A stretch of DNA of 64,000 nucleotides, taken from contig JAGQSC010000025.1 in assembly GCA_020439745.1 (NCBI GenBank), forward strand, positions 186,001 to 250,000. The letters run 5' to 3'. Below are positions 1-64,000 of the stretch, piece after piece; position 1 is the first letter of the stretch; the number at the start of each line of letters is the position of its first letter. The translations under genes and the position numbers were made by a program. This DNA comes from Acidobacteriota bacterium (lineage in GTDB: Bacteria > Acidobacteriota > Holophagae > Acanthopleuribacterales > Acanthopleuribacteraceae). Below the pieces are notes generated by a model. That model did no database searches and had not been told where the DNA came from. It worked only from the letters and a program-made list of their open reading frames with translations.

Positions 1-1680
1 GACCGAGTAGGGAAAGCGCCGAATGCCGAAATAGAAATTGTCCACGAATGCGGGTGGAGCGAACAGGTCGCGGGTCGCGTAAGCGCCTGAAGCGTAGGCA
101 CCGGCAAGATTGTCACCTTCTTCCACGGCCATGATCAGCGCTATCACGTCACCCCAGCCTTCGCTCATGGCACCCGACTGACGGTTACCTGCCACGGGGA
201 CCAATCGGTGGTGCCAGTAATGGCCCCACTCGTGACCAGAGATGCCATTATCAATGGTCCCATCCCTGTCGGGTGTAGGTCCCGTAAATACAAACATTTG
301 CATACGCGGGCGTGCGCCGTCTGAAGGTGTGGACATGTTGGCATTATTGGTGCCGGTACCATCTTGACATTCTGAACGCATACTATCGCTGTCGTTACCG
401 CCACGTCCAAAGTTGTCAGCCTGAGCATTACCAGCAGCTTCGTTGAAACCTGCGTCGTAATAGTCGTCATGAAGGTAATTGCACACATAGAATAGTTGGG
501 TGATGGCCGCGTTTTGCTGGGTAGTGTTTGCCGTGGGTGCGAGACCGAAGTCGTAGGTGTAGTCAAATGTGCCAGGAGACGAAACAGCTGCCCTGAAATC
601 GCCGCTACCGGGTGAATATCCGTCGCCGCCGAACCGATCGATATAGGCATCCACATTGTTACCTACCGTCTCGGTAGCTGCGGGCGGGAGCCATGGGTCG
701 TTCATGCTGAAAGGCAGGTTCTGCAAGGTGACGAGTGCTGGAGATTGAAACGGCTCTTGAAAACCGTCGGGCATACCCGTGGGATGTGGTGTGCCACCGT
801 TTCCTTGAGGGCCGTCCCATGGTTCAAACCCCGGTGCCCCATTGGCCATCACGCGATAGGTGTATGAGTCTGAAACGGTGAGATTAGTGCGTTCCAACAG
901 TTGCCCGTCTTCGGCCGAAATGACATAGGCAAACATCTCGGAAGATGTCGCATTAGCGGTGCCCGCATCCACCTCTAAGTAATAGGCGGGAATGAGGCGG
1001 GTGCTCGTGCCATAGAAAACAGGTTTGATTCGGGAAGGCGTGATAAAAAAATGATCCTGTGGGGCTCGTGTTCCTTCGCGAAAATCAAAGAGGAGGTATT
1101 CGTCTTTCTGAGTGATGAAGACAAAATCATCGGCAGAAACTATATCGTGAGTCAAATCAGTAAAGGCTGTTGCAATGGCCTGCATTTCGTTTAAGTTCCA
1201 AATGTAAGCCTTGTGGATCTCATGCGGGAAAAGGTATCCCGTAATGCCCTGCAAATTCATGTGCCGGTCCATCAAAACGCTGGTTTGAGCTCCGTAGACA
1301 CCGATGCCGTCTAACGATTGTTCGAATTTCACTACAATCGGTCCCTTACCAAGGTCATGTATGTACTTCACTTGAGCAGTATTAAGGGTGTCGGTCGTGT
1401 AGCCATATAACAGGCGGTACATGCTCAAGTAGTTTTTTGCCTGTGTCTCGTGGCTGCGTGATTTCGCGGCCGCATCCGCAGCTTTAGTTATCCAGGCTAT
1501 GGTTGGGATGCCCAATCTGGGTTCAAATGCCAATCGGTTGATATGTCCAGGCAGATCTTGGGGTGTGCGTAGCGGGGTCGATACCTGCTCACTCATGAAC
1601 GCACTGAAATTAATGGGTGCATGTTTCGTGGCCAGGTTGGAACTTTGAAAGCATGTGAAGGCGATCATCAAGAAGTGCAT
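1..1680 (-). CDS. secreted M36 (fungalysin-type) zinc metallopeptidase, 3' end outside window
   Basis: Reading the minus strand from the ATG at 1680, an uninterrupted frame of 560 codons runs off the left edge of the window, so the C-terminus is missing. The start MHFLMIAFTCFQSSN looks like a short signal peptide. The zinc site is visible: HEWGH at residues 483-487 (bases 234-220) and, about 20 residues on, SEGWGD with Glu507 as the expected third zinc ligand. The stretch before it (PGTFDYTYDF, then QLFYVCNYLHDDYY and DGARPRMQMFVF) is the pattern of peptidase family M36. Residues about 40-300 would be the propeptide (FTP/PepSY-like), which these enzymes remove on activation. It is probably exported and degrades proteins outside the cell. 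It is divergent from the redox operon starting at 1955. Confidence 0.88.
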   Translation of the reverse strand, partial: MHFLMIAFTCFQSSNLATKHAPINFSAFMSEQVSTPLRTPQDLPGHINRLAFEPRLGIPTIAWITKAADAAAKSRSHETQAKNYLSMYRLLYGYTTDTLNTAQVKYIHDLGKGPIVVKFEQSLDGIGVYGAQTSVLMDRHMNLQGITGYLFPHEIHKAYIWNLNEMQAIATAFTDLTHDIVSADDFVFITQKDEYLLFDFREGTRAPQDHFFITPSRIKPVFYGTSTRLIPAYYLEVDAGTANATSSEMFAYVISAEDGQLLERTNLTVSDSYTYRVMANGAPGFEPWDGPQGNGGTPHPTGMPDGFQEPFQSPALVTLQNLPFSMNDPWLPPAATETVGNNVDAYIDRFGGDGYSPGSGDFRAAVSSPGTFDYTYDFGLAPTANTTQQNAAITQLFYVCNYLHDDYYDAGFNEAAGNAQADNFGRGGNDSDSMRSECQDGTGTNNANMSTPSDGARPRMQMFVFTGPTPDRDGTIDNGISGHEWGHYWHHRLVPVAGNRQSGAMSEGWGDVIALIMAVEEGDNLAGAYASGAYATRDLFAPPAFVDNFYFGIRRFPYSV

Positions 1681-1895
1681 GGTGGGTATCCTTATTGGGG
1701 CGTTAAGTCTAGGGAGCGAAACAGCCGCATTATAGATGAATCAAAGCGCTACAAGCGACCTAATTCAAAGGTCATAAGGCAAATGCAAGATCAGTAACTT
1801 TGGATGCGTCGGCAACTGTCAGTCACAAAGGTGTGTTTTCGTGGCTTACGTCCCAGCAGCAGATACGCTTGATTATCACGTCGCAAAATATTGAA

Positions 1896-1924
1896 TTGAC
1901 ATTGAGACGCAGTCTCATTATCAT
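1896..1924 (+). promoter_or_regulatory. sigma-70-type promoter of the flavin/redox operon
   Basis: TTGACA at 1896-1901 (perfect -35), a 17-base spacer, and TATCAT at 1919-1924 (-10). Transcription would begin near 1931, about 24 bases before the chosen ATG at 1955. This is one of the two best promoter matches I see in the window. Confidence 0.7.
1903..1922. promoter_or_regulatory. palindromic operator, Fur-box-like, between -35 and -10
   Basis: TGAGAC-gca-GTCTCA (1903-1917) is a perfect inverted repeat lying in the promoter spacer, followed directly by ATTATC (1917-1922). Read on the minus strand, bases 1922-1904 match 13 of 19 positions of the classical Fur box GATAATGATAATCATTATC. A repressor bound here would block RNA polymerase. 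The assignment to Fur is inference; the palindrome itself is seen. Confidence 0.5.
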
Positions 1925-1954
1925 GCCATCCCAATGTCTGTTGGAGGTTGCGTG

Positions 1955-2833
1955 ATGCGGGAGATGGTGTGTATCTGTTTGGTGATTTTGGCCATGAATG
2001 CCCTGGCCGGCGAAGATCTGTTTGGGCATTTGAAATTGGCGGAACCCCTGCCCCAAGGGGCTTGGGAGGTTTATCAGGTGGCAACTCAACGCCGTGACAA
2101 GGGGACCGGTCAATACACGGCAATCAATACGATTTCTGAGTTTGAGTACGGGACAACGGATCGACTGACGCTTTCGTTTGGACTGGCTGGACAAGGTATC
2201 GAAACATCTGGACTTCGAGTGGACGGGTACCTGCCTGGAGACAATGAGTATGGCTTCAAGAGTTCGGGCGTTGAGCTCAATCTGGCCTACAATATTCTTG
2301 CACCTGCACGTGATGCCATGGGCTTGAGTTATGTGATTCGTCTGGAGAAACTGTGGCTAGATCCTCATTCGGGATTCGACAAAGATAGCCTATCGCTCAC
2401 CACTGGCGTGAACCTGCAGAAATACGTGTTTGAAGGCCAATTGATTTGGGCTGGTAACCTGGCTTTGGAGGCCACAAAAGCGACGCGCCGTGAATTGGAA
2501 GGCCTGCCCGATGATTTTGAGTGGCCCACTTTCGCTGAAGTCGAATTGGAATTCACAGCCAGGACCGGCATGTCCTACCGCTTTGTGCCTAAGTGGTTTT
2601 TGAGCATTGAAGGCGAGTTTCAGCAGGAGTATGAGACCGAAGTCAACCTGGAAAGGGAGTCAATCTTTGTGGGCCCTTCCGTTCACTATGGTGGCAAGAA
2701 TATGTGGTTTACGTTTTCTTATCTAGGCCAGGTCTCAGGCCGTGGCGAAACCTATGACGGCCAGCCCGATGGATATCATTTGATCGAAAAAACAAAACAC
2801 GAACTGATCGCGAAGATCGGTATCAATTTGTAG
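1955..2833 (+). CDS. secreted beta-rich envelope protein, DUF6662-like
   Basis: 292 residues from the ATG at 1955, chosen over an in-frame ATG at 1934 because GGAGG (1943-1947) sits 7 bases upstream and because it gives a clean signal peptide (MREMVCICLVILAMNALA, cleavage before GED). The mature protein alternates polar and hydrophobic residues in short strands (GTTDRLTLSFGLAGQG, FVGPSVHYGGKNMWFTFSYL), as expected for a small outer-membrane barrel or periplasmic beta protein; I relate it from memory to DUF6662 proteins. It is the first gene of a three-gene operon with an FMN-binding protein and a His-containing membrane protein, so it may be the outer-membrane part of an electron-transfer or metal-related system. 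No catalytic motif is seen. Confidence 0.75.
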   Translation: MREMVCICLVILAMNALAGEDLFGHLKLAEPLPQGAWEVYQVATQRRDKGTGQYTAINTISEFEYGTTDRLTLSFGLAGQGIETSGLRVDGYLPGDNEYGFKSSGVELNLAYNILAPARDAMGLSYVIRLEKLWLDPHSGFDKDSLSLTTGVNLQKYVFEGQLIWAGNLALEATKATRRELEGLPDDFEWPTFAEVELEFTARTGMSYRFVPKWFLSIEGEFQQEYETEVNLERESIFVGPSVHYGGKNMWFTFSYLGQVSGRGETYDGQPDGYHLIEKTKHELIAKIGINL

Positions 2834-2844
2834 GGGTGGCGGAC

Positions 2845-3369
2845 ATGCAGACTGCATTTCTTTTGTCGATGTCGGTTTTCACTCTGATGGCAACCGACTA
2901 CCTTTCCATTGAATCTGCCCAACGCAGGCTGTTCGGGGACAAGGCCGACTACATCTTCACAAAAACTCCGGCGGATAAGCGCCTGGTGAAAGCTGTCAAG
3001 AAACAGGCTGGCGTTACATTGAGACCGGACCGAATTCGTATCTGGCAAGCCATCGAAGAGGGCCGACAGTTGGGTTGGGTCTACGAAGATCAGGTAATCG
3101 GCAAGCATGAGTTTATTACTTATGCTGTGGGTGTGGACATGAATGGCCGCGTCGTGGATGTGGTCATTCTTTCATACAGGGAAACCCACGGCGGCGAGAT
3201 TATGCGGCCGACATGGCTGGCCCAGTTTCGTGGAAAGACCGCTGAGCAGCCGTTCAAGATGGGCGTCGATATTGAAGCGATATCGGGAGCCACGCTCTCG
3301 GTCAGAAACGTCTGCGACGGTGTGAAAAAGTTATTGATCCTTAACGAGTTAGCCCTGCTCCATGAATAA
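2845..3369 (+). CDS. FMN-binding domain protein with covalent flavinylation motif (RnfG/NqrC type)
   Basis: 174 residues from the ATG at 2845. An in-frame GTG at 2836 is also possible, but AGGGG at 2832-2836 is correctly placed for the ATG. The N-terminus MQTAFLLSMSVFTLMATDYL is an export signal or membrane anchor. The FMN_bind domain fills the rest: GKHEFITYAVGVDMNGRVVDVVILSYRE, split here only by reading, and near the end EAISGATLS, where SGAT carries the Thr (residue 150) that ApbE-type flavin transferases link to FMN in NqrC and RnfG. It probably carries electrons on the outer face of the inner membrane. It starts 11 bases after the upstream gene and overlaps the next by 8 bases. No ApbE gene is in the window, so flavinylation would need one elsewhere. 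Confidence 0.85.
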   Translation: MQTAFLLSMSVFTLMATDYLSIESAQRRLFGDKADYIFTKTPADKRLVKAVKKQAGVTLRPDRIRIWQAIEEGRQLGWVYEDQVIGKHEFITYAVGVDMNGRVVDVVILSYRETHGGEIMRPTWLAQFRGKTAEQPFKMGVDIEAISGATLSVRNVCDGVKKLLILNELALLHE

Positions 3370-3793
3370 ATGGACGAAGCGAAGCTACGGTTCAGTCATG
3401 TTAATACTAACAATGACCGGTTTGTGGGCGGTCCTTCCCGACTGGTTCGAAAATACGTGGGCCCTGACGGTCGACTGGGGTCCCGGGCGTCTGACCATGA
3501 TGGAAATCCATGGCTTTTTTGCGATGGCCGCGTTGTTCTTGTTTGGCGTGGTCTTTAACAGTCATGTTTCCAGGCGTTACAAACAACGTAAGAAACGGCG
3601 AAGCGGCATCAGCATGCTGACGTGCATGGTCTTGATGGCCATTACGGGTGGGCTGCTGTATTACGCCGGGCATCCGACCGTTCGATCGTTAAGCAGTTGG
3701 TTGCACACCGTGTTGGGCTGTTTGATGGGTGGTTTGGCCATTTGGCATGGTAGACGATCACGCCTGTCAGATCAGGCTTCAGGCCGAGCCTGA
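3362..3793 (+). CDS. small integral membrane protein with conserved histidines, possible b-type heme or quinone-linked partner
   Basis: 143 residues with four hydrophobic stretches (about 10-30, 45-66, 82-102 and 110-128). Histidines lie inside or at the ends of helices: MMEIHGFFAM, SWLHTVLG and AIWHGRR. That spacing resembles small cytochrome-b-like (DUF4405/PepSY-associated) membrane proteins that pass electrons to flavinylated periplasmic proteins. It overlaps the FMN-binding gene by 8 bases, so the two are translationally coupled. Heme binding is inference; I cannot place it firmly in a named family. Confidence 0.72.
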   Translation: MNKWTKRSYGSVMLILTMTGLWAVLPDWFENTWALTVDWGPGRLTMMEIHGFFAMAALFLFGVVFNSHVSRRYKQRKKRRSGISMLTCMVLMAITGGLLYYAGHPTVRSLSSWLHTVLGCLMGGLAIWHGRRSRLSDQASGRA

Positions 3794-3796
3794 AGC
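3776..3796. terminator. hairpin at the end of the redox operon
   Basis: GCTTCAGGC-cga-GCCTGAAGC, a perfect 9-bp stem with a 3-base loop, overlaps the stop codon of the preceding gene. No T-run follows on either side, so it is either a weak terminator or a 3'-end stabilising hairpin between two convergent units. Confidence 0.4.
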
Positions 3797-3855
3797 ATTG
3801 ACGCGCCCTGTACGGATTTGAGGTCAGGGAATCTCATGATGAAGGTCTCCTTATC

Positions 3856-4386
3856 TCAGGATTCCACTTCGAGCAGTCGGCGTAGACGTTCAAAATCCTG
3901 GACCATCTTCTTTTTGCCAACAAGCATGAAGACAGGGGCCATGGCCCGAAGGAACCATGACTGAAGATCAAAGACATGGTGTACTGAAAGCAGCGTATCT
4001 TGACCCTGCGATTGGAGCCGGTATTCGGAAATGCCTTCCCACTTGGGTCCGTCTAGAGCCGTGAGTTTTACTTTGAGCCATGTGTCGGGCGTTACTTCAA
4101 TCACTTCGGAGCGCATTTTGTTTAGATGCTCGCCTGCGCGAAGTGTGAGGGTTGAGACTGCTCCTGGCTTGGTAGAATCGCCAGAATCATAGTCACAGGA
4201 TACGAGCCCACCTATCCATTGAAGCAATCGGTGCGGCTCTGTGATACAGCGAAACAACTGGTCCGGTGGACCAGGCAAAGTGAGCTGTAACTGGTACCTG
4301 CATCGGCGGTAGAACAAGCTGCTGATGATTAAGGCAACGATGGTCAGGCACAAAATGCCTCCCATCGCGAACATGGTCGCGTACAT
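3856..4386 (-). CDS. membrane-anchored SRPBCC (START-like) ligand-binding protein
   Basis: 176 residues from the ATG at 4386, which has AAGGAG about 7 bases upstream; the frame stays open further but would then overlap the AraC gene by hundreds of bases. One N-terminal transmembrane helix (MFAMGGILCLTIVALIISSL) is followed by a SRPBCC fold: QLQLTLPGPPDQLFRCITEP, LLQWIGG, then MRSEVIEVTPDTWLKVKL and SVHHVFDLQSWF. Such domains bind hydrophobic ligands in a deep pocket. It lies 29 bases after the AraC/GyrI regulator on the same strand, so it is probably co-transcribed and may share a ligand with it. Confidence 0.78.
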   Translation of the reverse strand: MYATMFAMGGILCLTIVALIISSLFYRRCRYQLQLTLPGPPDQLFRCITEPHRLLQWIGGLVSCDYDSGDSTKPGAVSTLTLRAGEHLNKMRSEVIEVTPDTWLKVKLTALDGPKWEGISEYRLQSQGQDTLLSVHHVFDLQSWFLRAMAPVFMLVGKKKMVQDFERLRRLLEVES

Positions 4387-4415
4387 ATGGGACTCCTTGT
4401 GATGATGAGCGAAAA

Positions 4416-5285
4416 CTAATGGGATCGAACGGGCAAACAAATGTCGGTGTGATTGAGTGCAAAAGCTGGGTTGATGTGCGTGCAGCGATAGAACTCCAGC
4501 GCAGGGATGCCAATTATTTCTAGCTGGTGCATCTCGGATAGCCTGGTTGCGATCTCGCGATAGGCAGGTTCTAACGTAGGGCCCAATGGCCCGATGTAGG
4601 TTGTGATCGCGTATTGTTGCTGCGGCAATTCTTGGTATCCAATGGAACCCTCTGCGACAAACGGTTCTGGTACTTGGAGACAACAATCGAATCGCAATTT
4701 GTGTTCGGGTGTAATGCCGGGTGCGTCCTGTGCAATGCCCACCAGCTGCATGTCTCGATGGTAGGTGCCGCGTTGTTGGCTCCAGGATACGATGCGCTCA
4801 AAATTGAGGGGATCCACGTCGAAATAGGACCCCACATGGCGAATAAAGGCCACCCTCAATAGGTTAAGGGTTTTGATGCGGGTGGGCGATAGCGACCAAT
4901 CTGCAGCATGTTGATTCATCGAGACGCCCGAGTCGTTCGTTGACATTTGCACGGGATGCGCACGGAACTTGGACGGAGCTCGGCCGCACCAACGCTTGAA
5001 GGCGCGAGAAAAGGTTTCATGACACCCAAACCCGACTTCCAGGGCGATTTCTAAGATGGAGGTGTGATGCTGCAGGCGCAACAGGATGGCAGCCCGCTCC
5101 AAACGCAATCGATTCGTGTAGTCCTTCAATGTTTCACCGACCAGTGTCTTAAACATGCGGTGGAAATGAAACTCTGAGAAACACGCGCGTTCGGCCAGGG
5201 TACCAAGCGACAAATCACTGTGTAGGTGATTCTGGATATAGACCAGTATTGGCAACAAATGTGTGAGGTTGGTATTTGTTTGCAT
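4416..5285 (-). CDS. AraC-family transcription regulator with GyrI-like effector domain
   Basis: About 289 residues from the ATG at 5285 (a GTG at 5291 is also in frame). The N-terminal 100 residues hold two helix-turn-helix motifs of the AraC/XylS type: LGTLAERACFSEFHFHRMFK and SILEIALEVGFGCHETFSRA, ending FKRWCGRAPSKFR. Residues about 130-285 are a GyrI-like/Rob C-terminal small-molecule-binding domain (LLRVAFIRHVGSY, YAITTYIGPLGPTLEPAYRE, EFYRCTHINPA). The family responds to hydrophobic or cationic drugs and activates stress genes. A TATAAT on the minus strand at 5297-5292 ends only 7 bases before the ATG, so the message may be leaderless. It is followed by the SRPBCC gene. Confidence 0.9.
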   Translation of the reverse strand: MQTNTNLTHLLPILVYIQNHLHSDLSLGTLAERACFSEFHFHRMFKTLVGETLKDYTNRLRLERAAILLRLQHHTSILEIALEVGFGCHETFSRAFKRWCGRAPSKFRAHPVQMSTNDSGVSMNQHAADWSLSPTRIKTLNLLRVAFIRHVGSYFDVDPLNFERIVSWSQQRGTYHRDMQLVGIAQDAPGITPEHKLRFDCCLQVPEPFVAEGSIGYQELPQQQYAITTYIGPLGPTLEPAYREIATRLSEMHQLEIIGIPALEFYRCTHINPAFALNHTDICLPVRSH

Positions 5286-5511
5286 GGGCACATTATAGGA
5301 GTCGGACGGGTCATGTTCTTGACGTTTCTTGCTCTGGCATGACCGTATGCTCCGTTTCTTTTCGCAAGGACATTAGGCCACTCGATGTGGGTCACAGGGC
5401 CAGCGGTTTCGCAGGTACTTGGTGACACAGAACAGGGTAAGCGGACCGCCCAGCCACATTCGAAATTCTATGATGCGTATGTGCTATTCACGTGCGGATT
5501 TGGGGACAGGG

Positions 5512-5540
5512 TGATCCAAACCGATGGCCATTCGCGTAAT
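5512..5540 (+). promoter_or_regulatory. candidate ECF sigma promoter (TGATCC type) for the DUF4331-sigma operon
   Basis: TGATCC at 5512-5517 (read as GTGATCC from 5511) followed after 18-19 bases by GTAAT. From memory, the RpoE-ChrR sigma pair of Rhodobacter uses TGATCC-N18-TAAGA-type promoters, and this operon ends in just such a sigma/anti-sigma pair. Autoregulation is therefore plausible. It is a single site and has not been compared with other genomes. Confidence 0.45.
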
Positions 5541-5578
5541 GGAGGGGTGACCGGTTCCCCATACGATCGAATGGCCAT
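5524..5578. repeat. 11-bp inverted repeat upstream of the DUF4331 gene
   Basis: ATGGCCATTCG (5524-5534) and CGAATGGCCAT (5568-5578) are exact reverse complements separated by 33 bases, and GGGG (5544-5547)/CCCC (5557-5560) can pair inside. It lies over and just downstream of the candidate ECF promoter, in the 5' leader of the operon. The rest of the 316-base gap 5292-5607 shows no convincing gene. Confidence 0.5.
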
Positions 5579-5607
5579 TTCGATGAATACTTCAAAAGGA
5601 TTTTTGT

Positions 5608-6636
5608 ATGTCACTCAAGTGTTTGTGTGTGATCGCTGTGAGCACGGTTTTGTGTCTTGCTGCCGATCACAAAGAAGCGCCTTTGGCTCAGGAAGCGCCT
5701 GCAGCCGACATCGCTGACCTATATGCATTTACTCACCCCCAAGATGTCTCGCGCCTGGTGCTAGCGATGACTGTAAATCCGTTTTCTGTCCCAGAAGAAG
5801 CGGTAGGCTTCAACTTCTCTTCACGTGTCCGTTATCGATTTCTGATCGACAACGACGGCGATGCGAGGGCAGACCACTTCATTACTATTCAGTTTCTCCC
5901 CGATCAGAGCTTCTTCGCCGTGTTTTCGGATGGCACGCGCATCGATGGGCAAGCCACGCCCCCTTCTGAAGAACCTGAGCCTAGTCATGAGCTGATTTTT
6001 GAAGGTAGCAATGACGCCCGCATCTTTGCCGGTCCACGAGACGACCCCTTCTTCTTCGATTTTGTGGGGTTCTCACGGGTCTTGGCGGGAACCGGTTCAT
6101 TCTCTGGTTCTGATTCCTTTGCTGGCTACAATGTGTCGGCAATTGTCGTCGAACTACCCATCAGCGTTATTAGCGATGGCTCTTCGGTGCTCAACATTTG
6201 GGCTGTCACCGAATTGGAACAGCCAGGTGGTCAATTGTTTAAAGAGGCCCTTCCAAGGTGGAAGACATTGGATCGAATGGGTAATCCCGGAGTGGCTACG
6301 GCGCTCATCCCGCCGGGTCTCAAGGATTTCTACAACGCCTCACCACCCAACCGCGACGCAGAGCTCTTTGCGCCATCCATAGTGGCAAGCCTCACAGCTC
6401 TGGGTACGACTGCCGATAACATTGGTGTTCTTGCGTCGGTTGCGGTACCTGACCTTTTGACCATCGACGTTTCGGCACCCTCTGGTTTTCCCAATGGCCG
6501 AACACTCGATGACGATGTCATTGACGTTCTTTTTCACTTCATCTTCAACCAATCGGGCGTGACTGACGGGGTTGCGTCTAATGACGCTGCTTTTATGGGT
6601 GAGTTTCCATTCTTAGCGGCGCCGTGGCAACCCTGA
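5608..6636 (+). CDS. DUF4331 secreted protein
   Basis: 342 residues with a signal peptide (MSLKCLCVIAVSTVLCLAAD). The N-terminal mature part DHKEAPLAQEAPAADIADLYAF is the hallmark of the DUF4331 family (usual form: DH.DAP......ADI.DLYAF), followed by the typical VRYRFLIDNDGDARADH. AAGGA lies just upstream of the ATG. The family has no established biochemical role; it is exported. It heads the unit DUF4331 - TPR - ECF sigma - anti-sigma, so it may be a target or sensor output of that sigma factor. Confidence 0.88.
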   Translation: MSLKCLCVIAVSTVLCLAADHKEAPLAQEAPAADIADLYAFTHPQDVSRLVLAMTVNPFSVPEEAVGFNFSSRVRYRFLIDNDGDARADHFITIQFLPDQSFFAVFSDGTRIDGQATPPSEEPEPSHELIFEGSNDARIFAGPRDDPFFFDFVGFSRVLAGTGSFSGSDSFAGYNVSAIVVELPISVISDGSSVLNIWAVTELEQPGGQLFKEALPRWKTLDRMGNPGVATALIPPGLKDFYNASPPNRDAELFAPSIVASLTALGTTADNIGVLASVAVPDLLTIDVSAPSGFPNGRTLDDDVIDVLFHFIFNQSGVTDGVASNDAAFMGEFPFLAAPWQP

Positions 6637-6645
6637 TCCCTCCAA

Positions 6646-6670
6646 CGGCGCACTTCGGTGCGCCGACTCT
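6646..6670 (+). terminator. UUCG-capped hairpin between the DUF4331 and TPR genes
   Basis: CGGCGCAC-TTCG-GTGCGCCG (6646-6665), an 8-bp stem with the very stable UUCG loop, then ACTCTTTAAA. The T-run is poor and the next ribosome site (AAGGAGC) begins at once, so it more likely lowers read-through or protects the upstream message than ends transcription completely. Confidence 0.45.
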
Positions 6671-6686
6671 TTAAAGGAGCACATAG

Positions 6687-7913
6687 ATGTTGATCATTTC
6701 CTTGTGGTTTTGTCTTCACGATCACGGCGCGATACCTAGTCAAGCCGGAGAAATCGCACCGTTCTTCGTGCAACGAACGAATGAACAACCCGATGATTTT
6801 CGAGCTTGGACCCGCTTGGGCACAGCTCTACTTGAGCGGGCACAGTTGAGCGGGGACCATCGTGCCTTTCGACAGGCACAACGAGCGTTTGAATCCGCAT
6901 TGGCCGCCCATGATGTATACGCTCCGGCGCGACGTGGCCTTGCCCGCAGTCTGGCAGGTAGGCATGCATTCAAAGAGGCACTTGTTGTAGCACGTCAATT
7001 AGCAATTTCTAACGTCCCTGATATGGAGGATGTGCTGTTATTGGGCGACCTACATTACGCATTGGGTGATTGGGTGGAAGCCCAAGCCCTTTTTTTGAGT
7101 CTAGGCGATCTTGCCGATGCGTTGTTAAGGCGGGGCCAGTATGCTTTGGAGTCGGGCCACGTCGAAAACGCGCGGACAATTTTTGAAAAAGTGCTTACAG
7201 AACTCGATGACCATAATCCTCGACGGGTCTGGTGCGAGACGGCGATTGCCCTGACCTACTCCGAAGTGGATCCAAACAAAGCGATTGAGTTGTTGAGCCA
7301 CATCACCGACACAGACCACGCTACCTGGGCACAGCTGGAACGGAGCAAACTGCTGATCGAATTGGGTCGGGCCCAGGAGGCCGTCGTGATTCTCAATGGC
7401 CTAGTGGCCATTCACCCGCGTCCCGAGCCTCAGTTGATGCTCGTGCGTGCCTGGCGATCCATGGGATTGGACCAAGAAGCGCAAGCACTGGAAGATTCTG
7501 TGGTTCGAAACATTGAGCACGACGTGGCGCATGGGGAATGGGGTCATTGTCGGGTACTGGCCAATCACTGGATCGAACAGGGTGAACATGTCGATCGGGC
7601 GATCAAATGGCTGGAGTATGAACATAGCGACATCCGCAGTGATGCGGAGGGAACGGCTCTGCTCGCATGGGCGCACCACTTAAACGGGCAAGACATGGAG
7701 GCCTGTAAGTTGATTACACCCCTGTTGGCCAGCCAGCGAGGCGCTCAGTTTATGCTTCGTGCCGGATTGATTTTGGCGGGTGCAGGCCGAATTGTGCCGG
7801 CTCGTCATGTATTAGCTCAAGCCTTGTCCCGTGAAATTAGAGGGCACAAACCAGAGCTGAAACAGGCCCGATTATTCATGGAACAACCCTTGAACATCAA
7901 GGTGTCCAAGTAG
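6687..7913 (+). CDS. tetratricopeptide-repeat protein of the sigma-factor operon
   Basis: 408 residues; ribosome site AAAGGAGC before the ATG. The N-terminus MLIISLWFCLHDHGAIPSQAG may be a weak signal peptide. From residue 40 on it is a chain of degenerate TPR helices (FRAWTRLGTALLERAQ, AYARRGLARSLAG-like units, ALLRRGQYALESGHVENAR, LIELGRAQEAVVILNGL). TPRs hold partner proteins; no enzyme motif is visible. It sits 50 bases after the DUF4331 gene and 3 bases before the ECF sigma gene, so it may help sense or process the exported DUF4331 protein. Confidence 0.8.
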   Translation: MLIISLWFCLHDHGAIPSQAGEIAPFFVQRTNEQPDDFRAWTRLGTALLERAQLSGDHRAFRQAQRAFESALAAHDVYAPARRGLARSLAGRHAFKEALVVARQLAISNVPDMEDVLLLGDLHYALGDWVEAQALFLSLGDLADALLRRGQYALESGHVENARTIFEKVLTELDDHNPRRVWCETAIALTYSEVDPNKAIELLSHITDTDHATWAQLERSKLLIELGRAQEAVVILNGLVAIHPRPEPQLMLVRAWRSMGLDQEAQALEDSVVRNIEHDVAHGEWGHCRVLANHWIEQGEHVDRAIKWLEYEHSDIRSDAEGTALLAWAHHLNGQDMEACKLITPLLASQRGAQFMLRAGLILAGAGRIVPARHVLAQALSREIRGHKPELKQARLFMEQPLNIKVSK

Positions 7914-7916
7914 ATT

Positions 7917-8543
7917 ATGAAGGCGACTTCGAAAAGGTTGGCCCGAGTTGGGGATTCCATTTGCTGTGATCAGAAGATTGAAGGGGAATTAGCTCGGGCC
8001 TTGGATGGCGTCGCGCGTCACGATGAATACCAGCTGAGTCGCTTGTACGACTTGACTCGTGATCGGGTATACAGCCTGGCTGTTTTCATGACGCGTGATA
8101 CCGATCTCGCAGAGGACGTGGTGGTTGAGGTGTACAGCCAGGTGTGGCTGCAAGCGGATCGGTTTCAACCGTCCAGAGGAACGGTGATGAATTGGCTATT
8201 GATGATTACGCGCTGTCGTTCGCTTGACCTTATTCGTGCCCGCCAGCGATTTCAAGGTCGAGAGACGCTCTTAGAACATGCGCACATGCTTTGCCAGCCC
8301 ATCGATGAGGACCCTGAGGAATTGCACATGGAACGTGACCAGGCCCAGGCGGTACGGAAATCGATGCGTGCCTTGCCTCAGGAACAACGTGAACTTTTGC
8401 TGGCAGGATATTTTGTGGGTATGACCCATGTCGAGTTGGCTGAACACTTCGACTTACCGTTAGGCACTGTAAAATCACGCATACGTCTGGGCCTCCAAAG
8501 CCTCAAACGCGAGCTTACCCAGCTGGAGCGGTCATGGTCATGA
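7917..8543 (+). CDS. ECF-type RNA polymerase sigma factor
   Basis: 208 residues. Region 2 spans about residues 40-105 (YDLTRDRVYSLAVFMTRDTD, LAEDVVVEVYSQVW, MNWLLMITRCRSLDLIRAR) and region 4 about 150-200 (RALPQEQRELLLAGYFVGMT, then HVELAEHFDLPLGTVKSRIR), the DNA-reading helix-turn-helix. There is no region 3, as in ECF sigmas. It begins 3 bases after the TPR gene and overlaps the anti-sigma gene by 10 bases. Being paired with a ChrR-like anti-sigma it probably belongs to the ECF11 or a related group that answers singlet-oxygen or organic peroxide stress. Confidence 0.93.
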   Translation: MKATSKRLARVGDSICCDQKIEGELARALDGVARHDEYQLSRLYDLTRDRVYSLAVFMTRDTDLAEDVVVEVYSQVWLQADRFQPSRGTVMNWLLMITRCRSLDLIRARQRFQGRETLLEHAHMLCQPIDEDPEELHMERDQAQAVRKSMRALPQEQRELLLAGYFVGMTHVELAEHFDLPLGTVKSRIRLGLQSLKRELTQLERSWS

Positions 8544-9154
8544 CATGTAACGAAATGAGCCGTTCTCGATTCATGGACGCATTGACTGCAGCAATCCTTG
8601 AGTCCCGAGATCTTGATCATGAATGGGCCAGTCATTTGCAATCCTGTGAGCCGTGTTCCCAGTGGTGGTCGCAAATGCTCGGATCCTTTGATGCGTTGGG
8701 CTCGATCGTGCCAAGGCTCACACCGCCCTCCAGACTCAAAGCTCGGATTATGGCGATTGCGTCTCAACAATCTGGCGATGGAGGCCAGATTTGGAAAAAC
8801 TGGAAATCTGCGGAAGAGCAGCTTCAGGTGGTGCGCGCCAATCCTGACGATTGGATGGATACGTCCTACATCGGTATCCAGGTGCGTCGGCTGTTTGCCG
8901 ATCGCTTACGTGACCGGATCACGATGTTGGTTCGCATGGCGCCTGGAAGCGCCTATCCACCTCATATCCACGGCGGCATGGAGGAGTGCTTTGTACTCTC
9001 GGGTGAACTCAAAATAGGCGAGCTCACCCTGAAAACTGGCGATTACCAACACGCTCCGAGTGGATCCGCACACGTCACTCAATCCACTGAAACGGGTTGT
9101 CTGCTTCTGATCTCCTCCTCCTATCATGACGAATTGTTTGTCGGTGCGTCGTAG
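8534..9154 (+). CDS. ChrR-like zinc anti-sigma factor with C-terminal cupin domain
   Basis: 206 residues. The N-terminal part carries HLQSCEPC, i.e. H-x3-C-x2-C with a preceding His (HEWASH), the zinc-binding anti-sigma (ZAS) signature. The C-terminal half is a cupin: YPPHIHGGMEECFVLSGELK and GDYQHAPSGSAHVT provide the usual His/Glu metal ligands. This two-domain layout is that of ChrR, which holds its sigma factor until oxidative damage is sensed through the cupin. The 10-base overlap with the sigma gene supports 1:1 coupling. Starts at 8540 or 8555 cannot be excluded. Confidence 0.88.
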   Translation: MVMTCNEMSRSRFMDALTAAILESRDLDHEWASHLQSCEPCSQWWSQMLGSFDALGSIVPRLTPPSRLKARIMAIASQQSGDGGQIWKNWKSAEEQLQVVRANPDDWMDTSYIGIQVRRLFADRLRDRITMLVRMAPGSAYPPHIHGGMEECFVLSGELKIGELTLKTGDYQHAPSGSAHVTQSTETGCLLLISSSYHDELFVGAS

Positions 9155-9305
9155 TCATGGAGCATGGTCGTCAAGCGCGCGGTGTCCCCAGTCCATCAAG
9201 CCATCGTTAATTCAATACTGAGTTGCGTATGCGGAGGTGGAATAAACCGAAATGCTGAGCGGATCGTTTGCTCCAGTGAACGCGAAATCATTGAGGAGGA
9301 CACTC

Positions 9306-9818
9306 ATGAAAAGGATCATGATCATCACCAGCTTGGTGACACTAGGCTTGGCTGCAATGGCTCAAAACAAGAATAACCACGTCATTCGTGTGGATGTTCA
9401 AGAGTTCGGTGACGATGGGACCCATGTCAAGCTGGCCCTTCCTTTAACGACTTTGCGTGCCTTTGAACCTATGGTTCGCGAAACGCTTTCGGAAATGACC
9501 GTGGATGGACACGACTTCAATCTGGCCGAAATCTGGCAAACCGTAAAAGACACAGGACCCATGGACTACGTGGAAGTTCTACAGACCGATCGAACCATCA
9601 CCGTGTCGACCACGGCGACTCACGTTGTGGTGCGCACAGATGGAACCATGCAGGACCAGATTCACATGTCGATCCCCTTTGAGTTGTGCGACGCCATGTT
9701 TCGCGATGCCGAATCATTTGACTATCAGCACCTCGTGGATGTGCTTGAAGACATGGCAGGTGAAGACCTAGTGAATATCGATACCGATAACGAACGAATC
9801 CGGATCTGGATTGAATAA
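9306..9818 (+). CDS. secreted hypothetical protein
   Basis: 170 residues from the ATG at 9306, which has GAGGAGG 6 bases upstream; an earlier in-frame ATG at 9252 lacks a well-spaced site. Signal peptide MKRIMIITSLVTLGLAAMAQ. The mature domain is acidic and mixed alpha/beta (VIRVDVQEFGDDGTHVKLAL, LVDVLEDMAGEDLVNIDTDN). I do not recognise the family. The 151-base gap before it shows no promoter I trust; it could be read from the sigma operon, but it ends at its own terminator. Confidence 0.75.
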   Translation: MKRIMIITSLVTLGLAAMAQNKNNHVIRVDVQEFGDDGTHVKLALPLTTLRAFEPMVRETLSEMTVDGHDFNLAEIWQTVKDTGPMDYVEVLQTDRTITVSTTATHVVVRTDGTMQDQIHMSIPFELCDAMFRDAESFDYQHLVDVLEDMAGEDLVNIDTDNERIRIWIE

Positions 9819-9840
9819 CACGCTAATCAATCGCCCGACA

Positions 9841-9866
9841 AAAGGCTCCTTTTGGAGCCTTTTTTT
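9841..9866 (+). terminator. rho-independent terminator
   Basis: AAAGGCTCC-tttt-GGAGCCTTT followed by an unbroken T-run to 9866, 22 bases after the preceding stop codon. A textbook intrinsic terminator for the plus strand. Confidence 0.92.
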
Positions 9867-9929
9867 GCGAGATAGGGTAAATTGGAACCCTTTTCATGGT
9901 GTTATTGGTGGGTGCAAAAGAGGATTAAG

Positions 9930-10934
9930 ATGACCGCTTGCCGTGTGACTCGAGTAATGTGCATGCTTTTTTGGATGGCTGCTTTGCAGTGCGGGGCGCA
10001 TCCTGCCTGGGGTATCCTGCGCGGCGATGACGGTGCATTCCTCTTCTGTGATCTGGCAGCACAGAAGGTGTGGGTTTTGCGTGATGATCAGCTTGAGGAT
10101 TTGATTGAAGATGTACATACCCATGAGATCGTCTGCGATGAGCGCGGATTTTTTTTGGGCGTGCACAGCTATTATCGAGGCGATCGATTTGCACAAGACG
10201 TGTGGTGCGTCGACGCCACGGGCGAACGCGCACCCGCGGCTTGGGAATTAGCACCCCAACAGTGGGGCTTGAGTTGGGTTCATCCAGAATTGGGACGTAT
10301 CTGGTTTCGTCTGGATGACGAATCAGGTATGTACTATCTTGAAAATCAGACTGGCCAAGTGGCAAAGGCCCTACCCGGGCTACAGGGCGTGTATCTCAAT
10401 GCCTCTGGCGATCTGTTCGTCTCAACGGGTGATGGCGTCTATCAGTTACAGCAAAACGAATGGCGATCGATGACGCGTGAGCCTTTGGAGGGCGCAGGTA
10501 ACCGTCGCTTTCTCCTGGGCCTTACTCAAGATGCGCAGGGTAATCTCTGGGCTGCTGACTACGATTTTCACCGGCTAATTCAGATTGGTCCGGAACAAGA
10601 GGTAAAAGTGGCCTTGCGAACCGGTTGGTGGTGGTCGCCAGTCGGTGTCACTTGTGATGAAGGTCATGTGTATGTCTTGCAGCACAGTGGGCATGGTTGG
10701 CAAAGTCTGTTTGCGGCGCTGAAGGTTGGGCCGTATCTGCGCATACAAAGCGTGGATGAACATGGAAGGGTGTCCACGCTAGTGACTCTATATGGAAATC
10801 GTAGTCGGTGGGCCGGATTGGGCGTGCTGGTCTTGTTGATGACCGCGCTTTGGTGGGTTCGGACTCGGAAAAAGATACGCCTAATACGTGTCAGACGACA
10901 AAAGCAGTGCCGTGAGGCAGAAAATACGCCTTAG
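9930..10934 (+). CDS. exported NHL/SMP-30-like beta-propeller protein with C-terminal membrane anchor
   Basis: 334 residues from the ATG at 9930, chosen because AGAGGA precedes it and because a signal peptide follows (VMCMLFWMAALQCGAHPAWG). Repeated blade-like units such as ASGDLFVSTGDGVYQLQQN, AQGNLWAADYDFHRLIQIG and DEGHVYVLQHSGHG indicate a beta-propeller of the NHL or two-component-sensor type. A single transmembrane helix near the end (WAGLGVLVLLMTALWWV) is followed by a Lys/Arg-rich tail that would lie in the cytoplasm. No kinase or output domain follows, so its partner is unknown. Confidence 0.78.
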   Translation: MTACRVTRVMCMLFWMAALQCGAHPAWGILRGDDGAFLFCDLAAQKVWVLRDDQLEDLIEDVHTHEIVCDERGFFLGVHSYYRGDRFAQDVWCVDATGERAPAAWELAPQQWGLSWVHPELGRIWFRLDDESGMYYLENQTGQVAKALPGLQGVYLNASGDLFVSTGDGVYQLQQNEWRSMTREPLEGAGNRRFLLGLTQDAQGNLWAADYDFHRLIQIGPEQEVKVALRTGWWWSPVGVTCDEGHVYVLQHSGHGWQSLFAALKVGPYLRIQSVDEHGRVSTLVTLYGNRSRWAGLGVLVLLMTALWWVRTRKKIRLIRVRRQKQCREAENTP

Positions 10935-10998
10935 AATGACTGCGACGGCGGCACAATGCCATTCATAACCAAGCTCCTTTGGCTTCGAATGAATTGCA

Positions 10999-11940
10999 TC
11001 AATTAATCGAACTAGATACCTCGACCAACCGGGTTACCGCCACCTGATCGGGCCAATACGCATAGAATTGGCGTTCAGGTTGTCCGTCGCCCGTCACCAG
11101 GCGATGCACCGATGTGGTTATTTCGGTGACGCCGGAGTTTTTTGTACTTGTTGTCTGGTATTCGATTTGAAATGTCACATCATAAGTGCTGTCAAAAACA
11201 AAGTCTCCATTAGGCAAACGGTTCAATACGATCTGGCCCGGGCTGGGAAGACCAAATGCGTTCCCCGCGCGCACGTCGAAGGTGCTGAAGGTGGGGTCGC
11301 CCAGCAGACTACCTTGAAATGAAAGAATCTGAGTGGCAACTATCTGGGTGTCTGCGGTAGGGCTAACCGGTCCCGTTTCAATTGTGCCTGTACCACCTAA
11401 GACCATCAACCGCTCGAACTCAGCCCGAATGCATCGTTGCTTCCCGTGAATCTGGAGTTCGGCGGCGAAATTGGAGGTTTCGCCACCGAGGCTGCCGCCC
11501 GGGCTACCGCAGTGGGCTGCCGGGGGAACGCAACTGAAATCTCTCAGGTCGAAATGGCCAGCGATCTCCTTAAGCTGAAAATCGCCCTTGTCCAATGAGA
11601 TTACTTCGTAAACGTCGAATGCTGTGGCTGCGGGTGGCACGCTCACGGTCCCGAATCCATCATCTGGTGCAATGTGTAGTCTTCGCGGTGGCACAAACAT
11701 GCCAGTATGGATACTGGTTTGACCCAATTGAGTTCCGGAGTATCCATCCAATGCACTCCCTGGTGCACCCACATAGTCGATCCGATAGGCAATATCAAAA
11801 AAGCTGTCGGCATTGAATGAGCCGTCGGGCCATTCGGTAAAGCGCGTCAAGCCCGGTGATGGCAAGCCATATTGTGCTCCGATCTGCAGCTCAATGGTGT
11901 CGAAATCAGGGTCGCCGAACAGCTGGCCTTGAAGGGCAAA
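10999..11940 (-). pseudogene. C-terminal part of a three-repeat secreted protein, out of frame with its N-terminal part
   Basis: An open frame ends at 10999; a start codon exists only at 11865 (MPSPGLTRFTEWPDG), which is in the middle of a repeat, so the real reading is the continuation of the gene starting at 12941. In this frame the bases up to 11940 read FALQGQLFGDPDFDT and then YGLPSPG, exactly what repeat 1 shows at the same place. It therefore encodes the end of repeat 2 and all of repeat 3 (GSPGGSLGGETSNF ... LLGDPTFSTFDVRAG ... FGLPSPGQ). Loss of one T from a TTTT run on the coding strand (AAA at 11938-11940 on the plus strand) would explain the shift. Confidence 0.72.
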
Positions 11941-12941
11941 CCAGTTGCAAACGTCTGAACGGTGTCTGGGAATACGCGAGGGGCGGAATGCACCTCGCCT
12001 TGCGAAATCAGAACTATGGTTCGCACAAATCCAGCCAATGAGCCAGTACCCTGCATTGTCAAATCAACTAAGGCGGCAAATGGCTCGATTTGACCGTTTA
12101 GTGACCCTCCTGGCATCGCGCAGGGGCTGGGGGAGGGGCACGTGAAGGCGTGGAATCTGGGAGTAATTTCAATGGTTGAACCTGCAGGAAGGCCGTCTTC
12201 GATGATCATGTTCAAACCGCGATATATGCTGGAAGGTGGAGGGACATCGGCGGTACCTGTACCATTGTCAGGCGCTTGCGCCACATCTGCTGGTTCTCCG
12301 GCATTCATCTCACAACTACTTGATGTCGTGCCTGAAAGGCCTTCTAGCGATCCACCTGGAGCGCCTACAAAATTGATGGCGTAAGCCACGTCAAAGAAGC
12401 TGTCTACTTGAAAGCGACCATCTGGGAATTGTTGGAGGGTGGTCTCTCCCGGTGAGGGCAATCCAAAAAGAGCGCCGGCCGAGATCTGCAACGTTGCAAA
12501 ATCAGGGTCTCCAAATAGCGCTCCGTCCATTTGGAACAGGTCATTGTCGAACATTTGGACAGGAGTGGCAGCCCTGGGTGCCGTGTCGTTCTGACCATTT
12601 ACGGGTAGGTTGATTTGTCGTGAGAATCCAGCGAGATCACCTGTGCCATTCATGTTGAGATTGAGGATTGCGGTCCAATCGTTGGTTTCTCCTCCCAAGC
12701 TTCCGCCCGGCATTCCGCAGTGTCCACTACTCCCGCAATCGAACGCACTCCAAACTACGTCAATTTCAATCGTGGATCCGGGAGGAAGGCCGTCTATGAT
12801 GTACCAGGGTGTAGCGCATGAACGGTATGTGCATGGTGCCTTGGGTATGTCAGGCATCCCGGTTCCGTCGTCGGTGACACGAACCGGCTGTGCCATCACC
12901 TGAATTGTCATCCAAGTACATAACAGAAATAAACGATTCAT
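11847..12941 (-). CDS. secreted three-repeat protein, N-terminal part before frameshift
   Basis: Starts at the ATG at 12941 with GGAGG 6 bases upstream and signal peptide MNRLFLLCTWMTIQVMAQ. Each repeat is about 200 residues: a Cys-containing PGGSL(G/N)G segment, a TGxLAGFxR segment, then LFGDPDFATLQISAGALFG, LPSPG and VDSFFDVAYAINFVGAPGG. I recall similar PGGSLGGE/VGAPGG repeats in secreted proteins of Planctomycetota and Acidobacteriota, without known function. After residue about 333 the frame leaves the repeat pattern (LPFKASCSATLISTPLSC) and soon stops at 11847, because of a one-base frameshift near 11938-11944. The intact protein would have been about 645 residues. Confidence 0.75.
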   Translation of the reverse strand: MNRLFLLCTWMTIQVMAQPVRVTDDGTGMPDIPKAPCTYRSCATPWYIIDGLPPGSTIEIDVVWSAFDCGSSGHCGMPGGSLGGETNDWTAILNLNMNGTGDLAGFSRQINLPVNGQNDTAPRAATPVQMFDNDLFQMDGALFGDPDFATLQISAGALFGLPSPGETTLQQFPDGRFQVDSFFDVAYAINFVGAPGGSLEGLSGTTSSSCEMNAGEPADVAQAPDNGTGTADVPPPSSIYRGLNMIIEDGLPAGSTIEITPRFHAFTCPSPSPCAMPGGSLNGQIEPFAALVDLTMQGTGSLAGFVRTIVLISQGEVHSAPRVFPDTVQTFATGLPFKASCSATLISTPLSCRSEHNMACHHRA

Positions 12942-13042
12942 GGCTAACCTCCAAATCGATTTCAGCTCACGGTATGTGGTTAAGTGTACATGACCTTGAT
13001 GTTTCTTTTTGTGCGTATGATCTTTGAATGGATCTCAGAAGG

Positions 13043-15898
13043 TTAGGTGCCAAAACGTTTGAGTCTTACCTCTAATTCCTGCGCTTCCACGTCGCGACCT
13101 GTTGACTTCAAAACCTTGATTAAACCTTCCAGTACGAGCTTTTCTTCCCGTATGGGAACCGATTGCTGTTGGATGATTTCCAGGGCGCGACGATAGGTTG
13201 TTTCCGCTTGGTCCCAGCGAGATTGCAGGGTTGCCAAATCAGCCACGGAATTGAGTGTGGTCACGAGTTTGGGGTGATTGGGCCCCAATGATGATTCTTT
13301 GGATTTGAGCGCTTCTTGCAACAGTTCTTCAGCTTCTTGATATTGACCACGCTCTTTGAGCATCACGGCCAAGTTATGCATGCTGGTGGCTAGGTTTGGG
13401 TGATCAGCCGGAAGTGCGGCCTTCCGGATGCTATAAGCTTCGCGCATAAGGGGTTCGGCTTTTTCATAGTCGTTCAGGCGGGCATGGGCGCTTCCCAGAT
13501 TGTCCATGGCATCCGCGATTGCGGGATGGTCCGGTTTGAGTTTCAGTTTGGCTGTCGACAAGGCGTGTTCATATGCATCGATAGCCTTGGGAAACTCATT
13601 CAGGTACATGCAACAGGCGCCGAGCGTGTTGTACATATTCACCAATTCAACACGGTCGGCTCCGTGTGTTTCAACAAAATCATTGATGATTTGTTGGATG
13701 TTGGTGGCTGCTTCTTTGTACTTTCCTCGAGTCATCTGGATAACGCAAAGATTGATTCTCACCTTAACAATACTAATGTGGGTTGGAGGAAGTGTGGCTT
13801 CTCGGATGGCAAGTACTTCACGGATTACCTGTTCAGCTTGATCGTACTCCGCTCGATCGAAGTGGGCCTTAGCCAGTTGTGTATAGGTGGTCGCTAATCT
13901 CGGGTGTTTGTCTCCCAGTGCTTCCTTGCGGATATCAATAGCTTCCTCCAGAACAGGAATCGCATCTTCGATGCGTCCAAGATCAAGTAGGATGCCGGCC
14001 TTGCTGGACAATGTAGATGCGACCCAGTCGTGCCTTGGGCCAAATACGTTTTTCCTGATGACCAGTGCGCGGTCAAGACAGTCCAGGGCTTCATCGTATT
14101 CGGCCTGTAGTTGCAATGTGGTGCCCAGGTTTTGCAGGGTTTCTGCCACATCGGGGTGATGGTCGCCCCAATAGCTTTCGCGCAAGGCGAGATTACGGCG
14201 GTGGAGGCGTTCGGATTCATCATACTGTCCAGCGAGTTTTTCGATTAAGGCCCATTTGTTCAACACCTTGCCAATCTCTCCCAGATTATCGGGCTCTTCA
14301 GATTCGTAGTAGTGCAACGCCTTTTGTGCCAAATCTCTGGCTAGATCGTAGTCTCCCTCCGATGAAGCCAGATGGGCAAGGACATCGTTGTACAGGGCTT
14401 GGCATTTCAGTGAAGATGTAGCAAGGAAAGGCGCAGCCTGGTCGTGATAATGATGAGCTTCTTCATAAATACCCCTTTTGTGGCGAATACTTACCAAATC
14501 GAGCAAGGCCATGAGCCATGTTTCCCGATGTTGATCGGCGCCGACCTCAAGCAGCGACAGGGCCATTTGAAATTGGAGATCAGCTTCGTCGAGCAGTCCT
14601 AAATGGCTGTAGCTTCGTCCAATCGCTTTGCGAAATTGCGCTTCCGCAAGTGGTTGTTGTTTGAATCGCTGGCCAACCGTTTCGGCGCCGCGATCAAGCA
14701 ATACGCGTGCGGTCACCTTTTCCCCGAGGTTGTGGGTGGGATCCGCCCATTCGAACAGTCCCACCATGAAGTCTGAAAGCTCACTTGCCTCAGCGAGCGC
14801 CTGCCGGGCTAGGTCGGCTTCGCGATTGGCACGTTGCGCTTCCAACGTTCGAGCCACAATCCCAGCAGCCAAAGCGCCTACAATGAGAAGAGAAGCCATA
14901 ACCAGACCACTGTGGCGTCTAACGAATTTTCGGGCTAGGTAGATCGTGGAAGGTGGGTGAGCGACGATGGGTTCGTGATGGAGGTACCTTTGGATGTCGG
15001 CGGCGAGGTCTGCTGGAGATCCGTAACGTTCGGCCCGATCTTTCGCGATGGCCTTGAGCACAATCCAGTCCAGATCCCCGCGCAGTGTTCTAATCAAGTT
15101 AGGCTCATCAGTGCGTCGCGCTAAAGCGATGTGGCTTCGTTTTACATCGTCTAACGTCTTGAAGGAGTCACTGGGTCGATTTGCTTCACTTCTACTGATT
15201 TCTTGCATCAACGGGATCAAGCCACTTTGGTCCTCTCCAAAGGGTCGTGTTCCGGTTAACAGTTCGTACATGATGATTCCAAGCGAGTACACATCAGCAC
15301 GTGTGTCTAGGTCATGTCCTGCAATCACTTCTGGGCTCATGTAGGCGGGCGTGCCCATCAGTCGGTCGCCCGTCTCAAGGGTTTGATCGATTAATGGCTG
15401 GTCAATTGCCTTGGCGACTCCGAAATCAATGATTTTTGGCCATGGCTGACCGTTGTGGGTTGTGACCAATATGTTCGAAGGTTTGATGTCCCGGTGCAAG
15501 ATGCCTTTCTGATGCGCGTGAGTGAGCCCGTCGCAGACCTTTAGGATGAGGGTGAGCCGGGACTTGAGATCCAGTCGCTGGTGATCGCAAAAATTGGTGA
15601 TCCGCTCCCCGTCGATCGGTTCCATGACAAAGTAGGGGAAGCCGTCGTTTGTGGTACCACCTTCGTACAGTTGGGCGATACTCGGATGATTGAGTCGCGC
15701 CAGTGCCTGCCGTTCATGTTCAAATCTCAACAACGACTCTGAGGACCGGAGCGAAATATGGATGAGCTTGAGTGCTACCTCCCGCTTAATCGGTTCGACT
15801 TGGTGGCATAAATAGACAGCGCCCATGCCGCCTTGCCCTAGTTTTCGAACAAAGTGGAATGGGCCTATGTCAGGAGGAAGTTCGTGGTTTGGGTGCAT
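13043..15898 (-). CDS. membrane Ser/Thr protein kinase with C-terminal kinesin-light-chain-like TPR array
   Basis: 951 residues from the ATG at 15898; an upstream in-frame ATG at 15964 would add 22 residues, and neither has a clear ribosome site. The kinase domain (about 15-290) has GQGGMGAVY (ATP loop), VALK, HRDIKPSNIL (catalytic loop) and DFGVAKA, with GTPAYMSPE after it, the Hanks type. One transmembrane helix follows (about 333-351, GLVMASLLIVGALAAGIVA). The rest is about a dozen TPRs with the spacing (LG..HP..A....NLA) seen in kinesin light chains. This places the kinase in the cytoplasm and the TPRs outside the inner membrane. It probably phosphorylates partners after a signal sensed by the TPRs. 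Confidence 0.93.
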   Translation of the reverse strand: MHPNHELPPDIGPFHFVRKLGQGGMGAVYLCHQVEPIKREVALKLIHISLRSSESLLRFEHERQALARLNHPSIAQLYEGGTTNDGFPYFVMEPIDGERITNFCDHQRLDLKSRLTLILKVCDGLTHAHQKGILHRDIKPSNILVTTHNGQPWPKIIDFGVAKAIDQPLIDQTLETGDRLMGTPAYMSPEVIAGHDLDTRADVYSLGIIMYELLTGTRPFGEDQSGLIPLMQEISRSEANRPSDSFKTLDDVKRSHIALARRTDEPNLIRTLRGDLDWIVLKAIAKDRAERYGSPADLAADIQRYLHHEPIVAHPPSTIYLARKFVRRHSGLVMASLLIVGALAAGIVARTLEAQRANREADLARQALAEASELSDFMVGLFEWADPTHNLGEKVTARVLLDRGAETVGQRFKQQPLAEAQFRKAIGRSYSHLGLLDEADLQFQMALSLLEVGADQHRETWLMALLDLVSIRHKRGIYEEAHHYHDQAAPFLATSSLKCQALYNDVLAHLASSEGDYDLARDLAQKALHYYESEEPDNLGEIGKVLNKWALIEKLAGQYDESERLHRRNLALRESYWGDHHPDVAETLQNLGTTLQLQAEYDEALDCLDRALVIRKNVFGPRHDWVASTLSSKAGILLDLGRIEDAIPVLEEAIDIRKEALGDKHPRLATTYTQLAKAHFDRAEYDQAEQVIREVLAIREATLPPTHISIVKVRINLCVIQMTRGKYKEAATNIQQIINDFVETHGADRVELVNMYNTLGACCMYLNEFPKAIDAYEHALSTAKLKLKPDHPAIADAMDNLGSAHARLNDYEKAEPLMREAYSIRKAALPADHPNLATSMHNLAVMLKERGQYQEAEELLQEALKSKESSLGPNHPKLVTTLNSVADLATLQSRWDQAETTYRRALEIIQQQSVPIREEKLVLEGLIKVLKSTGRDVEAQELEVRLKRFGT

Positions 15899-16025
15899 GG
15901 GGAAGAAGACCGTTTGATGGCCTCGATTGTAGACGCTCCAAGTCGGCCTGTCGCCCCCAAGCATTACTGGACGATCGAAAGGTCACGTGACTTCCGAAAG
16001 CGCAATGGATCAAAAACCCGTTGTT

Positions 16026-16541
16026 TCAGTTCGTTTTCCGACCACTTTGGCGGTGTTCATCGCGACGTTGAAAAAAGGTACGATAGTCAGCAAAGTCCTG
16101 ATGGTGCACAACAAACCCTTTTTCAAACTCTAGGACTGTAATCAGGGGAACTTGAGCTGTGAGTGGGGGCAAGTTGTCATCAATATTCATTTGAGCTGTC
16201 ACTTGCATGACAAAAACTGCATGTCGGCCAGTAATGAATTGCTCCCTGATTTCAAACTGCATCCCCAACATAGATGACTTCAGCGCTGTCAGCATCTGGG
16301 ATATTTTGGCTTTTCCGACGATGGCACCCATGGGCTCTCCCATTAGACCAGAAGTGGTTCGATAGGTAGGGTCTTCAAATATCGTGTCGTCTCGGTAAAA
16401 GGTCGCCATAGTATCTACGTCCACCTTTTCATAGGCCGCGATGTAGGAGCGAGCTTTTTCCGCGATGTCTTCCGCATAGGGATCTTGGGCCCATGAGAAG
16501 GCGCCCATCAAGATGGAACTGACTAGTAAACAATTTTTCAT
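16026..16541 (-). CDS. secreted NTF2-like (DUF4440/SnoaL) protein
   Basis: 171 residues with signal peptide MKNCLLVSSILMGAFSWAQ. The body follows the SnoaL/DUF4440 pattern: EKARSYIAAYEKVDVDTMAT, FYRDDTIFEDPTY, KISQMLTALKSSM and VLEFEKGFVVHHQDFADY, a cone-shaped fold used by small isomerases and binding proteins. No catalytic residue can be assigned. It lies 127 bases upstream of the kinase gene on the same strand and is divergent from the CadC-like regulator at 16696. Confidence 0.78.
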   Translation of the reverse strand: MKNCLLVSSILMGAFSWAQDPYAEDIAEKARSYIAAYEKVDVDTMATFYRDDTIFEDPTYRTTSGLMGEPMGAIVGKAKISQMLTALKSSMLGMQFEIREQFITGRHAVFVMQVTAQMNIDDNLPPLTAQVPLITVLEFEKGFVVHHQDFADYRTFFQRRDEHRQSGRKTN

Positions 16542-16695
16542 GTGTATTCCCTTTGTGTTTGGTTGGAACGAAGACGTTCACAAGGATCGCTACGGACTTG
16601 CTCTCAAGGTGTTCGATGAATATTTGTGACAAAATCTGAAACGCTATGACTATGTGTGCGTTGATTAGAGAAAATGGAATTGTGAGAACTGTTTC

Positions 16696-18951
16696 ATGAC
16701 CCCAGAATCGAATGACATCATCCTTTTCGGCTCGTTTGAGTTCAACAGGGTCACCCATACATTGGTCCGAGAAAAGAAGCCGGTGAGCTTGCGATCGCCA
16801 TCGGCCAGGTTGCTGTCATTGCTGCTCAGCCACCCCAAGGAGATTCTCACCAAAGAACAACTCATAAAAGAAATTTGGCCTGACACGACGGTCACGGAAT
16901 CAGCGCTCACGCAAAGTGTCAAAGATCTTCGCAAAGCTCTGCATGACTCAGTAGCCAATTCTGTCTATATCAAGACCCATTCGGGTCGTGGGTATCAGTG
17001 GGTGTTCGAAAGTGTGCCTGCCAGTCCGCAGATCCGCAAACACACACAGGCTTCTAAGATCTTTTGGGGTGCGCTAGTCGCACTTTTACTTCTCTCCTGG
17101 CTGACCTTCTATTATGTGGAACGTAGGAAGGCGAATGACATAGCGACCTTGCAACAGCCGTATCGGGTTGTGGTTTATCCCTTTCGCAATTCCAGTGAAG
17201 ACAGCAAGCTGGACTGGGTAGAATTGGGCCTAAGTGACATGGTCAGGCGTAGTTGTCAGTCTCGATTTCCATGGCCCGTTGTTTTCGCGCCTATGGACGA
17301 TAAGGGGCCGCCTAGTTCAGGAGCCACTTTATCGGTATTTGGTGTGCTGCTGTCACAAGCCAATCAATTTCGTCTTGACTATGAGATTGTCGCTTCCACA
17401 GGCGACGCCCTGCGTGGGTCGTTTTTGTCGCGAAATGCAACGGATTTTGCCGACTTGATTGCCGAGTTGATCGGGCAAAACTATGGGCACGATAACGCGC
17501 CCAAGGAATTGAGTTGGTCTAAGGATCCCGAGGCTAACAAAGATTATGCTCGTGCGATTCAGGCGTTTGAGCTTTCGGGTGCAGCGTTGGCTGAACCGTA
17601 CCTTGAAGCGGCCTTAGTTCGTGATCCTGACTTTGTTTGGGCGCGCGTGCAGATGGTGCGTGCTGCCTATCAATTGGGTGATTGGAGACGCGCTGAACAG
17701 TCGATTGCGGCCTTGCAAGATCGACCGTTGAATCTAGCAGCTCAGGTTGAACTGGCCTGTATCTCGGCTTCCATAAACGCGCGACGCGGCTTATTTGTGG
17801 AGGCCAAAAAGGACGTCGATCATATGTGGCACCAAGTGGAAGGTACATCCAATGCGGCACTGAAATTAGCTGTCTTGAGTCAGGAGATCGACATTAGTTT
17901 ACGTCGGGGTGATTTACGACAATCAGATGAGGCAACATTACGCTGGAACCAGATGGGTGATTCCTTTTCCACTCTGGAATTACAAGGCGATTCGCTATAC
18001 CTGCTTGGAACTCGCCAATTAGCGTTGCTCAGCCGAGCGCATCGTCTCGAGGCTCTCAAACTAGCGGCCGACATGTTTCGTCGACTTGGATTGAGAACCA
18101 AACTAGCGCGCGCATTGGTGCAACTGGGTGCTCACGATGGGCTACCTTTGGACGTTCGGCAAGAAAGCCTGAATGAGGCTGTCGAAGTGCTTAGGGAACT
18201 CAATCATCGTCCCGACCTTGCGGCAGCTTTGAGCATGTTAGGTTATTTTCACGCGTTGGCAGGGCATCACGACGATGCATCCACGGAACTGTCACAGGCA
18301 GCTGATCTCTGTGCCAGCATTGGGGCCATGTCCACCCTGGCGAAGATCGAGTTTTTCAAGGCTATTAACCAGGTGAGCCGACAATACGCCCAGGGTTTGA
18401 GTGGTGCCAATGAGTCCACGTGGCGGCTATTTTCAGACGTTTTGGACCAATTTGAGGGACAAGGCGCAATGGCTGGCATGTTCGATTGCCTGCTGATGAT
18501 GACCCTGATTGATCTGGAAACAGCCCAGACAGCTCGTGCTCAGGTAACTTTGGATCGGGTCGAGAAGTTAGGAAAGGCACTGGGAGATTCTTTAAGTACT
18601 GCCTACATAAAGCTTGTTAGGGGCTGTGTTCTTGAAGCTCAAGGGTCCTATGACGAAGCAATCGATGCTTGGGACGGCATAGACCATGACGTGGGCCTCG
18701 CTTTTGCGTTGGGTCAGTTTTGTGCGTTAAAGGTTGATTGTAGGTTAGGTTCTACCAATTCGCGAGCTCGAAGAATGAAGCTCCTTGAACAAACAAAGTT
18801 CCCACCCAACATGAATGCGGTCATCAAAACCTATGTTGATCGGGTTAGAACTTGGGAGGAATCAACCGCCACCCGTGACAAGCCCGGCGCTCCATCATTG
18901 CTATGGCTCTATTTTTCACCAGACCCAGCTGTTGCCTCATCGACGTTTTAA
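16696..18951 (+). CDS. CadC-like transmembrane transcription regulator with periplasmic TPR domain
   Basis: 751 residues. Residues 8-105 form an OmpR/PhoB-type winged helix (FGSFEFNRVTHTLV, LRSPSARLLSLLLSHPKEIL, LIKEIWPDTTVTESALTQSV, THSGRGYQWVFE). A single transmembrane helix follows (about 121-142, FWGALVALLLLSWLTFYYVE), and the rest is a TPR-like alpha-solenoid starting with a TolB-N-like segment (YRVVVYPFRNSSEDSKLDWV). CadC and ToxR regulators use this layout to bind DNA from the membrane after sensing a periplasmic signal. The 155-base divergent gap to the NTF2-like gene is its likely target region. Confidence 0.9.
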   Translation: MTPESNDIILFGSFEFNRVTHTLVREKKPVSLRSPSARLLSLLLSHPKEILTKEQLIKEIWPDTTVTESALTQSVKDLRKALHDSVANSVYIKTHSGRGYQWVFESVPASPQIRKHTQASKIFWGALVALLLLSWLTFYYVERRKANDIATLQQPYRVVVYPFRNSSEDSKLDWVELGLSDMVRRSCQSRFPWPVVFAPMDDKGPPSSGATLSVFGVLLSQANQFRLDYEIVASTGDALRGSFLSRNATDFADLIAELIGQNYGHDNAPKELSWSKDPEANKDYARAIQAFELSGAALAEPYLEAALVRDPDFVWARVQMVRAAYQLGDWRRAEQSIAALQDRPLNLAAQVELACISASINARRGLFVEAKKDVDHMWHQVEGTSNAALKLAVLSQEIDISLRRGDLRQSDEATLRWNQMGDSFSTLELQGDSLYLLGTRQLALLSRAHRLEALKLAADMFRRLGLRTKLARALVQLGAHDGLPLDVRQESLNEAVEVLRELNHRPDLAAALSMLGYFHALAGHHDDASTELSQAADLCASIGAMSTLAKIEFFKAINQVSRQYAQGLSGANESTWRLFSDVLDQFEGQGAMAGMFDCLLMMTLIDLETAQTARAQVTLDRVEKLGKALGDSLSTAYIKLVRGCVLEAQGSYDEAIDAWDGIDHDVGLAFALGQFCALKVDCRLGSTNSRARRMKLLEQTKFPPNMNAVIKTYVDRVRTWEESTATRDKPGAPSLLWLYFSPDPAVASSTF

Positions 18952-18953
18952 GG

Positions 18954-19376
18954 TCACCCGATCAGCCAGTCACGCAGGCATGTCACGTGGGTGTCTATTG
19001 CCGTATTCGTGTAGGGCACAGGGTTGGCGATTCCCCACACCGGCCCGGGCCATCCGGTGTCGCCCTCGCGGCGGCCGATCACATGAATGTGAAGCTGGCG
19101 TACCACGTTCCCAAGCCAGGCAATGTTTGTTTTTAACGGATGACGCCAAGCCATGACCGCATGATGGCTCGAACGGATTTCAGCCATTAATTGTGCGCCG
19201 TCGGCTTCTGATAGGTCTGTAATATCGACGACTTCAGGACGCTTGGGCACCAAGATCAACCAAGGCCAGCGGCTATCATTGCGCAGCCTAACTTGACAAA
19301 GGCTGAGGTCGCATACCCAAATGCTGTCGCGTTCGAGCTGAGGGTCGATGTGAAAAGTCATGGGCGAGTCTAGCAT
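18954..19376 (-). CDS. HIT-family nucleotide hydrolase/transferase
   Basis: About 140 residues from the ATG at 19376. That ATG overlaps the stop of the upstream ABC transporter gene (ATGCTAG) and has AAGG 7 bases upstream; ATG at 19361 is the alternative. The histidine triad QLHIHVIGR (H-x-H-x) is present, with the family lead-in NVVRQ and the N-terminal LILVPKRPEVVDITDLSE. HIT proteins cleave nucleotide phosphoesters or phosphoramidates. The coupling to an ABC exporter may be accidental. Its stop lies 2 bases from that of the convergent CadC-like gene. Confidence 0.88.
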   Translation of the reverse strand: MLDSPMTFHIDPQLERDSIWVCDLSLCQVRLRNDSRWPWLILVPKRPEVVDITDLSEADGAQLMAEIRSSHHAVMAWRHPLKTNIAWLGNVVRQLHIHVIGRREGDTGWPGPVWGIANPVPYTNTAIDTHVTCLRDWLIG

Positions 19377-21076
19377 GCGATGCCTTGCTGTTGGATCCAC
19401 TGTGCATAGGACGCCGACGTGCGAACCAGCACGTCATGTGAACCTTGAGCGGATACCGTTCCGTTTTCCAGCACTAATATCCGGTCCGCAGATTTGATCG
19501 TGGCCAGTCGATGGGCCGCGATGATGATGGTGCGGTTGATTTGCAGTTTCTCAAGGGACGCCTGGATATCGGCTTCGGTTTGACTATCGAGATGGGCCGT
19601 CGCTTCGTCCATCAAAAGAATTTCAGGTTGTCTCAACACGACCCGCGCAATCGCCAATCGCTGGCGTTGGCCACCAGAAATGTTGTGGGCCCGTTCGCCC
19701 AGCGCGGTGTCTAATCCCACCTCCAACGAACGAACGAATTCAACCGCACTTGCTTGCTCCAGTGCCTCCCAGATCATCTGATCCGTTGGCTCTTTGTTCA
19801 TCCCAAGACCTAGGTTTTCTCGCACAGTTCCCGGAAGCAAGGGTGCATCCTGGGCTACATACCCGAGTTTGCGACGCCATGCTTTGATGTCCCAATGGTC
19901 GATTGATTGCGATCCCCAGTAAATGGATCCTTCGGTCGGCTCGTAAAACCGTTCCAGTAGGTTCATCAATGTGCTTTTCCCAGACCCACTTCGTCCCACC
20001 AGCGCCGTGGTAGTGCCAGGTTCGAAACTCGCATTCAGACCAGAAAAGACGAGACGGTCACTTTCCGGGTATGCGAATTGGAGCTGTTTGATTACCAGTG
20101 GCTGATGGGAAGGAATAGCGTGCGCCGCAGGTCTATGTTCGCTAGGGGTTTCAATGATCTCCATGATCCTTTTGCTGGAACCCATGGCGCGCTGGAACTG
20201 AGTCACAAACATGGCAACCTGAGCAATGGGAATCGCCACGTGAAATAAGTACAAAACAAAGGCTATCAACGTGCCTGTTGAAAGGGCCCCAATTGCCAGT
20301 CGCTGACCGCCGTATCCCAAAATGGCCACCAAGGCACCAGAAAAGGCCAGTGACATGATGGGTGCAATCCAGGCTGTAATGCGAAGCTCCTCGATCTCCT
20401 GGCCAAGCAGCTGGTCGATCCGATGGGCTAGAGCTCGACTTTCAGACGCTTCTGCAGCCAATGACTTCACCGTACCCATTTCCTGAAACGCTGCGGCGAT
20501 GCGGCTGCTGACCTTTGCTGTTTCGTCCTGAATGGTTGTCGCGAGGCCACGAATCTTAACAGCCAACGGGACAATCAATAGGGTGGCCCCTGCCATCGAG
20601 GAAAACAAGACCGCGGTCAAACGCCAATCCAACCACCACAAAATGGCGATGGATCCGACGATCTGGACAATACCTGAAAGCAAGCTGGCACTGTGATCGG
20701 AGATCAGGTCACGGATGGCTTGCGTGTCTGAAATCAGCCGGCTTACCCATTCACCAGATGACCTTTTTCTTAAATCCTTCATGGGTAGCGACAGGGCATG
20801 TTTCGTTAACACCGTCCGCAACGCCGCAATGAGCGTGTCGCCCGCCTTCCCTAAATGAAAAAAGACCAGGGTACCTAAGACCGCTTGGCCGATCATCACC
20901 CCGCACAACATCACAAGAATGGGCGTAGTACGTCCAGATCCAACCTGTTCAATCAAGGCACGCGTAATCAGTGGCACGCTTAAGGCAGCCGCCGTTTCGA
21001 ACAAAATCAAAATGGCACCATGAATCCAAGTCCATTTGGGCAGTTCCAAGTCCTTGAACAGGCGTTTGTTGATCAT
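19370..21076 (-). CDS. ABC exporter, fused permease and ATPase (MsbA/multidrug type)
   Basis: 568 residues. About 1-310 is a six-helix transmembrane domain; 330-560 is the nucleotide-binding domain with Walker A GRSGSGKST, Q-loop YVAQDAPL, signature ISGGQRQR, Walker B ILLMDEATAHLD and the switch His in IIAAHRLATI. It would work as a homodimer exporting lipids, drugs or peptides from the inner membrane. It is divergent from the TetR gene at 21161 and the palindrome at 21100-21115 lies in its leader, so it is the likely target of that repressor. The substrate cannot be read from the sequence. Confidence 0.93.
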   Translation of the reverse strand: MINKRLFKDLELPKWTWIHGAILILFETAAALSVPLITRALIEQVGSGRTTPILVMLCGVMIGQAVLGTLVFFHLGKAGDTLIAALRTVLTKHALSLPMKDLRKRSSGEWVSRLISDTQAIRDLISDHSASLLSGIVQIVGSIAILWWLDWRLTAVLFSSMAGATLLIVPLAVKIRGLATTIQDETAKVSSRIAAAFQEMGTVKSLAAEASESRALAHRIDQLLGQEIEELRITAWIAPIMSLAFSGALVAILGYGGQRLAIGALSTGTLIAFVLYLFHVAIPIAQVAMFVTQFQRAMGSSKRIMEIIETPSEHRPAAHAIPSHQPLVIKQLQFAYPESDRLVFSGLNASFEPGTTTALVGRSGSGKSTLMNLLERFYEPTEGSIYWGSQSIDHWDIKAWRRKLGYVAQDAPLLPGTVRENLGLGMNKEPTDQMIWEALEQASAVEFVRSLEVGLDTALGERAHNISGGQRQRLAIARVVLRQPEILLMDEATAHLDSQTEADIQASLEKLQINRTIIIAAHRLATIKSADRILVLENGTVSAQGSHDVLVRTSASYAQWIQQQGIAC

Positions 21077-21099
21077 GTGACTAAACCCTCATATTTTTT

Positions 21100-21139
21100 A
21101 TGACCAAAAGGTCATTCTGAATATGTGATATAAGGTCAT
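21100..21139. promoter_or_regulatory. TetR operator: ATGACC-aaaa-GGTCAT palindrome plus extra half-site
   Basis: 21100-21115 is a perfect 6+4+6 inverted repeat in the divergent gap between the ABC exporter and the TetR gene; a further half-site GGTCAT lies at 21134-21139. The site is 24 bases upstream of the exporter start and 46 bases upstream of the TetR start, well placed to repress both. Confidence 0.72.
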
Positions 21140-21160
21140 GTAAGTCAAGTGGGGATTCCG

Positions 21161-22036
21161 ATGCGGGATGAATTGATCAAAGCGGCGCAACATCTGTTCG
21201 AACAGCAGGGCTATCGGCAGACCACCATGCAACAAGTGGCCGATGCGTGTGGCATCTCTAAGGGCGCAATATATCTGCACTTCAGGTCCAAGAAAGACTT
21301 GGTTTTGGCGATTTTTGAACATCTGAGTCGCCATATGTATGCGCGCATTGAGTCGGTACGTCAGAAGACCGATCGAACGGCAGAGCAACGATTTGTTGAC
21401 CACCTGGTCATTCAACTGGAAGAGATGCGCAGCCAACAAGCGCTGACGGAAGCGCTTTTGAATGAGGCCGGATTGGAACTGGGTGAGGACACGATGCTGC
21501 TGGCGCGAAAACTACGAGCGGATTTTCAAGCTGCATTGGAAGGTTTTACCCTGGATCTTTATGGCGATCAGGTGGTCGATCATCTTAACGAGTTGGCACT
21601 GGTGATCACGGGTGTGATCAACGAGTTTTTCACGGTCATGTTCTTGGACAAATTGTCGATCGAACCGGTTTCAATTGCTCAGTACCTCTTTGATCTTACC
21701 GAGCATCTTGTGCGGACGTTCATACCCAATCGCCAGCCATTCCTGGACAGGGACGCGTTAACGCCCGCCAACGAATTGCAAAAACAGTTGATGAGTCAAC
21801 GGGTGGCGAGAGCGCTGGATCAGCTCGCGTTGATGGAACGCGATGTGAAGCGAATCGACGACCCACTGGTTTCAAAAAACCTGAAGCAAGCTGTGGATCT
21901 ACTCCGTGATGCGTTAATGGAGCATCCCGAAAGTGAAGTGTTGATTCAAGGTCTGCTCGCGAACTTTCGAAACCATAAGGTGTTTGATGAAACGCGACGC
22001 GAGTTAGCCTATATCATGGGTGTGCAATTGCTTTGA
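21161..22036 (+). CDS. TetR-family transcription repressor
   Basis: 291 residues from the ATG at 21161 (a GTG at 21149 is in frame). The N-terminal helix-turn-helix is clear: LIKAAQHLFEQQGYRQTTMQ, QVADACGISKGAIYLHFRSK, KDLVLAIFEHLS. The C-terminal part is all-alpha and longer than usual for the family (about 190 residues are typical), with an extra helical tail from residue about 200 (ANELQKQLMSQRVARALDQL). It presumably releases the palindrome at 21100 when it binds a ligand, allowing expression of the ABC exporter. Confidence 0.92.
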   Translation: MRDELIKAAQHLFEQQGYRQTTMQQVADACGISKGAIYLHFRSKKDLVLAIFEHLSRHMYARIESVRQKTDRTAEQRFVDHLVIQLEEMRSQQALTEALLNEAGLELGEDTMLLARKLRADFQAALEGFTLDLYGDQVVDHLNELALVITGVINEFFTVMFLDKLSIEPVSIAQYLFDLTEHLVRTFIPNRQPFLDRDALTPANELQKQLMSQRVARALDQLALMERDVKRIDDPLVSKNLKQAVDLLRDALMEHPESEVLIQGLLANFRNHKVFDETRRELAYIMGVQLL

Positions 22037-22175
22037 GTGGAGTCCATCTGCACGTATCCGATGTAAGACCTCACACCTCATGATGACAGACACTTAGGCG
22101 CACATTCTCGGATTGTCGGTTGCCTGTCGGCGTGTGCCTGGTCCATAATGGCCAACTTATTCGGAGGGGTTTGCT

Positions 22176-22994
22176 GTGTTACAAAATGTTCGCGTCGCTG
22201 TGATTGGCATGGGAAAAATGGGTGTGACCATCGCCAAGGCACTGGTACAGAACCAACTGGTACCCCCTGAGCGAGTGGTGGGCACCACGGCACACGACAA
22301 GTCGGCACAACGGGCCCACACGGAAACAAATGTACGTGTTACCACCTCAAATGAAACAGCGGTTGCCAACGCCGACATCGTCATCTTGGCCGTCAAACCA
22401 CAAACCATGTTTAAGCTCCTGCAACTGCTGGCACCCCATATGCGTTCCGATCAGTTGGTGATTAGCCTGGCAGCGGCTACGGCCATCTCCAAGATAGAAA
22501 ATCTGCTCAAAGAGGGTACACCCGTCATCAGGGCAATGCCGAATCTACCGGCCCTAGTGAAACAGGGCATGACGGTCTTATGTCCTGGCAGTCATGTTCA
22601 AGAGATGCACATCGCACAGGCTTCGGCCATATTTGGGGCGTTTGGCCTGGTAGAGGTCATCGACAACGAAGATCACATGGACGCGGTGACCGCCTTAGCC
22701 GGAAGCGGTCCGGCTTATGGATACATCATCATCGAATCGCTGGCTGAAGGCGGCGTCAAGACAGGACTTCCCCGTTCTTTGGCCACCATTCTGGCAGCGC
22801 AGGCCATGAAAGGTGCCGCTTCCATGGTCTTGGAGACCGGAGAACACCCTGCGAAACTTAAGGATATGGTCACGACGCCGGCTGGCACGACCGTGGACGG
22901 TATCATGGCCTTGGAAGAGGGAAGTTTAAGGGTCGCGCTGATTAAGGCGGTGGACGCAGCCACGGCCAAGTCGAAAGAGATTTCCAAGTCCTAG
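22176..22994 (+). CDS. proC: pyrroline-5-carboxylate reductase
   Basis: 272 residues, the usual length. It reduces pyrroline-5-carboxylate to proline with NAD(P)H in the cytoplasm, the last step of proline synthesis. The N-terminal Rossmann motif VAVIGMGKMG is followed by ADIVILAVKPQTM, the central IRAMPNLPALVKQGMTVL and the family signature DAVTALAGSGPAYGYIIIES, ending TTPAGTTVDGIMALEEG. The start is GTG with GGAGG 8 bases upstream. Its TAG overlaps the TAG of the convergent helicase gene in the palindrome CTAG, so no spacer exists between the two. Confidence 0.96.
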   Translation: MLQNVRVAVIGMGKMGVTIAKALVQNQLVPPERVVGTTAHDKSAQRAHTETNVRVTTSNETAVANADIVILAVKPQTMFKLLQLLAPHMRSDQLVISLAAATAISKIENLLKEGTPVIRAMPNLPALVKQGMTVLCPGSHVQEMHIAQASAIFGAFGLVEVIDNEDHMDAVTALAGSGPAYGYIIIESLAEGGVKTGLPRSLATILAAQAMKGAASMVLETGEHPAKLKDMVTTPAGTTVDGIMALEEGSLRVALIKAVDAATAKSKEISKS

Positions 22995-24730
22995 GACTTT
23001 TTTGCCTTCTTCGCCTTCTTTGGTTTGTCTCTGGGTTTGTCTTTCGACCTGAATTCTTTTTTGGGCGGCTTGTCCGTTTTCATCTTTCGTTTTGAGACGA
23101 ATTGATTAGGTACATCGATCTCGATGTTCAGGGGACGTCCCGCTACGCGAATCTTGGTCATGCTCTTCAAGATACCCTCAGGCAAGTCGGAGGGAAGATC
23201 GACCGTACTCGTCTTCTTTTCAATTCGGATGTTGCCGATGTTACTACTTGAGATGCCCGCTTCGTTGGCAATGGCGCCAACGATGTTCTTGGGCATGGCG
23301 CCGTGTTCTTTGCCCACATCAATGCGGTACGACACCCAGTCTCCCTTGTAACGAACGTTCGTCGAACTGCGTCTCCGCTCGGTTTCATGGGGTATGGTCA
23401 TCTCGATGTCCTTGGGTAGCAGAAAGGGCTCGGACCCGTGGGAGAGACATGCCAGTGCCGCTGCAATGTCCAATGGTTCGACGGTGGTCTCCGCCTGGTA
23501 TTGGGCGAGCAACCGTTTAAACAGATGCAGCTGTTCATCTCCCATGGCATCCGTGATCCGTTGCTTGAATCGTTCGATGCGTTGGTTGTTGACGGCATCT
23601 GAATTGGGCATTTGCATGCGATCGATCGTGCTTCGTGTGGCCCTTTCGATATCGCGTAACATACGGCGTTCCCTTGGCGCCACGAACAGAATTGCGTCAC
23701 CAGAACGTCCGGCGCGTCCCGTGCGACCGATGCGGTGAATATAAGACTCGGTGTCATAGGGAATGTCATAGTTGATGACATGACTCACGCGTTCTACGTC
23801 CAATCCGCGAGCGGCTACGTCGGTGGCAACGATCACGTCCAGGTCACCGGACTTTAGTCGGTCGATCGTTCGCTCTCGCAGTGCTTGCGCCATGTCGCCA
23901 TTGAGTGCAGCACACGCAATTCCGCGCGCCTGAAGGCGCTCTGTCAGTTGCACAGTGGCCGTTTTGGTACGCACGAACACAATCATCCCGTCGTAGTCCT
24001 CAACTTCCAAGACTCGAGTTAAGGCGTCCAGCTTGTGGACGCCGGCAATCACCCAGTAACGTTGACGTATACGGTCCGCCGCAGCCGTCTGACTCTTCAT
24101 GGTCACTTCAACGGGTTCTTGTAGGTGTTTGTCCGCAATTCTTCGAATGGGCTTGGGCATGGTGGCCGAAAACAGCGCCAATTGACGGTGCTCCGGTGTT
24201 TGTTCGAGGATCCAGGTGACATCGTCGATGAACCCCATACGCAACATTTCATCTGCTTCGTCCAGGATCAACGTGTTCAGGTGCTTTAGATCCAAAGTCC
24301 CACGCCGCAAATGATCCATAATACGGCCCGGTGTTCCGACGACCACATGAGCACCGCGCCTCAGGCTCCTGAGTTGCAAGGTGTAGCTTTGGCCGCCATA
24401 AATCGGTGCCACGTGAAACCCTGCTAGGTGAGCGGCATAACGCTGGAATGCCTCCGAGACTTGGATGGCCAGTTCACGAGTGGGCGCCAAAACCAGCGCT
24501 TGGGTTTGAGCGCTCTTGACGTTAATTCGAGAGAGGATGGGTAAAGCAAAGGCCGCAGTCTTACCGGTACCCGTTTGAGCTTGCCCGATTAAATCCTTGC
24601 CTTCGAGGAGGGGAGGTATGGCCGATGCTTGAATGGGTGTTGGTGATTCGTAACCGACCTCTGCAAGTGCCTTTACCAGGTATTTGGGCAAGGCGAGATT
24701 ATCAAAAAAAGAGTCCGAAGCAAGCGACAT
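22991..24730 (-). CDS. DEAD-box ATP-dependent RNA helicase (CsdA/DeaD-like)
   Basis: 579 residues. All core motifs are present: YESPTPIQ (Q), AQTGTGKT (I), PTRELA (Ia), GTPGR (Ib), DEAD (II), SAT (III), and in domain 2 ATDVAARGLD (V) and HRIGRTGRAG (VI). After the core come a helical dimerisation-like segment, a DbpA-type RNA-binding domain (about 470-545, VGAIANEAGISSSNIGNIRI) and a Lys-rich tail. It unwinds RNA in ribosome assembly and mRNA decay, often at low temperature. The ATG at 24730 has AAGGA upstream. The architecture fits DeaD/CsdA, but I assign no symbol. Confidence 0.95.
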   Translation of the reverse strand: MSLASDSFFDNLALPKYLVKALAEVGYESPTPIQASAIPPLLEGKDLIGQAQTGTGKTAAFALPILSRINVKSAQTQALVLAPTRELAIQVSEAFQRYAAHLAGFHVAPIYGGQSYTLQLRSLRRGAHVVVGTPGRIMDHLRRGTLDLKHLNTLILDEADEMLRMGFIDDVTWILEQTPEHRQLALFSATMPKPIRRIADKHLQEPVEVTMKSQTAAADRIRQRYWVIAGVHKLDALTRVLEVEDYDGMIVFVRTKTATVQLTERLQARGIACAALNGDMAQALRERTIDRLKSGDLDVIVATDVAARGLDVERVSHVINYDIPYDTESYIHRIGRTGRAGRSGDAILFVAPRERRMLRDIERATRSTIDRMQMPNSDAVNNQRIERFKQRITDAMGDEQLHLFKRLLAQYQAETTVEPLDIAAALACLSHGSEPFLLPKDIEMTIPHETERRRSSTNVRYKGDWVSYRIDVGKEHGAMPKNIVGAIANEAGISSSNIGNIRIEKKTSTVDLPSDLPEGILKSMTKIRVAGRPLNIEIDVPNQFVSKRKMKTDKPPKKEFRSKDKPRDKPKKAKKAKKS

Positions 24731-24856
24731 GTTCCATCCTTATTCAGGGCTTTTCGTCGGGCGGATCCATGGTTAGTAAAAAAATGCGATTGAGATCCGC
24801 GTCGGCCGCAAGCCAAGCGGTCAATCTACTAGGGAATCAACTCTAGCGCAAGCTAT

Positions 24857-24887
24857 TTGATGAAATCCCGTTATCGTAAGTTATAAT
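24857..24887 (+). promoter_or_regulatory. promoter of the Cys-rich protein gene
   Basis: A perfect TATAAT at 24882-24887, with TTGATG at 24857-24862 as a possible -35 (19-base spacer, longer than ideal). Transcription would start near 24894, leaving a 32-base leader with GAAGGAG before the ATG at 24926. Confidence 0.45.
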
Positions 24888-24925
24888 ACTGACGTTAGCG
24901 TATTTTTGTTTGAAGGAGTACTTTG

Positions 24926-25384
24926 ATGCGTAAGTTTATTGGTTTTTTGGTGTTGAGCTTGGCAGTCACAGCCTTTTCAATGGCGTGTGACGAGAACGGC
25001 AAGTGCACACACACCGACAAAGCGGCCTGCATGGCTGCAATGAAGGCTGCGGCTGAAAAAGGTTGTGATCATGCCAAAGCCGTAACAGCTGACGTGACGG
25101 CATCTTCGGCCGAAACAAAGGCGTGTTGCGCTTCTGAAAAAGCGACCAAAGCTAGCTGCTCAGGTGAAGCCGCGAAAGCGTCTTGCTCATCAAAGGCTGC
25201 CGCTGCAGCTGCGAGCTGTGAAAAATCTCATGCGGCGGCCGCATCCACATGCAGCAAGTCTGCTGGGTCCGACGTCAAAGCTTCCGCAGATGCGTCTGCA
25301 ACCAAGAAATCCTGCTGTGCCAGCAAGCTGGCAAACACTGAATCCAAGCCGGAAGCAACCGACGAGACGAAACCGAACAGTTAA
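24926..25384 (+). CDS. exported Ala/Lys/Ser-rich, Cys-rich low-complexity protein
   Basis: 152 residues from the ATG at 24926 (GAAGGAG upstream). Signal peptide MRKFIGFLVLSLAVTAFSMA, then a mature chain with 14 cysteines as C-x5-C, single Cys, and CC pairs (ETKACCASE, KKSCCASK), alternating with Ala/Ser/Lys stretches such as KASCSSKAAAAAASCEKSHA. Closely repeated K-A-S-C-S units suggest internal duplication. Metal binding (copper or zinc) or disulfide cross-linking in the envelope are both possible; I recognise no family. It has its own promoter-like sequence and terminator, so it is a single-gene unit. Confidence 0.8.
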   Translation: MRKFIGFLVLSLAVTAFSMACDENGKCTHTDKAACMAAMKAAAEKGCDHAKAVTADVTASSAETKACCASEKATKASCSGEAAKASCSSKAAAAAASCEKSHAAAASTCSKSAGSDVKASADASATKKSCCASKLANTESKPEATDETKPNS

Positions 25385-25404
25385 ATACTGGCGAACGAAA
25401 ATCG

Positions 25405-25433
25405 AAAAGGGCAGGTTCATCCTGCCCTTTTTT
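25405..25433 (+). terminator. rho-independent terminator after the Cys-rich gene
   Basis: AAAAGGGCAGG-ttcat-CCTGCCCTTTT, 11-bp stem, with T-run to 25433. It ends only 13 bases before the mltA start, so the mltA ribosome site abuts it; mltA may depend on read-through or on a promoter overlapping this hairpin. Confidence 0.92.
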
Positions 25434-25446
25434 GTTGGAGACATCA

Positions 25447-26676
25447 ATGAGATATGCCTGGGTTATCTTGCTTATGATCGTGGGCTGCGTCACCAAAAAG
25501 GCACCGGACCTGCAACACCAAAGTACAACCTTGGTACCTTTGGGATCTTGGCCGGCTTTGACGGATAACGGCGATCTCGGTCATTTGAAACTGGCTATTG
25601 ATCGCCAACTGGATTGGTTTGAGACGATCGATGACGATCGTGTATGGAATTTCGAGGGCCGTGCCTATGGGGCGGAAGATATGCGGGACAGTCTGCTCAT
25701 TTTTCAAGCACATTTCGACAAGGTCGGCGGTCAAAATGTGCGTCAATTCCTGCAACGAGATTTTCATCTATTTCAAATGACGGTTGGTGCTACAGGTGAT
25801 GTGTTGATGACGGGGTACCATGCACCCGTCTACTCGGGAAGCCTTGTGCCAGATGACCATTTCCGTTTCCCGCTGTACCGCATGCCCGACGACGTATTGA
25901 CCATAGAAACAGAGGCATTTGCGCCGGAGATTTTGCGCAAAGGTGATCGACTCGTGAGGGGCGTGGTTTACAGCCGACTCGAAGGAAATCGGGTACTGCC
26001 CTATTTTTCGCGCACGGACATCGACCGGGATGGTGCTCTAGAAGGGCGAAACCTGGAGTTGGTCTACCTGGGTGCCTATGTCGATGCCTTCTTGTTTCAT
26101 GTACAGGGGGGTGGGTTTGTGGCACTCCCTGATGGAAGGTTCATCAAACTGAACTACGCTGGGAAAAACGGTTGGCCCTATCGGTCCATAGGTCGCGTGC
26201 TGGTAGAAGAAGGCAAGGTGCCTCAGGAAGAGATTTCCGTACCGGCCATCAAGCAATATTTTCAAGCGCACCCGGAGGAGGAAATGCGGGTGTGTTTCGT
26301 AAATCAAAGTTATGTCTTTTATCAATGGGACGGGTTGATACATGAAAACATCGAATTGGATCACTATCCCCATGGTGTGTTGGGTTTTCCGGTTACGCCC
26401 CGGCGATCGATTGCTACAGACAAACGTCTGTTCCCAGGTGGTGCATTGGCGTGGATCAGTGGCTGTCAGCGTACGGCGGAGGGTGACTGCAAGCCAATCA
26501 GCGGATTTGTGTTGGACCAGGACACAGGCGGTGCCATTGAAGGCGCGCACATTGACTTGTTTATGGGCGCAGGGGACGAGCCAGAGGAAAATGCCGGGCT
26601 GATGATGGACCCGCATGCGTTTGTCTACTTCTTGGTGGCAACCGATGAGGCACTAGCCAGGTGGCGGTCCCAATGA
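25447..26676 (+). CDS. mltA: membrane-bound lytic murein transglycosylase A (lipoprotein)
   Basis: 409 residues from the ATG at 25447 (GGAG upstream). Lipoprotein signal MRYAWVILLMIVGC with the lipobox Cys at 14, so it is anchored in the envelope. The MltA domain shows MTGYHAPVYSGSL, FSRTDIDRDGALEGRNLELV, LGAYVDAFLFHVQGGGFVAL, and the C-terminal 3D domain with D-x-D motifs, including the catalytic Asp in DTGGAIEGAHIDLFMG. It cuts peptidoglycan between MurNAc and GlcNAc forming anhydro-MurNAc ends. The last bases overlap the next gene as ATGA. Confidence 0.95.
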   Translation: MRYAWVILLMIVGCVTKKAPDLQHQSTTLVPLGSWPALTDNGDLGHLKLAIDRQLDWFETIDDDRVWNFEGRAYGAEDMRDSLLIFQAHFDKVGGQNVRQFLQRDFHLFQMTVGATGDVLMTGYHAPVYSGSLVPDDHFRFPLYRMPDDVLTIETEAFAPEILRKGDRLVRGVVYSRLEGNRVLPYFSRTDIDRDGALEGRNLELVYLGAYVDAFLFHVQGGGFVALPDGRFIKLNYAGKNGWPYRSIGRVLVEEGKVPQEEISVPAIKQYFQAHPEEEMRVCFVNQSYVFYQWDGLIHENIELDHYPHGVLGFPVTPRRSIATDKRLFPGGALAWISGCQRTAEGDCKPISGFVLDQDTGGAIEGAHIDLFMGAGDEPEENAGLMMDPHAFVYFLVATDEALARWRSQ

Positions 26677-26969
26677 TTCTGGAACAAGTCGTTTACCGGA
26701 TCAAACCGTCCTGCCGTTCGGCGTTTCACGTTCACCACAACCAGGTTGTCGAGGCGCTGGCAGGATTGCCGGGGTTCGTGAGTCTCACGCTTTGGACAGA
26801 GACGAAGGATCCCGACGTCCGAGCCGATCATGTGGTTTGGGATGATGAAGAGAGTGCGATGGCAGCCCATCAAGTGTTTTCTGAATTAGCGGGTGCGCAA
26901 GAGATGATGAAGGCGGTAGACACCGTATTCCACAGTGCCCACTTCAGGGAATTACTGAGTTCTGAGTAG
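26673..26969 (+). CDS. small ABM-like (antibiotic biosynthesis monooxygenase fold) protein
   Basis: 98 residues from the ATG at 26673, whose ATGA overlaps the mltA stop, showing translational coupling. The sequence VVYRIKPSCRSAFHVHHNQV, LAGLPGFVSLTLWTETKD and DHVVWDDEESAMAAHQVFSE has the pattern of a dimeric alpha/beta-barrel (ABM/DUF4286-like) domain. These are small monooxygenases or heme/quinone-binding proteins; no function is assigned here. The 3' end overlaps the convergent PycTM-like gene by 18 bases. Confidence 0.68.
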   Translation: MILEQVVYRIKPSCRSAFHVHHNQVVEALAGLPGFVSLTLWTETKDPDVRADHVVWDDEESAMAAHQVFSELAGAQEMMKAVDTVFHSAHFRELLSSE

Positions 26970-27488
26970 CTCGTTGGTCAACAACACCCCGCCAGACGAA
27001 AGAAACCCGATAATGAAGCTCAAGTAGGCAAGCCGTACGAAGCGGTATTTTTTGCGGGCGAGAAAGACGCCAAGTTGATAGACCTCTTTCACCTGGGCGC
27101 GATAAGCTTCGCTGGGGTCATTGAGCAATTTCTCAAACGCTCGTTCGTAGTCTTCGTAAGCCATGCCGGCGAAATCGCCGAAGAACAAAATGTTAAAACG
27201 CGGCAAATCTACATCCTGTGATTTGCGTTTTCGAATGGTAAATGGCAAATGGGGCATGACTGCGTAGGTCGCCAATACAATGGTCGCAAGGCAAAACGTC
27301 ATCAGTACGATGGCGGTCCATCTGAGTACCGGATCCGAGATGTAACGCAGGGATAGCGTGATCACCACGCTCGCCATGGTCAGCAAGATGTTTGCTTTGA
27401 CGTCGGCCATGGAACTGAGCTGCATGTGGTGCATGCGCGTTTGACGTAGCAGGTGATCGAAATGGGAACCAGGTTGTTTGACTTCCAT
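26952..27488 (-). CDS. orphan PycTM/DUF5706-like membrane protein
   Basis: 178 residues from the ATG at 27488; a TTG at 27527 would extend it by 13 residues. The N-terminal segment MHHMQLSSMADVKANILLTM followed by a hydrophobic helix is characteristic of DUF5706, the transmembrane effector domain (PycTM) of Pycsar anti-phage systems. Two hydrophobic helices follow each other (about 35-55 and 58-80), with another near the C-terminus (LAYLSFIIGFLSSGGVLL) and a cytoplasmic helical part between them. In Pycsar, PycTM disrupts the membrane after sensing a cyclic pyrimidine nucleotide. No cyclase gene is seen nearby, so here it may have a different or unlinked partner. Confidence 0.78.
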   Translation of the reverse strand: MEVKQPGSHFDHLLRQTRMHHMQLSSMADVKANILLTMASVVITLSLRYISDPVLRWTAIVLMTFCLATIVLATYAVMPHLPFTIRKRKSQDVDLPRFNILFFGDFAGMAYEDYERAFEKLLNDPSEAYRAQVKEVYQLGVFLARKKYRFVRLAYLSFIIGFLSSGGVLLTNELLRTQ

Positions 27489-27533
27489 GTGTCTTTCATC
27501 ATGGTCAGATTGCAGTGCAGCTGTCAAGCAAGC

Positions 27534-27567
27534 AAAAAAAAGGCCCCGAGCAACACGCTCGGGGCTT
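27534..27567 (-). terminator. rho-independent terminator for the propeller gene
   Basis: On the minus strand GCCCCGAGC-gtgtt-GCTCGGGGC (27565-27543), a 9-bp GC-rich stem, then a T-run of eight (A-run 27534-27541 on the plus strand). It lies 22 bases after the stop at 27589. Confidence 0.9.
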
Positions 27568-27588
27568 GGTGGTGGGAGAGACGAACGC

Positions 27589-28668
27589 TTAAAGTGAGGA
27601 TTCGTTGGTGGTGGTGGCCAGAAATTGGGAAAGATCGTTCAGTGGAACACGTGCGACACCTGCCTCCCCGACCTTGTCATCCCAATAGAGGGTGTATGCG
27701 TGGGTATCCGTCAGTTTCACGACACGTTCAATCATGGACTTGCTCCACCCTAAGTCGACGGCTTTGCCTTGCTCGTCAAAGACACGATATTCGTATCGTT
27801 GATCGCCTCCTGTCCAAAGGGCCACGACCAGATGCTTCTCATCGGGTCCTAGAAACATGTCCTTCACCAAGGGGAAATGTTCGGGATAGAAGGGGTACAG
27901 ATTGGCCTGAGCCAATCTCGCGTCTTTACGAAATTCCTTTTCGTATTTTGCATAGGCGGCCTCGCCCCATGCCTTGTCAAAAGGGATGACTCTCTTTTCA
28001 AGTTCGATGGTGCTAAGCACTTTTTTTGTGGCTGCGTCATAGATTTTGATGATGTTGGAACCGGATCCGCACACATAGACACGCGAACCTTCAGCGTTAG
28101 TAAACACATAGCCTTTATCCGGAGCAGGGTTGTGAGGCGTGCCGATGAAACGCTCGCCTGGCTTTACATCGCGCTTGGTGTACAGGTCTTGACGCCATTC
28201 GTCGAGTTTTGTTTTGTTCAACATGCTTTCTGAGGCTATTGACACGGTGTAGGTTCGATAAGGCGATCCGAATTTCTTGTCCACCACCAGCCAGCCGTTC
28301 ACGAGTCTATCCAGATTTCCGCCCTTGCTCGGAGGATTGATGGTTTTTAGATGCTTCCCGTCCATGGTGAAAAGGTGGATACCATTGAATTCGTGAACGA
28401 CGAGTTGATCTTTGTGAAATGCGATGCGGTAGGCGAGAGGGAACTTTCCAGATCCAGATGCCAATCCAGCCATGGCTTGAACAAAACCCAGGTCCTCATG
28501 ATAGTGAAGGATTCTTCGTTCTCCCGCGATATCCAATAGGAAAATGTCGCCATCGGGATGAATGGCAACCTGTTGTGCGGTAAGCGGAGACGGTATGCCG
28601 CTAGCCTCGGTCGTCCAAATTTTTTCGTCGGCGCCGGCCGAAAACATGAGAATCAATAATAGATACAA
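27589..28668 (-). CDS. exported beta-propeller-like protein (6-bladed/NHL type)
   Basis: 359 residues if the start is the TTG at 28668, which has GGGAGG 7 bases upstream and opens a good signal peptide (LYLLLILMFSAGADEK). A longer frame to 28806 would overlap the divergent synthetase gene and place the signal inside the protein. Blade-like units such as QVAIHPDGDIFLLDIAGERR, LYRIAFHKDQ-type strands and SRVYVCGSGSNIIKIYDAAT indicate a propeller, and no catalytic motif is seen. It resembles acidobacterial exported NHL proteins. Its own terminator follows. Confidence 0.75.
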   Translation of the reverse strand: MYLLLILMFSAGADEKIWTTEASGIPSPLTAQQVAIHPDGDIFLLDIAGERRILHYHEDLGFVQAMAGLASGSGKFPLAYRIAFHKDQLVVHEFNGIHLFTMDGKHLKTINPPSKGGNLDRLVNGWLVVDKKFGSPYRTYTVSIASESMLNKTKLDEWRQDLYTKRDVKPGERFIGTPHNPAPDKGYVFTNAEGSRVYVCGSGSNIIKIYDAATKKVLSTIELEKRVIPFDKAWGEAAYAKYEKEFRKDARLAQANLYPFYPEHFPLVKDMFLGPDEKHLVVALWTGGDQRYEYRVFDEQGKAVDLGWSKSMIERVVKLTDTHAYTLYWDDKVGEAGVARVPLNDLSQFLATTTNESSL

Positions 28669-28773
28669 TGCAATACCTCCCGATATGTCCCGGACACGCC
28701 GGTCGATTCCCACGGGAGCAAGGTTGGTGCCAAACGTTGACAAGCCATCCTGTACCACGCAAGATGAGCAACC

Positions 28774-29733
28774 ATGGAGCTTAGCCGTTACCGCCACTTC
28801 GCCCAAATGTTAAGCCAAGCTGGGCCCCGTGGACGATATGCGCCCAGTCCCACAGGTCAGCTGCATATGGGGAACCTGCGGACGGCGCTACTCGCTTGGC
28901 TTTTCAGTAGGTTGCTGGAGGGCAAGTTCATTCTTCGCATGGAAGATTTGGACAAGCCCAGGGAAAAACCCGGATCAGCAGCCTCAATCTTGTCCGACTT
29001 AAAGTGGCTAGGTCTTGACTGGGACGAGGGTCCTGATGTGGGCGGGCCTTGTGAACCCTATACTCAGAGTGAACGGGTCGAGCTTTACCATGCCGTATTG
29101 ACGTACCTGATTGAACGGGACCTAGTGTTTGCCTGTGTCTGTTCCAGGCGTGAAGTCGCCGAGTCTGCAAGTGCCCCGCACGGTGTCACACCGATCTATC
29201 CGGGCACCTGCCGAAAGGATCCCACCAGGGTCAAACCTGGCTCTGCGCACGCCTTGCGCTTGAAAGTGGATGGCATCGATTTAGCGCCAATAATGGATCC
29301 GCTCATGGGTGAACTCAATACGGATATCGAGGAACAGTGTGGCGACTTCATCATCTATCGCTCCGACGGTGTCTTTTCGTATCAGTTCGCGGTGGCCGTG
29401 GATGACGCCCTGATGGGCGTGAACCATGTGGTGCGCGGTGCCGACTTGATGTCTTCAGCCTCCCGCCAAGCGGCGCTGATTACTTTGTTGAATCTTCCTG
29501 TACCGCAGTACGTGCACGTGCCGCTTATGATGGATGGGTTGGGGCAGCGCATGTCCAAGCGTGATGGCTCGTGTTCATTGGCTCAAAAAGAGGATCGCCA
29601 ACCAGAGAGAGTGGTTGGCGAGTTGGCTTGGAGTTGTGGCTTGGTGGATCGAGCCGAGCCCATCAGCCTTATGGAACTCCTATCTGATTTGAATGTTGAA
29701 AGCCTGCAACGGCGTCTGAAAGTACAGCTGTAA
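28774..29733 (+). CDS. gluQ: glutamyl-Q tRNA(Asp) synthetase
   Basis: 319 residues, about 300 being usual. It activates glutamate and attaches it to the queuosine base of tRNA(Asp), a modification step. Class I motifs are HMGN in RGRYAPSPTGQLHMGNLRTA (HIGH) and RMSKRD (KMSKS). The zinc site C-x-C ... Y-x3-C is present: ACVCSRRE and YPGTCRK. The anticodon-binding domain of GluRS is missing, which separates it from GltX. An in-frame ATG at 28807 is possible, but the first ATG is kept. Its stop directly abuts that of the convergent small gene at 29734. Confidence 0.93.
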   Translation: MELSRYRHFAQMLSQAGPRGRYAPSPTGQLHMGNLRTALLAWLFSRLLEGKFILRMEDLDKPREKPGSAASILSDLKWLGLDWDEGPDVGGPCEPYTQSERVELYHAVLTYLIERDLVFACVCSRREVAESASAPHGVTPIYPGTCRKDPTRVKPGSAHALRLKVDGIDLAPIMDPLMGELNTDIEEQCGDFIIYRSDGVFSYQFAVAVDDALMGVNHVVRGADLMSSASRQAALITLLNLPVPQYVHVPLMMDGLGQRMSKRDGSCSLAQKEDRQPERVVGELAWSCGLVDRAEPISLMELLSDLNVESLQRRLKVQL

Positions 29734-30033
29734 TTACACCCAAATGTGTTGGGGTGTTACGGCGCATTCATCTTTGAGCCTTGCTTTCATCTTGAAGAGC
29801 GAATCTGCCAACGTCACGGCTTCTTCCACCGTAAAGTCCGGAGCGTCAATTCGCTGCATCATGCGTTTCACGTCGAACCACATGTCTCCGGGCATATTGT
29901 GTTGCCAGATTTGAGTCAGTTCGTGCTTGCGGATAGCTACCATGCGGGAAACGATGTCTCCAGCCCCTAATGCCAATCCGCGCAGTGCACTATTCAGCTT
30001 TTCTATTCCGTCTTGATAATCCTTCAGTTCCAT
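29734..30033 (-). CDS. small cytosolic hypothetical protein
   Basis: 99 residues, mostly helical (MELKDYQDGIEKLNSALRGL, EEAVTLADSLFKMKARLKDE), no signal peptide. GGGGG lies 6 bases upstream of the ATG. No family is recognised. It is tail to tail with the glutamyl-Q synthetase, without a spacer, and 52 bases downstream of the TPR::FG-GAP fusion gene on the same strand. Confidence 0.65.
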   Translation of the reverse strand: MELKDYQDGIEKLNSALRGLALGAGDIVSRMVAIRKHELTQIWQHNMPGDMWFDVKRMMQRIDAPDFTVEEAVTLADSLFKMKARLKDECAVTPQHIWV

Positions 30034-30085
30034 TCCGAACCCCCGTGTTCACATATACGCATAACGCCAGCGTTCGGTTTGAGGT

Positions 30086-32698
30086 TTAGTCGGATTTGTT
30101 CCCTTGTGTGGACTGTTTTTCCTCAATTTTGATATTCGAGTTGATCGAGATGTCATCTCGGACCGTTTGGGTAGTGCCAGATGGCCATTTCACGGTGATC
30201 TGATGGACCTTAGTGGCATTGCCGAGTCCAAAATAGAGTGGCGCGAGCGACTGGCTCAAGTAGCCAGACTTGCCGTCGTAGAATTGGGTCATGCGACCCG
30301 TATCGGTGGCAACTTCCACCCAGGCACCCAGACCGTCGCGATTTGACTTCGTTCCTTGAAGGGTCACTTCCAAGTACTTGATAGGTTTCTTTTGTGCCAA
30401 GTTGTTGATCAGGACACGCGGTTCCGCATTGAATTCGCCCGTGATGATATCCAGGTCACCGTCGCGGTCAAGGTCAAACAAAACTGACGTTCTTGACCCT
30501 AATGTGCCCCAAACAACATTGGTGCCTTGTGGCCGGTCGGTCTGCTTGCAGATGGAGTGGCCGGATTCTGCAGCGTTACTGCAGTTCACGGCAAACCAGG
30601 GCTTGATGGTCTTGGGCCTCGGCTCGACTTCGGTGGCGAATTCAGCATCGACAAAACCCGACTTACCCGTGTTCAGGTAAACCTTGTTTATGCCATACCG
30701 CCACGGGAAATTCATGCTTGCCGCGACGAAGATGTCAGCAAAGCCGTCCGCGTTGAGGTCACCTACACTTAAACCCCATGGCCAGTAATTCTCAACACCC
30801 AAGGCGTCTGATCGCTCGGTTAAGGGAAGCTTCCCCTCGTTTTGATAAAAGGCGTTACCAAAAACGTTATTCGACCCGCCTTGCAGGAACTCGTCCGACC
30901 ATTGCATGTCGGATTTCAGTGTCTCGGATTCTGGGCCTACTTTAACACTCATATCTGAGTGCATATCGGTCAGGTAGAGTTCCAAAGCACCGTCATTGTC
31001 GAAATCAAAAAATTTGGCGCCCATAGTGCCCCACGGTGTTTTGGGGAAGTATTGGGAAGTTACTTCCTTAAATTTGCCTTTTTCGTTCAAGTAGAAATGA
31101 TCATCACCCTGCATGTTCAACACATATAAATCGGGGAAGCGGTCGCCATTGAGGTCTGTGATGATGGCGTCACCGGTCCAACTGGTATCGGCTAGACCCG
31201 CATCGCGATTTGCATTGACAAACGTTTTGTTACCTTGGTTGCGATAGAGGGTGCTAACTTCCGTGCGTTCAGGATGAAGGTGGCCTGCAAAGGCGTCCTT
31301 CCGACCTTGGTAATTACCGGACCTAAGTTTTTCATCAAGCGTGTAGGAACCGACATGTGTGATATACAGGTCCAGATTCCCATCGTTGTCATAGTCGAAG
31401 AACACCGCGCCAGAACCATGGTAGCCACCTTCAAGACCTGACGTGGCGGTGATGTCTTTGAACTGTCCTTTACCGATGTTTTCGTAAAGATGACTGCCGT
31501 CGCGTACGGTGGTGATCACCAGGTCTGGATCACCATCGCGATCGACGTCTCCAAATGCCGAGGCGACGCTGATCACGTCTTTCAATGCATAGCCTGCCGT
31601 GTCTTCCATCAACTCAAAGCGACCAGAACCCAGGTTACGCCATAGTTCGTTCTCTCCAACCTGAGTCGTGAAAAACACATCTGAATAACCGTCACCGTCC
31701 ACATCCGCTATAGAAATGCTGTTGCCATGATCGTAGTGAACCGGACGCCAATGGCGTGCGGAGTCCTCCGTGCATCGATGCTGGAACGTGATGCCGCTTT
31801 CCAAGAGTCGGTCTTCAAAGGCAAAATCGACCGTGTATTTAAGCTGGTTCAGCTGCTTGAGCTGTGCCTGTTTGCGCTCCGTCAAAAGAGCCTGCACTTG
31901 ATCTTCAACATGACGACCTTCCGAATCGTGAATCAGACAACATACGCAATAGGCATAGGGCTCTCGAGGCGAGGCGTTGACGATGAGAAGAGCAATGGGC
32001 AAGGGTCTCGATGGGTCGCAGAAATTGGGGTCGAGACCACATGCGATGCCCAACATCTCTTCTGCGCCATAGTGGTCGCCCAACGCCTTCATGGCCATAG
32101 ACTGGCCGTAATAGGCAAACGGGTAATCGTTTTTGAGCCACAGCGCACGTCGAAAATCGGCACGTGCTTGCGAGAACCGTTTGTTTTGGAAATGGATCCA
32201 ACCACGCAATGCGTAACCCTCGGCATGGTGCAGCGTCAATTGGAACAAATCCTCCAGCGACTGCAACGCATCTGCTCCCTGTTCCGCTTGAAAATAGGCG
32301 ATCGCTTTCATAAAGCGACTCGGTTGATCTTGGGGGCGTTGGGCGATGACTTTGTCAAAATCGGCCACCGCATGTGTGGGATCTCCCAGATCCAGGCGCA
32401 GTGTTCCGCGCTGGAACAAGGCCATAACCGCAGCTGGATTGAGTTGTATGGCCGTGTCGAAGTCTGCCATCGCATCTTCTGCGAGATTGAGTTCACGACG
32501 AAGCATGCCGCGCAACACGTACAGCCTTGGGTTTGCTGGGTGGGCGGCAATTGCCTGAGTATAAAGCTCAAGCGCTTCGCTTCTCTTCCCCTGTTCGTGT
32601 AGTTTCAAAGCCTGTTGGACGATTTCAGTGCTTTCTTGTGCCCAGCAGATTGTGCCGATTGCCAGAAAAAATATGAGCCTCATGCCTCTAATCATCAT
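30086..32698 (-). CDS. secreted fusion of TPR domain and FG-GAP/ASPIC-UnbV (CRTAC1-like) propeller
   Basis: About 870 residues from the ATG at 32698 (GGGGG upstream). Signal peptide MIRGMRLIFFLAIGTICWAQ. Residues about 25-240 form six or so TPRs (LYVLRGMLRRELNLAEDAMA, MALFQRGTLRLDLGDPTHAV, GYALRGWIHFQNKRFSQARA). From about 320 on, FG-GAP/VCBS repeats carry calcium loops D-x-D-x-D-G: ADVDGDGYSDVFF, GDVDRDGDPDLVI, FDYDNDGNLDLYI, TDLNGDRFPDLYV, FDLDRDGDLDIIT. The end is an ASPIC/UnbV domain (YLSQSLAPLYFGLGNATKVH, ITVKWPSGTTQTVRD). It fuses in one chain the two domain types that alternate as separate genes at 39256-47918. It is probably exported and binds Ca2+; its target is unknown. It is divergent from the sulfatase gene. 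Confidence 0.9.
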   Translation of the reverse strand: MMIRGMRLIFFLAIGTICWAQESTEIVQQALKLHEQGKRSEALELYTQAIAAHPANPRLYVLRGMLRRELNLAEDAMADFDTAIQLNPAAVMALFQRGTLRLDLGDPTHAVADFDKVIAQRPQDQPSRFMKAIAYFQAEQGADALQSLEDLFQLTLHHAEGYALRGWIHFQNKRFSQARADFRRALWLKNDYPFAYYGQSMAMKALGDHYGAEEMLGIACGLDPNFCDPSRPLPIALLIVNASPREPYAYCVCCLIHDSEGRHVEDQVQALLTERKQAQLKQLNQLKYTVDFAFEDRLLESGITFQHRCTEDSARHWRPVHYDHGNSISIADVDGDGYSDVFFTTQVGENELWRNLGSGRFELMEDTAGYALKDVISVASAFGDVDRDGDPDLVITTVRDGSHLYENIGKGQFKDITATSGLEGGYHGSGAVFFDYDNDGNLDLYITHVGSYTLDEKLRSGNYQGRKDAFAGHLHPERTEVSTLYRNQGNKTFVNANRDAGLADTSWTGDAIITDLNGDRFPDLYVLNMQGDDHFYLNEKGKFKEVTSQYFPKTPWGTMGAKFFDFDNDGALELYLTDMHSDMSVKVGPESETLKSDMQWSDEFLQGGSNNVFGNAFYQNEGKLPLTERSDALGVENYWPWGLSVGDLNADGFADIFVAASMNFPWRYGINKVYLNTGKSGFVDAEFATEVEPRPKTIKPWFAVNCSNAAESGHSICKQTDRPQGTNVVWGTLGSRTSVLFDLDRDGDLDIITGEFNAEPRVLINNLAQKKPIKYLEVTLQGTKSNRDGLGAWVEVATDTGRMTQFYDGKSGYLSQSLAPLYFGLGNATKVHQITVKWPSGTTQTVRDDISINSNIKIEEKQSTQGNKSD

Positions 32699-32827
32699 CG
32701 CTGCCCCCAATTTTTTAACCTAAGATATCACCCGTTACGTACATACTGTGGTTGCACGTTCTAAGTTGCGAGCGATGCGTCGTGCATTGTAGACGTTTGA
32801 CGGCTGTGAATAAAGGTGGTTGAGAAA

Positions 32828-34915
32828 TTGAGAAAGCTATGTTGGGCCTTCGTTGCGCTGATGATGATGCTGGGTTGTGGCAACGAAAGAGTCATTCGCG
32901 CTAAGGGTCCCATCCTATTGGTCACGGTAGATACGCTGCGCTCGGACCATCTACCAACATATGGCTATAACGGTGTGGTCACCCCTGCAATCGATTCGTT
33001 GGCAAGTGAAAGCCTGGTCTTTGAAAGCGTGTATGCACATACGCCACTCACTTTGCCTTCTCATGCATCCATGATGACGGGCATGTGGCCCAACTACCAT
33101 GGGGTGCGGGACAACTTTGGTTATCAATTGGCCGACGAGCGCGAGACCTTAGCTGAAAGATACCAGGCAGCTGGTTATCGAACGGGCGCTGTAATTTCAT
33201 CGATGGTGCTGCGTCAGTCGACTGGAGTGGCTCAGGGATTTGATGACTATAATGATCAAATCCGTCGAGGCATGCGAACCGGGATTGTCAATTACGCAGA
33301 ACGAGTGGGGGAAGAGACGCTTGCCCTGGCCCTGGATTGGCTGCACCAACAAGAGGACAATCAGTTTTTTTACTGGATTCATCTTTATGACCCGCATGCA
33401 CCTTATGAGCCACCAGAGCAGTTTCGAGGACATCCAAACCCATACGACGACGAAATAGCCTACGTAGACCACCTACTCGGCCGATTGTTCTCTGAACTGA
33501 AAAGCATGGGCTTGTACGATGAGGCCGTAATCATTTTGACGTCTGATCACGGAGAGGGGCTAGGTGACCATGGCGAACAGCAACACGGCATGCTCTTGTA
33601 CCGCGAGTCGTTACAGGTGCCCCTGATCCTGAAGCTACCTCGTGGAATTCGTGGTGGTGAACGCATTTCGGGAACCGTAGGCGTGACCGATGTTGCACCG
33701 ACGCTGTGCACGCTAAGCGGTCTGGCACCCCTGGGCGATGGCCTAGACCTGTTGGCGCCCATTCCCAAAGAACGTATGGTTTTTTCCGAGTCACTCAATG
33801 CCAAGATCAACTTTGGTTGGTTTCCACAGAAATCAGTGATTTCGGGGAATCTACATTTCATTCGCGGCGCGGATGAACAACTCTTCGATCTGGTTTCGGA
33901 CCAAGCCGAGAAGGACAATCTCTTGCCAGGCACACGTGTGCCTGTTCCTTTTGAGGACCTGTTGGAGTCGATCGGCACCGGCGAGTCACAGACGGTTGAA
34001 ATATCAGGTGAGGACGAGGCCATGTTGAGGTCTTTGGGTTATGTGGGTGGATTTGGAGAAACTGCCATGACCACTGATCTCGACGAATCGTCGTTTTTGA
34101 AGCTGTTTAATCTGGTGGGCGAATGCAACATCATGCTGAATCGCGGAGAAACCAAAAAGGTCGTGAAACTGCTAGAACCAGTGGTTGCACGATACCCATC
34201 CATGATTGATGCTCGGCTGGCACTGGGTTCCGCGTACTTCAATCTGGGTCTGTTGAGCGAAGCAGAGAGCCTGCACCTGGAAACGCTGGCTTTGTCGCCA
34301 CAACATCTCACTGCCATGGTGGCTGTGATTGAGGTGAAACTTGCTCTGAAAAAGCGAGGGGAGGCTGAAAAACTGGCAGAGAAGGCCGTTCAAACTGCGC
34401 CCAACCTCGGTCCCCGGCAAGTGATCCCCATTCTCAATCAATACGATGTTTTCCCTTTGGCGGAACTCATGAGTGCCAAAGCCATCGAAACAGACCCCGA
34501 TTTTGCTTTTGCTTATGTCGTGCTAGCGAGAGGAGCGGTAAGTTCCGGTGAATTTGAAAAGGTCGAACCTTACTTGATGCAAGCAGCAGACAGAGCGATG
34601 GGCGATTCCCACCTGCTGGCCACGATCGCTTATTGCCGTGCTGATGCCGCTGCGCGCCAAGGCCAACAAGCAGACCGCCTTTTTCAGCAAGCGATTGAAC
34701 TGGACGGCAACCATGATGGTGCACGATGCGGATTTTCTTTATACCTATTCAGTCAAAACAGACCAGATGAAGCCGTAGCCAACATGATTCAATGGTTGGA
34801 AGCCCATCCTACTGCCAATACGTATCGCCGTGTTGCCCAGCTATTCGAACTCGTAGGTTTGGAAGACCTGGCGAATGAGACCCGATCACGTATGCCTTCA
34901 GCATTTGATCCCTAA
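32828..34915 (+). CDS. sulfatase-like hydrolase lipoprotein with C-terminal TPRs
   Basis: About 695 residues from the TTG at 32828, chosen because AAAGGTGG is 8 bases upstream; GTG at 32816 is also in frame. Lipoprotein signal LRKLCWAFVALMMMLGC. The alkaline-phosphatase/sulfatase domain (about 25-380) has metal sites LLVTVDTLRSDH and LTSDHGEGLGDHGEQQHG. The usual Cys/Ser-x-Pro-Ser-Arg site reads T-L-P-S-H (TPLTLPSHASMMTGMWP), so no formylglycine can form and Thr would be the nucleophile, as in phosphatase or phosphoethanolamine-type relatives. Residues about 420-690 are TPRs (SMIDARLALGSAYFNLGLLS). It probably works in the periplasm. Confidence 0.9.
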   Translation: MRKLCWAFVALMMMLGCGNERVIRAKGPILLVTVDTLRSDHLPTYGYNGVVTPAIDSLASESLVFESVYAHTPLTLPSHASMMTGMWPNYHGVRDNFGYQLADERETLAERYQAAGYRTGAVISSMVLRQSTGVAQGFDDYNDQIRRGMRTGIVNYAERVGEETLALALDWLHQQEDNQFFYWIHLYDPHAPYEPPEQFRGHPNPYDDEIAYVDHLLGRLFSELKSMGLYDEAVIILTSDHGEGLGDHGEQQHGMLLYRESLQVPLILKLPRGIRGGERISGTVGVTDVAPTLCTLSGLAPLGDGLDLLAPIPKERMVFSESLNAKINFGWFPQKSVISGNLHFIRGADEQLFDLVSDQAEKDNLLPGTRVPVPFEDLLESIGTGESQTVEISGEDEAMLRSLGYVGGFGETAMTTDLDESSFLKLFNLVGECNIMLNRGETKKVVKLLEPVVARYPSMIDARLALGSAYFNLGLLSEAESLHLETLALSPQHLTAMVAVIEVKLALKKRGEAEKLAEKAVQTAPNLGPRQVIPILNQYDVFPLAELMSAKAIETDPDFAFAYVVLARGAVSSGEFEKVEPYLMQAADRAMGDSHLLATIAYCRADAAARQGQQADRLFQQAIELDGNHDGARCGFSLYLFSQNRPDEAVANMIQWLEAHPTANTYRRVAQLFELVGLEDLANETRSRMPSAFDP

Positions 34916-34971
34916 AAAATCGGATTCTTGAGACAGGTATTGGACACAATTGTAAAAAAATCAAGCGATTG

Positions 34972-35003
34972 AATTCAAAGTTTTGGATGAGACGCTTTGA
35001 ATT
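34972..35003. repeat. 9-bp inverted repeat downstream of the sulfatase gene
   Basis: AATTCAAAG (34972-34980) and CTTTGAATT (34995-35003) pair perfectly across 14 bases. No T-run follows. It may be a weak terminator or a regulatory site before the TonB receptor; the remaining 270 bases before 35187 show no gene. Confidence 0.4.
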
Positions 35004-35186
35004 ACGAGTTTCCTATTCGAGCAAGTGTATGTAGTTTGTTTTCATAGACTTAGTGATGGTTGCTTGTTGGCATAAAAGTTGATAACATCCAGCCGTAACA
35101 TGCAACTCCATCGAACTGGCGCCGGTCAGGCTGCTTAGCGAGGAGAGGCCTGTTGATACTCGCATACGCAATTAGGAGATTGGTAA

Positions 35187-38100
35187 ATGAGACCAAATCG
35201 AACGAAATGGGCAGGAATAGCCACTTTTCTGCTGCTCTTTTCCGGGTCGGCATTTGCACAACAAACCTCAAGTATTCACGGGAATGTTGTCGATTCAAAT
35301 GGCGATCCTCTTCCTGGTGTTGTGGTAACGATTGAGTCCCCGAACATGCAGGGAAGCAGATCGGTAACCACAATGGCCAATGGTGACTTTTTGTTCCGTT
35401 TGTTGGTTCCTGGCGATTACACCGCCACAGCCACCATGCCGGGCATGCAAACCAGTAAAACGACCATTGCATTGGGCTTGGGTCAAACCTCAAAGCCGCG
35501 TATGGTCCTTCAACCTGAGGCAACTTCAGAAGAGTTGGTCGTTACCGCAAGTGTGGATCCTGTCCTTGACACCACCGATGTGGTCGCTAACTTCGACGCT
35601 GAATTTGTCGACCAGATCGCATCTGGCCGCAATATCCGCGATCGTGCACTGCTCGCGCCAGGCACCACTCAAGGTGGTCCCAACGGAGCGGTATCGATCT
35701 CAGGTGCACAGACGTTTGAGAACTCTTACCTGCTGGATGGCGGTAACATCTCTTTCGATAACGTGCGCGGCAACGCCAGTTTCATCGTGATTCCCGACGC
35801 CATTCAGGAAACCACCGTTTCGACGGCCTCAGTTTCTGCTGAATTTGGTCAGTTCACGGGTGGTCTGGTGAACAGCATCACCAAGTCCGGTGGTAACAAC
35901 TTCTCGGGTACTTTGCGCACCGCGCTGCGCAATGATGACTGGGTAGGCACCACACCGCTTGAAGACGACAACAATGTTGAGCGCATTTCTGACATCGTAC
36001 GCACCGATTCCATTTCAATCGGTGGCCCGATCATGAAAGATCGTATTTGGTTCCACATCAGTGGTTCCAGACTGCGCAGTTCGCAGCCCGGTCAGTTGAT
36101 CGCAGCGATCCCGTTGACGGACGCAGAAGCCGCTGATCTCGGTCTTCCCGGTGGGCAAACCGCTCCCGGCGTACGCGCCGTGGACAGCTCGCGTGAAAAC
36201 GACAAGATCAACCTGAAGTTGACCGGCAAGATTGTTGAGAACCACGAAATCGTTCTTTCTTATTCAGAAGAAAAAGACGATTCGCTGAACGATACGTCTC
36301 GCGGTCCTTTGGGCATTCGCGCTGCGTTGACGAACAATGTTCCTGAAGAACATCTGTCAGCGAACTACCGCGGTATCATCACGCCTGCCTTCACGATTGA
36401 AGCGTTGTACACTGAAAAGAAAGCAACCTTTGAAGGCTCAGGTGCCGACATCAGTGCGGACCTCCGTTTCACGGATACGGTTCTGCGTGATCGCAACTTT
36501 GGTGGCCGTTTCGGTGCCGAAGTTTTGGCTTCACCTACGGACGAACATCGCGACAACGAATCCTTCATGGTGAAGGCTTCTTACTTCCTGACCACCAACA
36601 GCGGTGGTTCCCACGACATCGTTTTTGGTGCTCAAGATCAAACCGATATGCGCATGGGTAACAACCACCAATCAGCTTCTGGTTGGGAATGGTGGGATGT
36701 TTATCCCATCTGGGATAGCCCTGACCAATTGGAACCCACCCCTGTGTTCAGTGGTGGCGGCCCTAACACCTTGCCCACGCAGTTGATTTGGTGGCCGATT
36801 GTGAATGAGTCCATCGGTTCCGACTTCAACACGCAATCTATTTTCGTCAATGACCGTTGGTCGTTGAACAACCATTTGTCCTTTAACTTGGGCGTTCGTT
36901 ACGACAAGAACGATGCTTCTGCTGAAGACGGCAAGCCCGTTTCCAAGTCAGATCACATCAGCCCGCGCCTCGCGGTTGAGTATGATCTGGCCGGTGATGG
37001 CAAGCACCGTTTCTCCTTGAGTTATGCTGAGTATGTAGCTCGCTTGAATGACGCAGGTCAACAGGCTTCTACTGCTGGTAGCCCCAGTTATGCCGTTTGG
37101 TACTACTACGGACCAACCACCACGAGCATTCAAGAAGTGTTCGAGTGGATTGGCATCAACAACGGCGGTAATGCGGATTCAACTCGTGATCCCTTTGTCA
37201 ACGATTTCTGGCAAACGGCTCCGTTCACCAACATCAACCTTTCTCCAGATCCCGCCAACATTATTACAACTGTTGATCCGGACCTGGAGTCTCCCAACGC
37301 GGAGGAATTCCGTGTGGGCTATAGCACGCGTTTCGATGCGGGCTTCTTCAAGGCTGATGTCATCATCCGTGACTACAAAGACTTCTACGCAACACACCTG
37401 TACCGCGAAGAAGCCGATCCGTCGATCTTCGGCATCACGCCTGCTGGCGCTGATCGCCGTCTGTTGACCAACGATGACGAAAACTATGAACGTACTTACA
37501 ATGCCGTTCAAATGCAGGCCAGCTATCGCGTAAGCGATAACTTCAACCTGTTCGGCAACTACACTTGGTCACAAGCCATTGGTAACTTCATTGGTGAGAC
37601 TGAAGGCCAAGCTGCCGTATCCGGTTCTTCAACGACGTTCTATCCCGAGTACCATGCATTTGCTGCTCGCAACCCGCGCGGTTACCTGGATGGAGACCAA
37701 CGTCATATCGGTCGCATATTCGCGATTTACGATCTGAAGACCCAATTCGGTGACTTCAACTTCAGTGCCACGCAGCGTTTTGAGTCGGGAACGGCTTACA
37801 GCGCAGCCTTCACTGTGAACTTCCGTAACCGTGAAGAAGAGTACGGTCTGCCGGCTCGTGGCTCACTGGGCTACGCCAGTAACCAGAACACCACGACATA
37901 CTATGTCGACGGCAAACGCGGCAACTTCAATGGAGATGACATGACTCAGACCGATCTGGGTGTGAACTACTCCATCAAGCTGTGGAAGATTGAGCTGTTC
38001 GCAGAACTCAACCTGTTCAACATCTTCGATGAAGACGCAGCCGTGTACGCCAACAACGGTTGGATCGATACAACCGTTACCGCAACTGGCGTTCCGTTCA

Positions 38101-38246
38101 ACCTGTTCACGGAAACACCTCAAGAAGGTGTCCACTACAACTTCGGTCCGACCTTCGGCCAGCCGTTGGAAGGAAACGGTGTGACGGGTAACAGCGCTTA
38201 TCAACAGCCTTTCACCTACACACTCGACCTGGGTATCCGCTTCTAA
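35187..38246 (+). CDS. Oar-like TonB-dependent outer-membrane receptor
   Basis: 1019 residues; TTAGGAG before the ATG. Signal peptide ends FLLLFSGSAFAQ. Residues about 28-110 are a carboxypeptidase-regulatory-like domain (SIHGNVVDSNGDPLPGVVVT, NGDFLFRLLVPGDYTATA), then the TonB plug (about 130-240, SGAQTFENSYLLDGGNISFD, VSAEFGQFTGGLVNSITKSG) and a large barrel ending in LDLGIRF with the terminal Phe needed for outer-membrane insertion. Oar-type receptors import large substrates such as siderophores, glycans or peptides. Codons favour AAC, TTC and CGC/CGT more than in neighbours, which suggests strong expression. It has its own terminator. Confidence 0.93.
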   Translation: MRPNRTKWAGIATFLLLFSGSAFAQQTSSIHGNVVDSNGDPLPGVVVTIESPNMQGSRSVTTMANGDFLFRLLVPGDYTATATMPGMQTSKTTIALGLGQTSKPRMVLQPEATSEELVVTASVDPVLDTTDVVANFDAEFVDQIASGRNIRDRALLAPGTTQGGPNGAVSISGAQTFENSYLLDGGNISFDNVRGNASFIVIPDAIQETTVSTASVSAEFGQFTGGLVNSITKSGGNNFSGTLRTALRNDDWVGTTPLEDDNNVERISDIVRTDSISIGGPIMKDRIWFHISGSRLRSSQPGQLIAAIPLTDAEAADLGLPGGQTAPGVRAVDSSRENDKINLKLTGKIVENHEIVLSYSEEKDDSLNDTSRGPLGIRAALTNNVPEEHLSANYRGIITPAFTIEALYTEKKATFEGSGADISADLRFTDTVLRDRNFGGRFGAEVLASPTDEHRDNESFMVKASYFLTTNSGGSHDIVFGAQDQTDMRMGNNHQSASGWEWWDVYPIWDSPDQLEPTPVFSGGGPNTLPTQLIWWPIVNESIGSDFNTQSIFVNDRWSLNNHLSFNLGVRYDKNDASAEDGKPVSKSDHISPRLAVEYDLAGDGKHRFSLSYAEYVARLNDAGQQASTAGSPSYAVWYYYGPTTTSIQEVFEWIGINNGGNADSTRDPFVNDFWQTAPFTNINLSPDPANIITTVDPDLESPNAEEFRVGYSTRFDAGFFKADVIIRDYKDFYATHLYREEADPSIFGITPAGADRRLLTNDDENYERTYNAVQMQASYRVSDNFNLFGNYTWSQAIGNFIGETEGQAAVSGSSTTFYPEYHAFAARNPRGYLDGDQRHIGRIFAIYDLKTQFGDFNFSATQRFESGTAYSAAFTVNFRNREEEYGLPARGSLGYASNQNTTTYYVDGKRGNFNGDDMTQTDLGVNYSIKLWKIELFAELNLFNIFDEDAAVYANNGWIDTTVTATGVPFNLFTETPQEGVHYNFGPTFGQPLEGNGVTGNSAYQQPFTYTLDLGIRF

Positions 38247-38264
38247 GCCTTACCCGCAACCTTC

Positions 38265-38294
38265 AAAAAGGCCCGCTTCGGCGGGCCTTTTTTT
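38265..38294 (+). terminator. rho-independent terminator after the TonB receptor
   Basis: AAAGGCCCGC-ttcg-GCGGGCCTTT, a 10-bp stem capped by UUCG, continuing into a T-run to 38294, 19 bases after the stop codon. Very strong. Confidence 0.95.
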
Positions 38295-38407
38295 GTGTCT
38301 GATCAATGCGACAGCGACGAAATCAATGTACCGATCGATTGGCTTGGGGTTTTCTGCTAGAGTGTCCTTCAGTTTGAAATGACAATTCCGAGAAGAAGGG
38401 TAATACC

Positions 38408-38998
38408 ATGCTAGACAGAAACACCTTTTTTGTGCGCGAACATGCAGGCGTTTTGAAATTGACGGATACCTACGACATCCTGGATCCCGAGACCCAGGAA
38501 CAAATAGGGATCGCCAAGGAGAAGGTCAGTGGTTTCGTGAAGTTTTTGCGGTTGTTGATCCACAAGAACCTCATGCCGACCAGGATTGAAGTGCACCAGG
38601 GCAAATCGTTCGACAACCCTGCCAATCTACTGTTCACGATTCGAAGGGGCGTAGGTTTCTTTAGGACCAAAGTGGAGATCATCAAAGGCAACGGCGAGCC
38701 TGTGGGCTTCATGCGAAGCAAAGCCTTTTCTATTGGCGGTGCTTTCAACGTGTTCGATGCCAGTGGCAATCAGGTTGCAAAAGTTAAAGGAAATTGGAAA
38801 GGATGGACCTTCCGATTCCTCGACATGAATGAAAATGAGTTGGGTACGGTAACCAAGAAATGGGCAGGTCTAGGCAAGGAATTGTTCACGACCGCAGATA
38901 ACTACATTATTCAATTACACGGTGAGCCATCGCCTGGCTTAGCTACCGTGTTGCTTGCCGCCGGCTTGGCCATAGACACAGTTTTCAAAGAAAAATAA
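38408..38998 (+). CDS. LURP-one-related/phospholipid-scramblase-like protein
   Basis: 196 residues, GAAGGG before the ATG. Sequence runs in paired beta-strands around a central C-terminal helix, as in the Tubby/scramblase fold: TYDILDPETQEQIGIAKEKV, EPVGFMRSKAFSIGGAFNVF, DASGNQVAKVKGNWKGWTFR, LGTVTKKWAGLGKELFTTAD and a hydrophobic C-terminal helix LATVLLAAGLAIDTVF. Bacterial members have no known activity; a membrane- or lipid-binding role is likely. It stands alone on this strand. Confidence 0.82.
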   Translation: MLDRNTFFVREHAGVLKLTDTYDILDPETQEQIGIAKEKVSGFVKFLRLLIHKNLMPTRIEVHQGKSFDNPANLLFTIRRGVGFFRTKVEIIKGNGEPVGFMRSKAFSIGGAFNVFDASGNQVAKVKGNWKGWTFRFLDMNENELGTVTKKWAGLGKELFTTADNYIIQLHGEPSPGLATVLLAAGLAIDTVFKEK

Positions 38999-39043
38999 CC
39001 TCTCGGCGGATCGTTGGGGGCGGGCAATCTGCCGTGCAGGTCG

Positions 39044-39160
39044 CTAAAACCCGCCCTCAGCGCCATCCACCATCGCTAATTTAGCGGCTTCAATAAGGGT
39101 CCTAAACGGTTTCGATCGCCTTGGCTGTTCAATACATGGAACGATTTTCTGACCTGTCAT
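39044..39160 (-). CDS. candidate 38-residue small protein at the end of the FG-GAP/TPR operon
   Basis: ATG at 39160 with GGAGG exactly 7 bases upstream, followed by 38 codons and TAG at 39044. The peptide begins MTGQKIVPCIEQPRRSKPFR, continues with a helix-like segment (TLIEAAKLAMVDG) and ends AEGGF. It holds one Cys and no signal peptide. It lies 95 bases after the third FG-GAP gene on the same strand, so it may be the last gene of that operon. Being short, it could also be accidental; the ribosome site is the main support. The remaining bases of 38999-39255 show nothing else I can name. Confidence 0.45.
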   Translation of the reverse strand: MTGQKIVPCIEQPRRSKPFRTLIEAAKLAMVDGAEGGF

Positions 39161-39255
39161 ATGGTGACCTCCAAGAGTAGTGCCTCGTCTTTTTTGTTAC
39201 TCTATCGGTTCACTGTGGATATCAGTGACGGGCAAAAGTTCTTAAGCAATGATGC

Positions 39256-40866
39256 TCAATCCGGGTTCAAAGTCTTTTTGATGACCACATACTTGTTTCG
39301 TTCGGATATTGGATGATGAGATTGGGACCCGTCAGGCCACCGCACCCGTACTTCCAATTCAACAGCGGGGTCGACCAACCCGAACACGATCCGCTGATCC
39401 GAGTGGCACATAAAGCTTCCACCACTTGTCACATCCCTCATAGCGATCAACTTTTGGTTGGCCATGAAGCTGACCCTGGCTCCGTAGGCCTCTCGATTCA
39501 TCTTAGAGCCAAGAAGTTGGATGCCCAGCCAATGGTTCATAGGTGAACGATTCTCAAGCAAATCCACCCGATCATTGATATTGGTGATCAACACATCCAC
39601 GCGGCCATCGTTATTGTAGTCGGCAGTTGCCAGCCCGCGACTGACCTTTGGTTTTGTGAAGTCACCCAGGTCCACCAAAGTGCCATCTGCACGGCATTCG
39701 AAGAGTTGGTTGGCTTGGGCATAGGTCTGATTGGAGTCCAACTTTTCGATGACATCCATCACATGACCGTTGGCAACCATGAGATCCAAATCGCCATCTC
39801 GATCAAAATCGAAGTATTGAGTACCCCACCCAACTGGTTTACGGGATGCGTCACCCAGGCCATAAGCCTGGGTCGCATCTTCAAATACATAACCTTGGCG
39901 GTTTAGGTACAGGGTGTTGGTTTCCATGGCGTAATGCGTCATGATCACGTCCATCCAGCCATCGTTATTTACATCTCCCAGAGCGATACCCATCCCTGCT
40001 TCAGCTTCGCCCTTATGATTGAATCCGAGACCTGAGAGCATCGCCTGGTCCTCGAATCGGCCTTCGCCATCATTGATGTAAAGGCGGTTCATGGTGCCGT
40101 CGTTGGCAACGACTATGTCGAGATCTGCGTCATTATCCAGATCAGAAAGCATGACGCCAAAGCCTTTCTCGTCGGGACCGGAAACAATCCCGCGTTGGGC
40201 ACCTTCCTCCACAAATCGACCGGATCCCTGGTTGATATAAAGTTGATCTGGAAGCCCTTTAAATGCAGTGGGTCGACAATAGCTCACGATTTGCGATACC
40301 GCGCTTCCACACTGAGGATTGTTGGTGTAGCTGAAATCCACGTAATTGGCCACGTATAGATCCAGGTCACCATCACCATCAAGATCGCCGAAACTGCATC
40401 CGGTACCCCAAGCCTCACCGCGTATTCCCGCTTGGTTGGTGATGTTCTCAAACGAGCCATCACCGCGGTTGCGGAAAAGCACATCGCGACCAAAATTCGT
40501 AACAAACAGGTCAGGCCAACCGTCCCCGTCCACGTCTCCGCTGCAGACGCCCATACCGCAACCCGTGTCACCCACACCCGCTATTGACGTTACGTCGACG
40601 AATTGACCATGGTCATTGCGATACAGTCTGTTGGGACTTGGCTCCGTTTCTGGACTTCCAGGCGTTGGGCATCCATTGACCAAATAGAGGTCCATGTCCC
40701 CGTCATGATCGTAGTCAAACCAGCAGGCGCCAGCGCCTGTGGTTTCGATATAGTAGTTTTTACCGGATCGAAAGTCTTTGTGAATGAAGTCGATGCCCCG
40801 TGAAACAGGCACAAAAGGGGGATCACCGACGAGGGCGATGAGAAAAACTAAGGTTGAACAAACCAT
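39256..40866 (-). CDS. exported FG-GAP/ASPIC-UnbV (CRTAC1-like) protein, copy 3
   Basis: 536 residues; short signal peptide MVCSTLVFLIALVGDP. About seven FG-GAP/VCBS blades with calcium loops: FDYDHDGDMDLYLV, GDVDGDGWPDLFVT, GDLDGDGDLDLYVA, SDLDNDADLDIVVA, GDVNNDGWMDVIMT, FDFDRDGDLDLMVA, ADYNNDGRVDVLIT. The C-terminal ASPIC/UnbV domain has LGIQLLGSKMNREAYGARVS, SHQRIVFGL-like segment and VRVRWPDGSQSHHP. It overlaps the upstream TPR gene by 19 bases. It is the most diverged of the three copies (FIHKDFRSGKNYYIETTGAG at the N-terminus where copies 1 and 2 have GMTG). Probably periplasmic or surface-located, calcium binding. Confidence 0.88.
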   Translation of the reverse strand: MVCSTLVFLIALVGDPPFVPVSRGIDFIHKDFRSGKNYYIETTGAGACWFDYDHDGDMDLYLVNGCPTPGSPETEPSPNRLYRNDHGQFVDVTSIAGVGDTGCGMGVCSGDVDGDGWPDLFVTNFGRDVLFRNRGDGSFENITNQAGIRGEAWGTGCSFGDLDGDGDLDLYVANYVDFSYTNNPQCGSAVSQIVSYCRPTAFKGLPDQLYINQGSGRFVEEGAQRGIVSGPDEKGFGVMLSDLDNDADLDIVVANDGTMNRLYINDGEGRFEDQAMLSGLGFNHKGEAEAGMGIALGDVNNDGWMDVIMTHYAMETNTLYLNRQGYVFEDATQAYGLGDASRKPVGWGTQYFDFDRDGDLDLMVANGHVMDVIEKLDSNQTYAQANQLFECRADGTLVDLGDFTKPKVSRGLATADYNNDGRVDVLITNINDRVDLLENRSPMNHWLGIQLLGSKMNREAYGARVSFMANQKLIAMRDVTSGGSFMCHSDQRIVFGLVDPAVELEVRVRWPDGSQSHHPISERNKYVVIKKTLNPD

Positions 40867-42746
40867 TTTGTCGGTAACTCTTCATAGGGAGATTGGGTGG
40901 CGAAAGACTGGTAGATCTGTTGCCATACTGTTTTCTGAGTCTGATTTTCAGTGGAATTGATAAGGTTCGTCATTTCTTCTGCGGCTTGTGCAAACAGCCC
41001 TTGACCCGCAAGCGCAAAAGCGTAGGTTTCACGGACCGTCGGCGATGCGTTTTTCTGCAGCATGTGAGACACCGTTAGAAACGCATTGGGGATGTTACGC
41101 AAAGTCGAATCGGGGCACGCAATTTGGATCCTGGCCCGGATGAGCTGCAACCGCGTGTGAGCCGGCCATTTCTCCAAGGATCGATCCAGGACCCGTGTGG
41201 CTTCCAACCACTGCTCGTCCAAAATCAATGCAACGGACTCGCCGAGGAAGGCGTCGGGTTGGTCAGGTGACAACGCTTGAGCGGCGCGCATGGCAGCGGC
41301 AGCTTCATCATATCTACGCAGGGTTCCTAACAGCGATCCCATTCGATAGTGCTGTGCACTTGATTCAGGTTGCAGTGTTAATGCTTGCTGTTGAAATCGC
41401 AGCGCTTCATCAAAACGTTGTAAAGAAACAAGATTCTCAATCAACAATTCCAACACGCGAATTCGGTCATTCGGATCCGTGTAAAGGTCTAATGCCTGTT
41501 CTAGGTAAATGTTGGCCGATTGCTTGTTCCCTTGTTTTAGCAGTGCGGATCCCATTTGTTCATGTGCCCAAACGTGTTCAGAATCCAGCTTCAGAATTCG
41601 GTCGAGATCCTGAATCTCAGCTTGTACCTGATCGAGATACTGGTACATCTTTGCCCGGGCGTTGAGCAGCGTGATGTCAGTGGGATGAGCATCGATAAGC
41701 CTGTTTGCAAGACGCAAGGCCTCATCGGACTCACCTGATTGTGCGAGCCACTGCGCATGGCGCAGACATGCGGGCACCAAATCAGGATCGTAGTTACAGG
41801 CTTGGCGATCCTGCTCACTCGAGAGCTGTGGTTCTTGACGGCTTTGATAAATCAGCGCCGCGGCGTAATGCAAACGTGCGGCTTGTTTCGATGCACCTTG
41901 GGCGTGCCACTGGTTCGCGGTTGCAATTAGGTATTCAACAATCCCTGAGCGCTCAGTTAGGCCTGCAACAACAAAGGCTTCGAAATCTTTGGGCACAAAC
42001 ACGTCAGCCATGGCCATAGCCAACGTCACCTGCACAGCCATGGTCGTCACGGTATCGTTCAAATCACTGAGATGTGGGTCCGGGATTTGGATCTTGCCAT
42101 CTCCGCGTTTCAGCAGGTGGGCATTCGCTTCGTCTGTTTTGCCCAGTTTTCGGTAAGCCTGAGCCAATGGATAGTGGACCGTGCTCGCTTGGGGCTGCAG
42201 TTCAAGCGCTGCCAAATAGGATTGAACAGCTAACTCGGGGTGTTCCAAAACCCCATGTGCCTGCGCCAGGCCAAACCAGGCCGCTGCCTGGTTGGGCAGT
42301 AGGGAAGTCGCTTTTTCGAAACATTCAAGCGCCAAATTCGCATCGCCGCCATCTAAGTGGATTTGACCGAGGCGCATCCAAATCCATGCGTCCTCTGGGT
42401 ACTTCTCCAACAAGGAATGGTAAAGCCCAACGGCTCGATTCAACTCACCACGAATGCGATAGAGCAGGCATGCATAATAAGGCCATCTCATATCGGTTGG
42501 ATCCAGATCGTGTGCGTTTTCATAGGCTGCGAGGGCGGCTTCCTCTAATTCCATGGCGTGATAGGCCATGCCCAGGAACCCTAACTGCTCGGCAGCTGCG
42601 GGATCGTTGTGGTCCAGGGAAGATTTTACGCGTTCCGCCATCTCCGCGAGCCCAGACTGAATGGCGGGATGCAGTTGCGACAGGCTCGGCTCGACTAAGG
42701 GTGTCTTCAGCGTTTGTTGACAAAGGAACCACCAACAGATAATCAC
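40848..42746 (-). CDS. TPR protein, copy 2 of the FG-GAP/TPR operon
   Basis: 632 residues; GTG start overlapping the stop of the upstream FG-GAP gene (GTGA). The N-terminus MIICWWFLCQQTLKTPLV is hydrophobic and could be a signal or anchor. More than ten TPRs follow (AWIWMRLGQIHLDGGDANLA, AAAWFGLAQAHGVLEHPELA). The block TVHYPLAQAYRKLGKTDEAN, HLLKRGDGKIQIPDPHL is shared with the other TPR copy (TIHYPLGLAYRRAGNIEKAR ... RGDIPISFPDPFL), so the two are paralogues and not just generic TPRs. Likely a scaffold or partner for the neighbouring FG-GAP proteins. Confidence 0.88.
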   Translation of the reverse strand: MIICWWFLCQQTLKTPLVEPSLSQLHPAIQSGLAEMAERVKSSLDHNDPAAAEQLGFLGMAYHAMELEEAALAAYENAHDLDPTDMRWPYYACLLYRIRGELNRAVGLYHSLLEKYPEDAWIWMRLGQIHLDGGDANLALECFEKATSLLPNQAAAWFGLAQAHGVLEHPELAVQSYLAALELQPQASTVHYPLAQAYRKLGKTDEANAHLLKRGDGKIQIPDPHLSDLNDTVTTMAVQVTLAMAMADVFVPKDFEAFVVAGLTERSGIVEYLIATANQWHAQGASKQAARLHYAAALIYQSRQEPQLSSEQDRQACNYDPDLVPACLRHAQWLAQSGESDEALRLANRLIDAHPTDITLLNARAKMYQYLDQVQAEIQDLDRILKLDSEHVWAHEQMGSALLKQGNKQSANIYLEQALDLYTDPNDRIRVLELLIENLVSLQRFDEALRFQQQALTLQPESSAQHYRMGSLLGTLRRYDEAAAAMRAAQALSPDQPDAFLGESVALILDEQWLEATRVLDRSLEKWPAHTRLQLIRARIQIACPDSTLRNIPNAFLTVSHMLQKNASPTVRETYAFALAGQGLFAQAAEEMTNLINSTENQTQKTVWQQIYQSFATQSPYEELPTKWFVQP

Positions 42747-44395
42747 TCGGTCGTTCCTTTCCCACGAACCAGCGAGTGGTAACGATTGGGTGTCAAAGGA
42801 CCAAACTGCTCCACGACGCCGTCGCTATATCGCACCTCCAATTGTACGGGACCGTGCTCTTCGCCAAGGCCAAACAACACCCGTGGGTCTTCACTCGACG
42901 CGTAACTGGAGACGGAATGGGCGCGACGCAATAGTTTTCTTCCGGAAGCCGTGGTGACGATCAACTCTGCATGCATCACATACCAAGCACTTTCTTCGCA
43001 TAGAGCGATGCCTATCCACGCGTATTGATTTGGGTGACGGTTGACCAACAAGCGTACTGGACCGTTGTTATTGGTGACCAGTAGATCGATGTCTCCGTCG
43101 TTATCAAAGTCGCCTGCAGCGGAACCCCGACTCACCTCGGAGAAAGGCTCAATAGCTACCTGACTAGCGTCCACATATTTGCCGCTACCTTTGTTCTGAA
43201 AAAAATGATTGGGCTGGTGAAGGGGGTAGGGGTCGTTGACGCGCTGCAATTCCTCAATAGCATAAACATTCCCATTTGCAATAAATAGATCAAGCCAGCC
43301 ATCGCGATCCACGTCTATCCAGTTGACGCCGAAACCCGTAGCACGACGAGACGAAGCAGCGATGCCGGTCGATAGTGTTTGATCTTCAAAATAGCCTTTT
43401 TGCTGTGAATAAAGTGTGTGGGTTTCACTGCTCAGATGTGTAACGATGATGTCTAAATCACCATCACCGTCGCTGTCTTCGCAAGCCACGCCCATGGATG
43501 CTTCAGGAGCGCCCCGGCTGTTAACAGCACAACCCCATTCCAGTGCCCGGTTGACCAAGACCCCGTTGTTTGGGTTGAGCCACAAGATGTTGGGGTCGCC
43601 ATCGTTGGCGATGTAGAGGTCTAGCCTGTTGTCTCGGTCAGCATCAAGCGCAATTGCGCCCAGCGCCGATCCAAACTCGGTAAGTTTCTGACTGACATCT
43701 TCAAATGTACCGCCTTTGTTGATCAATAGTCGGTCGCGTGCATCGGGGTAAAGTGATGGGCCACAATAGCCTTTACTGCCAGATTTTGTCGGGCAAATTC
43801 GATGGTTCTCTAGGGTGAATTCAACATAGTTGGTAATCAGCAGGTCAGGTAATGTGTCGTTGTTGATGTCGACAAATAGGGCTGCCACACTCCAACGGTC
43901 ATCTCCTGATTTTGTCCTTTCTGTGACATCCTCAAATGTTCCATTGCCGAGGTTTCGCCAGAGTTGGTTTGGGCCGTAGTTCGTTACATACAAGTCTGGC
44001 CATCCATCCCTGTCAAAGTCATCCACAACAGCACCCATCCCGTAACCAGCGGCTGATATGCCAGACTTTTGCGTGACGTCGACAAATGATACTTTACCGG
44101 TTGCCCCATCTAAGTCATTGCGGAAGAGTCTGTCACTCAATGGGCTTTTTGGGGGGAAAAGCATGGTTCCAGAACCTATCTTCGCACCCTGTACCAGATA
44201 GACATCCAGGTCACCGTCGCGGTCGTAGTCAATAAACGCACAGCCGCTTCCCATGGTTTCGAGAATGGTCCATTCGCCGGTCATGCCATTGGTGTGTGTA
44301 AATGTTAACCCCATTTGTGATGCTTGATCGATAAGCCAGGGCTCTTGGGCAAGCGCCAAAACGGACATCCATGCAACGAGCACGTGTTTCATCAT
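42743..44395 (-). CDS. exported FG-GAP/ASPIC-UnbV (CRTAC1-like) protein, copy 2
   Basis: 550 residues, signal peptide MMKHVLVAWMSVLALAQ. N-terminal family motif GLTFTHTNGMTGEWTILETM, then repeated loops FIDYDRDGDLDVYLV, DDFDRDGWPDLYVT, VDINNDTLPDLLIT, DADRDNRLDLYIA, EDSDGDGDLDIIVT, DVDRDGWLDLFIA, GDFDNDGDIDLLVT. The C-terminal ASPIC/UnbV domain ends LEVRYSDGVVEQFGPL. Its start overlaps the stop of the upstream TPR gene as ATGA and its own stop overlaps the next TPR gene as GTGA. It is closest to copy 1 (46272-47918), which shares NGMTG and ILE.MG.GCA.ID. Confidence 0.9.
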   Translation of the reverse strand: MMKHVLVAWMSVLALAQEPWLIDQASQMGLTFTHTNGMTGEWTILETMGSGCAFIDYDRDGDLDVYLVQGAKIGSGTMLFPPKSPLSDRLFRNDLDGATGKVSFVDVTQKSGISAAGYGMGAVVDDFDRDGWPDLYVTNYGPNQLWRNLGNGTFEDVTERTKSGDDRWSVAALFVDINNDTLPDLLITNYVEFTLENHRICPTKSGSKGYCGPSLYPDARDRLLINKGGTFEDVSQKLTEFGSALGAIALDADRDNRLDLYIANDGDPNILWLNPNNGVLVNRALEWGCAVNSRGAPEASMGVACEDSDGDGDLDIIVTHLSSETHTLYSQQKGYFEDQTLSTGIAASSRRATGFGVNWIDVDRDGWLDLFIANGNVYAIEELQRVNDPYPLHQPNHFFQNKGSGKYVDASQVAIEPFSEVSRGSAAGDFDNDGDIDLLVTNNNGPVRLLVNRHPNQYAWIGIALCEESAWYVMHAELIVTTASGRKLLRRAHSVSSYASSEDPRVLFGLGEEHGPVQLEVRYSDGVVEQFGPLTPNRYHSLVRGKGTTE

Positions 44396-46275
44396 GGCGG
44401 TAGCAGGAACGCCAAGTCATCAGGGACAACCGGCGGTTGAGATTGTTGATAACGAACAAGGTTCCCATACAAACGACTCACTAATATGCGGTCATCGGTA
44501 GACCGAACGGCATCAATGAGCGCCGCCTGCCGGGAGGCTGCCTGCTCGTATGCGCCACTCAAAGCGAGTGTCATAGCGTGAAGCTCTTCTTCGGCAATCC
44601 CGTGTTCTGTGTCCACTTGTGCGCGAGACAACGCAAGGAGCTCCCCAATATTCAAGGAGCCCGGATGGCGCAATCCAAAACGCAGCATGAGCTGAGCTAA
44701 GCGCCTTTGACTGGGTAAGGCTTTTCGACTTTGTTCCAAAAAACTCAGCGCTTGGGCTGAGTCATCAAGAAGTATGGCCGCAGCGTAGCGGCCAAAATGG
44801 GCCAACTCAAGCTGGTCATCGAGCTCAATCACAGAATTATAGATTTTGATGGCATCGGCGTAGCGATCGGCTGTTGCCATGATTGCTGCTAGTTGAAGGC
44901 CGATTGCAGGGTCGTTTGGCGCCATAAGCCAAGCTCGCTTCAAGTAGCCGATCGCTTGATCAGGTTGATTGCGCCTCAATTCCAAGCGGGCTGCGCCAGC
45001 GAGGCAGGCCAGTTGCTGGTCTTTGGGGATTTCAACAGAGAGCAATTGCTCGTATGCACGAAGGGCGTCTTCAGAATGGCTGGATTCTTGAAGTTGAGCG
45101 AGCCTGAGTCGAGCCATGTGGGTCTCTGGGGCGTATTCAAGTAAGGTTTCCAAATCCTCAATGGCGGATTCCATCAGGCCGAGTTCCGCCGAAACTTGAG
45201 CGCGGTCCAGACGCGCATCGGTTTCTCTTGGCCAAGTATTCAGAATGACGTCATAAACTTCTTTTTCCCGTTTCTTTTCACCTGTTTTGGCGAAGATTCT
45301 TGCCTGGCTGTACAGAGAAGCCATCAGTTCGTTGTCAAATCTGAACGCTTGCCGGTAGTGTTCAATGGCATCGTCAAGTTGGCGGTGCCCCTCGCTCAGA
45401 ATACCCATCGCAAAGTGGAGGTACGCACGCGCATTGTCGGTGAGGGTGCCCTTCTTTTCGTGAAAGTCGTATGCATCGCTCAGATACTTGACGGTACCTT
45501 GCTTGCCGGCGAGATGTGCATGTATGTACCCCTCGAAGTCACGTACATTCAAACGCGGTTCTTCTTGTGCCATGGCTACGACCACCATGAGCGATGAGGT
45601 GGTGGTGATTGCCGAAATTCTGGCCAGGAAGGGATCTGGAAAACTAATGGGAATGTCGCCACGTTGAGACAGGTGCTCACGTGCCTTTTCGATATTTCCG
45701 GCGCGCCGATAGGCCAAACCAAGCGGGTAGTGAATGGTCGTCGCATCGGGCTGCAGTGCGAGCGCTTTGCTCATCAAGTCGATTGCCTCGTCGAAGTGAC
45801 CCATGTCTGCTTCTGCTCGACCCAACCCGAACAGTGTGAACGCGTCGTTGATCTTCTCAGCCTGACGAAATGCTCGAGCTGCATCTTCTGGCCTATTGAG
45901 ATCCAGAAAAACATAACCCAACCGCACGGACGCAAAAGAATGAGAAAGTTCGGATTCGATGGCTGTCTTAAAGTAACCAACCGCTTCGTCTAAGTGTCCC
46001 GTTTCAACCGCTATCATGCCCAGATAATAAGACCAGGGGTGAGGTGTCGTTTGGCTAGCTATTTGATATGCCTGTTCTGCTTCAATGCGGAAACTGTGGG
46101 CATGATAGATGAGGCCCAGTCCCCCAATGGCTTCCGCTTGAATTTCCGGGGTGGCCTGGTCCAATGCGGCTATGACCGCATGCTGTGCTTCGATGATGTG
46201 AGCCTGTAACACGGGTTTCAAGGGAGACAAGTCGGGTTTAGGCACTTGGAATGCTAGCAAAGCAAAGGCGATCAT
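44392..46275 (-). CDS. TPR protein, copy 1 of the FG-GAP/TPR operon
   Basis: 627 residues from the ATG at 46275, which overlaps the stop of the upstream FG-GAP gene (ATGA); the frame is open further upstream but that would overlap by 60 more bases. Hydrophobic N-terminus MIAFALLAFQVPKPDL, possibly a signal peptide. TPRs run through the whole chain (HSFASVRLGYVFLDLNRPED, FTLFGLGRAEADMGHFDEAI, AGAARLELRRNQPDQAIGYL). It carries the shared block IHYPLGLAYRRAGNIEKARE and RGDIPISFPDPFL also seen in copy 2. Probably works with the adjacent FG-GAP proteins. Confidence 0.88.
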   Translation of the reverse strand: MIAFALLAFQVPKPDLSPLKPVLQAHIIEAQHAVIAALDQATPEIQAEAIGGLGLIYHAHSFRIEAEQAYQIASQTTPHPWSYYLGMIAVETGHLDEAVGYFKTAIESELSHSFASVRLGYVFLDLNRPEDAARAFRQAEKINDAFTLFGLGRAEADMGHFDEAIDLMSKALALQPDATTIHYPLGLAYRRAGNIEKAREHLSQRGDIPISFPDPFLARISAITTTSSLMVVVAMAQEEPRLNVRDFEGYIHAHLAGKQGTVKYLSDAYDFHEKKGTLTDNARAYLHFAMGILSEGHRQLDDAIEHYRQAFRFDNELMASLYSQARIFAKTGEKKREKEVYDVILNTWPRETDARLDRAQVSAELGLMESAIEDLETLLEYAPETHMARLRLAQLQESSHSEDALRAYEQLLSVEIPKDQQLACLAGAARLELRRNQPDQAIGYLKRAWLMAPNDPAIGLQLAAIMATADRYADAIKIYNSVIELDDQLELAHFGRYAAAILLDDSAQALSFLEQSRKALPSQRRLAQLMLRFGLRHPGSLNIGELLALSRAQVDTEHGIAEEELHAMTLALSGAYEQAASRQAALIDAVRSTDDRILVSRLYGNLVRYQQSQPPVVPDDLAFLLPP

Positions 46276-47918
46276 GGTCGTTTCCCTTTGCCGAACACCA
46301 GTGTGTGATAGGTTCCGGTTACTAGGTTCGACCATGTGTCAACCTCACCGTTGGGCCACTTTACCTCCACCTGACAGGGTGCGTGGTTTTGGCCAAGCCC
46401 AACAAGGATCCGAGCATCGTTTGAAGAGGCGAAGGAACCATCGGTACTGGAACGCCGTCGCTTCATTGTTGAATCTTTTTGTGAGACGGTGATCAGCGCC
46501 CCTTCGCAATGAGATGGCCCAGCCTTCAATTGGATGCCTAGCCAGTTGGCGTTGTGACCTACGCGATTGATGAGAAGCCGTGCTGGGCCGTTGTTGTTGA
46601 CAAGCAGGATGTCTGTATCGCCGTCGTTGTCGATGTCACCAAAGGCTGCACCGCGGCTGACTTCGGACTGCTTGAATGCGGCTCCAGCTGAAGCCGTGAC
46701 CTCTTCAAAACGCCATGGAGTAATAGCGCGATACAGTTGGTTGGTTTGATGAAGTGGAAAGGGCTCGTGTTTGAGATGTTCCAGGATATGTACGGCGCCG
46801 TTGGCTACAAAAAGATCGAGTAGTCCATCGTTGTCGTAGTCCAGCCAGCCGGTTCCAAACCCTGTCTTGTCAAGGCTGGATGCACCCAAAGCCGCAGCCA
46901 ACGTAACATCAGAGAAAAGACCGTTGCCATCATTGCGATAGAGCGTGTTGGTCTCGCCGTTCAAATGCGTCATGAAGATATCTTGATCTCCGTCGCCATC
47001 GATGTCCGCCGCTTGAACACCCATGCTGGCCTCAGTCGCGCCGTTGATGTTCAACGCGCAACCTGCCATGATTCCATCCTCCTCAAATCTGTCTCCGCGA
47101 TTGATCCATAGAAAATTGGGATCGGCGTCGTTGGCGACATAGATATCGGTCTTGTGGTCATCATTGAAATCAGCGGCGATCACACCTAGTCCTGAGCCCC
47201 GTTGCCCGTCCAACTTCCAGGTCTTCGTGGCATTGTCAAACTTCCCTTGACCCTTGTTCAGGAAGAAGACATCGGGCGCATCCTCGTAGGAGTTGGGACC
47301 GCAATAGTCTTGTACGCCAAAAGGGGACAGGCAAATCTTGTGATTTTCAAACGTAAACTGGACGTAGTTAGCCACATAGAGATCCAAGAATCCGTCACCG
47401 TCCGCATCAAAGAAGGATGCCGAGACCCCAAACCCCGGATCGCCTGTTTGGCTGAGTGCCGTAATATCTTCGAATTGACCGTTTCCCTTGTTGCGCCACA
47501 GCTGGTTTGGACCGTAGTTGATCGTGTAAATATCGGTCCAGCCATCCCGATCCACATCGGCTTGAGCGACACCGATACCGTACCCAAAAGCCTTAATGCC
47601 AGATGCGTCCGTGATGTTTGTAAACTGCAGTTGTCCAGTTTCCACCAGCAGGTTTTTGTAGAGTTGGTCACCTTGATGGGTCTCGGATGAAGGATGGGTG
47701 AGGTTGCCTGGTAACCTATGACCCTGCACGAAATAGACGTCAAGATCACCATCGTTGTCGATATCGATGAGTGCACATCCGGGACCCATTTCCTCGAGGA
47801 TGTAGAACTGGCCTGTCATCCCGTTTTGGTGGACGAACTTCAGACCCACGTGGTTAGCGGATTCAATCCATGGGTCGTTGTCGCCTACCACCCATAGCAG
47901 GAACCAAACTAGCGTCAT
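46272..47918 (-). CDS. exported FG-GAP/ASPIC-UnbV (CRTAC1-like) protein, copy 1
   Basis: 548 residues; GAGGG just before the ATG at 47918 and a short signal peptide MTLVWFLLWVVGD. The N-terminus has GLKFVHQNGMTGQFYILEEM. Calcium loops: IDIDNDGDLDVYFV, ADVDRDGWTDIYTI, FDADGDGFLDLYVA, ADFNDDHKTDIYVA, ADIDGDGDQDIFMT, LDYDNDGLLDLFVA, GDIDNDGDTDILLV. The ASPIC/UnbV domain ends CQVEVKWPNGEVDTWSNL. It is 43 bases after the COX2-like lipoprotein gene on the same strand and begins the alternating FG-GAP/TPR series. Confidence 0.9.
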   Translation of the reverse strand: MTLVWFLLWVVGDNDPWIESANHVGLKFVHQNGMTGQFYILEEMGPGCALIDIDNDGDLDVYFVQGHRLPGNLTHPSSETHQGDQLYKNLLVETGQLQFTNITDASGIKAFGYGIGVAQADVDRDGWTDIYTINYGPNQLWRNKGNGQFEDITALSQTGDPGFGVSASFFDADGDGFLDLYVANYVQFTFENHKICLSPFGVQDYCGPNSYEDAPDVFFLNKGQGKFDNATKTWKLDGQRGSGLGVIAADFNDDHKTDIYVANDADPNFLWINRGDRFEEDGIMAGCALNINGATEASMGVQAADIDGDGDQDIFMTHLNGETNTLYRNDGNGLFSDVTLAAALGASSLDKTGFGTGWLDYDNDGLLDLFVANGAVHILEHLKHEPFPLHQTNQLYRAITPWRFEEVTASAGAAFKQSEVSRGAAFGDIDNDGDTDILLVNNNGPARLLINRVGHNANWLGIQLKAGPSHCEGALITVSQKDSTMKRRRSSTDGSFASSNDARILVGLGQNHAPCQVEVKWPNGEVDTWSNLVTGTYHTLVFGKGKRP

Positions 47919-47961
47919 TGACCCTCACTGTGCGTTGCTCGCAAAATTCCTCTATCCCGCA

Positions 47962-48399
47962 TCAAGTCTCGGGTGGTCCCATCAATTCTGACATGGCCAC
48001 ATGGAATTTGCCAGGATCGAGCACGATCAACTGGCCATCTAATTCTTCAAAACGCGGGAGTCCACACATTTGGCCGCCGTCCATGGTGAATCGGCCTGGA
48101 GTTGAGGTCTCGAAATCTACCGAGAATGGTACTTCAGGTACGGCCATTTGATTGAGCCCAAGTTGAGGCACCGACCAAGTGTAGATGTAGTCCTTACTGT
48201 CGAGATCCACGTGAATACGACGTCCCGCTGGAACATAGATGTCTCGGATGCCTTCTATGTCGTCCTCTGTACCTAATAACAAATCAGGTCCGGGATAGGT
48301 CACAATCCAGCGATGGTCTTCTCCGACGACATGGATGGGAAAGACAGGTTGTGGCCCGCAAGTGATCAATGCCAATGCCAATGCAGGAACCATCCTCAT
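47962..48399 (-). CDS. COX2-like cupredoxin lipoprotein with a degenerate CuA site
   Basis: About 145 residues if the start is the ATG at 48399 (48393 also possible; no good ribosome site is seen). Lipoprotein signal MRMVPALALALITC. The rest follows cytochrome oxidase subunit II: IYVPAGRRIHVDLDSKDYIY, TWSVPQLGLNQMAVPEVPFS, TSTPGRFTMDGGQMCGLPRF. In true CuA proteins the corresponding residues are H(S)FWVP and GQCSELCG..H..M; here the His is Tyr, the first Cys is Gly, the Glu is Gln and the second His is Arg, with only one Cys left. The protein probably cannot hold CuA and may serve another binding role. It follows the rhodanese gene and precedes the FG-GAP operon. Confidence 0.75.
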   Translation of the reverse strand: MRMVPALALALITCGPQPVFPIHVVGEDHRWIVTYPGPDLLLGTEDDIEGIRDIYVPAGRRIHVDLDSKDYIYTWSVPQLGLNQMAVPEVPFSVDFETSTPGRFTMDGGQMCGLPRFEELDGQLIVLDPGKFHVAMSELMGPPET

Positions 48400-48434
48400 G
48401 ATCCATGAAACGGAAAACAAATGGATATGTTGCT

Positions 48435-48920
48435 TCACGGTAACGGAGCTCGGTGGCTTTCCAGCAGTAAGCATCCCCACTTCGCATCATAAGGATGCAC
48501 GAGCGAGGTGGAGCCCTGGTCGTTCACCATGGGGAGGTTCAAGTTCGCCCATTCAAACAAAGAACCCTCCAAGTTCTGTACGTTGGTAAAACCGAGTTGG
48601 GCTAGTTGTTGCGCGGCTTCGGCTGATCGATAACCCACGGAGCAGTAGAGCGTAATGGGTGTGTCCTTGGGTGATTGGTCTGCATCCCATGTTGCGAAGC
48701 GAACGGCACCTTCCATGTGGCTCAGGGCGTATTCATCCGCACTGCGTACATCCAGTACCAGCCGATTCGGCTTCTCCTTCTGGAAGTTTTCAATGGTGAC
48801 AAAAACGACATCTGGAAATCGATCACGGATCATGGCCTTCAATTCGGGCCAACTGATCCAGTCACATGGTTGCAATGAGCAGGCCTGGATGGTCAGTGAA
48901 AGGATTAGAAAACGAAGCAA
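48435..48920 (-). CDS. rhodanese-domain lipoprotein
   Basis: 161 residues from a TTG start at 48920 with AGGA 7 bases upstream. The N-terminus LLRFLILSLTIQAC has a lipobox Cys. The rhodanese domain (about 40-130) includes RLVLDVRSADEYALSHMEGA and the active-site loop YCSVGYRSAEAAQQL with catalytic Cys, then GFTNVQNLEGSLFEWANLNL. Rhodaneses carry sulfane sulfur; an exported one may move sulfur or assist thiol chemistry. A short C-terminal tail (VNDQGSTSLVHPYDAKWG) resembles that of exported rhodaneses in marine bacteria. It is first in a minus-strand operon with the COX2-like and FG-GAP/TPR genes. Confidence 0.88.
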   Translation of the reverse strand: MLRFLILSLTIQACSLQPCDWISWPELKAMIRDRFPDVVFVTIENFQKEKPNRLVLDVRSADEYALSHMEGAVRFATWDADQSPKDTPITLYCSVGYRSAEAAQQLAQLGFTNVQNLEGSLFEWANLNLPMVNDQGSTSLVHPYDAKWGCLLLESHRAPLP

Positions 48921-48939
48921 TGGCGAGTCCTATGTCGCG

Positions 48940-48968
48940 TTGACGGGCGTTTTGCCCTCTGCTAGATT
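48940..48968 (+). promoter_or_regulatory. promoter of tRNA-Ser
   Basis: TTGACG at 48940-48945, 17-base spacer, TAGATT at 48963-48968. The start of transcription would be near 48975, six bases before the mature tRNA. It runs back-to-back with the rhodanese operon, whose start codon is at 48920. Confidence 0.7.
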
Positions 48969-48980
48969 AGCCTTTCGTGC

Positions 48981-49070
48981 GGAGAGATGCCAGAGTGGTC
49001 GAATGGGGCAGACTCGAAATCTGTTGATCCGCTTGCGGATCCTAGGGTTCGAATCCCTATCTCTCCGCCA
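48981..49070 (+). tRNA. tRNA-Ser (anticodon CGA)
   Basis: Acceptor strands GGAGAGA (48981-48987) and TCTCTCC (49060-49066), discriminator G and an encoded CCA (49068-49070). Anticodon stem GCAGA/TCTGT around loop CTCGAAA with anticodon CGA at 49015-49017, reading UCG. A long variable arm (TTGATCCGCTTGCGGATCCTA region) marks it as a class II serine tRNA. T loop GTTCGAATC is normal. It is the only tRNA I can see in the window. Confidence 0.96.
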
Positions 49071-49109
49071 TTGTTCCCCTCCCGTATTGAAGGGCGTATA
49101 GAGACATCA

Positions 49110-49353
49110 GACTACCACCCCGGCTCTTCGAGCCACCCCTCCGGTGGAGGGGAATAGAGAGGGGTGCCGCATTTCACGTTACACTTCAAGTTCTCTGGCA
49201 GCACTTGGACCTGTAACAAGAGTTGACGCGAGGAACAAGCGAAGCAACACGGGTGTTTTATTCCCCTCCAGTGGAGGGGTGGATGGCGAAGCAACACGGG
49301 TGTTTTATTCCCCTCCAGTGGAGGGGTGGATGGCGAAGCCAGACGGGGTGGTC
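49110..49353. repeat. intergenic palindromic repeat element with inverted ends
   Basis: The left end (GACTACCACCCCGG ... ACCCCTCC) and the reverse complement of the right end (GACCACCCCGTC ... ACCCCTCC, ending at 49353) match closely, so the element has inverted ends. Inside are three CCCCTCC-n3-GGAGGGG hairpins at 49136-49152, 49263-49279 and 49310-49326. It fills the gap between tRNA-Ser and the PQQ-like gene and touches the stop codon of the latter. Short frames inside it are by-products of the repeat. Confidence 0.7.
49239..49332 (+). repeat. two exact 47-bp tandem units with a partial third
   Basis: Units 49239-49285 and 49286-49332 are identical (begin GCGAAGCAACACGGGTGTTT, each holding one CCCCTCC-agt-GGAGGGG palindrome); the third unit diverges after GCGAAGC. 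Copy number would be expected to vary between strains. Confidence 0.9.
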
Positions 49354-50555
49354 TATCGAGCGATGTTGTAGGCCAACAGCACATCGCCGTGACGCACGTA
49401 CAAACGGCCATCTGTGATCACTGGATGGGCCCAATGGTGGGAACTGCCTTTTTCCACCTTGAAGGAACTCACGACTTTCATGTTCTTGGGATTGGGGTCC
49501 ACCAGCGAGAACTGACCCTTCTCCCCATAACAGTAAAGACGCCCGTCCGCGTAGACGGTGGATCCTTTGCCGACGTCTTTGACTTCCGCAACCACCGATC
49601 CGGTCATCATGTCGAGGCAGATCAAGTGTCCCTTATTCGACGTGCCATAGACATAGCCATCCAAGGTTACGGCTCCGCCATGATGAATATCCAGGCTGTC
49701 TTCTTTCCACATCTTCTTGATGGAACTGCCGTCCTCTGATAATTGAAAGCCTGTACCTCCTTGGCCGTATCCATCTGAAACATAGATCTGGTTCCCATGA
49801 AAAACGGGTGATACAGCGTGAATGGCGTATTGGGCGGGATAATCGTATTGCCACTTCACCTGGCCATTGTTTGGGTCCACACCCAACATAGCACTGGCGG
49901 TCATAGTGATCAGTTGCCGGGTGTGCTGCGATTCAAAGACGCGAATACTACAGAAAGAAGCTTTTTGATCGGTACCCTTGCTCTTCCAGATCACTTCTCC
50001 GTTCAACTTGTTGAGTGCCATGACGGTACCTTCAGAGCTACCAGGCGTGAATATGACGTGATCGCCATCGATCAACACGTTTTCAGCCATGCCAAAATAG
50101 CTATTTTCCTGGGCCGCGTTCATGTCTTTTGGGGCATCGTGCTGCCATACCACGGATCCGTCTGATGTTTTGAGGCAGGCAAGAATTCCGCTGCCCGTCA
50201 AGACGTATAGAAAATCGCCATCAACCGTTGGAGTTGATCGTGAGCCTGGATATCCGCCACCCGGATGTTCTGCGCCCAGACGTGTCTTCCATACATAGGT
50301 GCCGTCAGTGTCTAGCGCGTACACGTACGCGGTTTGTTGTGGGGAACCTGTGGTGTAGATACGATCACCCACGATGGCAACGGATGCGAAGCCTTCGCCT
50401 AGACCTTCGGTTGCCCAGATCTCGTTTGGCCCCGAATCCGGCCAGGAGGACATGAGTTGCTTGGCCGGAAACACACCGTCTCGGTTTGGGCCGCGGAATT
50501 GCGGACTGTCCGCAGCAAGGACAGATAGGGCGCATAAGATGGGAATCAATGTCAT
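49353..50555 (-). CDS. exported PQQ-like (BamB-type) beta-propeller protein
   Basis: 400 residues with signal peptide MTLIPILCALSVLAAD. The opening QFRGPNRDGVFP is typical of PQQ-like proteins of Planctomycetota and Acidobacteriota. Repeated blades contain the W-docking pattern: VYALDTDGTYVWKTRLG, LACLKTSDGSVVWQHDAP, VMALNKLNGEVIWKSKG, MLGVDPNNGQVKWQYDYP. No PQQ ligand set of an alcohol dehydrogenase is seen, so it is more likely a structural or binding propeller than an enzyme. Its stop touches the repeat element to its left; it is 20 bases downstream of the DUF1801 gene and may be co-transcribed with it. Confidence 0.88.
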   Translation of the reverse strand: MTLIPILCALSVLAADSPQFRGPNRDGVFPAKQLMSSWPDSGPNEIWATEGLGEGFASVAIVGDRIYTTGSPQQTAYVYALDTDGTYVWKTRLGAEHPGGGYPGSRSTPTVDGDFLYVLTGSGILACLKTSDGSVVWQHDAPKDMNAAQENSYFGMAENVLIDGDHVIFTPGSSEGTVMALNKLNGEVIWKSKGTDQKASFCSIRVFESQHTRQLITMTASAMLGVDPNNGQVKWQYDYPAQYAIHAVSPVFHGNQIYVSDGYGQGGTGFQLSEDGSSIKKMWKEDSLDIHHGGAVTLDGYVYGTSNKGHLICLDMMTGSVVAEVKDVGKGSTVYADGRLYCYGEKGQFSLVDPNPKNMKVVSSFKVEKGSSHHWAHPVITDGRLYVRHGDVLLAYNIAR

Positions 50556-50575
50556 CAGGTACTCCGATTTGTCGA

Positions 50576-50995
50576 TTAAGTATTGTATTTTTTCTTCATG
50601 GCTGTGACAGAATCAGTGATCAGGGTCTTCAAGATATCCAGGTCAATGTCCGAAAGGCGCTTGATGTACAAACACGACTTGCCGGTGCTGTGTTTGCCCA
50701 GTCGAGCGAGCAGGTCTTCGTAACGCGAGAATCCCGGCATGATGTATAGCGTGATGTTCTGCTTGCGAGGGGAAAAACCAACCAGCATCCACTCACCTTT
50801 GCGCCCGCTCTCATAAACGTATTTGTACCTGCCAAAACCCACAATACTGGACCCCCACATCTCTGCATCGCATCCCGTAATCTCTTGCATCATGGTGCAG
50901 ATTTGAAGGCTGTCCTGCTTCTTTTGGTCCGGCGTTACATTTGCCAAGAAATCGGCCACATTGCTGGTATTCACTTTGGTTTTTAGATCTGCCAC
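50576..50995 (-). CDS. DUF1801 (YdhG-like) protein
   Basis: 139 residues from a GTG at 50995 with CGGAG 8 bases upstream. The pattern NVADFLANVTPDQKKQDSLQ, GSSIVGFGRYKYVYESGRKG and ITLYIMPGFSRYEDLLARLG, with GKSCLYIKRLSDIDLDILKT near the end, is that of DUF1801. The family is cytosolic and uncharacterised; some members are fused to DNA-related domains. It precedes the PQQ-like gene on the same strand. Confidence 0.88.
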   Translation of the reverse strand: MADLKTKVNTSNVADFLANVTPDQKKQDSLQICTMMQEITGCDAEMWGSSIVGFGRYKYVYESGRKGEWMLVGFSPRKQNITLYIMPGFSRYEDLLARLGKHSTGKSCLYIKRLSDIDLDILKTLITDSVTAMKKKYNT

Positions 50996-51102
50996 TGTGG
51001 TTACTCCGAAGAAGTTATGTGCATAAGCTTATCATCTAAGGTAACGGTTCATTGTGGCGTAATGTTGCGATTTGAAAGGGGTGTGCCAGTGCAAATTGAG
51101 CC

Positions 51103-51135
51103 AAAAAAAAAGACCGGGACCCCAAAAGGCCCCGG
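51103..51135 (-). terminator. rho-independent terminator of the 55-residue small gene
   Basis: On the minus strand CCGGGGCC-ttttgg-GGTCCCGG (51135-51114; one G-U pair), then a run of nine T (A-run 51103-51111 on the plus strand). No annotated-length gene on this strand lies before it, which points to the small frame at 51216-51383 as its transcript. Confidence 0.8.
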
Positions 51136-51215
51136 CTAGGCAAACGCCCCCATATCAAGGATGACCCTTTTATCAGCGGGGGATAGGATCAGAGGCACCC
51201 CAGGGACGAATGAAA

Positions 51216-51383
51216 TCAGTTGTCTTGTGAATCTTCAGGTTGTTCCGATTCGGGGTCACTGCCTTTGTCGGCAAGAACAGTACAGGAAAAGGGATACTTG
51301 ACGTATCCCCTTTCTTGATGTGTCGGATGAATCCGCGCATTGCCACCTGGTTCCACTTTTAATAAAAGTTCCTTGAAGATCAT
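51216..51383 (-). CDS. small 55-residue protein, unknown function
   Basis: ATG at 51383 with GAGGA 4 bases upstream; 55 codons to TGA at 51216. The protein begins MIFKELLLKVEPGGNARIHP, continues RGYVKYPFSCTVLADKGSD and ends in an acidic tail (PESEQPEDSQDN). It holds one Cys and no signal peptide. A terminator follows 80 bases on. Just upstream a 17-codon frame (from ATG at 51451, MTSKSIILQILKKAETP) ends in TGATGAGGA, overlapping the ribosome site, so it could be a leader peptide. No family is recognised. The neighbouring stretch 51384-51822 holds no other supported gene. Confidence 0.6.
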   Translation of the reverse strand: MIFKELLLKVEPGGNARIHPTHQERGYVKYPFSCTVLADKGSDPESEQPEDSQDN

Positions 51384-51822
51384 GTTTTCCTCATCAAGGC
51401 GTTTCTGCCTTCTTCAATATTTGAAGAATGATGGATTTGGAGGTCATTCAACGATCTCACTGAATCATGAGCAAAATGCTTGCCAATAATCTGGCGTGGT
51501 TGTGAATGCTTGGAGACAAATGCCCCATCTGATGGGTAGATGAACAAATGGACAGAACGTGACTAGTCGTATCTATTTCATATCATTGATGTTCGGTCGT
51601 GAACCTGCGAGGGCCCGCGACACCTATTGCGCCAAACGACATCCCGACGTGTGATGACATCCCGGGTGTCTTCGCACAAGAGACAATCGGATGCATCATT
51701 GTTTAGCCAGCAGGCGCTGGCCAGCTTTACACCAGGGTCGCTACGTGATAGCTTCAACACTAGGAAATTTTCTGCCGCCTTAAGAACGTGTGTGAGTTTC
51801 AGAGTCCCTTTGGAGGTGTTCT

Positions 51823-53496
51823 ATGTTTGGTTGGTTGTGTGCTGCTTTATGTTCGAGCTTGTTCATGGGCGAAGGTCCCGTGGCGGCTAGTGTCCACCCT
51901 GACCTTACCTACGACGTTCCGGTGATGTCGCTCAAACGCGACGAAGTGGTATTTGACCAAACGGTGAATCCGCTGCCCGACGATGGTTGGTTGGGCTTCG
52001 AAGCGGCAGATCAATTACAACTGATTGCCGATGATTTCCAATTGCAGAGCGAGACCGACATCACACGTGTGTTGGTTTACGGCAACTACCAACAGGGGCG
52101 ATCGATTACCCCCGAATACGCGGTGCTCGATATTTATAGCGATGCGCAGGGGTTGCCGGGCAGCTTGCTGTTTTCTCAAATGTTCTCCATGCCTGACAAT
52201 GCGTTCTCGGGCATGTTCGAATTGGCGCCCACAAACCTCACACTGGGTGCCGGTCGGTATTGGCTATCGGTGTATGAATACTCCGATCAATCGGCATCGT
52301 CGTTTCCCAAGTGGTTTTGGTACTTCACGCAAGACATTCTGTTTGGCGAACCCGCGGCCTTTACGTTGAATCGGGAAACCTGGGCTTCTGCTCAGAACCA
52401 GGGCCAAGGGATTGGATTGACATCCATGGTGTTCCAGATCTATGGCATGGATGAGCCAGTGATTGAACCTCCGACGCTTCCGTCGCCGTCGTTTCTTTCC
52501 ACGGCCAACTTCTACAATGATCGCGATGACAATCTGTTTTGTCAGTTCCCCGATCCCAATGGTGATAATGCATACACAGGCAGTGGCCGGCTGGCTTGGG
52601 AAGTCAGATTCACGGAAAACTGTGAGTTGTTGGGCAGCGCTCTAATCGATCAACCCAGCTACCCATTTGCGGTTTCGGTGCCTCACCCAAGTTCGGGACT
52701 TTACTTTATTGAAGTCAGACGCATCGTTGTGAACGGCAAACGCGACGACACGTCGCCCCCCTATGTGCAACCGGGCCCCAACGCGGCAAACCCCTCCAAT
52801 GAAATAAATCCTCGCTACTTGCTACACGTGCCCAAGATTGGTGGAGGTTTTAAAGGTGTAGTGCGTATCTTCAACCCAAACCCCATACAAGATGCAGCCA
52901 TGTTGTTGATTGCTTACAACAACTCGGGTCAGGAAGTATCGTCGGCGGCCATCAGCATTCCTACATTGGGTACACGCACATACGGTGTGTATGAGTCACC
53001 GGCAGGTGTCACCGTGGATGCGGTGTACTTCACAGCATATCGCGATCAATTGGCTTTCGTGGAGGCTCGTGAGATCAAGTCTGACCTTACGGAAGTGTTC
53101 ATGTCTTATTACTCTTTATCATCAGGAGTCGGAGCAGACGTACCGGCTTCCAAAGCTGCCGACGGATCTTCGGTGGGGTTGGAGTTTACGTTGCAAAGTG
53201 GCAATCCCAGCGATGCCTATTGGGATGGCATTGCGGTGCTCAATTTGGACGACGCTACGGCCAACGTTTGGATCAAGCAAAGCGACAGCGGAGGTAACCT
53301 CTTGGGCGAGCGGTTCCTGGGTAACATTGCCCCAGACGGAAAGCTTTTGAGCGTGATTTCCAGTCAATTTCCGTTTGTTCCCTATGCCAAGTTCACCATT
53401 GAGTCGCGCAATGGCGTGTACATCCAGGTCCTTGGCTTGAATGGCTCCTTCGACAATGCCGTGCTGAAGGACAGCAAAATATCCAAGAAACGATGA
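51823..53496 (+). CDS. secreted hypothetical protein with beta-sandwich N-terminus
   Basis: 557 residues; TTTGGAGG before the ATG. Signal peptide MFGWLCAALCSSLFMGEGPVAA is approximate. The N-terminal 200 residues (ADQLQLIADDFQLQSETDIT, VLDIYSDAQGLPGSLLFSQM, LGAGRYWLSVYEYSDQSASS) look like a carbohydrate-binding or adhesin-type beta-sandwich domain seen in secreted proteins of Planctomycetota and Acidobacteriota. The C-terminal 200 residues (RYLLHVPKIGGGFKGVVRIF, AYNNSGQEVSSAAI) form a second beta-rich unit of the kind found in acidobacterial secreted proteins. No enzyme motif is found. It is followed 14 bases on by an outer-membrane barrel gene. Confidence 0.78.
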   Translation: MFGWLCAALCSSLFMGEGPVAASVHPDLTYDVPVMSLKRDEVVFDQTVNPLPDDGWLGFEAADQLQLIADDFQLQSETDITRVLVYGNYQQGRSITPEYAVLDIYSDAQGLPGSLLFSQMFSMPDNAFSGMFELAPTNLTLGAGRYWLSVYEYSDQSASSFPKWFWYFTQDILFGEPAAFTLNRETWASAQNQGQGIGLTSMVFQIYGMDEPVIEPPTLPSPSFLSTANFYNDRDDNLFCQFPDPNGDNAYTGSGRLAWEVRFTENCELLGSALIDQPSYPFAVSVPHPSSGLYFIEVRRIVVNGKRDDTSPPYVQPGPNAANPSNEINPRYLLHVPKIGGGFKGVVRIFNPNPIQDAAMLLIAYNNSGQEVSSAAISIPTLGTRTYGVYESPAGVTVDAVYFTAYRDQLAFVEAREIKSDLTEVFMSYYSLSSGVGADVPASKAADGSSVGLEFTLQSGNPSDAYWDGIAVLNLDDATANVWIKQSDSGGNLLGERFLGNIAPDGKLLSVISSQFPFVPYAKFTIESRNGVYIQVLGLNGSFDNAVLKDSKISKKR

Positions 53497-53510
53497 GTTG
53501 AGGTAGAACC

Positions 53511-54413
53511 ATGAAAATCTGTTTGATATTGATGATGTCCCTGAGTTTGATGGCTGGGGATGGATGGTCGGTGACGGTTGAGGTGCAGGGATGGAACACG
53601 AATTCAGGCCTTCAATGGGACGCTGGTGGTAACTCAGGTGGCGATTCGACGCTGCACACCACCGATTTTCCCGATGACGAAATTCTTCCAACGCTCGCGG
53701 TGAACCTGACATTTGGGCGCGTTTTTGCCGCATTGAGCAAGTCATTTGAGACGGAATACGATGGCGATCATGCGCTTTTTGCTCAGCGTACCTTCACGAC
53801 TGCCACCTCCACCCAGACCGACAGACACTTTGTCACCTATGACGCCGTGCTCGATCGCGAGGATCTGGACCTGACGGTTGGCTGGGTAGTGGGTAGTGGC
53901 TTCATCGTGATTGGTGGTTACAAAACCATTGAATTTAACGAACACACGGCGGAAAGGTCATACAGGTTGGATGTCACGCTACAGGGTTCAGAGGGGGATC
54001 CCGTTAATGTGACTTTTAACGATCTACACGATCCCAACCGCCAATTTGATGAAACCTACGATTACAAGGGCCCCTTTTTGGGGGTGGCCTATGCCAAGGG
54101 TTTTGACCGATTCACGTTCAGCGGCAACATCGCTTACGCCGATTTAGACGGTGATTACGAATTCAAAGCCACGCAAATCACCGTAGATCCCATTACGCAG
54201 CAACAAACAGGACAGCAATCTCTGTTGGATTCAGGCAGCAGTTCAGCAGATGGGATTTCATTCACGGTGACCGGTGCGTATGCGGTAACAGACTGGTTTG
54301 GTGTTTCATTGGCCTATAAATCTCAAAAATACGATGCCAGTCAAGATGGTAACCTGCTCATTCCGGACCTAGATGCGGACGGTTTCCTGTTTGGGTTCCG
54401 TTTTACACTCTAG
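53511..54413 (+). CDS. outer-membrane beta-barrel protein
   Basis: 300 residues with signal peptide MKICLILMMSLSLMAGDGWS. Alternating strands (LPTLAVNLTFGRVFAALSKS, GWVVGSGFIVIGGYKTIEFN, FLGVAYAKGFDRFTFSGNIA) and the C-terminal LFGFRFTL with aromatic positions at the end indicate an 8- to 12-strand barrel. It lies 14 bases after the secreted protein gene and overlaps the convergent cytochrome gene by 4 bases, sharing CTAG as stop codons. It may act as a pore or anchor for the preceding protein. Confidence 0.78.
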   Translation: MKICLILMMSLSLMAGDGWSVTVEVQGWNTNSGLQWDAGGNSGGDSTLHTTDFPDDEILPTLAVNLTFGRVFAALSKSFETEYDGDHALFAQRTFTTATSTQTDRHFVTYDAVLDREDLDLTVGWVVGSGFIVIGGYKTIEFNEHTAERSYRLDVTLQGSEGDPVNVTFNDLHDPNRQFDETYDYKGPFLGVAYAKGFDRFTFSGNIAYADLDGDYEFKATQITVDPITQQQTGQQSLLDSGSSSADGISFTVTGAYAVTDWFGVSLAYKSQKYDASQDGNLLIPDLDADGFLFGFRFTL

Positions 54414-55210
54414 TAATCGTACTGAGGTTGGTGGTCTGGAGCATCGGTATCGCGCAGCCAACGAATGTAGGTGAGGATGGCCTGGATGTCGTCCTCACTT
54501 ATCTTTCCTTCGTAGGCGGGCATTTGAAATAACTGGCGCTTGGTAAAGAAGCCAGCGATGGGATGATTTTCCAGGCGTTTTAGACCACCGTTTCGAATCC
54601 ACAGCTCCAGTTCCTTATCGCTGTGTACCAAGTGCTCAAAATTCTTGCCGTTCCAGGCAGGAATAAAACCAGCCATGGAATCTGGATTGGGTGTATCCAG
54701 TCGACCGCCTAACCCGTGGCACGAAAAACAGCCGGCGAGGGCCGCCGCTTTGTAGCCCCGTTCTACGTCTTCTGTAGCCGGCCAAACGATGCCCGACACG
54801 GACTCATAATAAGCAACCAAGGCATCAAGCTGTCCTCGGGAGATACGGGTTCGATATGCAGGCATGGGGGCTGCCATTTCTGCGCGTTTAGCATCGTAAC
54901 GGGGCGACAATCGCAGACGTTCCGGTGCGCCATCAAGAATCCATTCCTCTAGTTCGGTACGATTCTTCATGGACATCATGAACGAAAATCCTTGCCATGA
55001 AGGGATCTCGCCTGACTCAGACCCCGGATTCGCCACCCCACCATGACCTTCACTGCCATGGCAGTTGAAGCATCCGAGTTGGTTTGCCAGACGGAATCCC
55101 TTGGTTTCCATGGTGACGGGTTCGGCCAGGAAAAACGCCCTGACTGGCGCAGTGAAGAAACCAGCCAGGGCCACCAGGATCACGATGGGTATGAAAACCC
55201 AGCGCTTCAT
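54410..55210 (-). CDS. membrane-anchored diheme cytochrome c
   Basis: 266 residues. An N-terminal uncleaved anchor or signal (WVFIPIVILVALAGFFTAPV) precedes two cytochrome c domains with heme sites LGCFNCHGSEGHGG and LAGCFSCHGLGGR (CXXCH). Distal Met candidates are MPAYRTRISRGQLDALVAYY and MPAYEGKISEDDIQAILTYI, both in the usual place about 75-90 residues after the CXXCH. It probably passes electrons in the periplasm. It begins with an ATGA overlap of the upstream small Cys-containing gene, and both read toward the convergent barrel gene. Confidence 0.92.
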   Translation of the reverse strand: MKRWVFIPIVILVALAGFFTAPVRAFFLAEPVTMETKGFRLANQLGCFNCHGSEGHGGVANPGSESGEIPSWQGFSFMMSMKNRTELEEWILDGAPERLRLSPRYDAKRAEMAAPMPAYRTRISRGQLDALVAYYESVSGIVWPATEDVERGYKAAALAGCFSCHGLGGRLDTPNPDSMAGFIPAWNGKNFEHLVHSDKELELWIRNGGLKRLENHPIAGFFTKRQLFQMPAYEGKISEDDIQAILTYIRWLRDTDAPDHQPQYDY

Positions 55211-55557
55211 TCGATAATAGCGGCTACTTGAATCGCTTTCATGCCGTTCTTCTCAAACACCGTGCCTTGTACGGTTACGGTAGAAGCGGCTTTCTCTTTT
55301 GCGGCGGCATAGGCGTCTGCGTTGTCGTGATTCTCGATGATCAAGTACAAATCGCCACTTTCAGTGAGAACGCCAATGGGCAATCCTTTCTTGGCGCAGC
55401 CCATGGCACACTTGGCGTGCTTTTCTCCACGCGCTCCGTGACTGACGTAACAGGACATATCAACGATCTCGCCTTTGACGTCCATGGTTTCTCCGTCTCC
55501 AGCAAACGCGAACATGGATCCGGCGATAAGGATCATTGCGAGGGTTTTCTTAATCAT
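55207..55557 (-). CDS. exported Cys-containing protein, partner of the cytochrome
   Basis: 116 residues with signal peptide MIKKTLAMILIAGSMFAFAG. The mature protein has IVDMSCYVSHGARGEKHAKC and AMGCAKKGLPIGVLTESGDL, a Cys/His cluster (C, H, H, C, C) that could bind a metal or a disulfide, then an OB-like strand set (STVTVQGTVFEKNGMKAIQV). I recall this type next to cytochromes in Acidobacteriota but know no function. Its stop overlaps the cytochrome start (ATGA), so the two are translated together. Confidence 0.82.
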   Translation of the reverse strand: MIKKTLAMILIAGSMFAFAGDGETMDVKGEIVDMSCYVSHGARGEKHAKCAMGCAKKGLPIGVLTESGDLYLIIENHDNADAYAAAKEKAASTVTVQGTVFEKNGMKAIQVAAIIE

Positions 55558-55741
55558 AATTGCTCCTTTGATGTTTCGGGATGGGCTCTAATACTCTCAT
55601 GAAACCCGCTCCAATCTATGAACAAATATTTCAGGTAAAAAGATGTCACTTCTTGTACTTTTTTTTGAAAACCGACTGAACCTTTTGTTGAGTCAGTGCG
55701 TTAAAGCCAGCAAGAGGATGACAATGACGAGGAGGGGACTC

Positions 55742-56836
55742 GTGAAAAAGATAATAATGGGAGTAGTTGCTGTGTTGTTGGGCGTGATCGGCTTTGCCGT
55801 CATCTCCCAACAACCTGTACAGGCGTCTCAAAAACAAAGTTCAAATCAGAATTCGGACGACAAAAAAGAAGAAAAGGCAGTGGTTTATAACGTAACCGCC
55901 GCCGCAGTTGATGCTCGCGACATGAAGCTCTACCTCAATAGTACAGCCACCCTCCGAGCAGATAGCCAAATCGACATATTCGCCAAAGCCGCTGGCCAAG
56001 TGGTGGATGTGGCTGCAGAAGAAGGTGCCCATGTGAAGAAGGGCGATGTGCTCTTGCAGCTGGACCGGCAGAACGCCGAATTGGAGTTGGAGCAGGCACG
56101 CGTCAATCTGAGCAAAGCAGATATGGAGTTCAAACGTATCGAAGAGAGTTTCCAAAAGAACCTCGTGGCGGCCGAAGAACACGATCGCCGCAGATTCGAG
56201 CGTGATAGTGCCTTGTCCGCATACAACTTAGCGGAATACAAAGTGAGTCTGACCCAGGTGGTCGCACCATTTGATGGCACCATAACCGGTCGCTATGTGG
56301 AACTTGGTCAGACCATTCAACCCACGGAGAAGTTATTCAATCTCGCGAAATTGACACCGCTTGAGGCAGACCTTTATATACCTGAAGCCAAAGCTTCGGT
56401 GGTTAAAGAAGGTCAGGTGGTGTTGCTTAGTCGCCAAGATGGTTTTGAGGATGCGTTTCAAGGATCGGTGATGCGCGTGTCGCCCGTGGTCGATCGTGAA
56501 ACCGGAACCGTCAAAGTAACGGTTGGCGTGCACAAAGTGCCGAACACAGTCCGGCCTGGTACCTATGTGCATGTACGAGTGGTCACTCAAGAACTTCAAG
56601 AAGTGCTTTCACTTCCCAAGAAGGCTGTTGTGTTTGACAGTCGGCAAAATGCATCCGTCTTTGTGATCGAAGACGGAGCTGAGGAAGGCAAGCGCACGGT
56701 GCGCCGAGTTGATATTTCACTGGGTGCCGAAGACGGTGGATTTGTACAGATCAGCCAGGGCCTTGAACATGGTCAGGCCGTAGTCGTGACAGGCAAGGAA
56801 GCGCTCAAAGACGGCGCGCTTGTAAACGAAACCTAA
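55742..56836 (+). CDS. RND efflux periplasmic adaptor (membrane fusion protein)
   Basis: About 364 residues from the GTG at 55742, which has GAGGAGG 6 bases upstream; ATG at 55724 with AAGAGG is a good alternative, and the frame is open to 55643. An N-terminal anchor (KKIIMGVVAVLLGVIGFAVI) leads to the HlyD/AcrA layout: lipoyl half (GQVVDVAAEEGAHVKKGDVL), coiled-coil hairpin (ELELEQARVNLSKADMEFKR), second lipoyl half (VVAPFDGTITGRYVELGQTI) and beta-barrel domain (FQGSVMRVSPVVDRETGTVK). It bridges inner-membrane pump and outer-membrane channel. It is followed by two permease genes. Confidence 0.93.
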   Translation: MKKIIMGVVAVLLGVIGFAVISQQPVQASQKQSSNQNSDDKKEEKAVVYNVTAAAVDARDMKLYLNSTATLRADSQIDIFAKAAGQVVDVAAEEGAHVKKGDVLLQLDRQNAELELEQARVNLSKADMEFKRIEESFQKNLVAAEEHDRRRFERDSALSAYNLAEYKVSLTQVVAPFDGTITGRYVELGQTIQPTEKLFNLAKLTPLEADLYIPEAKASVVKEGQVVLLSRQDGFEDAFQGSVMRVSPVVDRETGTVKVTVGVHKVPNTVRPGTYVHVRVVTQELQEVLSLPKKAVVFDSRQNASVFVIEDGAEEGKRTVRRVDISLGAEDGGFVQISQGLEHGQAVVVTGKEALKDGALVNET

Positions 56837-56855
56837 AACTTATTGGTGTGCCACT

Positions 56856-56896
56856 ACGCCAGCTCCTCGCACGGATCGCGTGTGATGGGCTGGCGT
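56856..56896. repeat. inverted repeat between adaptor and first permease
   Basis: ACGCCAGC (56856-56863) and GCTGGCGT (56889-56896) are reverse complements; a smaller CACG/CGTG pair can form inside. Lying just 29 bases before the permease start, it may set the ratio of adaptor to pump in the transcript. Confidence 0.4.
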
Positions 56897-56924
56897 GCGC
56901 CTGAGACGGGAAGAGGAGAATTCC

Positions 56925-59900
56925 ATGAGTATCGTGTCCACGGCCATTAGACGCCCGGTGACCATTTCCATGATCACAGTAGGCCTATTGGCATTCGGTG
57001 TGATCGGTTTAAAGAAGTTACCGATCAATCTGCTACCAGATCTTTCGTACCCTACGTTGACCTTAGAGACCAAATACGCAGGTGCTGCACCTGAGGAAGT
57101 AGAATACCTGGTCACACGTCAGATAGAAGAAGCGGTTGCCGTGATCCCCAGGATCAAACGCACCTATTCCTCTTCCAAACCCGAATTGTCGCAGGTGACG
57201 GTGGAATTCGAATGGGGTCGCGACATGGATTTTGCGATCCTCGATGTATCCAAAAAGATCGACCTGTTGCGCTTGCCTGATGGGGTGGAAAAGCCGCGTA
57301 TCTTGCGTTACGACCCCAACCAGGATCCCATCCTTAAGGTCTCCGTCACCAGCGATGAAATGCCGCTGACCGAATTGAGGTTCTTCTGCGAAGAGGAGCT
57401 CAAGAAGCGGCTAGATGGTGTACCTGGCTTAGCTGCAGTTAAGGTGAATGGCGGCAAGGAAGAGATCATCGAGATCCGAGTGGATGAAGAAGCGCTCAAG
57501 CGATATGGCTTGGGAATTGATACGGTCACACGCCGGCTCGTTGAAGAAAATGTCAATCGCGCCGGTGGATCGCTGTATGAGAACGAAGCGCGTTACCTCG
57601 TGCGAACGCTCAACGAGTTTGTGGATATCAATGATATTCGTGGCACGATCATCACCCGCGAGGACGACCGCAAGGTAGTTCTGGGCGATGTCGCTGAAGT
57701 TACTTATGGATTCAAGGATCGTGATTTGATTTCACGAATCAATGCCAAAGAAGGCGTTGAACTCAGCTTCTATAAAGAAGGCGATGCCAATACGGTCCAG
57801 GTGAGTCGCGATCTGAAAGTGGCAGTTGCAGATCTGGAAAAGAAATTTGAAAACAAGATTGCGTTGGCCACCACGTTTGAGGGTGCAGCCTTTATTCAAA
57901 ACTCCATTGATGAAGTGATTAGCAATGCGGCGATTGGCGGTCTGATCGCGGTCATTATCTTGTTGCTTTTTTTGCGTGACATCAAGAGTACTTTGATCGT
58001 AAGCATTACGATTCCTGTCTCGGTGTTTTTGACCTTTTTCTTGATGCTTTTGACCGACGTTTCTTTGAATATTATGTCCTTGGGCGGACTGGCATTGGGC
58101 GTGGGCATGTTGGTGGACAATTCGATTGTGGTACTGGAGTCCATCTTCGTACGTCGCGGTTTTGGGGACAGCGATCTGGAAGCCGCAGATCAAGGAACCT
58201 CGCTGGTAGCAGGCGCTGTTTCCTCGTCGACGTTGACGACAATCGTGGTGTTTCTCCCTATCGTTTTCATCAAGGGCATCGCGGGCCAGCTGTTTCGCGA
58301 CCTGGGACTCACGGTAACTTATGCGCTCATCGGGTCATTGGTCGTATCGTTGACCCTCATTCCCACACTTTATGTGTTGTTTTCCAAGTTCGGTATGAAA
58401 ACTCAAGGTATTCGCATGGCCACGGATGAGACTGAGGAGAAGCCCAAAGGTCTCTATGCAGGGATCTTGGGTTGGTGCCTGCGCCATCGTTTTATGGTAG
58501 TCGCTGCCTCGATCATGTTGATTGGTGCCGGATACGTCACCATGAATCGACTGGGTGTGAATCTTATCCCCGAGATGACGCAAGGCGAATATTTCGCGCT
58601 GATTGAACTTGATGAGGGCACACCCATCGAGTCCTCCGATTCGGTGGCGGAATGGGTCGAACAGAAGATCGCCGGCTTTGATGAGATTGACGTGGTCTTT
58701 ACGACCGTAGGTGAATTCAACCAGGGTACGGATGAACGCAAGGGCGAAAACCTCGTACAGGTGAATTTTTCCCTGAAAGACAATGTAGACCAGCCAGGCG
58801 AGGTGGTGGATCGAGTGCGCGCCGTATTGAACGAGCGTCCTGAGATCCAATATCAGATTGGGACACCTTCGTACTTCAATTTCCGTACGCCCATTGAGGT
58901 TGAGATCTATAGCGATAATCAGTCCACTTTGAAAGATGCCTCCGGCCGTTTGGTTTCAGAGATGTTGGCATCAGGTCTGTTCAAAGACATTCGAACCACC
59001 GTTGCTGATGGTAATCCAGAAGTCCAAATCAAGTTTAAACGCGAGACGATGTCCAAATTGGGTCTGTCTATTGGCGATGTGTCTCAGTTGTTGCGCGACA
59101 AGATTCAGGGCACCTTGCCCACCCGACTCACGCGAAGCGGCCGGGATATCGATATCCAGGTGCGGTTGGAAAAAGGTGACCGCAGCTCACTGAAGGAACT
59201 GGATGGATTGACTGTAGGAAATCGCGACGGTCGACCCATCTTCCTGTCATCGGTCGCAGAAATCCGAACCGACATTGGACCGTCCCAGATCAGACGCGTC
59301 CAGAAAGAACGCTGTGCCGTGATTTCAGCCGACCTGACGGGTTCTGACCTGGATGCTGCTGTGGCAGCACTGAACCCCATGATCGACGATCTTTCGACGA
59401 CTCTCGGGATCGCGCTACCCAAAATTACCGGCCAGGCAGGAGAAAAGGACGATTCGTTCGGTTCCATGCTGTTTGTGATTGGCCTGGCAATCTTCCTCGT
59501 GTATCTGGTGATGGCTTCCCAATTTGAATCATTACTCTATCCCTTCCTGATCCTGTTCATTGTGCCGTTGGGCCTGGTGGGCGGACTGGTGGGGTTGTAT
59601 GTAACGGGTCTTGAAATCAGCGTGATCGCACTGATCGGTATGATCATGTTGGCAGGCATTGTGGTGAACAACGCCATTGTCTTGATTGATTACATCAACC
59701 ACCTGCGATCCAAGGGGATGGTGCTTTATGACGCGCTGCTTTTGGCAGGACAGCGTCGCTTAAGGCCGATCATGATGACGACTACGACTACGGTATTGGG
59801 CTTGGTGCCTATGGCGCTGGGTTTGGGTGAAGGTGCCGAGATGCGCACCCCGCTTGCCATCACCGTGATCGGTGGTTTGACGCTCTCGACCGCACTGACG

Positions 59901-59996
59901 TTGATTCTCATACCGGTTCTTTATGGGTTGGTGACCAAGGGTTTCGAGGTGCCGAGCGAAACGGCTGAAACCGTTCCTGACGGGGTGCTCACGTGA
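56925..59996 (+). CDS. RND efflux permease, first of two (HAE1/MdtB type)
   Basis: 1023 residues from the ATG at 56925 (GAGGAG upstream); an earlier in-frame start at 56895 lacks a site. Standard RND layout: N-terminal helix (RRPVTISMITVGLLAFGVIG), two large periplasmic loops, two sets of helices. Proton-relay helix: GGLALGVGMLVDNSIVVLES, with Asp in the expected place. The second half has GLVGGLVGLYVTGLEISVIA and LAGIVVNNAIVLIDYINHLR. It forms a trimer that pumps out drugs or other molecules. Its last bases overlap the next permease as GTGA, so the two may form a heterotrimer. Confidence 0.93.
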   Translation: MSIVSTAIRRPVTISMITVGLLAFGVIGLKKLPINLLPDLSYPTLTLETKYAGAAPEEVEYLVTRQIEEAVAVIPRIKRTYSSSKPELSQVTVEFEWGRDMDFAILDVSKKIDLLRLPDGVEKPRILRYDPNQDPILKVSVTSDEMPLTELRFFCEEELKKRLDGVPGLAAVKVNGGKEEIIEIRVDEEALKRYGLGIDTVTRRLVEENVNRAGGSLYENEARYLVRTLNEFVDINDIRGTIITREDDRKVVLGDVAEVTYGFKDRDLISRINAKEGVELSFYKEGDANTVQVSRDLKVAVADLEKKFENKIALATTFEGAAFIQNSIDEVISNAAIGGLIAVIILLLFLRDIKSTLIVSITIPVSVFLTFFLMLLTDVSLNIMSLGGLALGVGMLVDNSIVVLESIFVRRGFGDSDLEAADQGTSLVAGAVSSSTLTTIVVFLPIVFIKGIAGQLFRDLGLTVTYALIGSLVVSLTLIPTLYVLFSKFGMKTQGIRMATDETEEKPKGLYAGILGWCLRHRFMVVAASIMLIGAGYVTMNRLGVNLIPEMTQGEYFALIELDEGTPIESSDSVAEWVEQKIAGFDEIDVVFTTVGEFNQGTDERKGENLVQVNFSLKDNVDQPGEVVDRVRAVLNERPEIQYQIGTPSYFNFRTPIEVEIYSDNQSTLKDASGRLVSEMLASGLFKDIRTTVADGNPEVQIKFKRETMSKLGLSIGDVSQLLRDKIQGTLPTRLTRSGRDIDIQVRLEKGDRSSLKELDGLTVGNRDGRPIFLSSVAEIRTDIGPSQIRRVQKERCAVISADLTGSDLDAAVAALNPMIDDLSTTLGIALPKITGQAGEKDDSFGSMLFVIGLAIFLVYLVMASQFESLLYPFLILFIVPLGLVGGLVGLYVTGLEISVIALIGMIMLAGIVVNNAIVLIDYINHLRSKGMVLYDALLLAGQRRLRPIMMTTTTTVLGLVPMALGLGEGAEMRTPLAITVIGGLTLSTALTLILIPVLYGLVTKGFEVPSETAETVPDGVLT

Positions 59997-62900
59997 AAAT
60001 ATACAACCTCTCTATTTCCAGACCAGTCACCATATTCATGGGACTGGTGTGTATCATGGTATTAGGCCTGATTTCATTGCGTCAGTTGAAACTGGCGTTT
60101 CTGCCCAAAGTCGACTTTCCAGCGATGTGGGTGTACGTCAGCTATCCCAACCAGAACCCAGAAATCCTGGAACGAGAGGTAACCCGTCCGTTGGAAGAAG
60201 GTCTCTCCACCATCAAAGGTGTTAAGAAAGTGAGCTCGGACACGAGTGCGGACGACGTGCAGATACGATTGGACTTTGAATGGGGCATGACCCTGGACCT
60301 GATCCGATTGGAATTGGGCTTGAAGTTAGAGGAAATCAAGCCGCAACTGCCTAAAGATATCCGTACCATTCAGGTGTTCAGCTTTAACACAGACGACATA
60401 CCGGTGGTGCAGGGGCGAATTTCTGCGCCCGGAATCGATTTGTCTGAGAACTACGACCTGCTGGAAGAGCGCATCAAGCAGCGCATTGAGCGGGTGGCGG
60501 GTGTGGCCAAGGTGGAGTTGGGTGGCGTGCTGCCCAAGGAAGTCTCCATCGAGTTGCGCCTGGACAAGATTAAGGAACATGGCATTGATGTGGGTACGGT
60601 CATTAATCGCCTGTCCAAGGACAATATGACCCTATCCGCGGGTAAGGTGGTGACCAACGGACTCGTGTACAACGTACGGACCATGGGCAAGATCGCCAGT
60701 TTGGAGGAGTTCCAGAATCTAGTCGTTCACGAGACAGGACTGCGTTTGGTGGATGTGGCCGATATCTATTACGAAGAACCGCCTATTGGCTATCGTCGTC
60801 ATTTAGATGGCAATGCAGCCTTGGCGCTCGAGGTGTTCAAGGAGAGCTCTGCCAACACGGTTGATGTGGCCACCGAAGTGAATCACGTTATCGAAACCCA
60901 AATTGCCAACGACCCGCTGTTACAAGGCATTTCCTTGATGATCTGGGGCGATCAGGCCAAAGAAATCACCAATGGATTGCGATCGTTAAGCGAATCCGGT
61001 CTCTATGGTGCCATTTTTGCCGTATTGGTGTTGTTCTTCTTTTTGCGGCGTTTGAGCGCCACGCTGATCGTCGCAGCTGCCATACCCATCTCGGTGATCG
61101 GCGCCTTCATCCTTTTGTACGCGTTCGGATACACTCTGAACATCCTTACACTGATGGGATTGATGTTGGCTGTGGGTATGTTGGTGGACAATGCGGTGGT
61201 CGTATTGGAGTCCATCTTTCAAAAGAGTCTGGAAGGGCGTGATGCCATCACGGCGACACGAGAAGGCACCAAGGAAGTGGTTGTGGCACTGATTGCAGCT
61301 ACGTCGACCACAATGATTGTCTTCTTGTCACTGCTTGTTTCTGACAAGAACGAATTGGCAGTTTGGCTGGGATCAATTGGCCTTACTATTTGTTTCACGC
61401 TTGCGATGTCACTGCTTGTGTCCGTGACCATCATCCCACTATTTGCTTCCAAGTTCCTACACCGCGTGCCCCTTTCCGAACGCAAAGTTGGCGGTCAATG
61501 GATCTTGGATCGCTATGAACGTTTGCTGGATTGGACCTTGTCCAGACCCAAGACGACCGGAGCGATACTCATCTTATTGCTGTTGAGTATGGCTATTCCT
61601 TTCAATTTCCTTTCCAAGTTTCAGGGAACTTCGATCAAAACGGGCCGCCTTGTGATCGCCTATGATTTCCACGATTTTTTCTTTGTGTCTGATGTTGAGG
61701 ATGTGGCGGACCAAGTGGAAGCCTTTTTGGAACCCAATCGCGAGAAGTGGGGCGTCAAGTCCATCTATTCTTGGATTACGGAGAACGAATGTGTCACCTT
61801 AATGATGTTCGAAGATGAAAACATGAGTTTTGAACAATTTAAGAACATCCGCCAAGAAGTTAGAGACGGCTTGCCAGCAATTGGTGGGGTCTCGTACATG
61901 TTTGACGATGACGACAGCAACAGTGACCAGGCGATTCGGTTGCAACTGTTTGGATCGGACACACCCACATTAAAGGAAGTGGGCGAAAAGGTTGCCAATG
62001 TGATCAAGGACGTAGAAGGGTTATACGACGTCAGGTCTGGCGAAAGCAGTGGCAAGAAAGAGCTTCAGGTATCTGTCGATCGGACCAAAGCCAACGAGTA
62101 TGGTGTCAGTCCAGAACAGATTTCTGAGGTATTTGGCTTTACCCTGGGCGGTACCTATTTGCCGCGCTTCCGTTACGGCGACCGTGAACGGGATGTCACC
62201 TTAGGCCTACGCATCGAAGATCGTGCGACCATTGACGATGTGTCTCGCATCCCTTTGGGGAATGGCGTGCTTCTGGGGTCTGTCGCCCAGTTTGAATTCA
62301 AAGACCGACCCACAACCATACGGCGGGTGGATCGCAAGTCCTATCACTCCGTTCGCGGTACCTACGAAGGCGAAAACTTCAAGGCCATGATGAAGGACGT
62401 CGAAGCACGGCTCAACGAATTCGATTTCCCGGCAGGCGTGTCCTGGTCGTGGAGCGACCGAATTGTACGCGAACAAGACGAAATGGGCGACATGTTCAGT
62501 AACATCCTGCTGGCGCTGCTGTTGGTCTACATTGTTATGGCCTGTCTGTTCGAGTCATTGATTCAACCGTTGATGATCTTGTGCACCATTCCCTTTAGTT
62601 TGATCGGCGTCTTCTGGTTCCTGCTTATGACACAGACCGAATTTCATGTGATGGCAGCTATTGGGATCATGATTTTGCTCGGCGTGGTGGTGAACAATGG
62701 CATCGTCTTGATGGACCACATGAACCACCTGTGGCACAGAGGTCTGAGCTTAGAAGATGCGGTCCGCCAAGGCGCGAAAGAGCGCATACGACCCATCCTG
62801 ATGACGGCATCCACGACCGTGATTGGTCTGATTCCCATGGCCATTGGACAAAGTGGTATTGGCGATGCCTACTATTTCCCGCTTGCCAGATGCGTTATCG

Positions 62901-63058
62901 GAGGATTGGTGTCGTCAACGGTATTGACCGTAGTTGGCTTACCGCGCGTGATTCTCACCGGCTACCGATTCTGGTACTGGTTCTTGAGAAAAATTGGGGC
63001 CTCTGAACGACGAATCGAGACGTCCTATATTCACGATCCGTCCCAAGTCACGGCTTAG
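59993..63058 (+). CDS. RND efflux permease, second of two (HAE1/MdtC type)
   Basis: 1021 residues, GTG start overlapping the preceding stop (GTGA). Motifs: N-terminal ISRPVTIFMGLVCIMVLGLI, proton-relay helix LMGLMLAVGMLVDNAVVVLE, C-terminal LIQPLMILCTIPFSLIGVFW and LLGVVVNNGIVLMDHMNHLW. The two permeases differ clearly, as in MdtB/MdtC, where the pump is a mixed trimer. No TolC-like outer-membrane gene is found in the window; it must come from elsewhere. The substrate is unknown. Confidence 0.93.
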   Translation: MKIYNLSISRPVTIFMGLVCIMVLGLISLRQLKLAFLPKVDFPAMWVYVSYPNQNPEILEREVTRPLEEGLSTIKGVKKVSSDTSADDVQIRLDFEWGMTLDLIRLELGLKLEEIKPQLPKDIRTIQVFSFNTDDIPVVQGRISAPGIDLSENYDLLEERIKQRIERVAGVAKVELGGVLPKEVSIELRLDKIKEHGIDVGTVINRLSKDNMTLSAGKVVTNGLVYNVRTMGKIASLEEFQNLVVHETGLRLVDVADIYYEEPPIGYRRHLDGNAALALEVFKESSANTVDVATEVNHVIETQIANDPLLQGISLMIWGDQAKEITNGLRSLSESGLYGAIFAVLVLFFFLRRLSATLIVAAAIPISVIGAFILLYAFGYTLNILTLMGLMLAVGMLVDNAVVVLESIFQKSLEGRDAITATREGTKEVVVALIAATSTTMIVFLSLLVSDKNELAVWLGSIGLTICFTLAMSLLVSVTIIPLFASKFLHRVPLSERKVGGQWILDRYERLLDWTLSRPKTTGAILILLLLSMAIPFNFLSKFQGTSIKTGRLVIAYDFHDFFFVSDVEDVADQVEAFLEPNREKWGVKSIYSWITENECVTLMMFEDENMSFEQFKNIRQEVRDGLPAIGGVSYMFDDDDSNSDQAIRLQLFGSDTPTLKEVGEKVANVIKDVEGLYDVRSGESSGKKELQVSVDRTKANEYGVSPEQISEVFGFTLGGTYLPRFRYGDRERDVTLGLRIEDRATIDDVSRIPLGNGVLLGSVAQFEFKDRPTTIRRVDRKSYHSVRGTYEGENFKAMMKDVEARLNEFDFPAGVSWSWSDRIVREQDEMGDMFSNILLALLLVYIVMACLFESLIQPLMILCTIPFSLIGVFWFLLMTQTEFHVMAAIGIMILLGVVVNNGIVLMDHMNHLWHRGLSLEDAVRQGAKERIRPILMTASTTVIGLIPMAIGQSGIGDAYYFPLARCVIGGLVSSTVLTVVGLPRVILTGYRFWYWFLRKIGASERRIETSYIHDPSQVTA

Positions 63059-63096
63059 GTCTTATCCGCTGCTCCGATTCGATATATATTGAGGGC

Positions 63097-64000
63097 ATGA
63101 AGCGATTCACTTGTCTGTTGTTCGTTGCTGCTGGTGCCATAGCCCAAAATCAAGAAGAATATTCGGGCGCGCAGAGCTTCCAATTCGCGCTTGTGCAAGT
63201 GCCTGTATGGGTGACGGACGATCGTGGCCTGCGCGTGGAGGACCTCAAACAGAAGGACTTTGAGCTGTGGGTGGACCACAAGCGCGTCAAGGTGGAAAAG
63301 TGGTTGCGCAGTTTTTCCGAGCCCCTTGAGTTGGTGTTTCTGATGGACGTCTCCGGCAGTATGGCGCTGGGCCAAAAATACGGCGCCTCGGTGGATGGTC
63401 TCAATTACGTGGTTCGGAATTTGATGACCGGCGACGCATGGCGATGCATCGTGTTCGGCGAACAGGCTTTGGGCGAAATCGCCGATTCCGACCGGCCTGG
63501 CGATCTGGAACAGCTAAACCGAATTGAGCCTTATGGAAAAACGGCACTCTATGACGTGCTAAGCAAGGCGAACACGTTTTTCGAGGGTAAGAATCTGGGC
63601 AACCGAGCGGTAGTGCTATTTACCGATGGCAACGATACCAGCAGTGATATGACCGAAGAAGAAATGTTGGCTGTTCTTTCAGTTCTGGACGTACCCGTGT
63701 TTGTCTTGGGCATCGCCGATGGGTTCATACCAGAAGAGCCAAACACAGAGGAGCCCATGAATCAGGCTAGTTTGCGGGCGATATCTGAGATTAGTGGCGG
63801 GATTACCCTTATTGCTCACAATGCCGATGAGTTTCCTCGTTTTGTGGCGGATCTCAGACGCCACCTTCGCGCCCATTACCTGCTTTCGTTCACGGTGGAA
63901 CGAGGATCAGGCGAGCGTAGGCATGGCATTGAAGTGCGTTTGAGAAAGAAGAAAAAGTCGGCCATTCGACACCGCAAAGGCTATGTGGGCCTTCAACCTG
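63097..64000 (+). CDS. VWFA-related acidobacterial secreted protein, 3' end outside window
   Basis: 301 codons visible before the window ends, with no stop, so the C-terminus is missing. GAGGG precedes the ATG at 63097. Signal peptide MKRFTCLLFVAAGAIAQ, a strand region (VPVWVTDDRGLRVEDLKQKD, typical of the acidobacterial 'VWFA-related' family), and the VWA domain with MIDAS motif FLMDVSGSMALG, then the Thr/Asp segments KTALYDVLSK and VVLFTDGNDTSSD. Such proteins bind ligands through a metal ion. It lies 38 bases after the RND genes on the same strand, so it could be read from that operon. Confidence 0.88.
   Translation, partial: MKRFTCLLFVAAGAIAQNQEEYSGAQSFQFALVQVPVWVTDDRGLRVEDLKQKDFELWVDHKRVKVEKWLRSFSEPLELVFLMDVSGSMALGQKYGASVDGLNYVVRNLMTGDAWRCIVFGEQALGEIADSDRPGDLEQLNRIEPYGKTALYDVLSKANTFFEGKNLGNRAVVLFTDGNDTSSDMTEEEMLAVLSVLDVPVFVLGIADGFIPEEPNTEEPMNQASLRAISEISGGITLIAHNADEFPRFVADLRRHLRAHYLLSFTVERGSGERRHGIEVRLRKKKKSAIRHRKGYVGLQP

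Follow-up and report, generated by a model that had tools for sequence, protein, structure and literature searches.

The pairing of a gene for a CRTAC1-type FG-GAP/UnbV propeller (FG) with a downstream TPR gene is real and widespread in bacteria. In the stretch of Acidobacteriota DNA analysed here (the window, 64,000 nucleotides), two such pairs and a third propeller gene lie in a seven-gene array. We put at slightly short of an even chance the interpretation that the array encodes an envelope complex of exported propellers with their cognate TPR proteins, probably serving ligand binding or assembly in the outer envelope. Held more tentatively, as a possibility and not an expectation, is the generalization that a propeller and its cognate TPR protein form a separate and so far undescribed kind of bacterial envelope machine, distributed over several phyla, modular in occurring as pairs, tandem arrays and fusions, and extendable by accessories such as metal-less CoxII-like lipoproteins. 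UnbV/CRTAC1 proteins, of which a single genome often encodes many, are found from bacteria to mammals and have no known bacterial function; such a complex, if real, would supply the first bacterial biochemical context for the family. UnbV is mentioned in few of the papers found by literature search, and no account of an FG-GAP/UnbV and TPR pair or cassette was returned within a coverage that leaves out most subscription journals. The component families are known, and for the cassette itself no description was found.

The array runs from 48920 to 39256 on the minus strand of the window. All seven ORFs lie where a first-pass annotation had placed them, and the gene order and four overlapping junctions that it reported were borne out by the ORFs and the sequence. 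The first gene of the unit encodes an exported rhodanese-domain protein (48435..48920), and its stop is followed after a 35-base gap by the ATG at 48399, the likely start of a COX2-like, lipoprotein-like protein (47962..48399) whose ORF opens at 48480. A gap of 43 bases separates the COX2-like stop from the ATG of FG1 (46272..47918), which is followed by TPR1 (44392..46275), FG2 (42743..44395), TPR2 (40848..42746) and FG3 (39256..40866). Read from the sequence, FG1 and TPR1 share an ATGA at 46275-46272 and TPR1 and FG2 another at 44395-44392, while the GTG start of TPR2 overlaps the FG2 stop in a GTGA at 42746-42743 and TPR2 and FG3 overlap by 19 bases (40866-40848). Because TPR1 starts in the ATGA at 46275, the longer ORF start at 46335 is unnecessary. 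Scans of the array region for consensus promoters and terminators gave nothing above shuffled sequences, so no signal was found that would split the array, as had been envisaged in the annotation. The seven genes are likely to form one operon.

Each of the three propeller genes encodes the Pfam domains FG-GAP_3 and UnbV_ASPIC, and the UnbV scores (FG1 45.6, FG2 43.1 and FG3 42.8 bits, against the Pfam cut-off of 23.4) place the products in the ASPIC/UnbV family. Profile search with the FG proteins finds CRTAC1 (9etn, E 7.6e-31). The model of FG1 (pLDDT 91.7) has murine CRTAC1 (9etn_A) as its best PDB match, with E 1.2e-31 and TM 0.74/0.73, consistent with the CRTAC1 fold, followed by GlcNAc-binding PVL/AAL2 lectins and integrin alpha propellers. 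The FG proteins are bacterial CRTAC1 homologues, each an FG-GAP propeller with UnbV, and share with animal CRTAC1/ASPIC-UnbV (PF07593 with FG-GAP_3) the domain order of FG-GAP repeats and then UnbV. Animal CRTAC1 is a secreted stand-alone protein, whereas the propellers of the array are encoded pairwise with a TPR partner, in tandem copies. Loops of the DxDxDGDxD type are conserved in the FG proteins, from which Ca2+ binding is predicted. The block GL.F.H.NGMTG...ILE.MG.GCA.ID, originally noticed as common to FG1 and FG2, is real and turns out to be a signature of the whole FG-TPR clade.

The TPR1 and TPR2 products contain TPR domains (Pfam), and the TPR1 model (pLDDT 93.5) is an all-helical solenoid for which structure search returned general TPR matches only. 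PDB matches of the TPR proteins include PA4667 and BcsC, TPR proteins with envelope roles. The likeness to P. aeruginosa PA4667, that of a TPR solenoid as a scaffold, is limited to TPR repeats in general, and we know of no propeller encoded with PA4667. The block HYPL.AYR...A..HL..RGD...PDP.L, which had been described for the two TPR copies, is likewise genuine and is found again in other TPR partners; it corresponds, in the TPR1 model, to two helices (about 179-203) and then a loop (204-214) where the solenoid has a conserved break. Both partners are probably exported, by calls that use hydropathy and lipobox only, since nearly every FG and TPR protein checked has a hydrophobic N-terminal segment and lipoboxes occur on TPR and/or FG at loci L061, L062, L067 and L068 and in other relatives. 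The signals of the window's FG and TPR proteins are short and contain few basic residues. The earlier proposal that both partners leave the cytoplasm draws support from these features and from FG-TPR fusions, and no sign was seen of cytosolic TPR proteins alongside extracellular propellers.

The contig scan was queried with FG sequences only, so the counts of TPR neighbours are not biased by the search. The clade that contains FG1 and FG2 (22 rows, support 97) has hosts in the Acidobacteriota, Planctomycetota and Pseudomonadota (Marinicella, Lysobacterales) and in one unassigned bacterium. Leaving out two rows on cut contigs, a same-strand TPR gene lies directly downstream in 17 of its 20 evaluable members, the exceptions being L034, where TPR is divergent, and L018 and L024, which have no adjacent TPR. 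Among FG relatives in named genomes that score 560 bits or more, a same-strand TPR gene lies downstream in 8/11 cases; for control genes at the same loci the figures are 2/91 downstream and 0/91 upstream. A manual count in an independent set, made up of the 29 top-ranking FG1 relatives in further Acidobacteriota genomes, found a same-strand TPR gene adjacent at 16 of the 19 loci outside genus g79 (14 downstream), and at the g79 loci the upstream TPR gene is mostly a phosphatase-TPR protein. TPR neighbours are less common in more distant FG families (14/35 and 3/16), and they accompany other FG clades in Gemmatimonadota, Latescibacterota, Poribacteria, Fidelibacterota and Rhodothermia. The pairing, as the first-pass annotation had anticipated, is conserved in distant genomes: it is found across several phyla, well above control genes. 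The annotation's description of the pairing as obligatory does not hold for all FG genes, as the clade of FG3 and many UnbV genes elsewhere have no TPR directly downstream.

The two partners are also linked by features other than adjacency. Distant pairs, such as L062, L064, L069, L071 and L112, again show four-base FG/TPR overlaps, and single-chain FG-TPR fusions exist in both domain orders, one of them within the window. The FG and TPR trees are congruent: across 22 pairs their distances give a Mantel r of 0.75, reached in 0 of 5000 permutations, a correlation that still includes the contribution of shared species history. The window's own genome also has a pair whose members lie on different contigs (FG at L018, TPR at L035) and group with a pair that is still adjacent in G001, the sole same-genus genome compared, both partners having been kept after separation.

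The complete seven-gene unit is present in G001, in the same order and with 37-60% protein identity (rhodanese 47%, COX2-like 50%, FG1 56%, TPR1 38%, FG2 57%, TPR2 37%, FG3 60%); the pairing, whose absence even from close relatives had been contemplated, is thus intact there. The whole array had been attributed to duplication of a two-gene module, an origin that fits FG1-TPR1 and FG2-TPR2 and fails for FG3. FG1 and FG2 form one clade with their G001 orthologues (98 SH-aLRT in one tree, 100/96 in another), as do TPR1 and TPR2 with theirs (support 92), and this sisterhood, G001 included, supports a tandem duplication of the module before the genus members split. FG3 falls in a different, well-separated clade (100/99), which includes Poribacteria propellers with a TPR gene upstream, and the trees rule it out as a third copy of the FG1/FG2 module. 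A similar FG-TPR-FG-TPR-FG layout occurs in genome G159 (L199). Its two FG1-type propellers are not sisters, which excludes it as an array of the same origin and indicates that FG-TPR arrays formed more than once, the deep forks there being weak. In the history that we propose for the genus, an ancestral FG-TPR pair would have been duplicated in tandem, a third propeller from the other FG clade would have joined downstream, and the rhodanese and the metal-less CoxII-like lipoprotein would have been added upstream to give a multi-ligand version, in which several propellers could confer more than one specificity.

In the proposed complex, each propeller would be made immediately before its TPR partner, from overlapping genes that are presumably translationally coupled, and both proteins would cross the inner membrane. 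The TPR chain, often lipid-anchored in relatives, would be the scaffold that keeps the propeller in the outer envelope and would connect it to outer-membrane machinery. The propeller, a putative Ca2+-binding protein, would most likely be the part that binds the ligand, on the cell surface or close to it. Pairing, co-inheritance and predicted export agree with the propeller-TPR core of the envelope complex suggested in the first-pass annotation; its sulfur/cupredoxin part is not a general feature. A conserved TPR partner gene that overlaps the propeller gene points to a concrete candidate binding partner and so opens the family to pull-down and deletion work. The context also yields an annotation rule, by which a CRTAC1-type gene and a TPR gene that follows and overlaps it are read as a unit.

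The sulfur/cupredoxin pair does not recur in the general system: 80 named loci contain no COX2-like neighbour and one weak rhodanese, and the two genes were accordingly rejected as a rule of that system. In the array, the rhodanese assignment is sound (PF00581, 57.5 bits), with the CSVGYRS catalytic-Cys loop conserved in both genomes; the closest NCBIfam is NF045521, at 103 bits, under its cut-off of 145. The lipoprotein label given to both proteins is doubtful for the rhodanese, because the Cys of the candidate lipobox is absent from its G001 orthologue, and the lipobox of the COX2-like protein is imperfect. The latter matches the COX2 Pfam family (24.3 bits, cut-off 22) and TIGR02866 (E 2.7e-11) and, by sequence homology, derives from the CuA domain of CoxB (cytochrome c oxidase subunit II). 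Unlike CoxB, it is a single small exported domain with no CuA ligand set and no transmembrane hairpin, its 172-aa ORF having one N-terminal hydrophobic stretch, and its neighbours are FG, TPR and rhodanese genes, not oxidase genes. Of the CuA ligands (His, CxxxC, His, Met), both genus members have lost the two His, the first Cys and the Met (H to Y, C to G, H to R, M to E), leaving one Cys, and on this ground a copper site, implied by the term cupredoxin, was rejected. The motif DYIY...GGQMCGLPRFE, searched as DYIY-(36 residues)-QMCG, is present in 3 of 396 genomes of the phylum, every time beside an FG-GAP/UnbV gene. In one of the three, G115, the CuA-less COX2-like protein adjoins a fusion of SCO1, FG-GAP and UnbV that retains CxxxC and His. 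The COX2-like/FG association and the G115 fusion give a small but pointed hint of a redox or copper past.

The same two observations favour an alternative in which the array is a redox- or copper-linked envelope module, its propellers docking periplasmic or surface electron carriers and its COX2-like and rhodanese proteins active in the chemistry. At L015 and L023, UnbV genes outside the array are paired with cytochrome c554-type proteins, CytoC_RC cytochromes lie upstream of FG at L068 and L074, and CRTAC1-family genes flank hydrazine-synthase-like genes (PMC12758564). Those last loci resemble the array in that a CRTAC1-family FG-GAP gene stands by a multi-gene cluster for putative complex subunits, but hydrazine-synthase-like subunits are absent from the array. 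We consider the redox explanation unlikely, since the seven genes yielded neither a heme motif nor a set of copper ligands, the CuA ligands of the COX2-like protein are gone, the cytochrome-paired FG genes of the family belong to other FG-tree clades, and G115 is one independent observation.

The FG-then-TPR order and the four-base overlaps would also suit a substrate and its chaperone, the TPR protein being a dedicated chaperone or docking lipoprotein rather than a permanent subunit, one that sees to the folding of the propeller and to its placement in or across the outer membrane. The envelope-role TPR proteins among the PDB matches, and the PPIC-type prolyl isomerases that adjoin FG genes at L024 and L055, are in keeping with such a role. 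Single-chain fusions in both orders, however, fit a lasting partnership better, and many FG families have no TPR neighbour, so that a transient TPR role appears improbable. That there is no joint function, and that two expanded families are together through inherited tandem duplication, is very improbable indeed: FG genes abound (the window's genome, of 5.1 Mb and 65 contigs, has 14 UnbV genes), TPR proteins are common and synteny within the genus alone could reflect recent ancestry, but adjacency lies far above control genes across phyla, the trees are congruent, and there are both fusions and the separated partners of L018/L035.

The favoured propeller-TPR complex would work like the SusC/SusD-type uptake complexes, a likeness limited to an exported TPR-fold partner, a ligand-binding surface protein and a nearby TonB-receptor-like barrel. 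The array differs in having no SusD domain in any of its seven genes, and no SusD-family protein is encoded directly with a TonB-dependent SusC barrel. The barrel gene (35187..38246, plus strand; CarboxypepD_reg with an OMP_b-brl_4/TonB-receptor-like barrel; 82% identity in G001) is a separate, convergent unit on the other strand. With training loci left out, outer-membrane barrels were found near 12 of 22 FG-TPR loci, compared with 2 of 20 random stretches, an association that is clustered, as nine of the 12 barrel-bearing loci belong to genus g79. None of the 20 closest relatives of the window barrel adjoins FG genes, which gives no support to counting it as a constant part of the FG-TPR system and suggests that it may serve its TPR-phosphatase neighbour instead.

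That neighbour (32816..34915, plus strand; 56% in G001) is a lipoprotein-like protein with an alkaline-phosphatase-superfamily 'sulfatase' domain and TPR; the CxPxR formylglycine motif of arylsulfatases is absent from it, TLPSH standing at that place. Phosphatase-TPR genes occur at 2 of 80 named FG loci and, in a separate count, at 8/28 loci against 1/20 random stretches, and a triad of barrel, TPR-phosphatase and FG was rejected as general, being mostly confined to one genus. Beyond it lies the single-chain TPR, FG-GAP and UnbV fusion of the window (30086..32710, minus strand; 58% in G001). Since this left flank is common to both genus members, conserved synteny extends over about 30086-48920, wider than the block first delimited. 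An Rfam scan gave tRNA only. The right flanks differ, the window having tRNA-Ser and a BamB-like propeller gene where G001 has a MoxR-like AAA gene, so named from its sequence.

A tRNA-Ser (CGA) gene (48981-49070, plus strand) lies just 60 bases from the rhodanese start, and the promoter of the array may therefore be located in or near this tRNA gene. Beyond the other end of the array, a neighbouring gene set (30086-38246) is kept in both genus members, the window's genome and G001; it comprises a TPR, FG-GAP and UnbV fusion (30086-32710, minus strand), a TPR-bearing lipoprotein of the alkaline phosphatase superfamily (32816-34915, plus strand) and a TonB-receptor-like barrel (35187-38246, plus strand). 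Relatives of the phosphatase-TPR protein often adjoin relatives of this barrel (loci L277, L278, L279, L283 and L290). In the window, a scramblase-family (LURP-one-related) gene (38408-38998) separates the barrel gene from the array; it was not seen at this position in G001.

Elsewhere, FG-TPR pairs of several Acidobacteriota are directly adjoined by CarboxypepD_reg outer-membrane barrels (L061, 12504-15896; L197, 16837-18999; L198, 10605-13781), and PPIC-type prolyl isomerase genes are found near FG-GAP/UnbV genes (L024, 322-6932; L055, 18266-19900). At two further loci of the window's genome, large proteins matching cytochrome c554-type families are directly followed by other FG-GAP/UnbV genes (L015, 5761-10412; L023, 3729-7552), and in genome G115 a SCO1-FG-GAP-UnbV fusion, with its CxxxC motif and His intact, is divergent to a CuA-less COX2-like gene (L190, 9610-12742).
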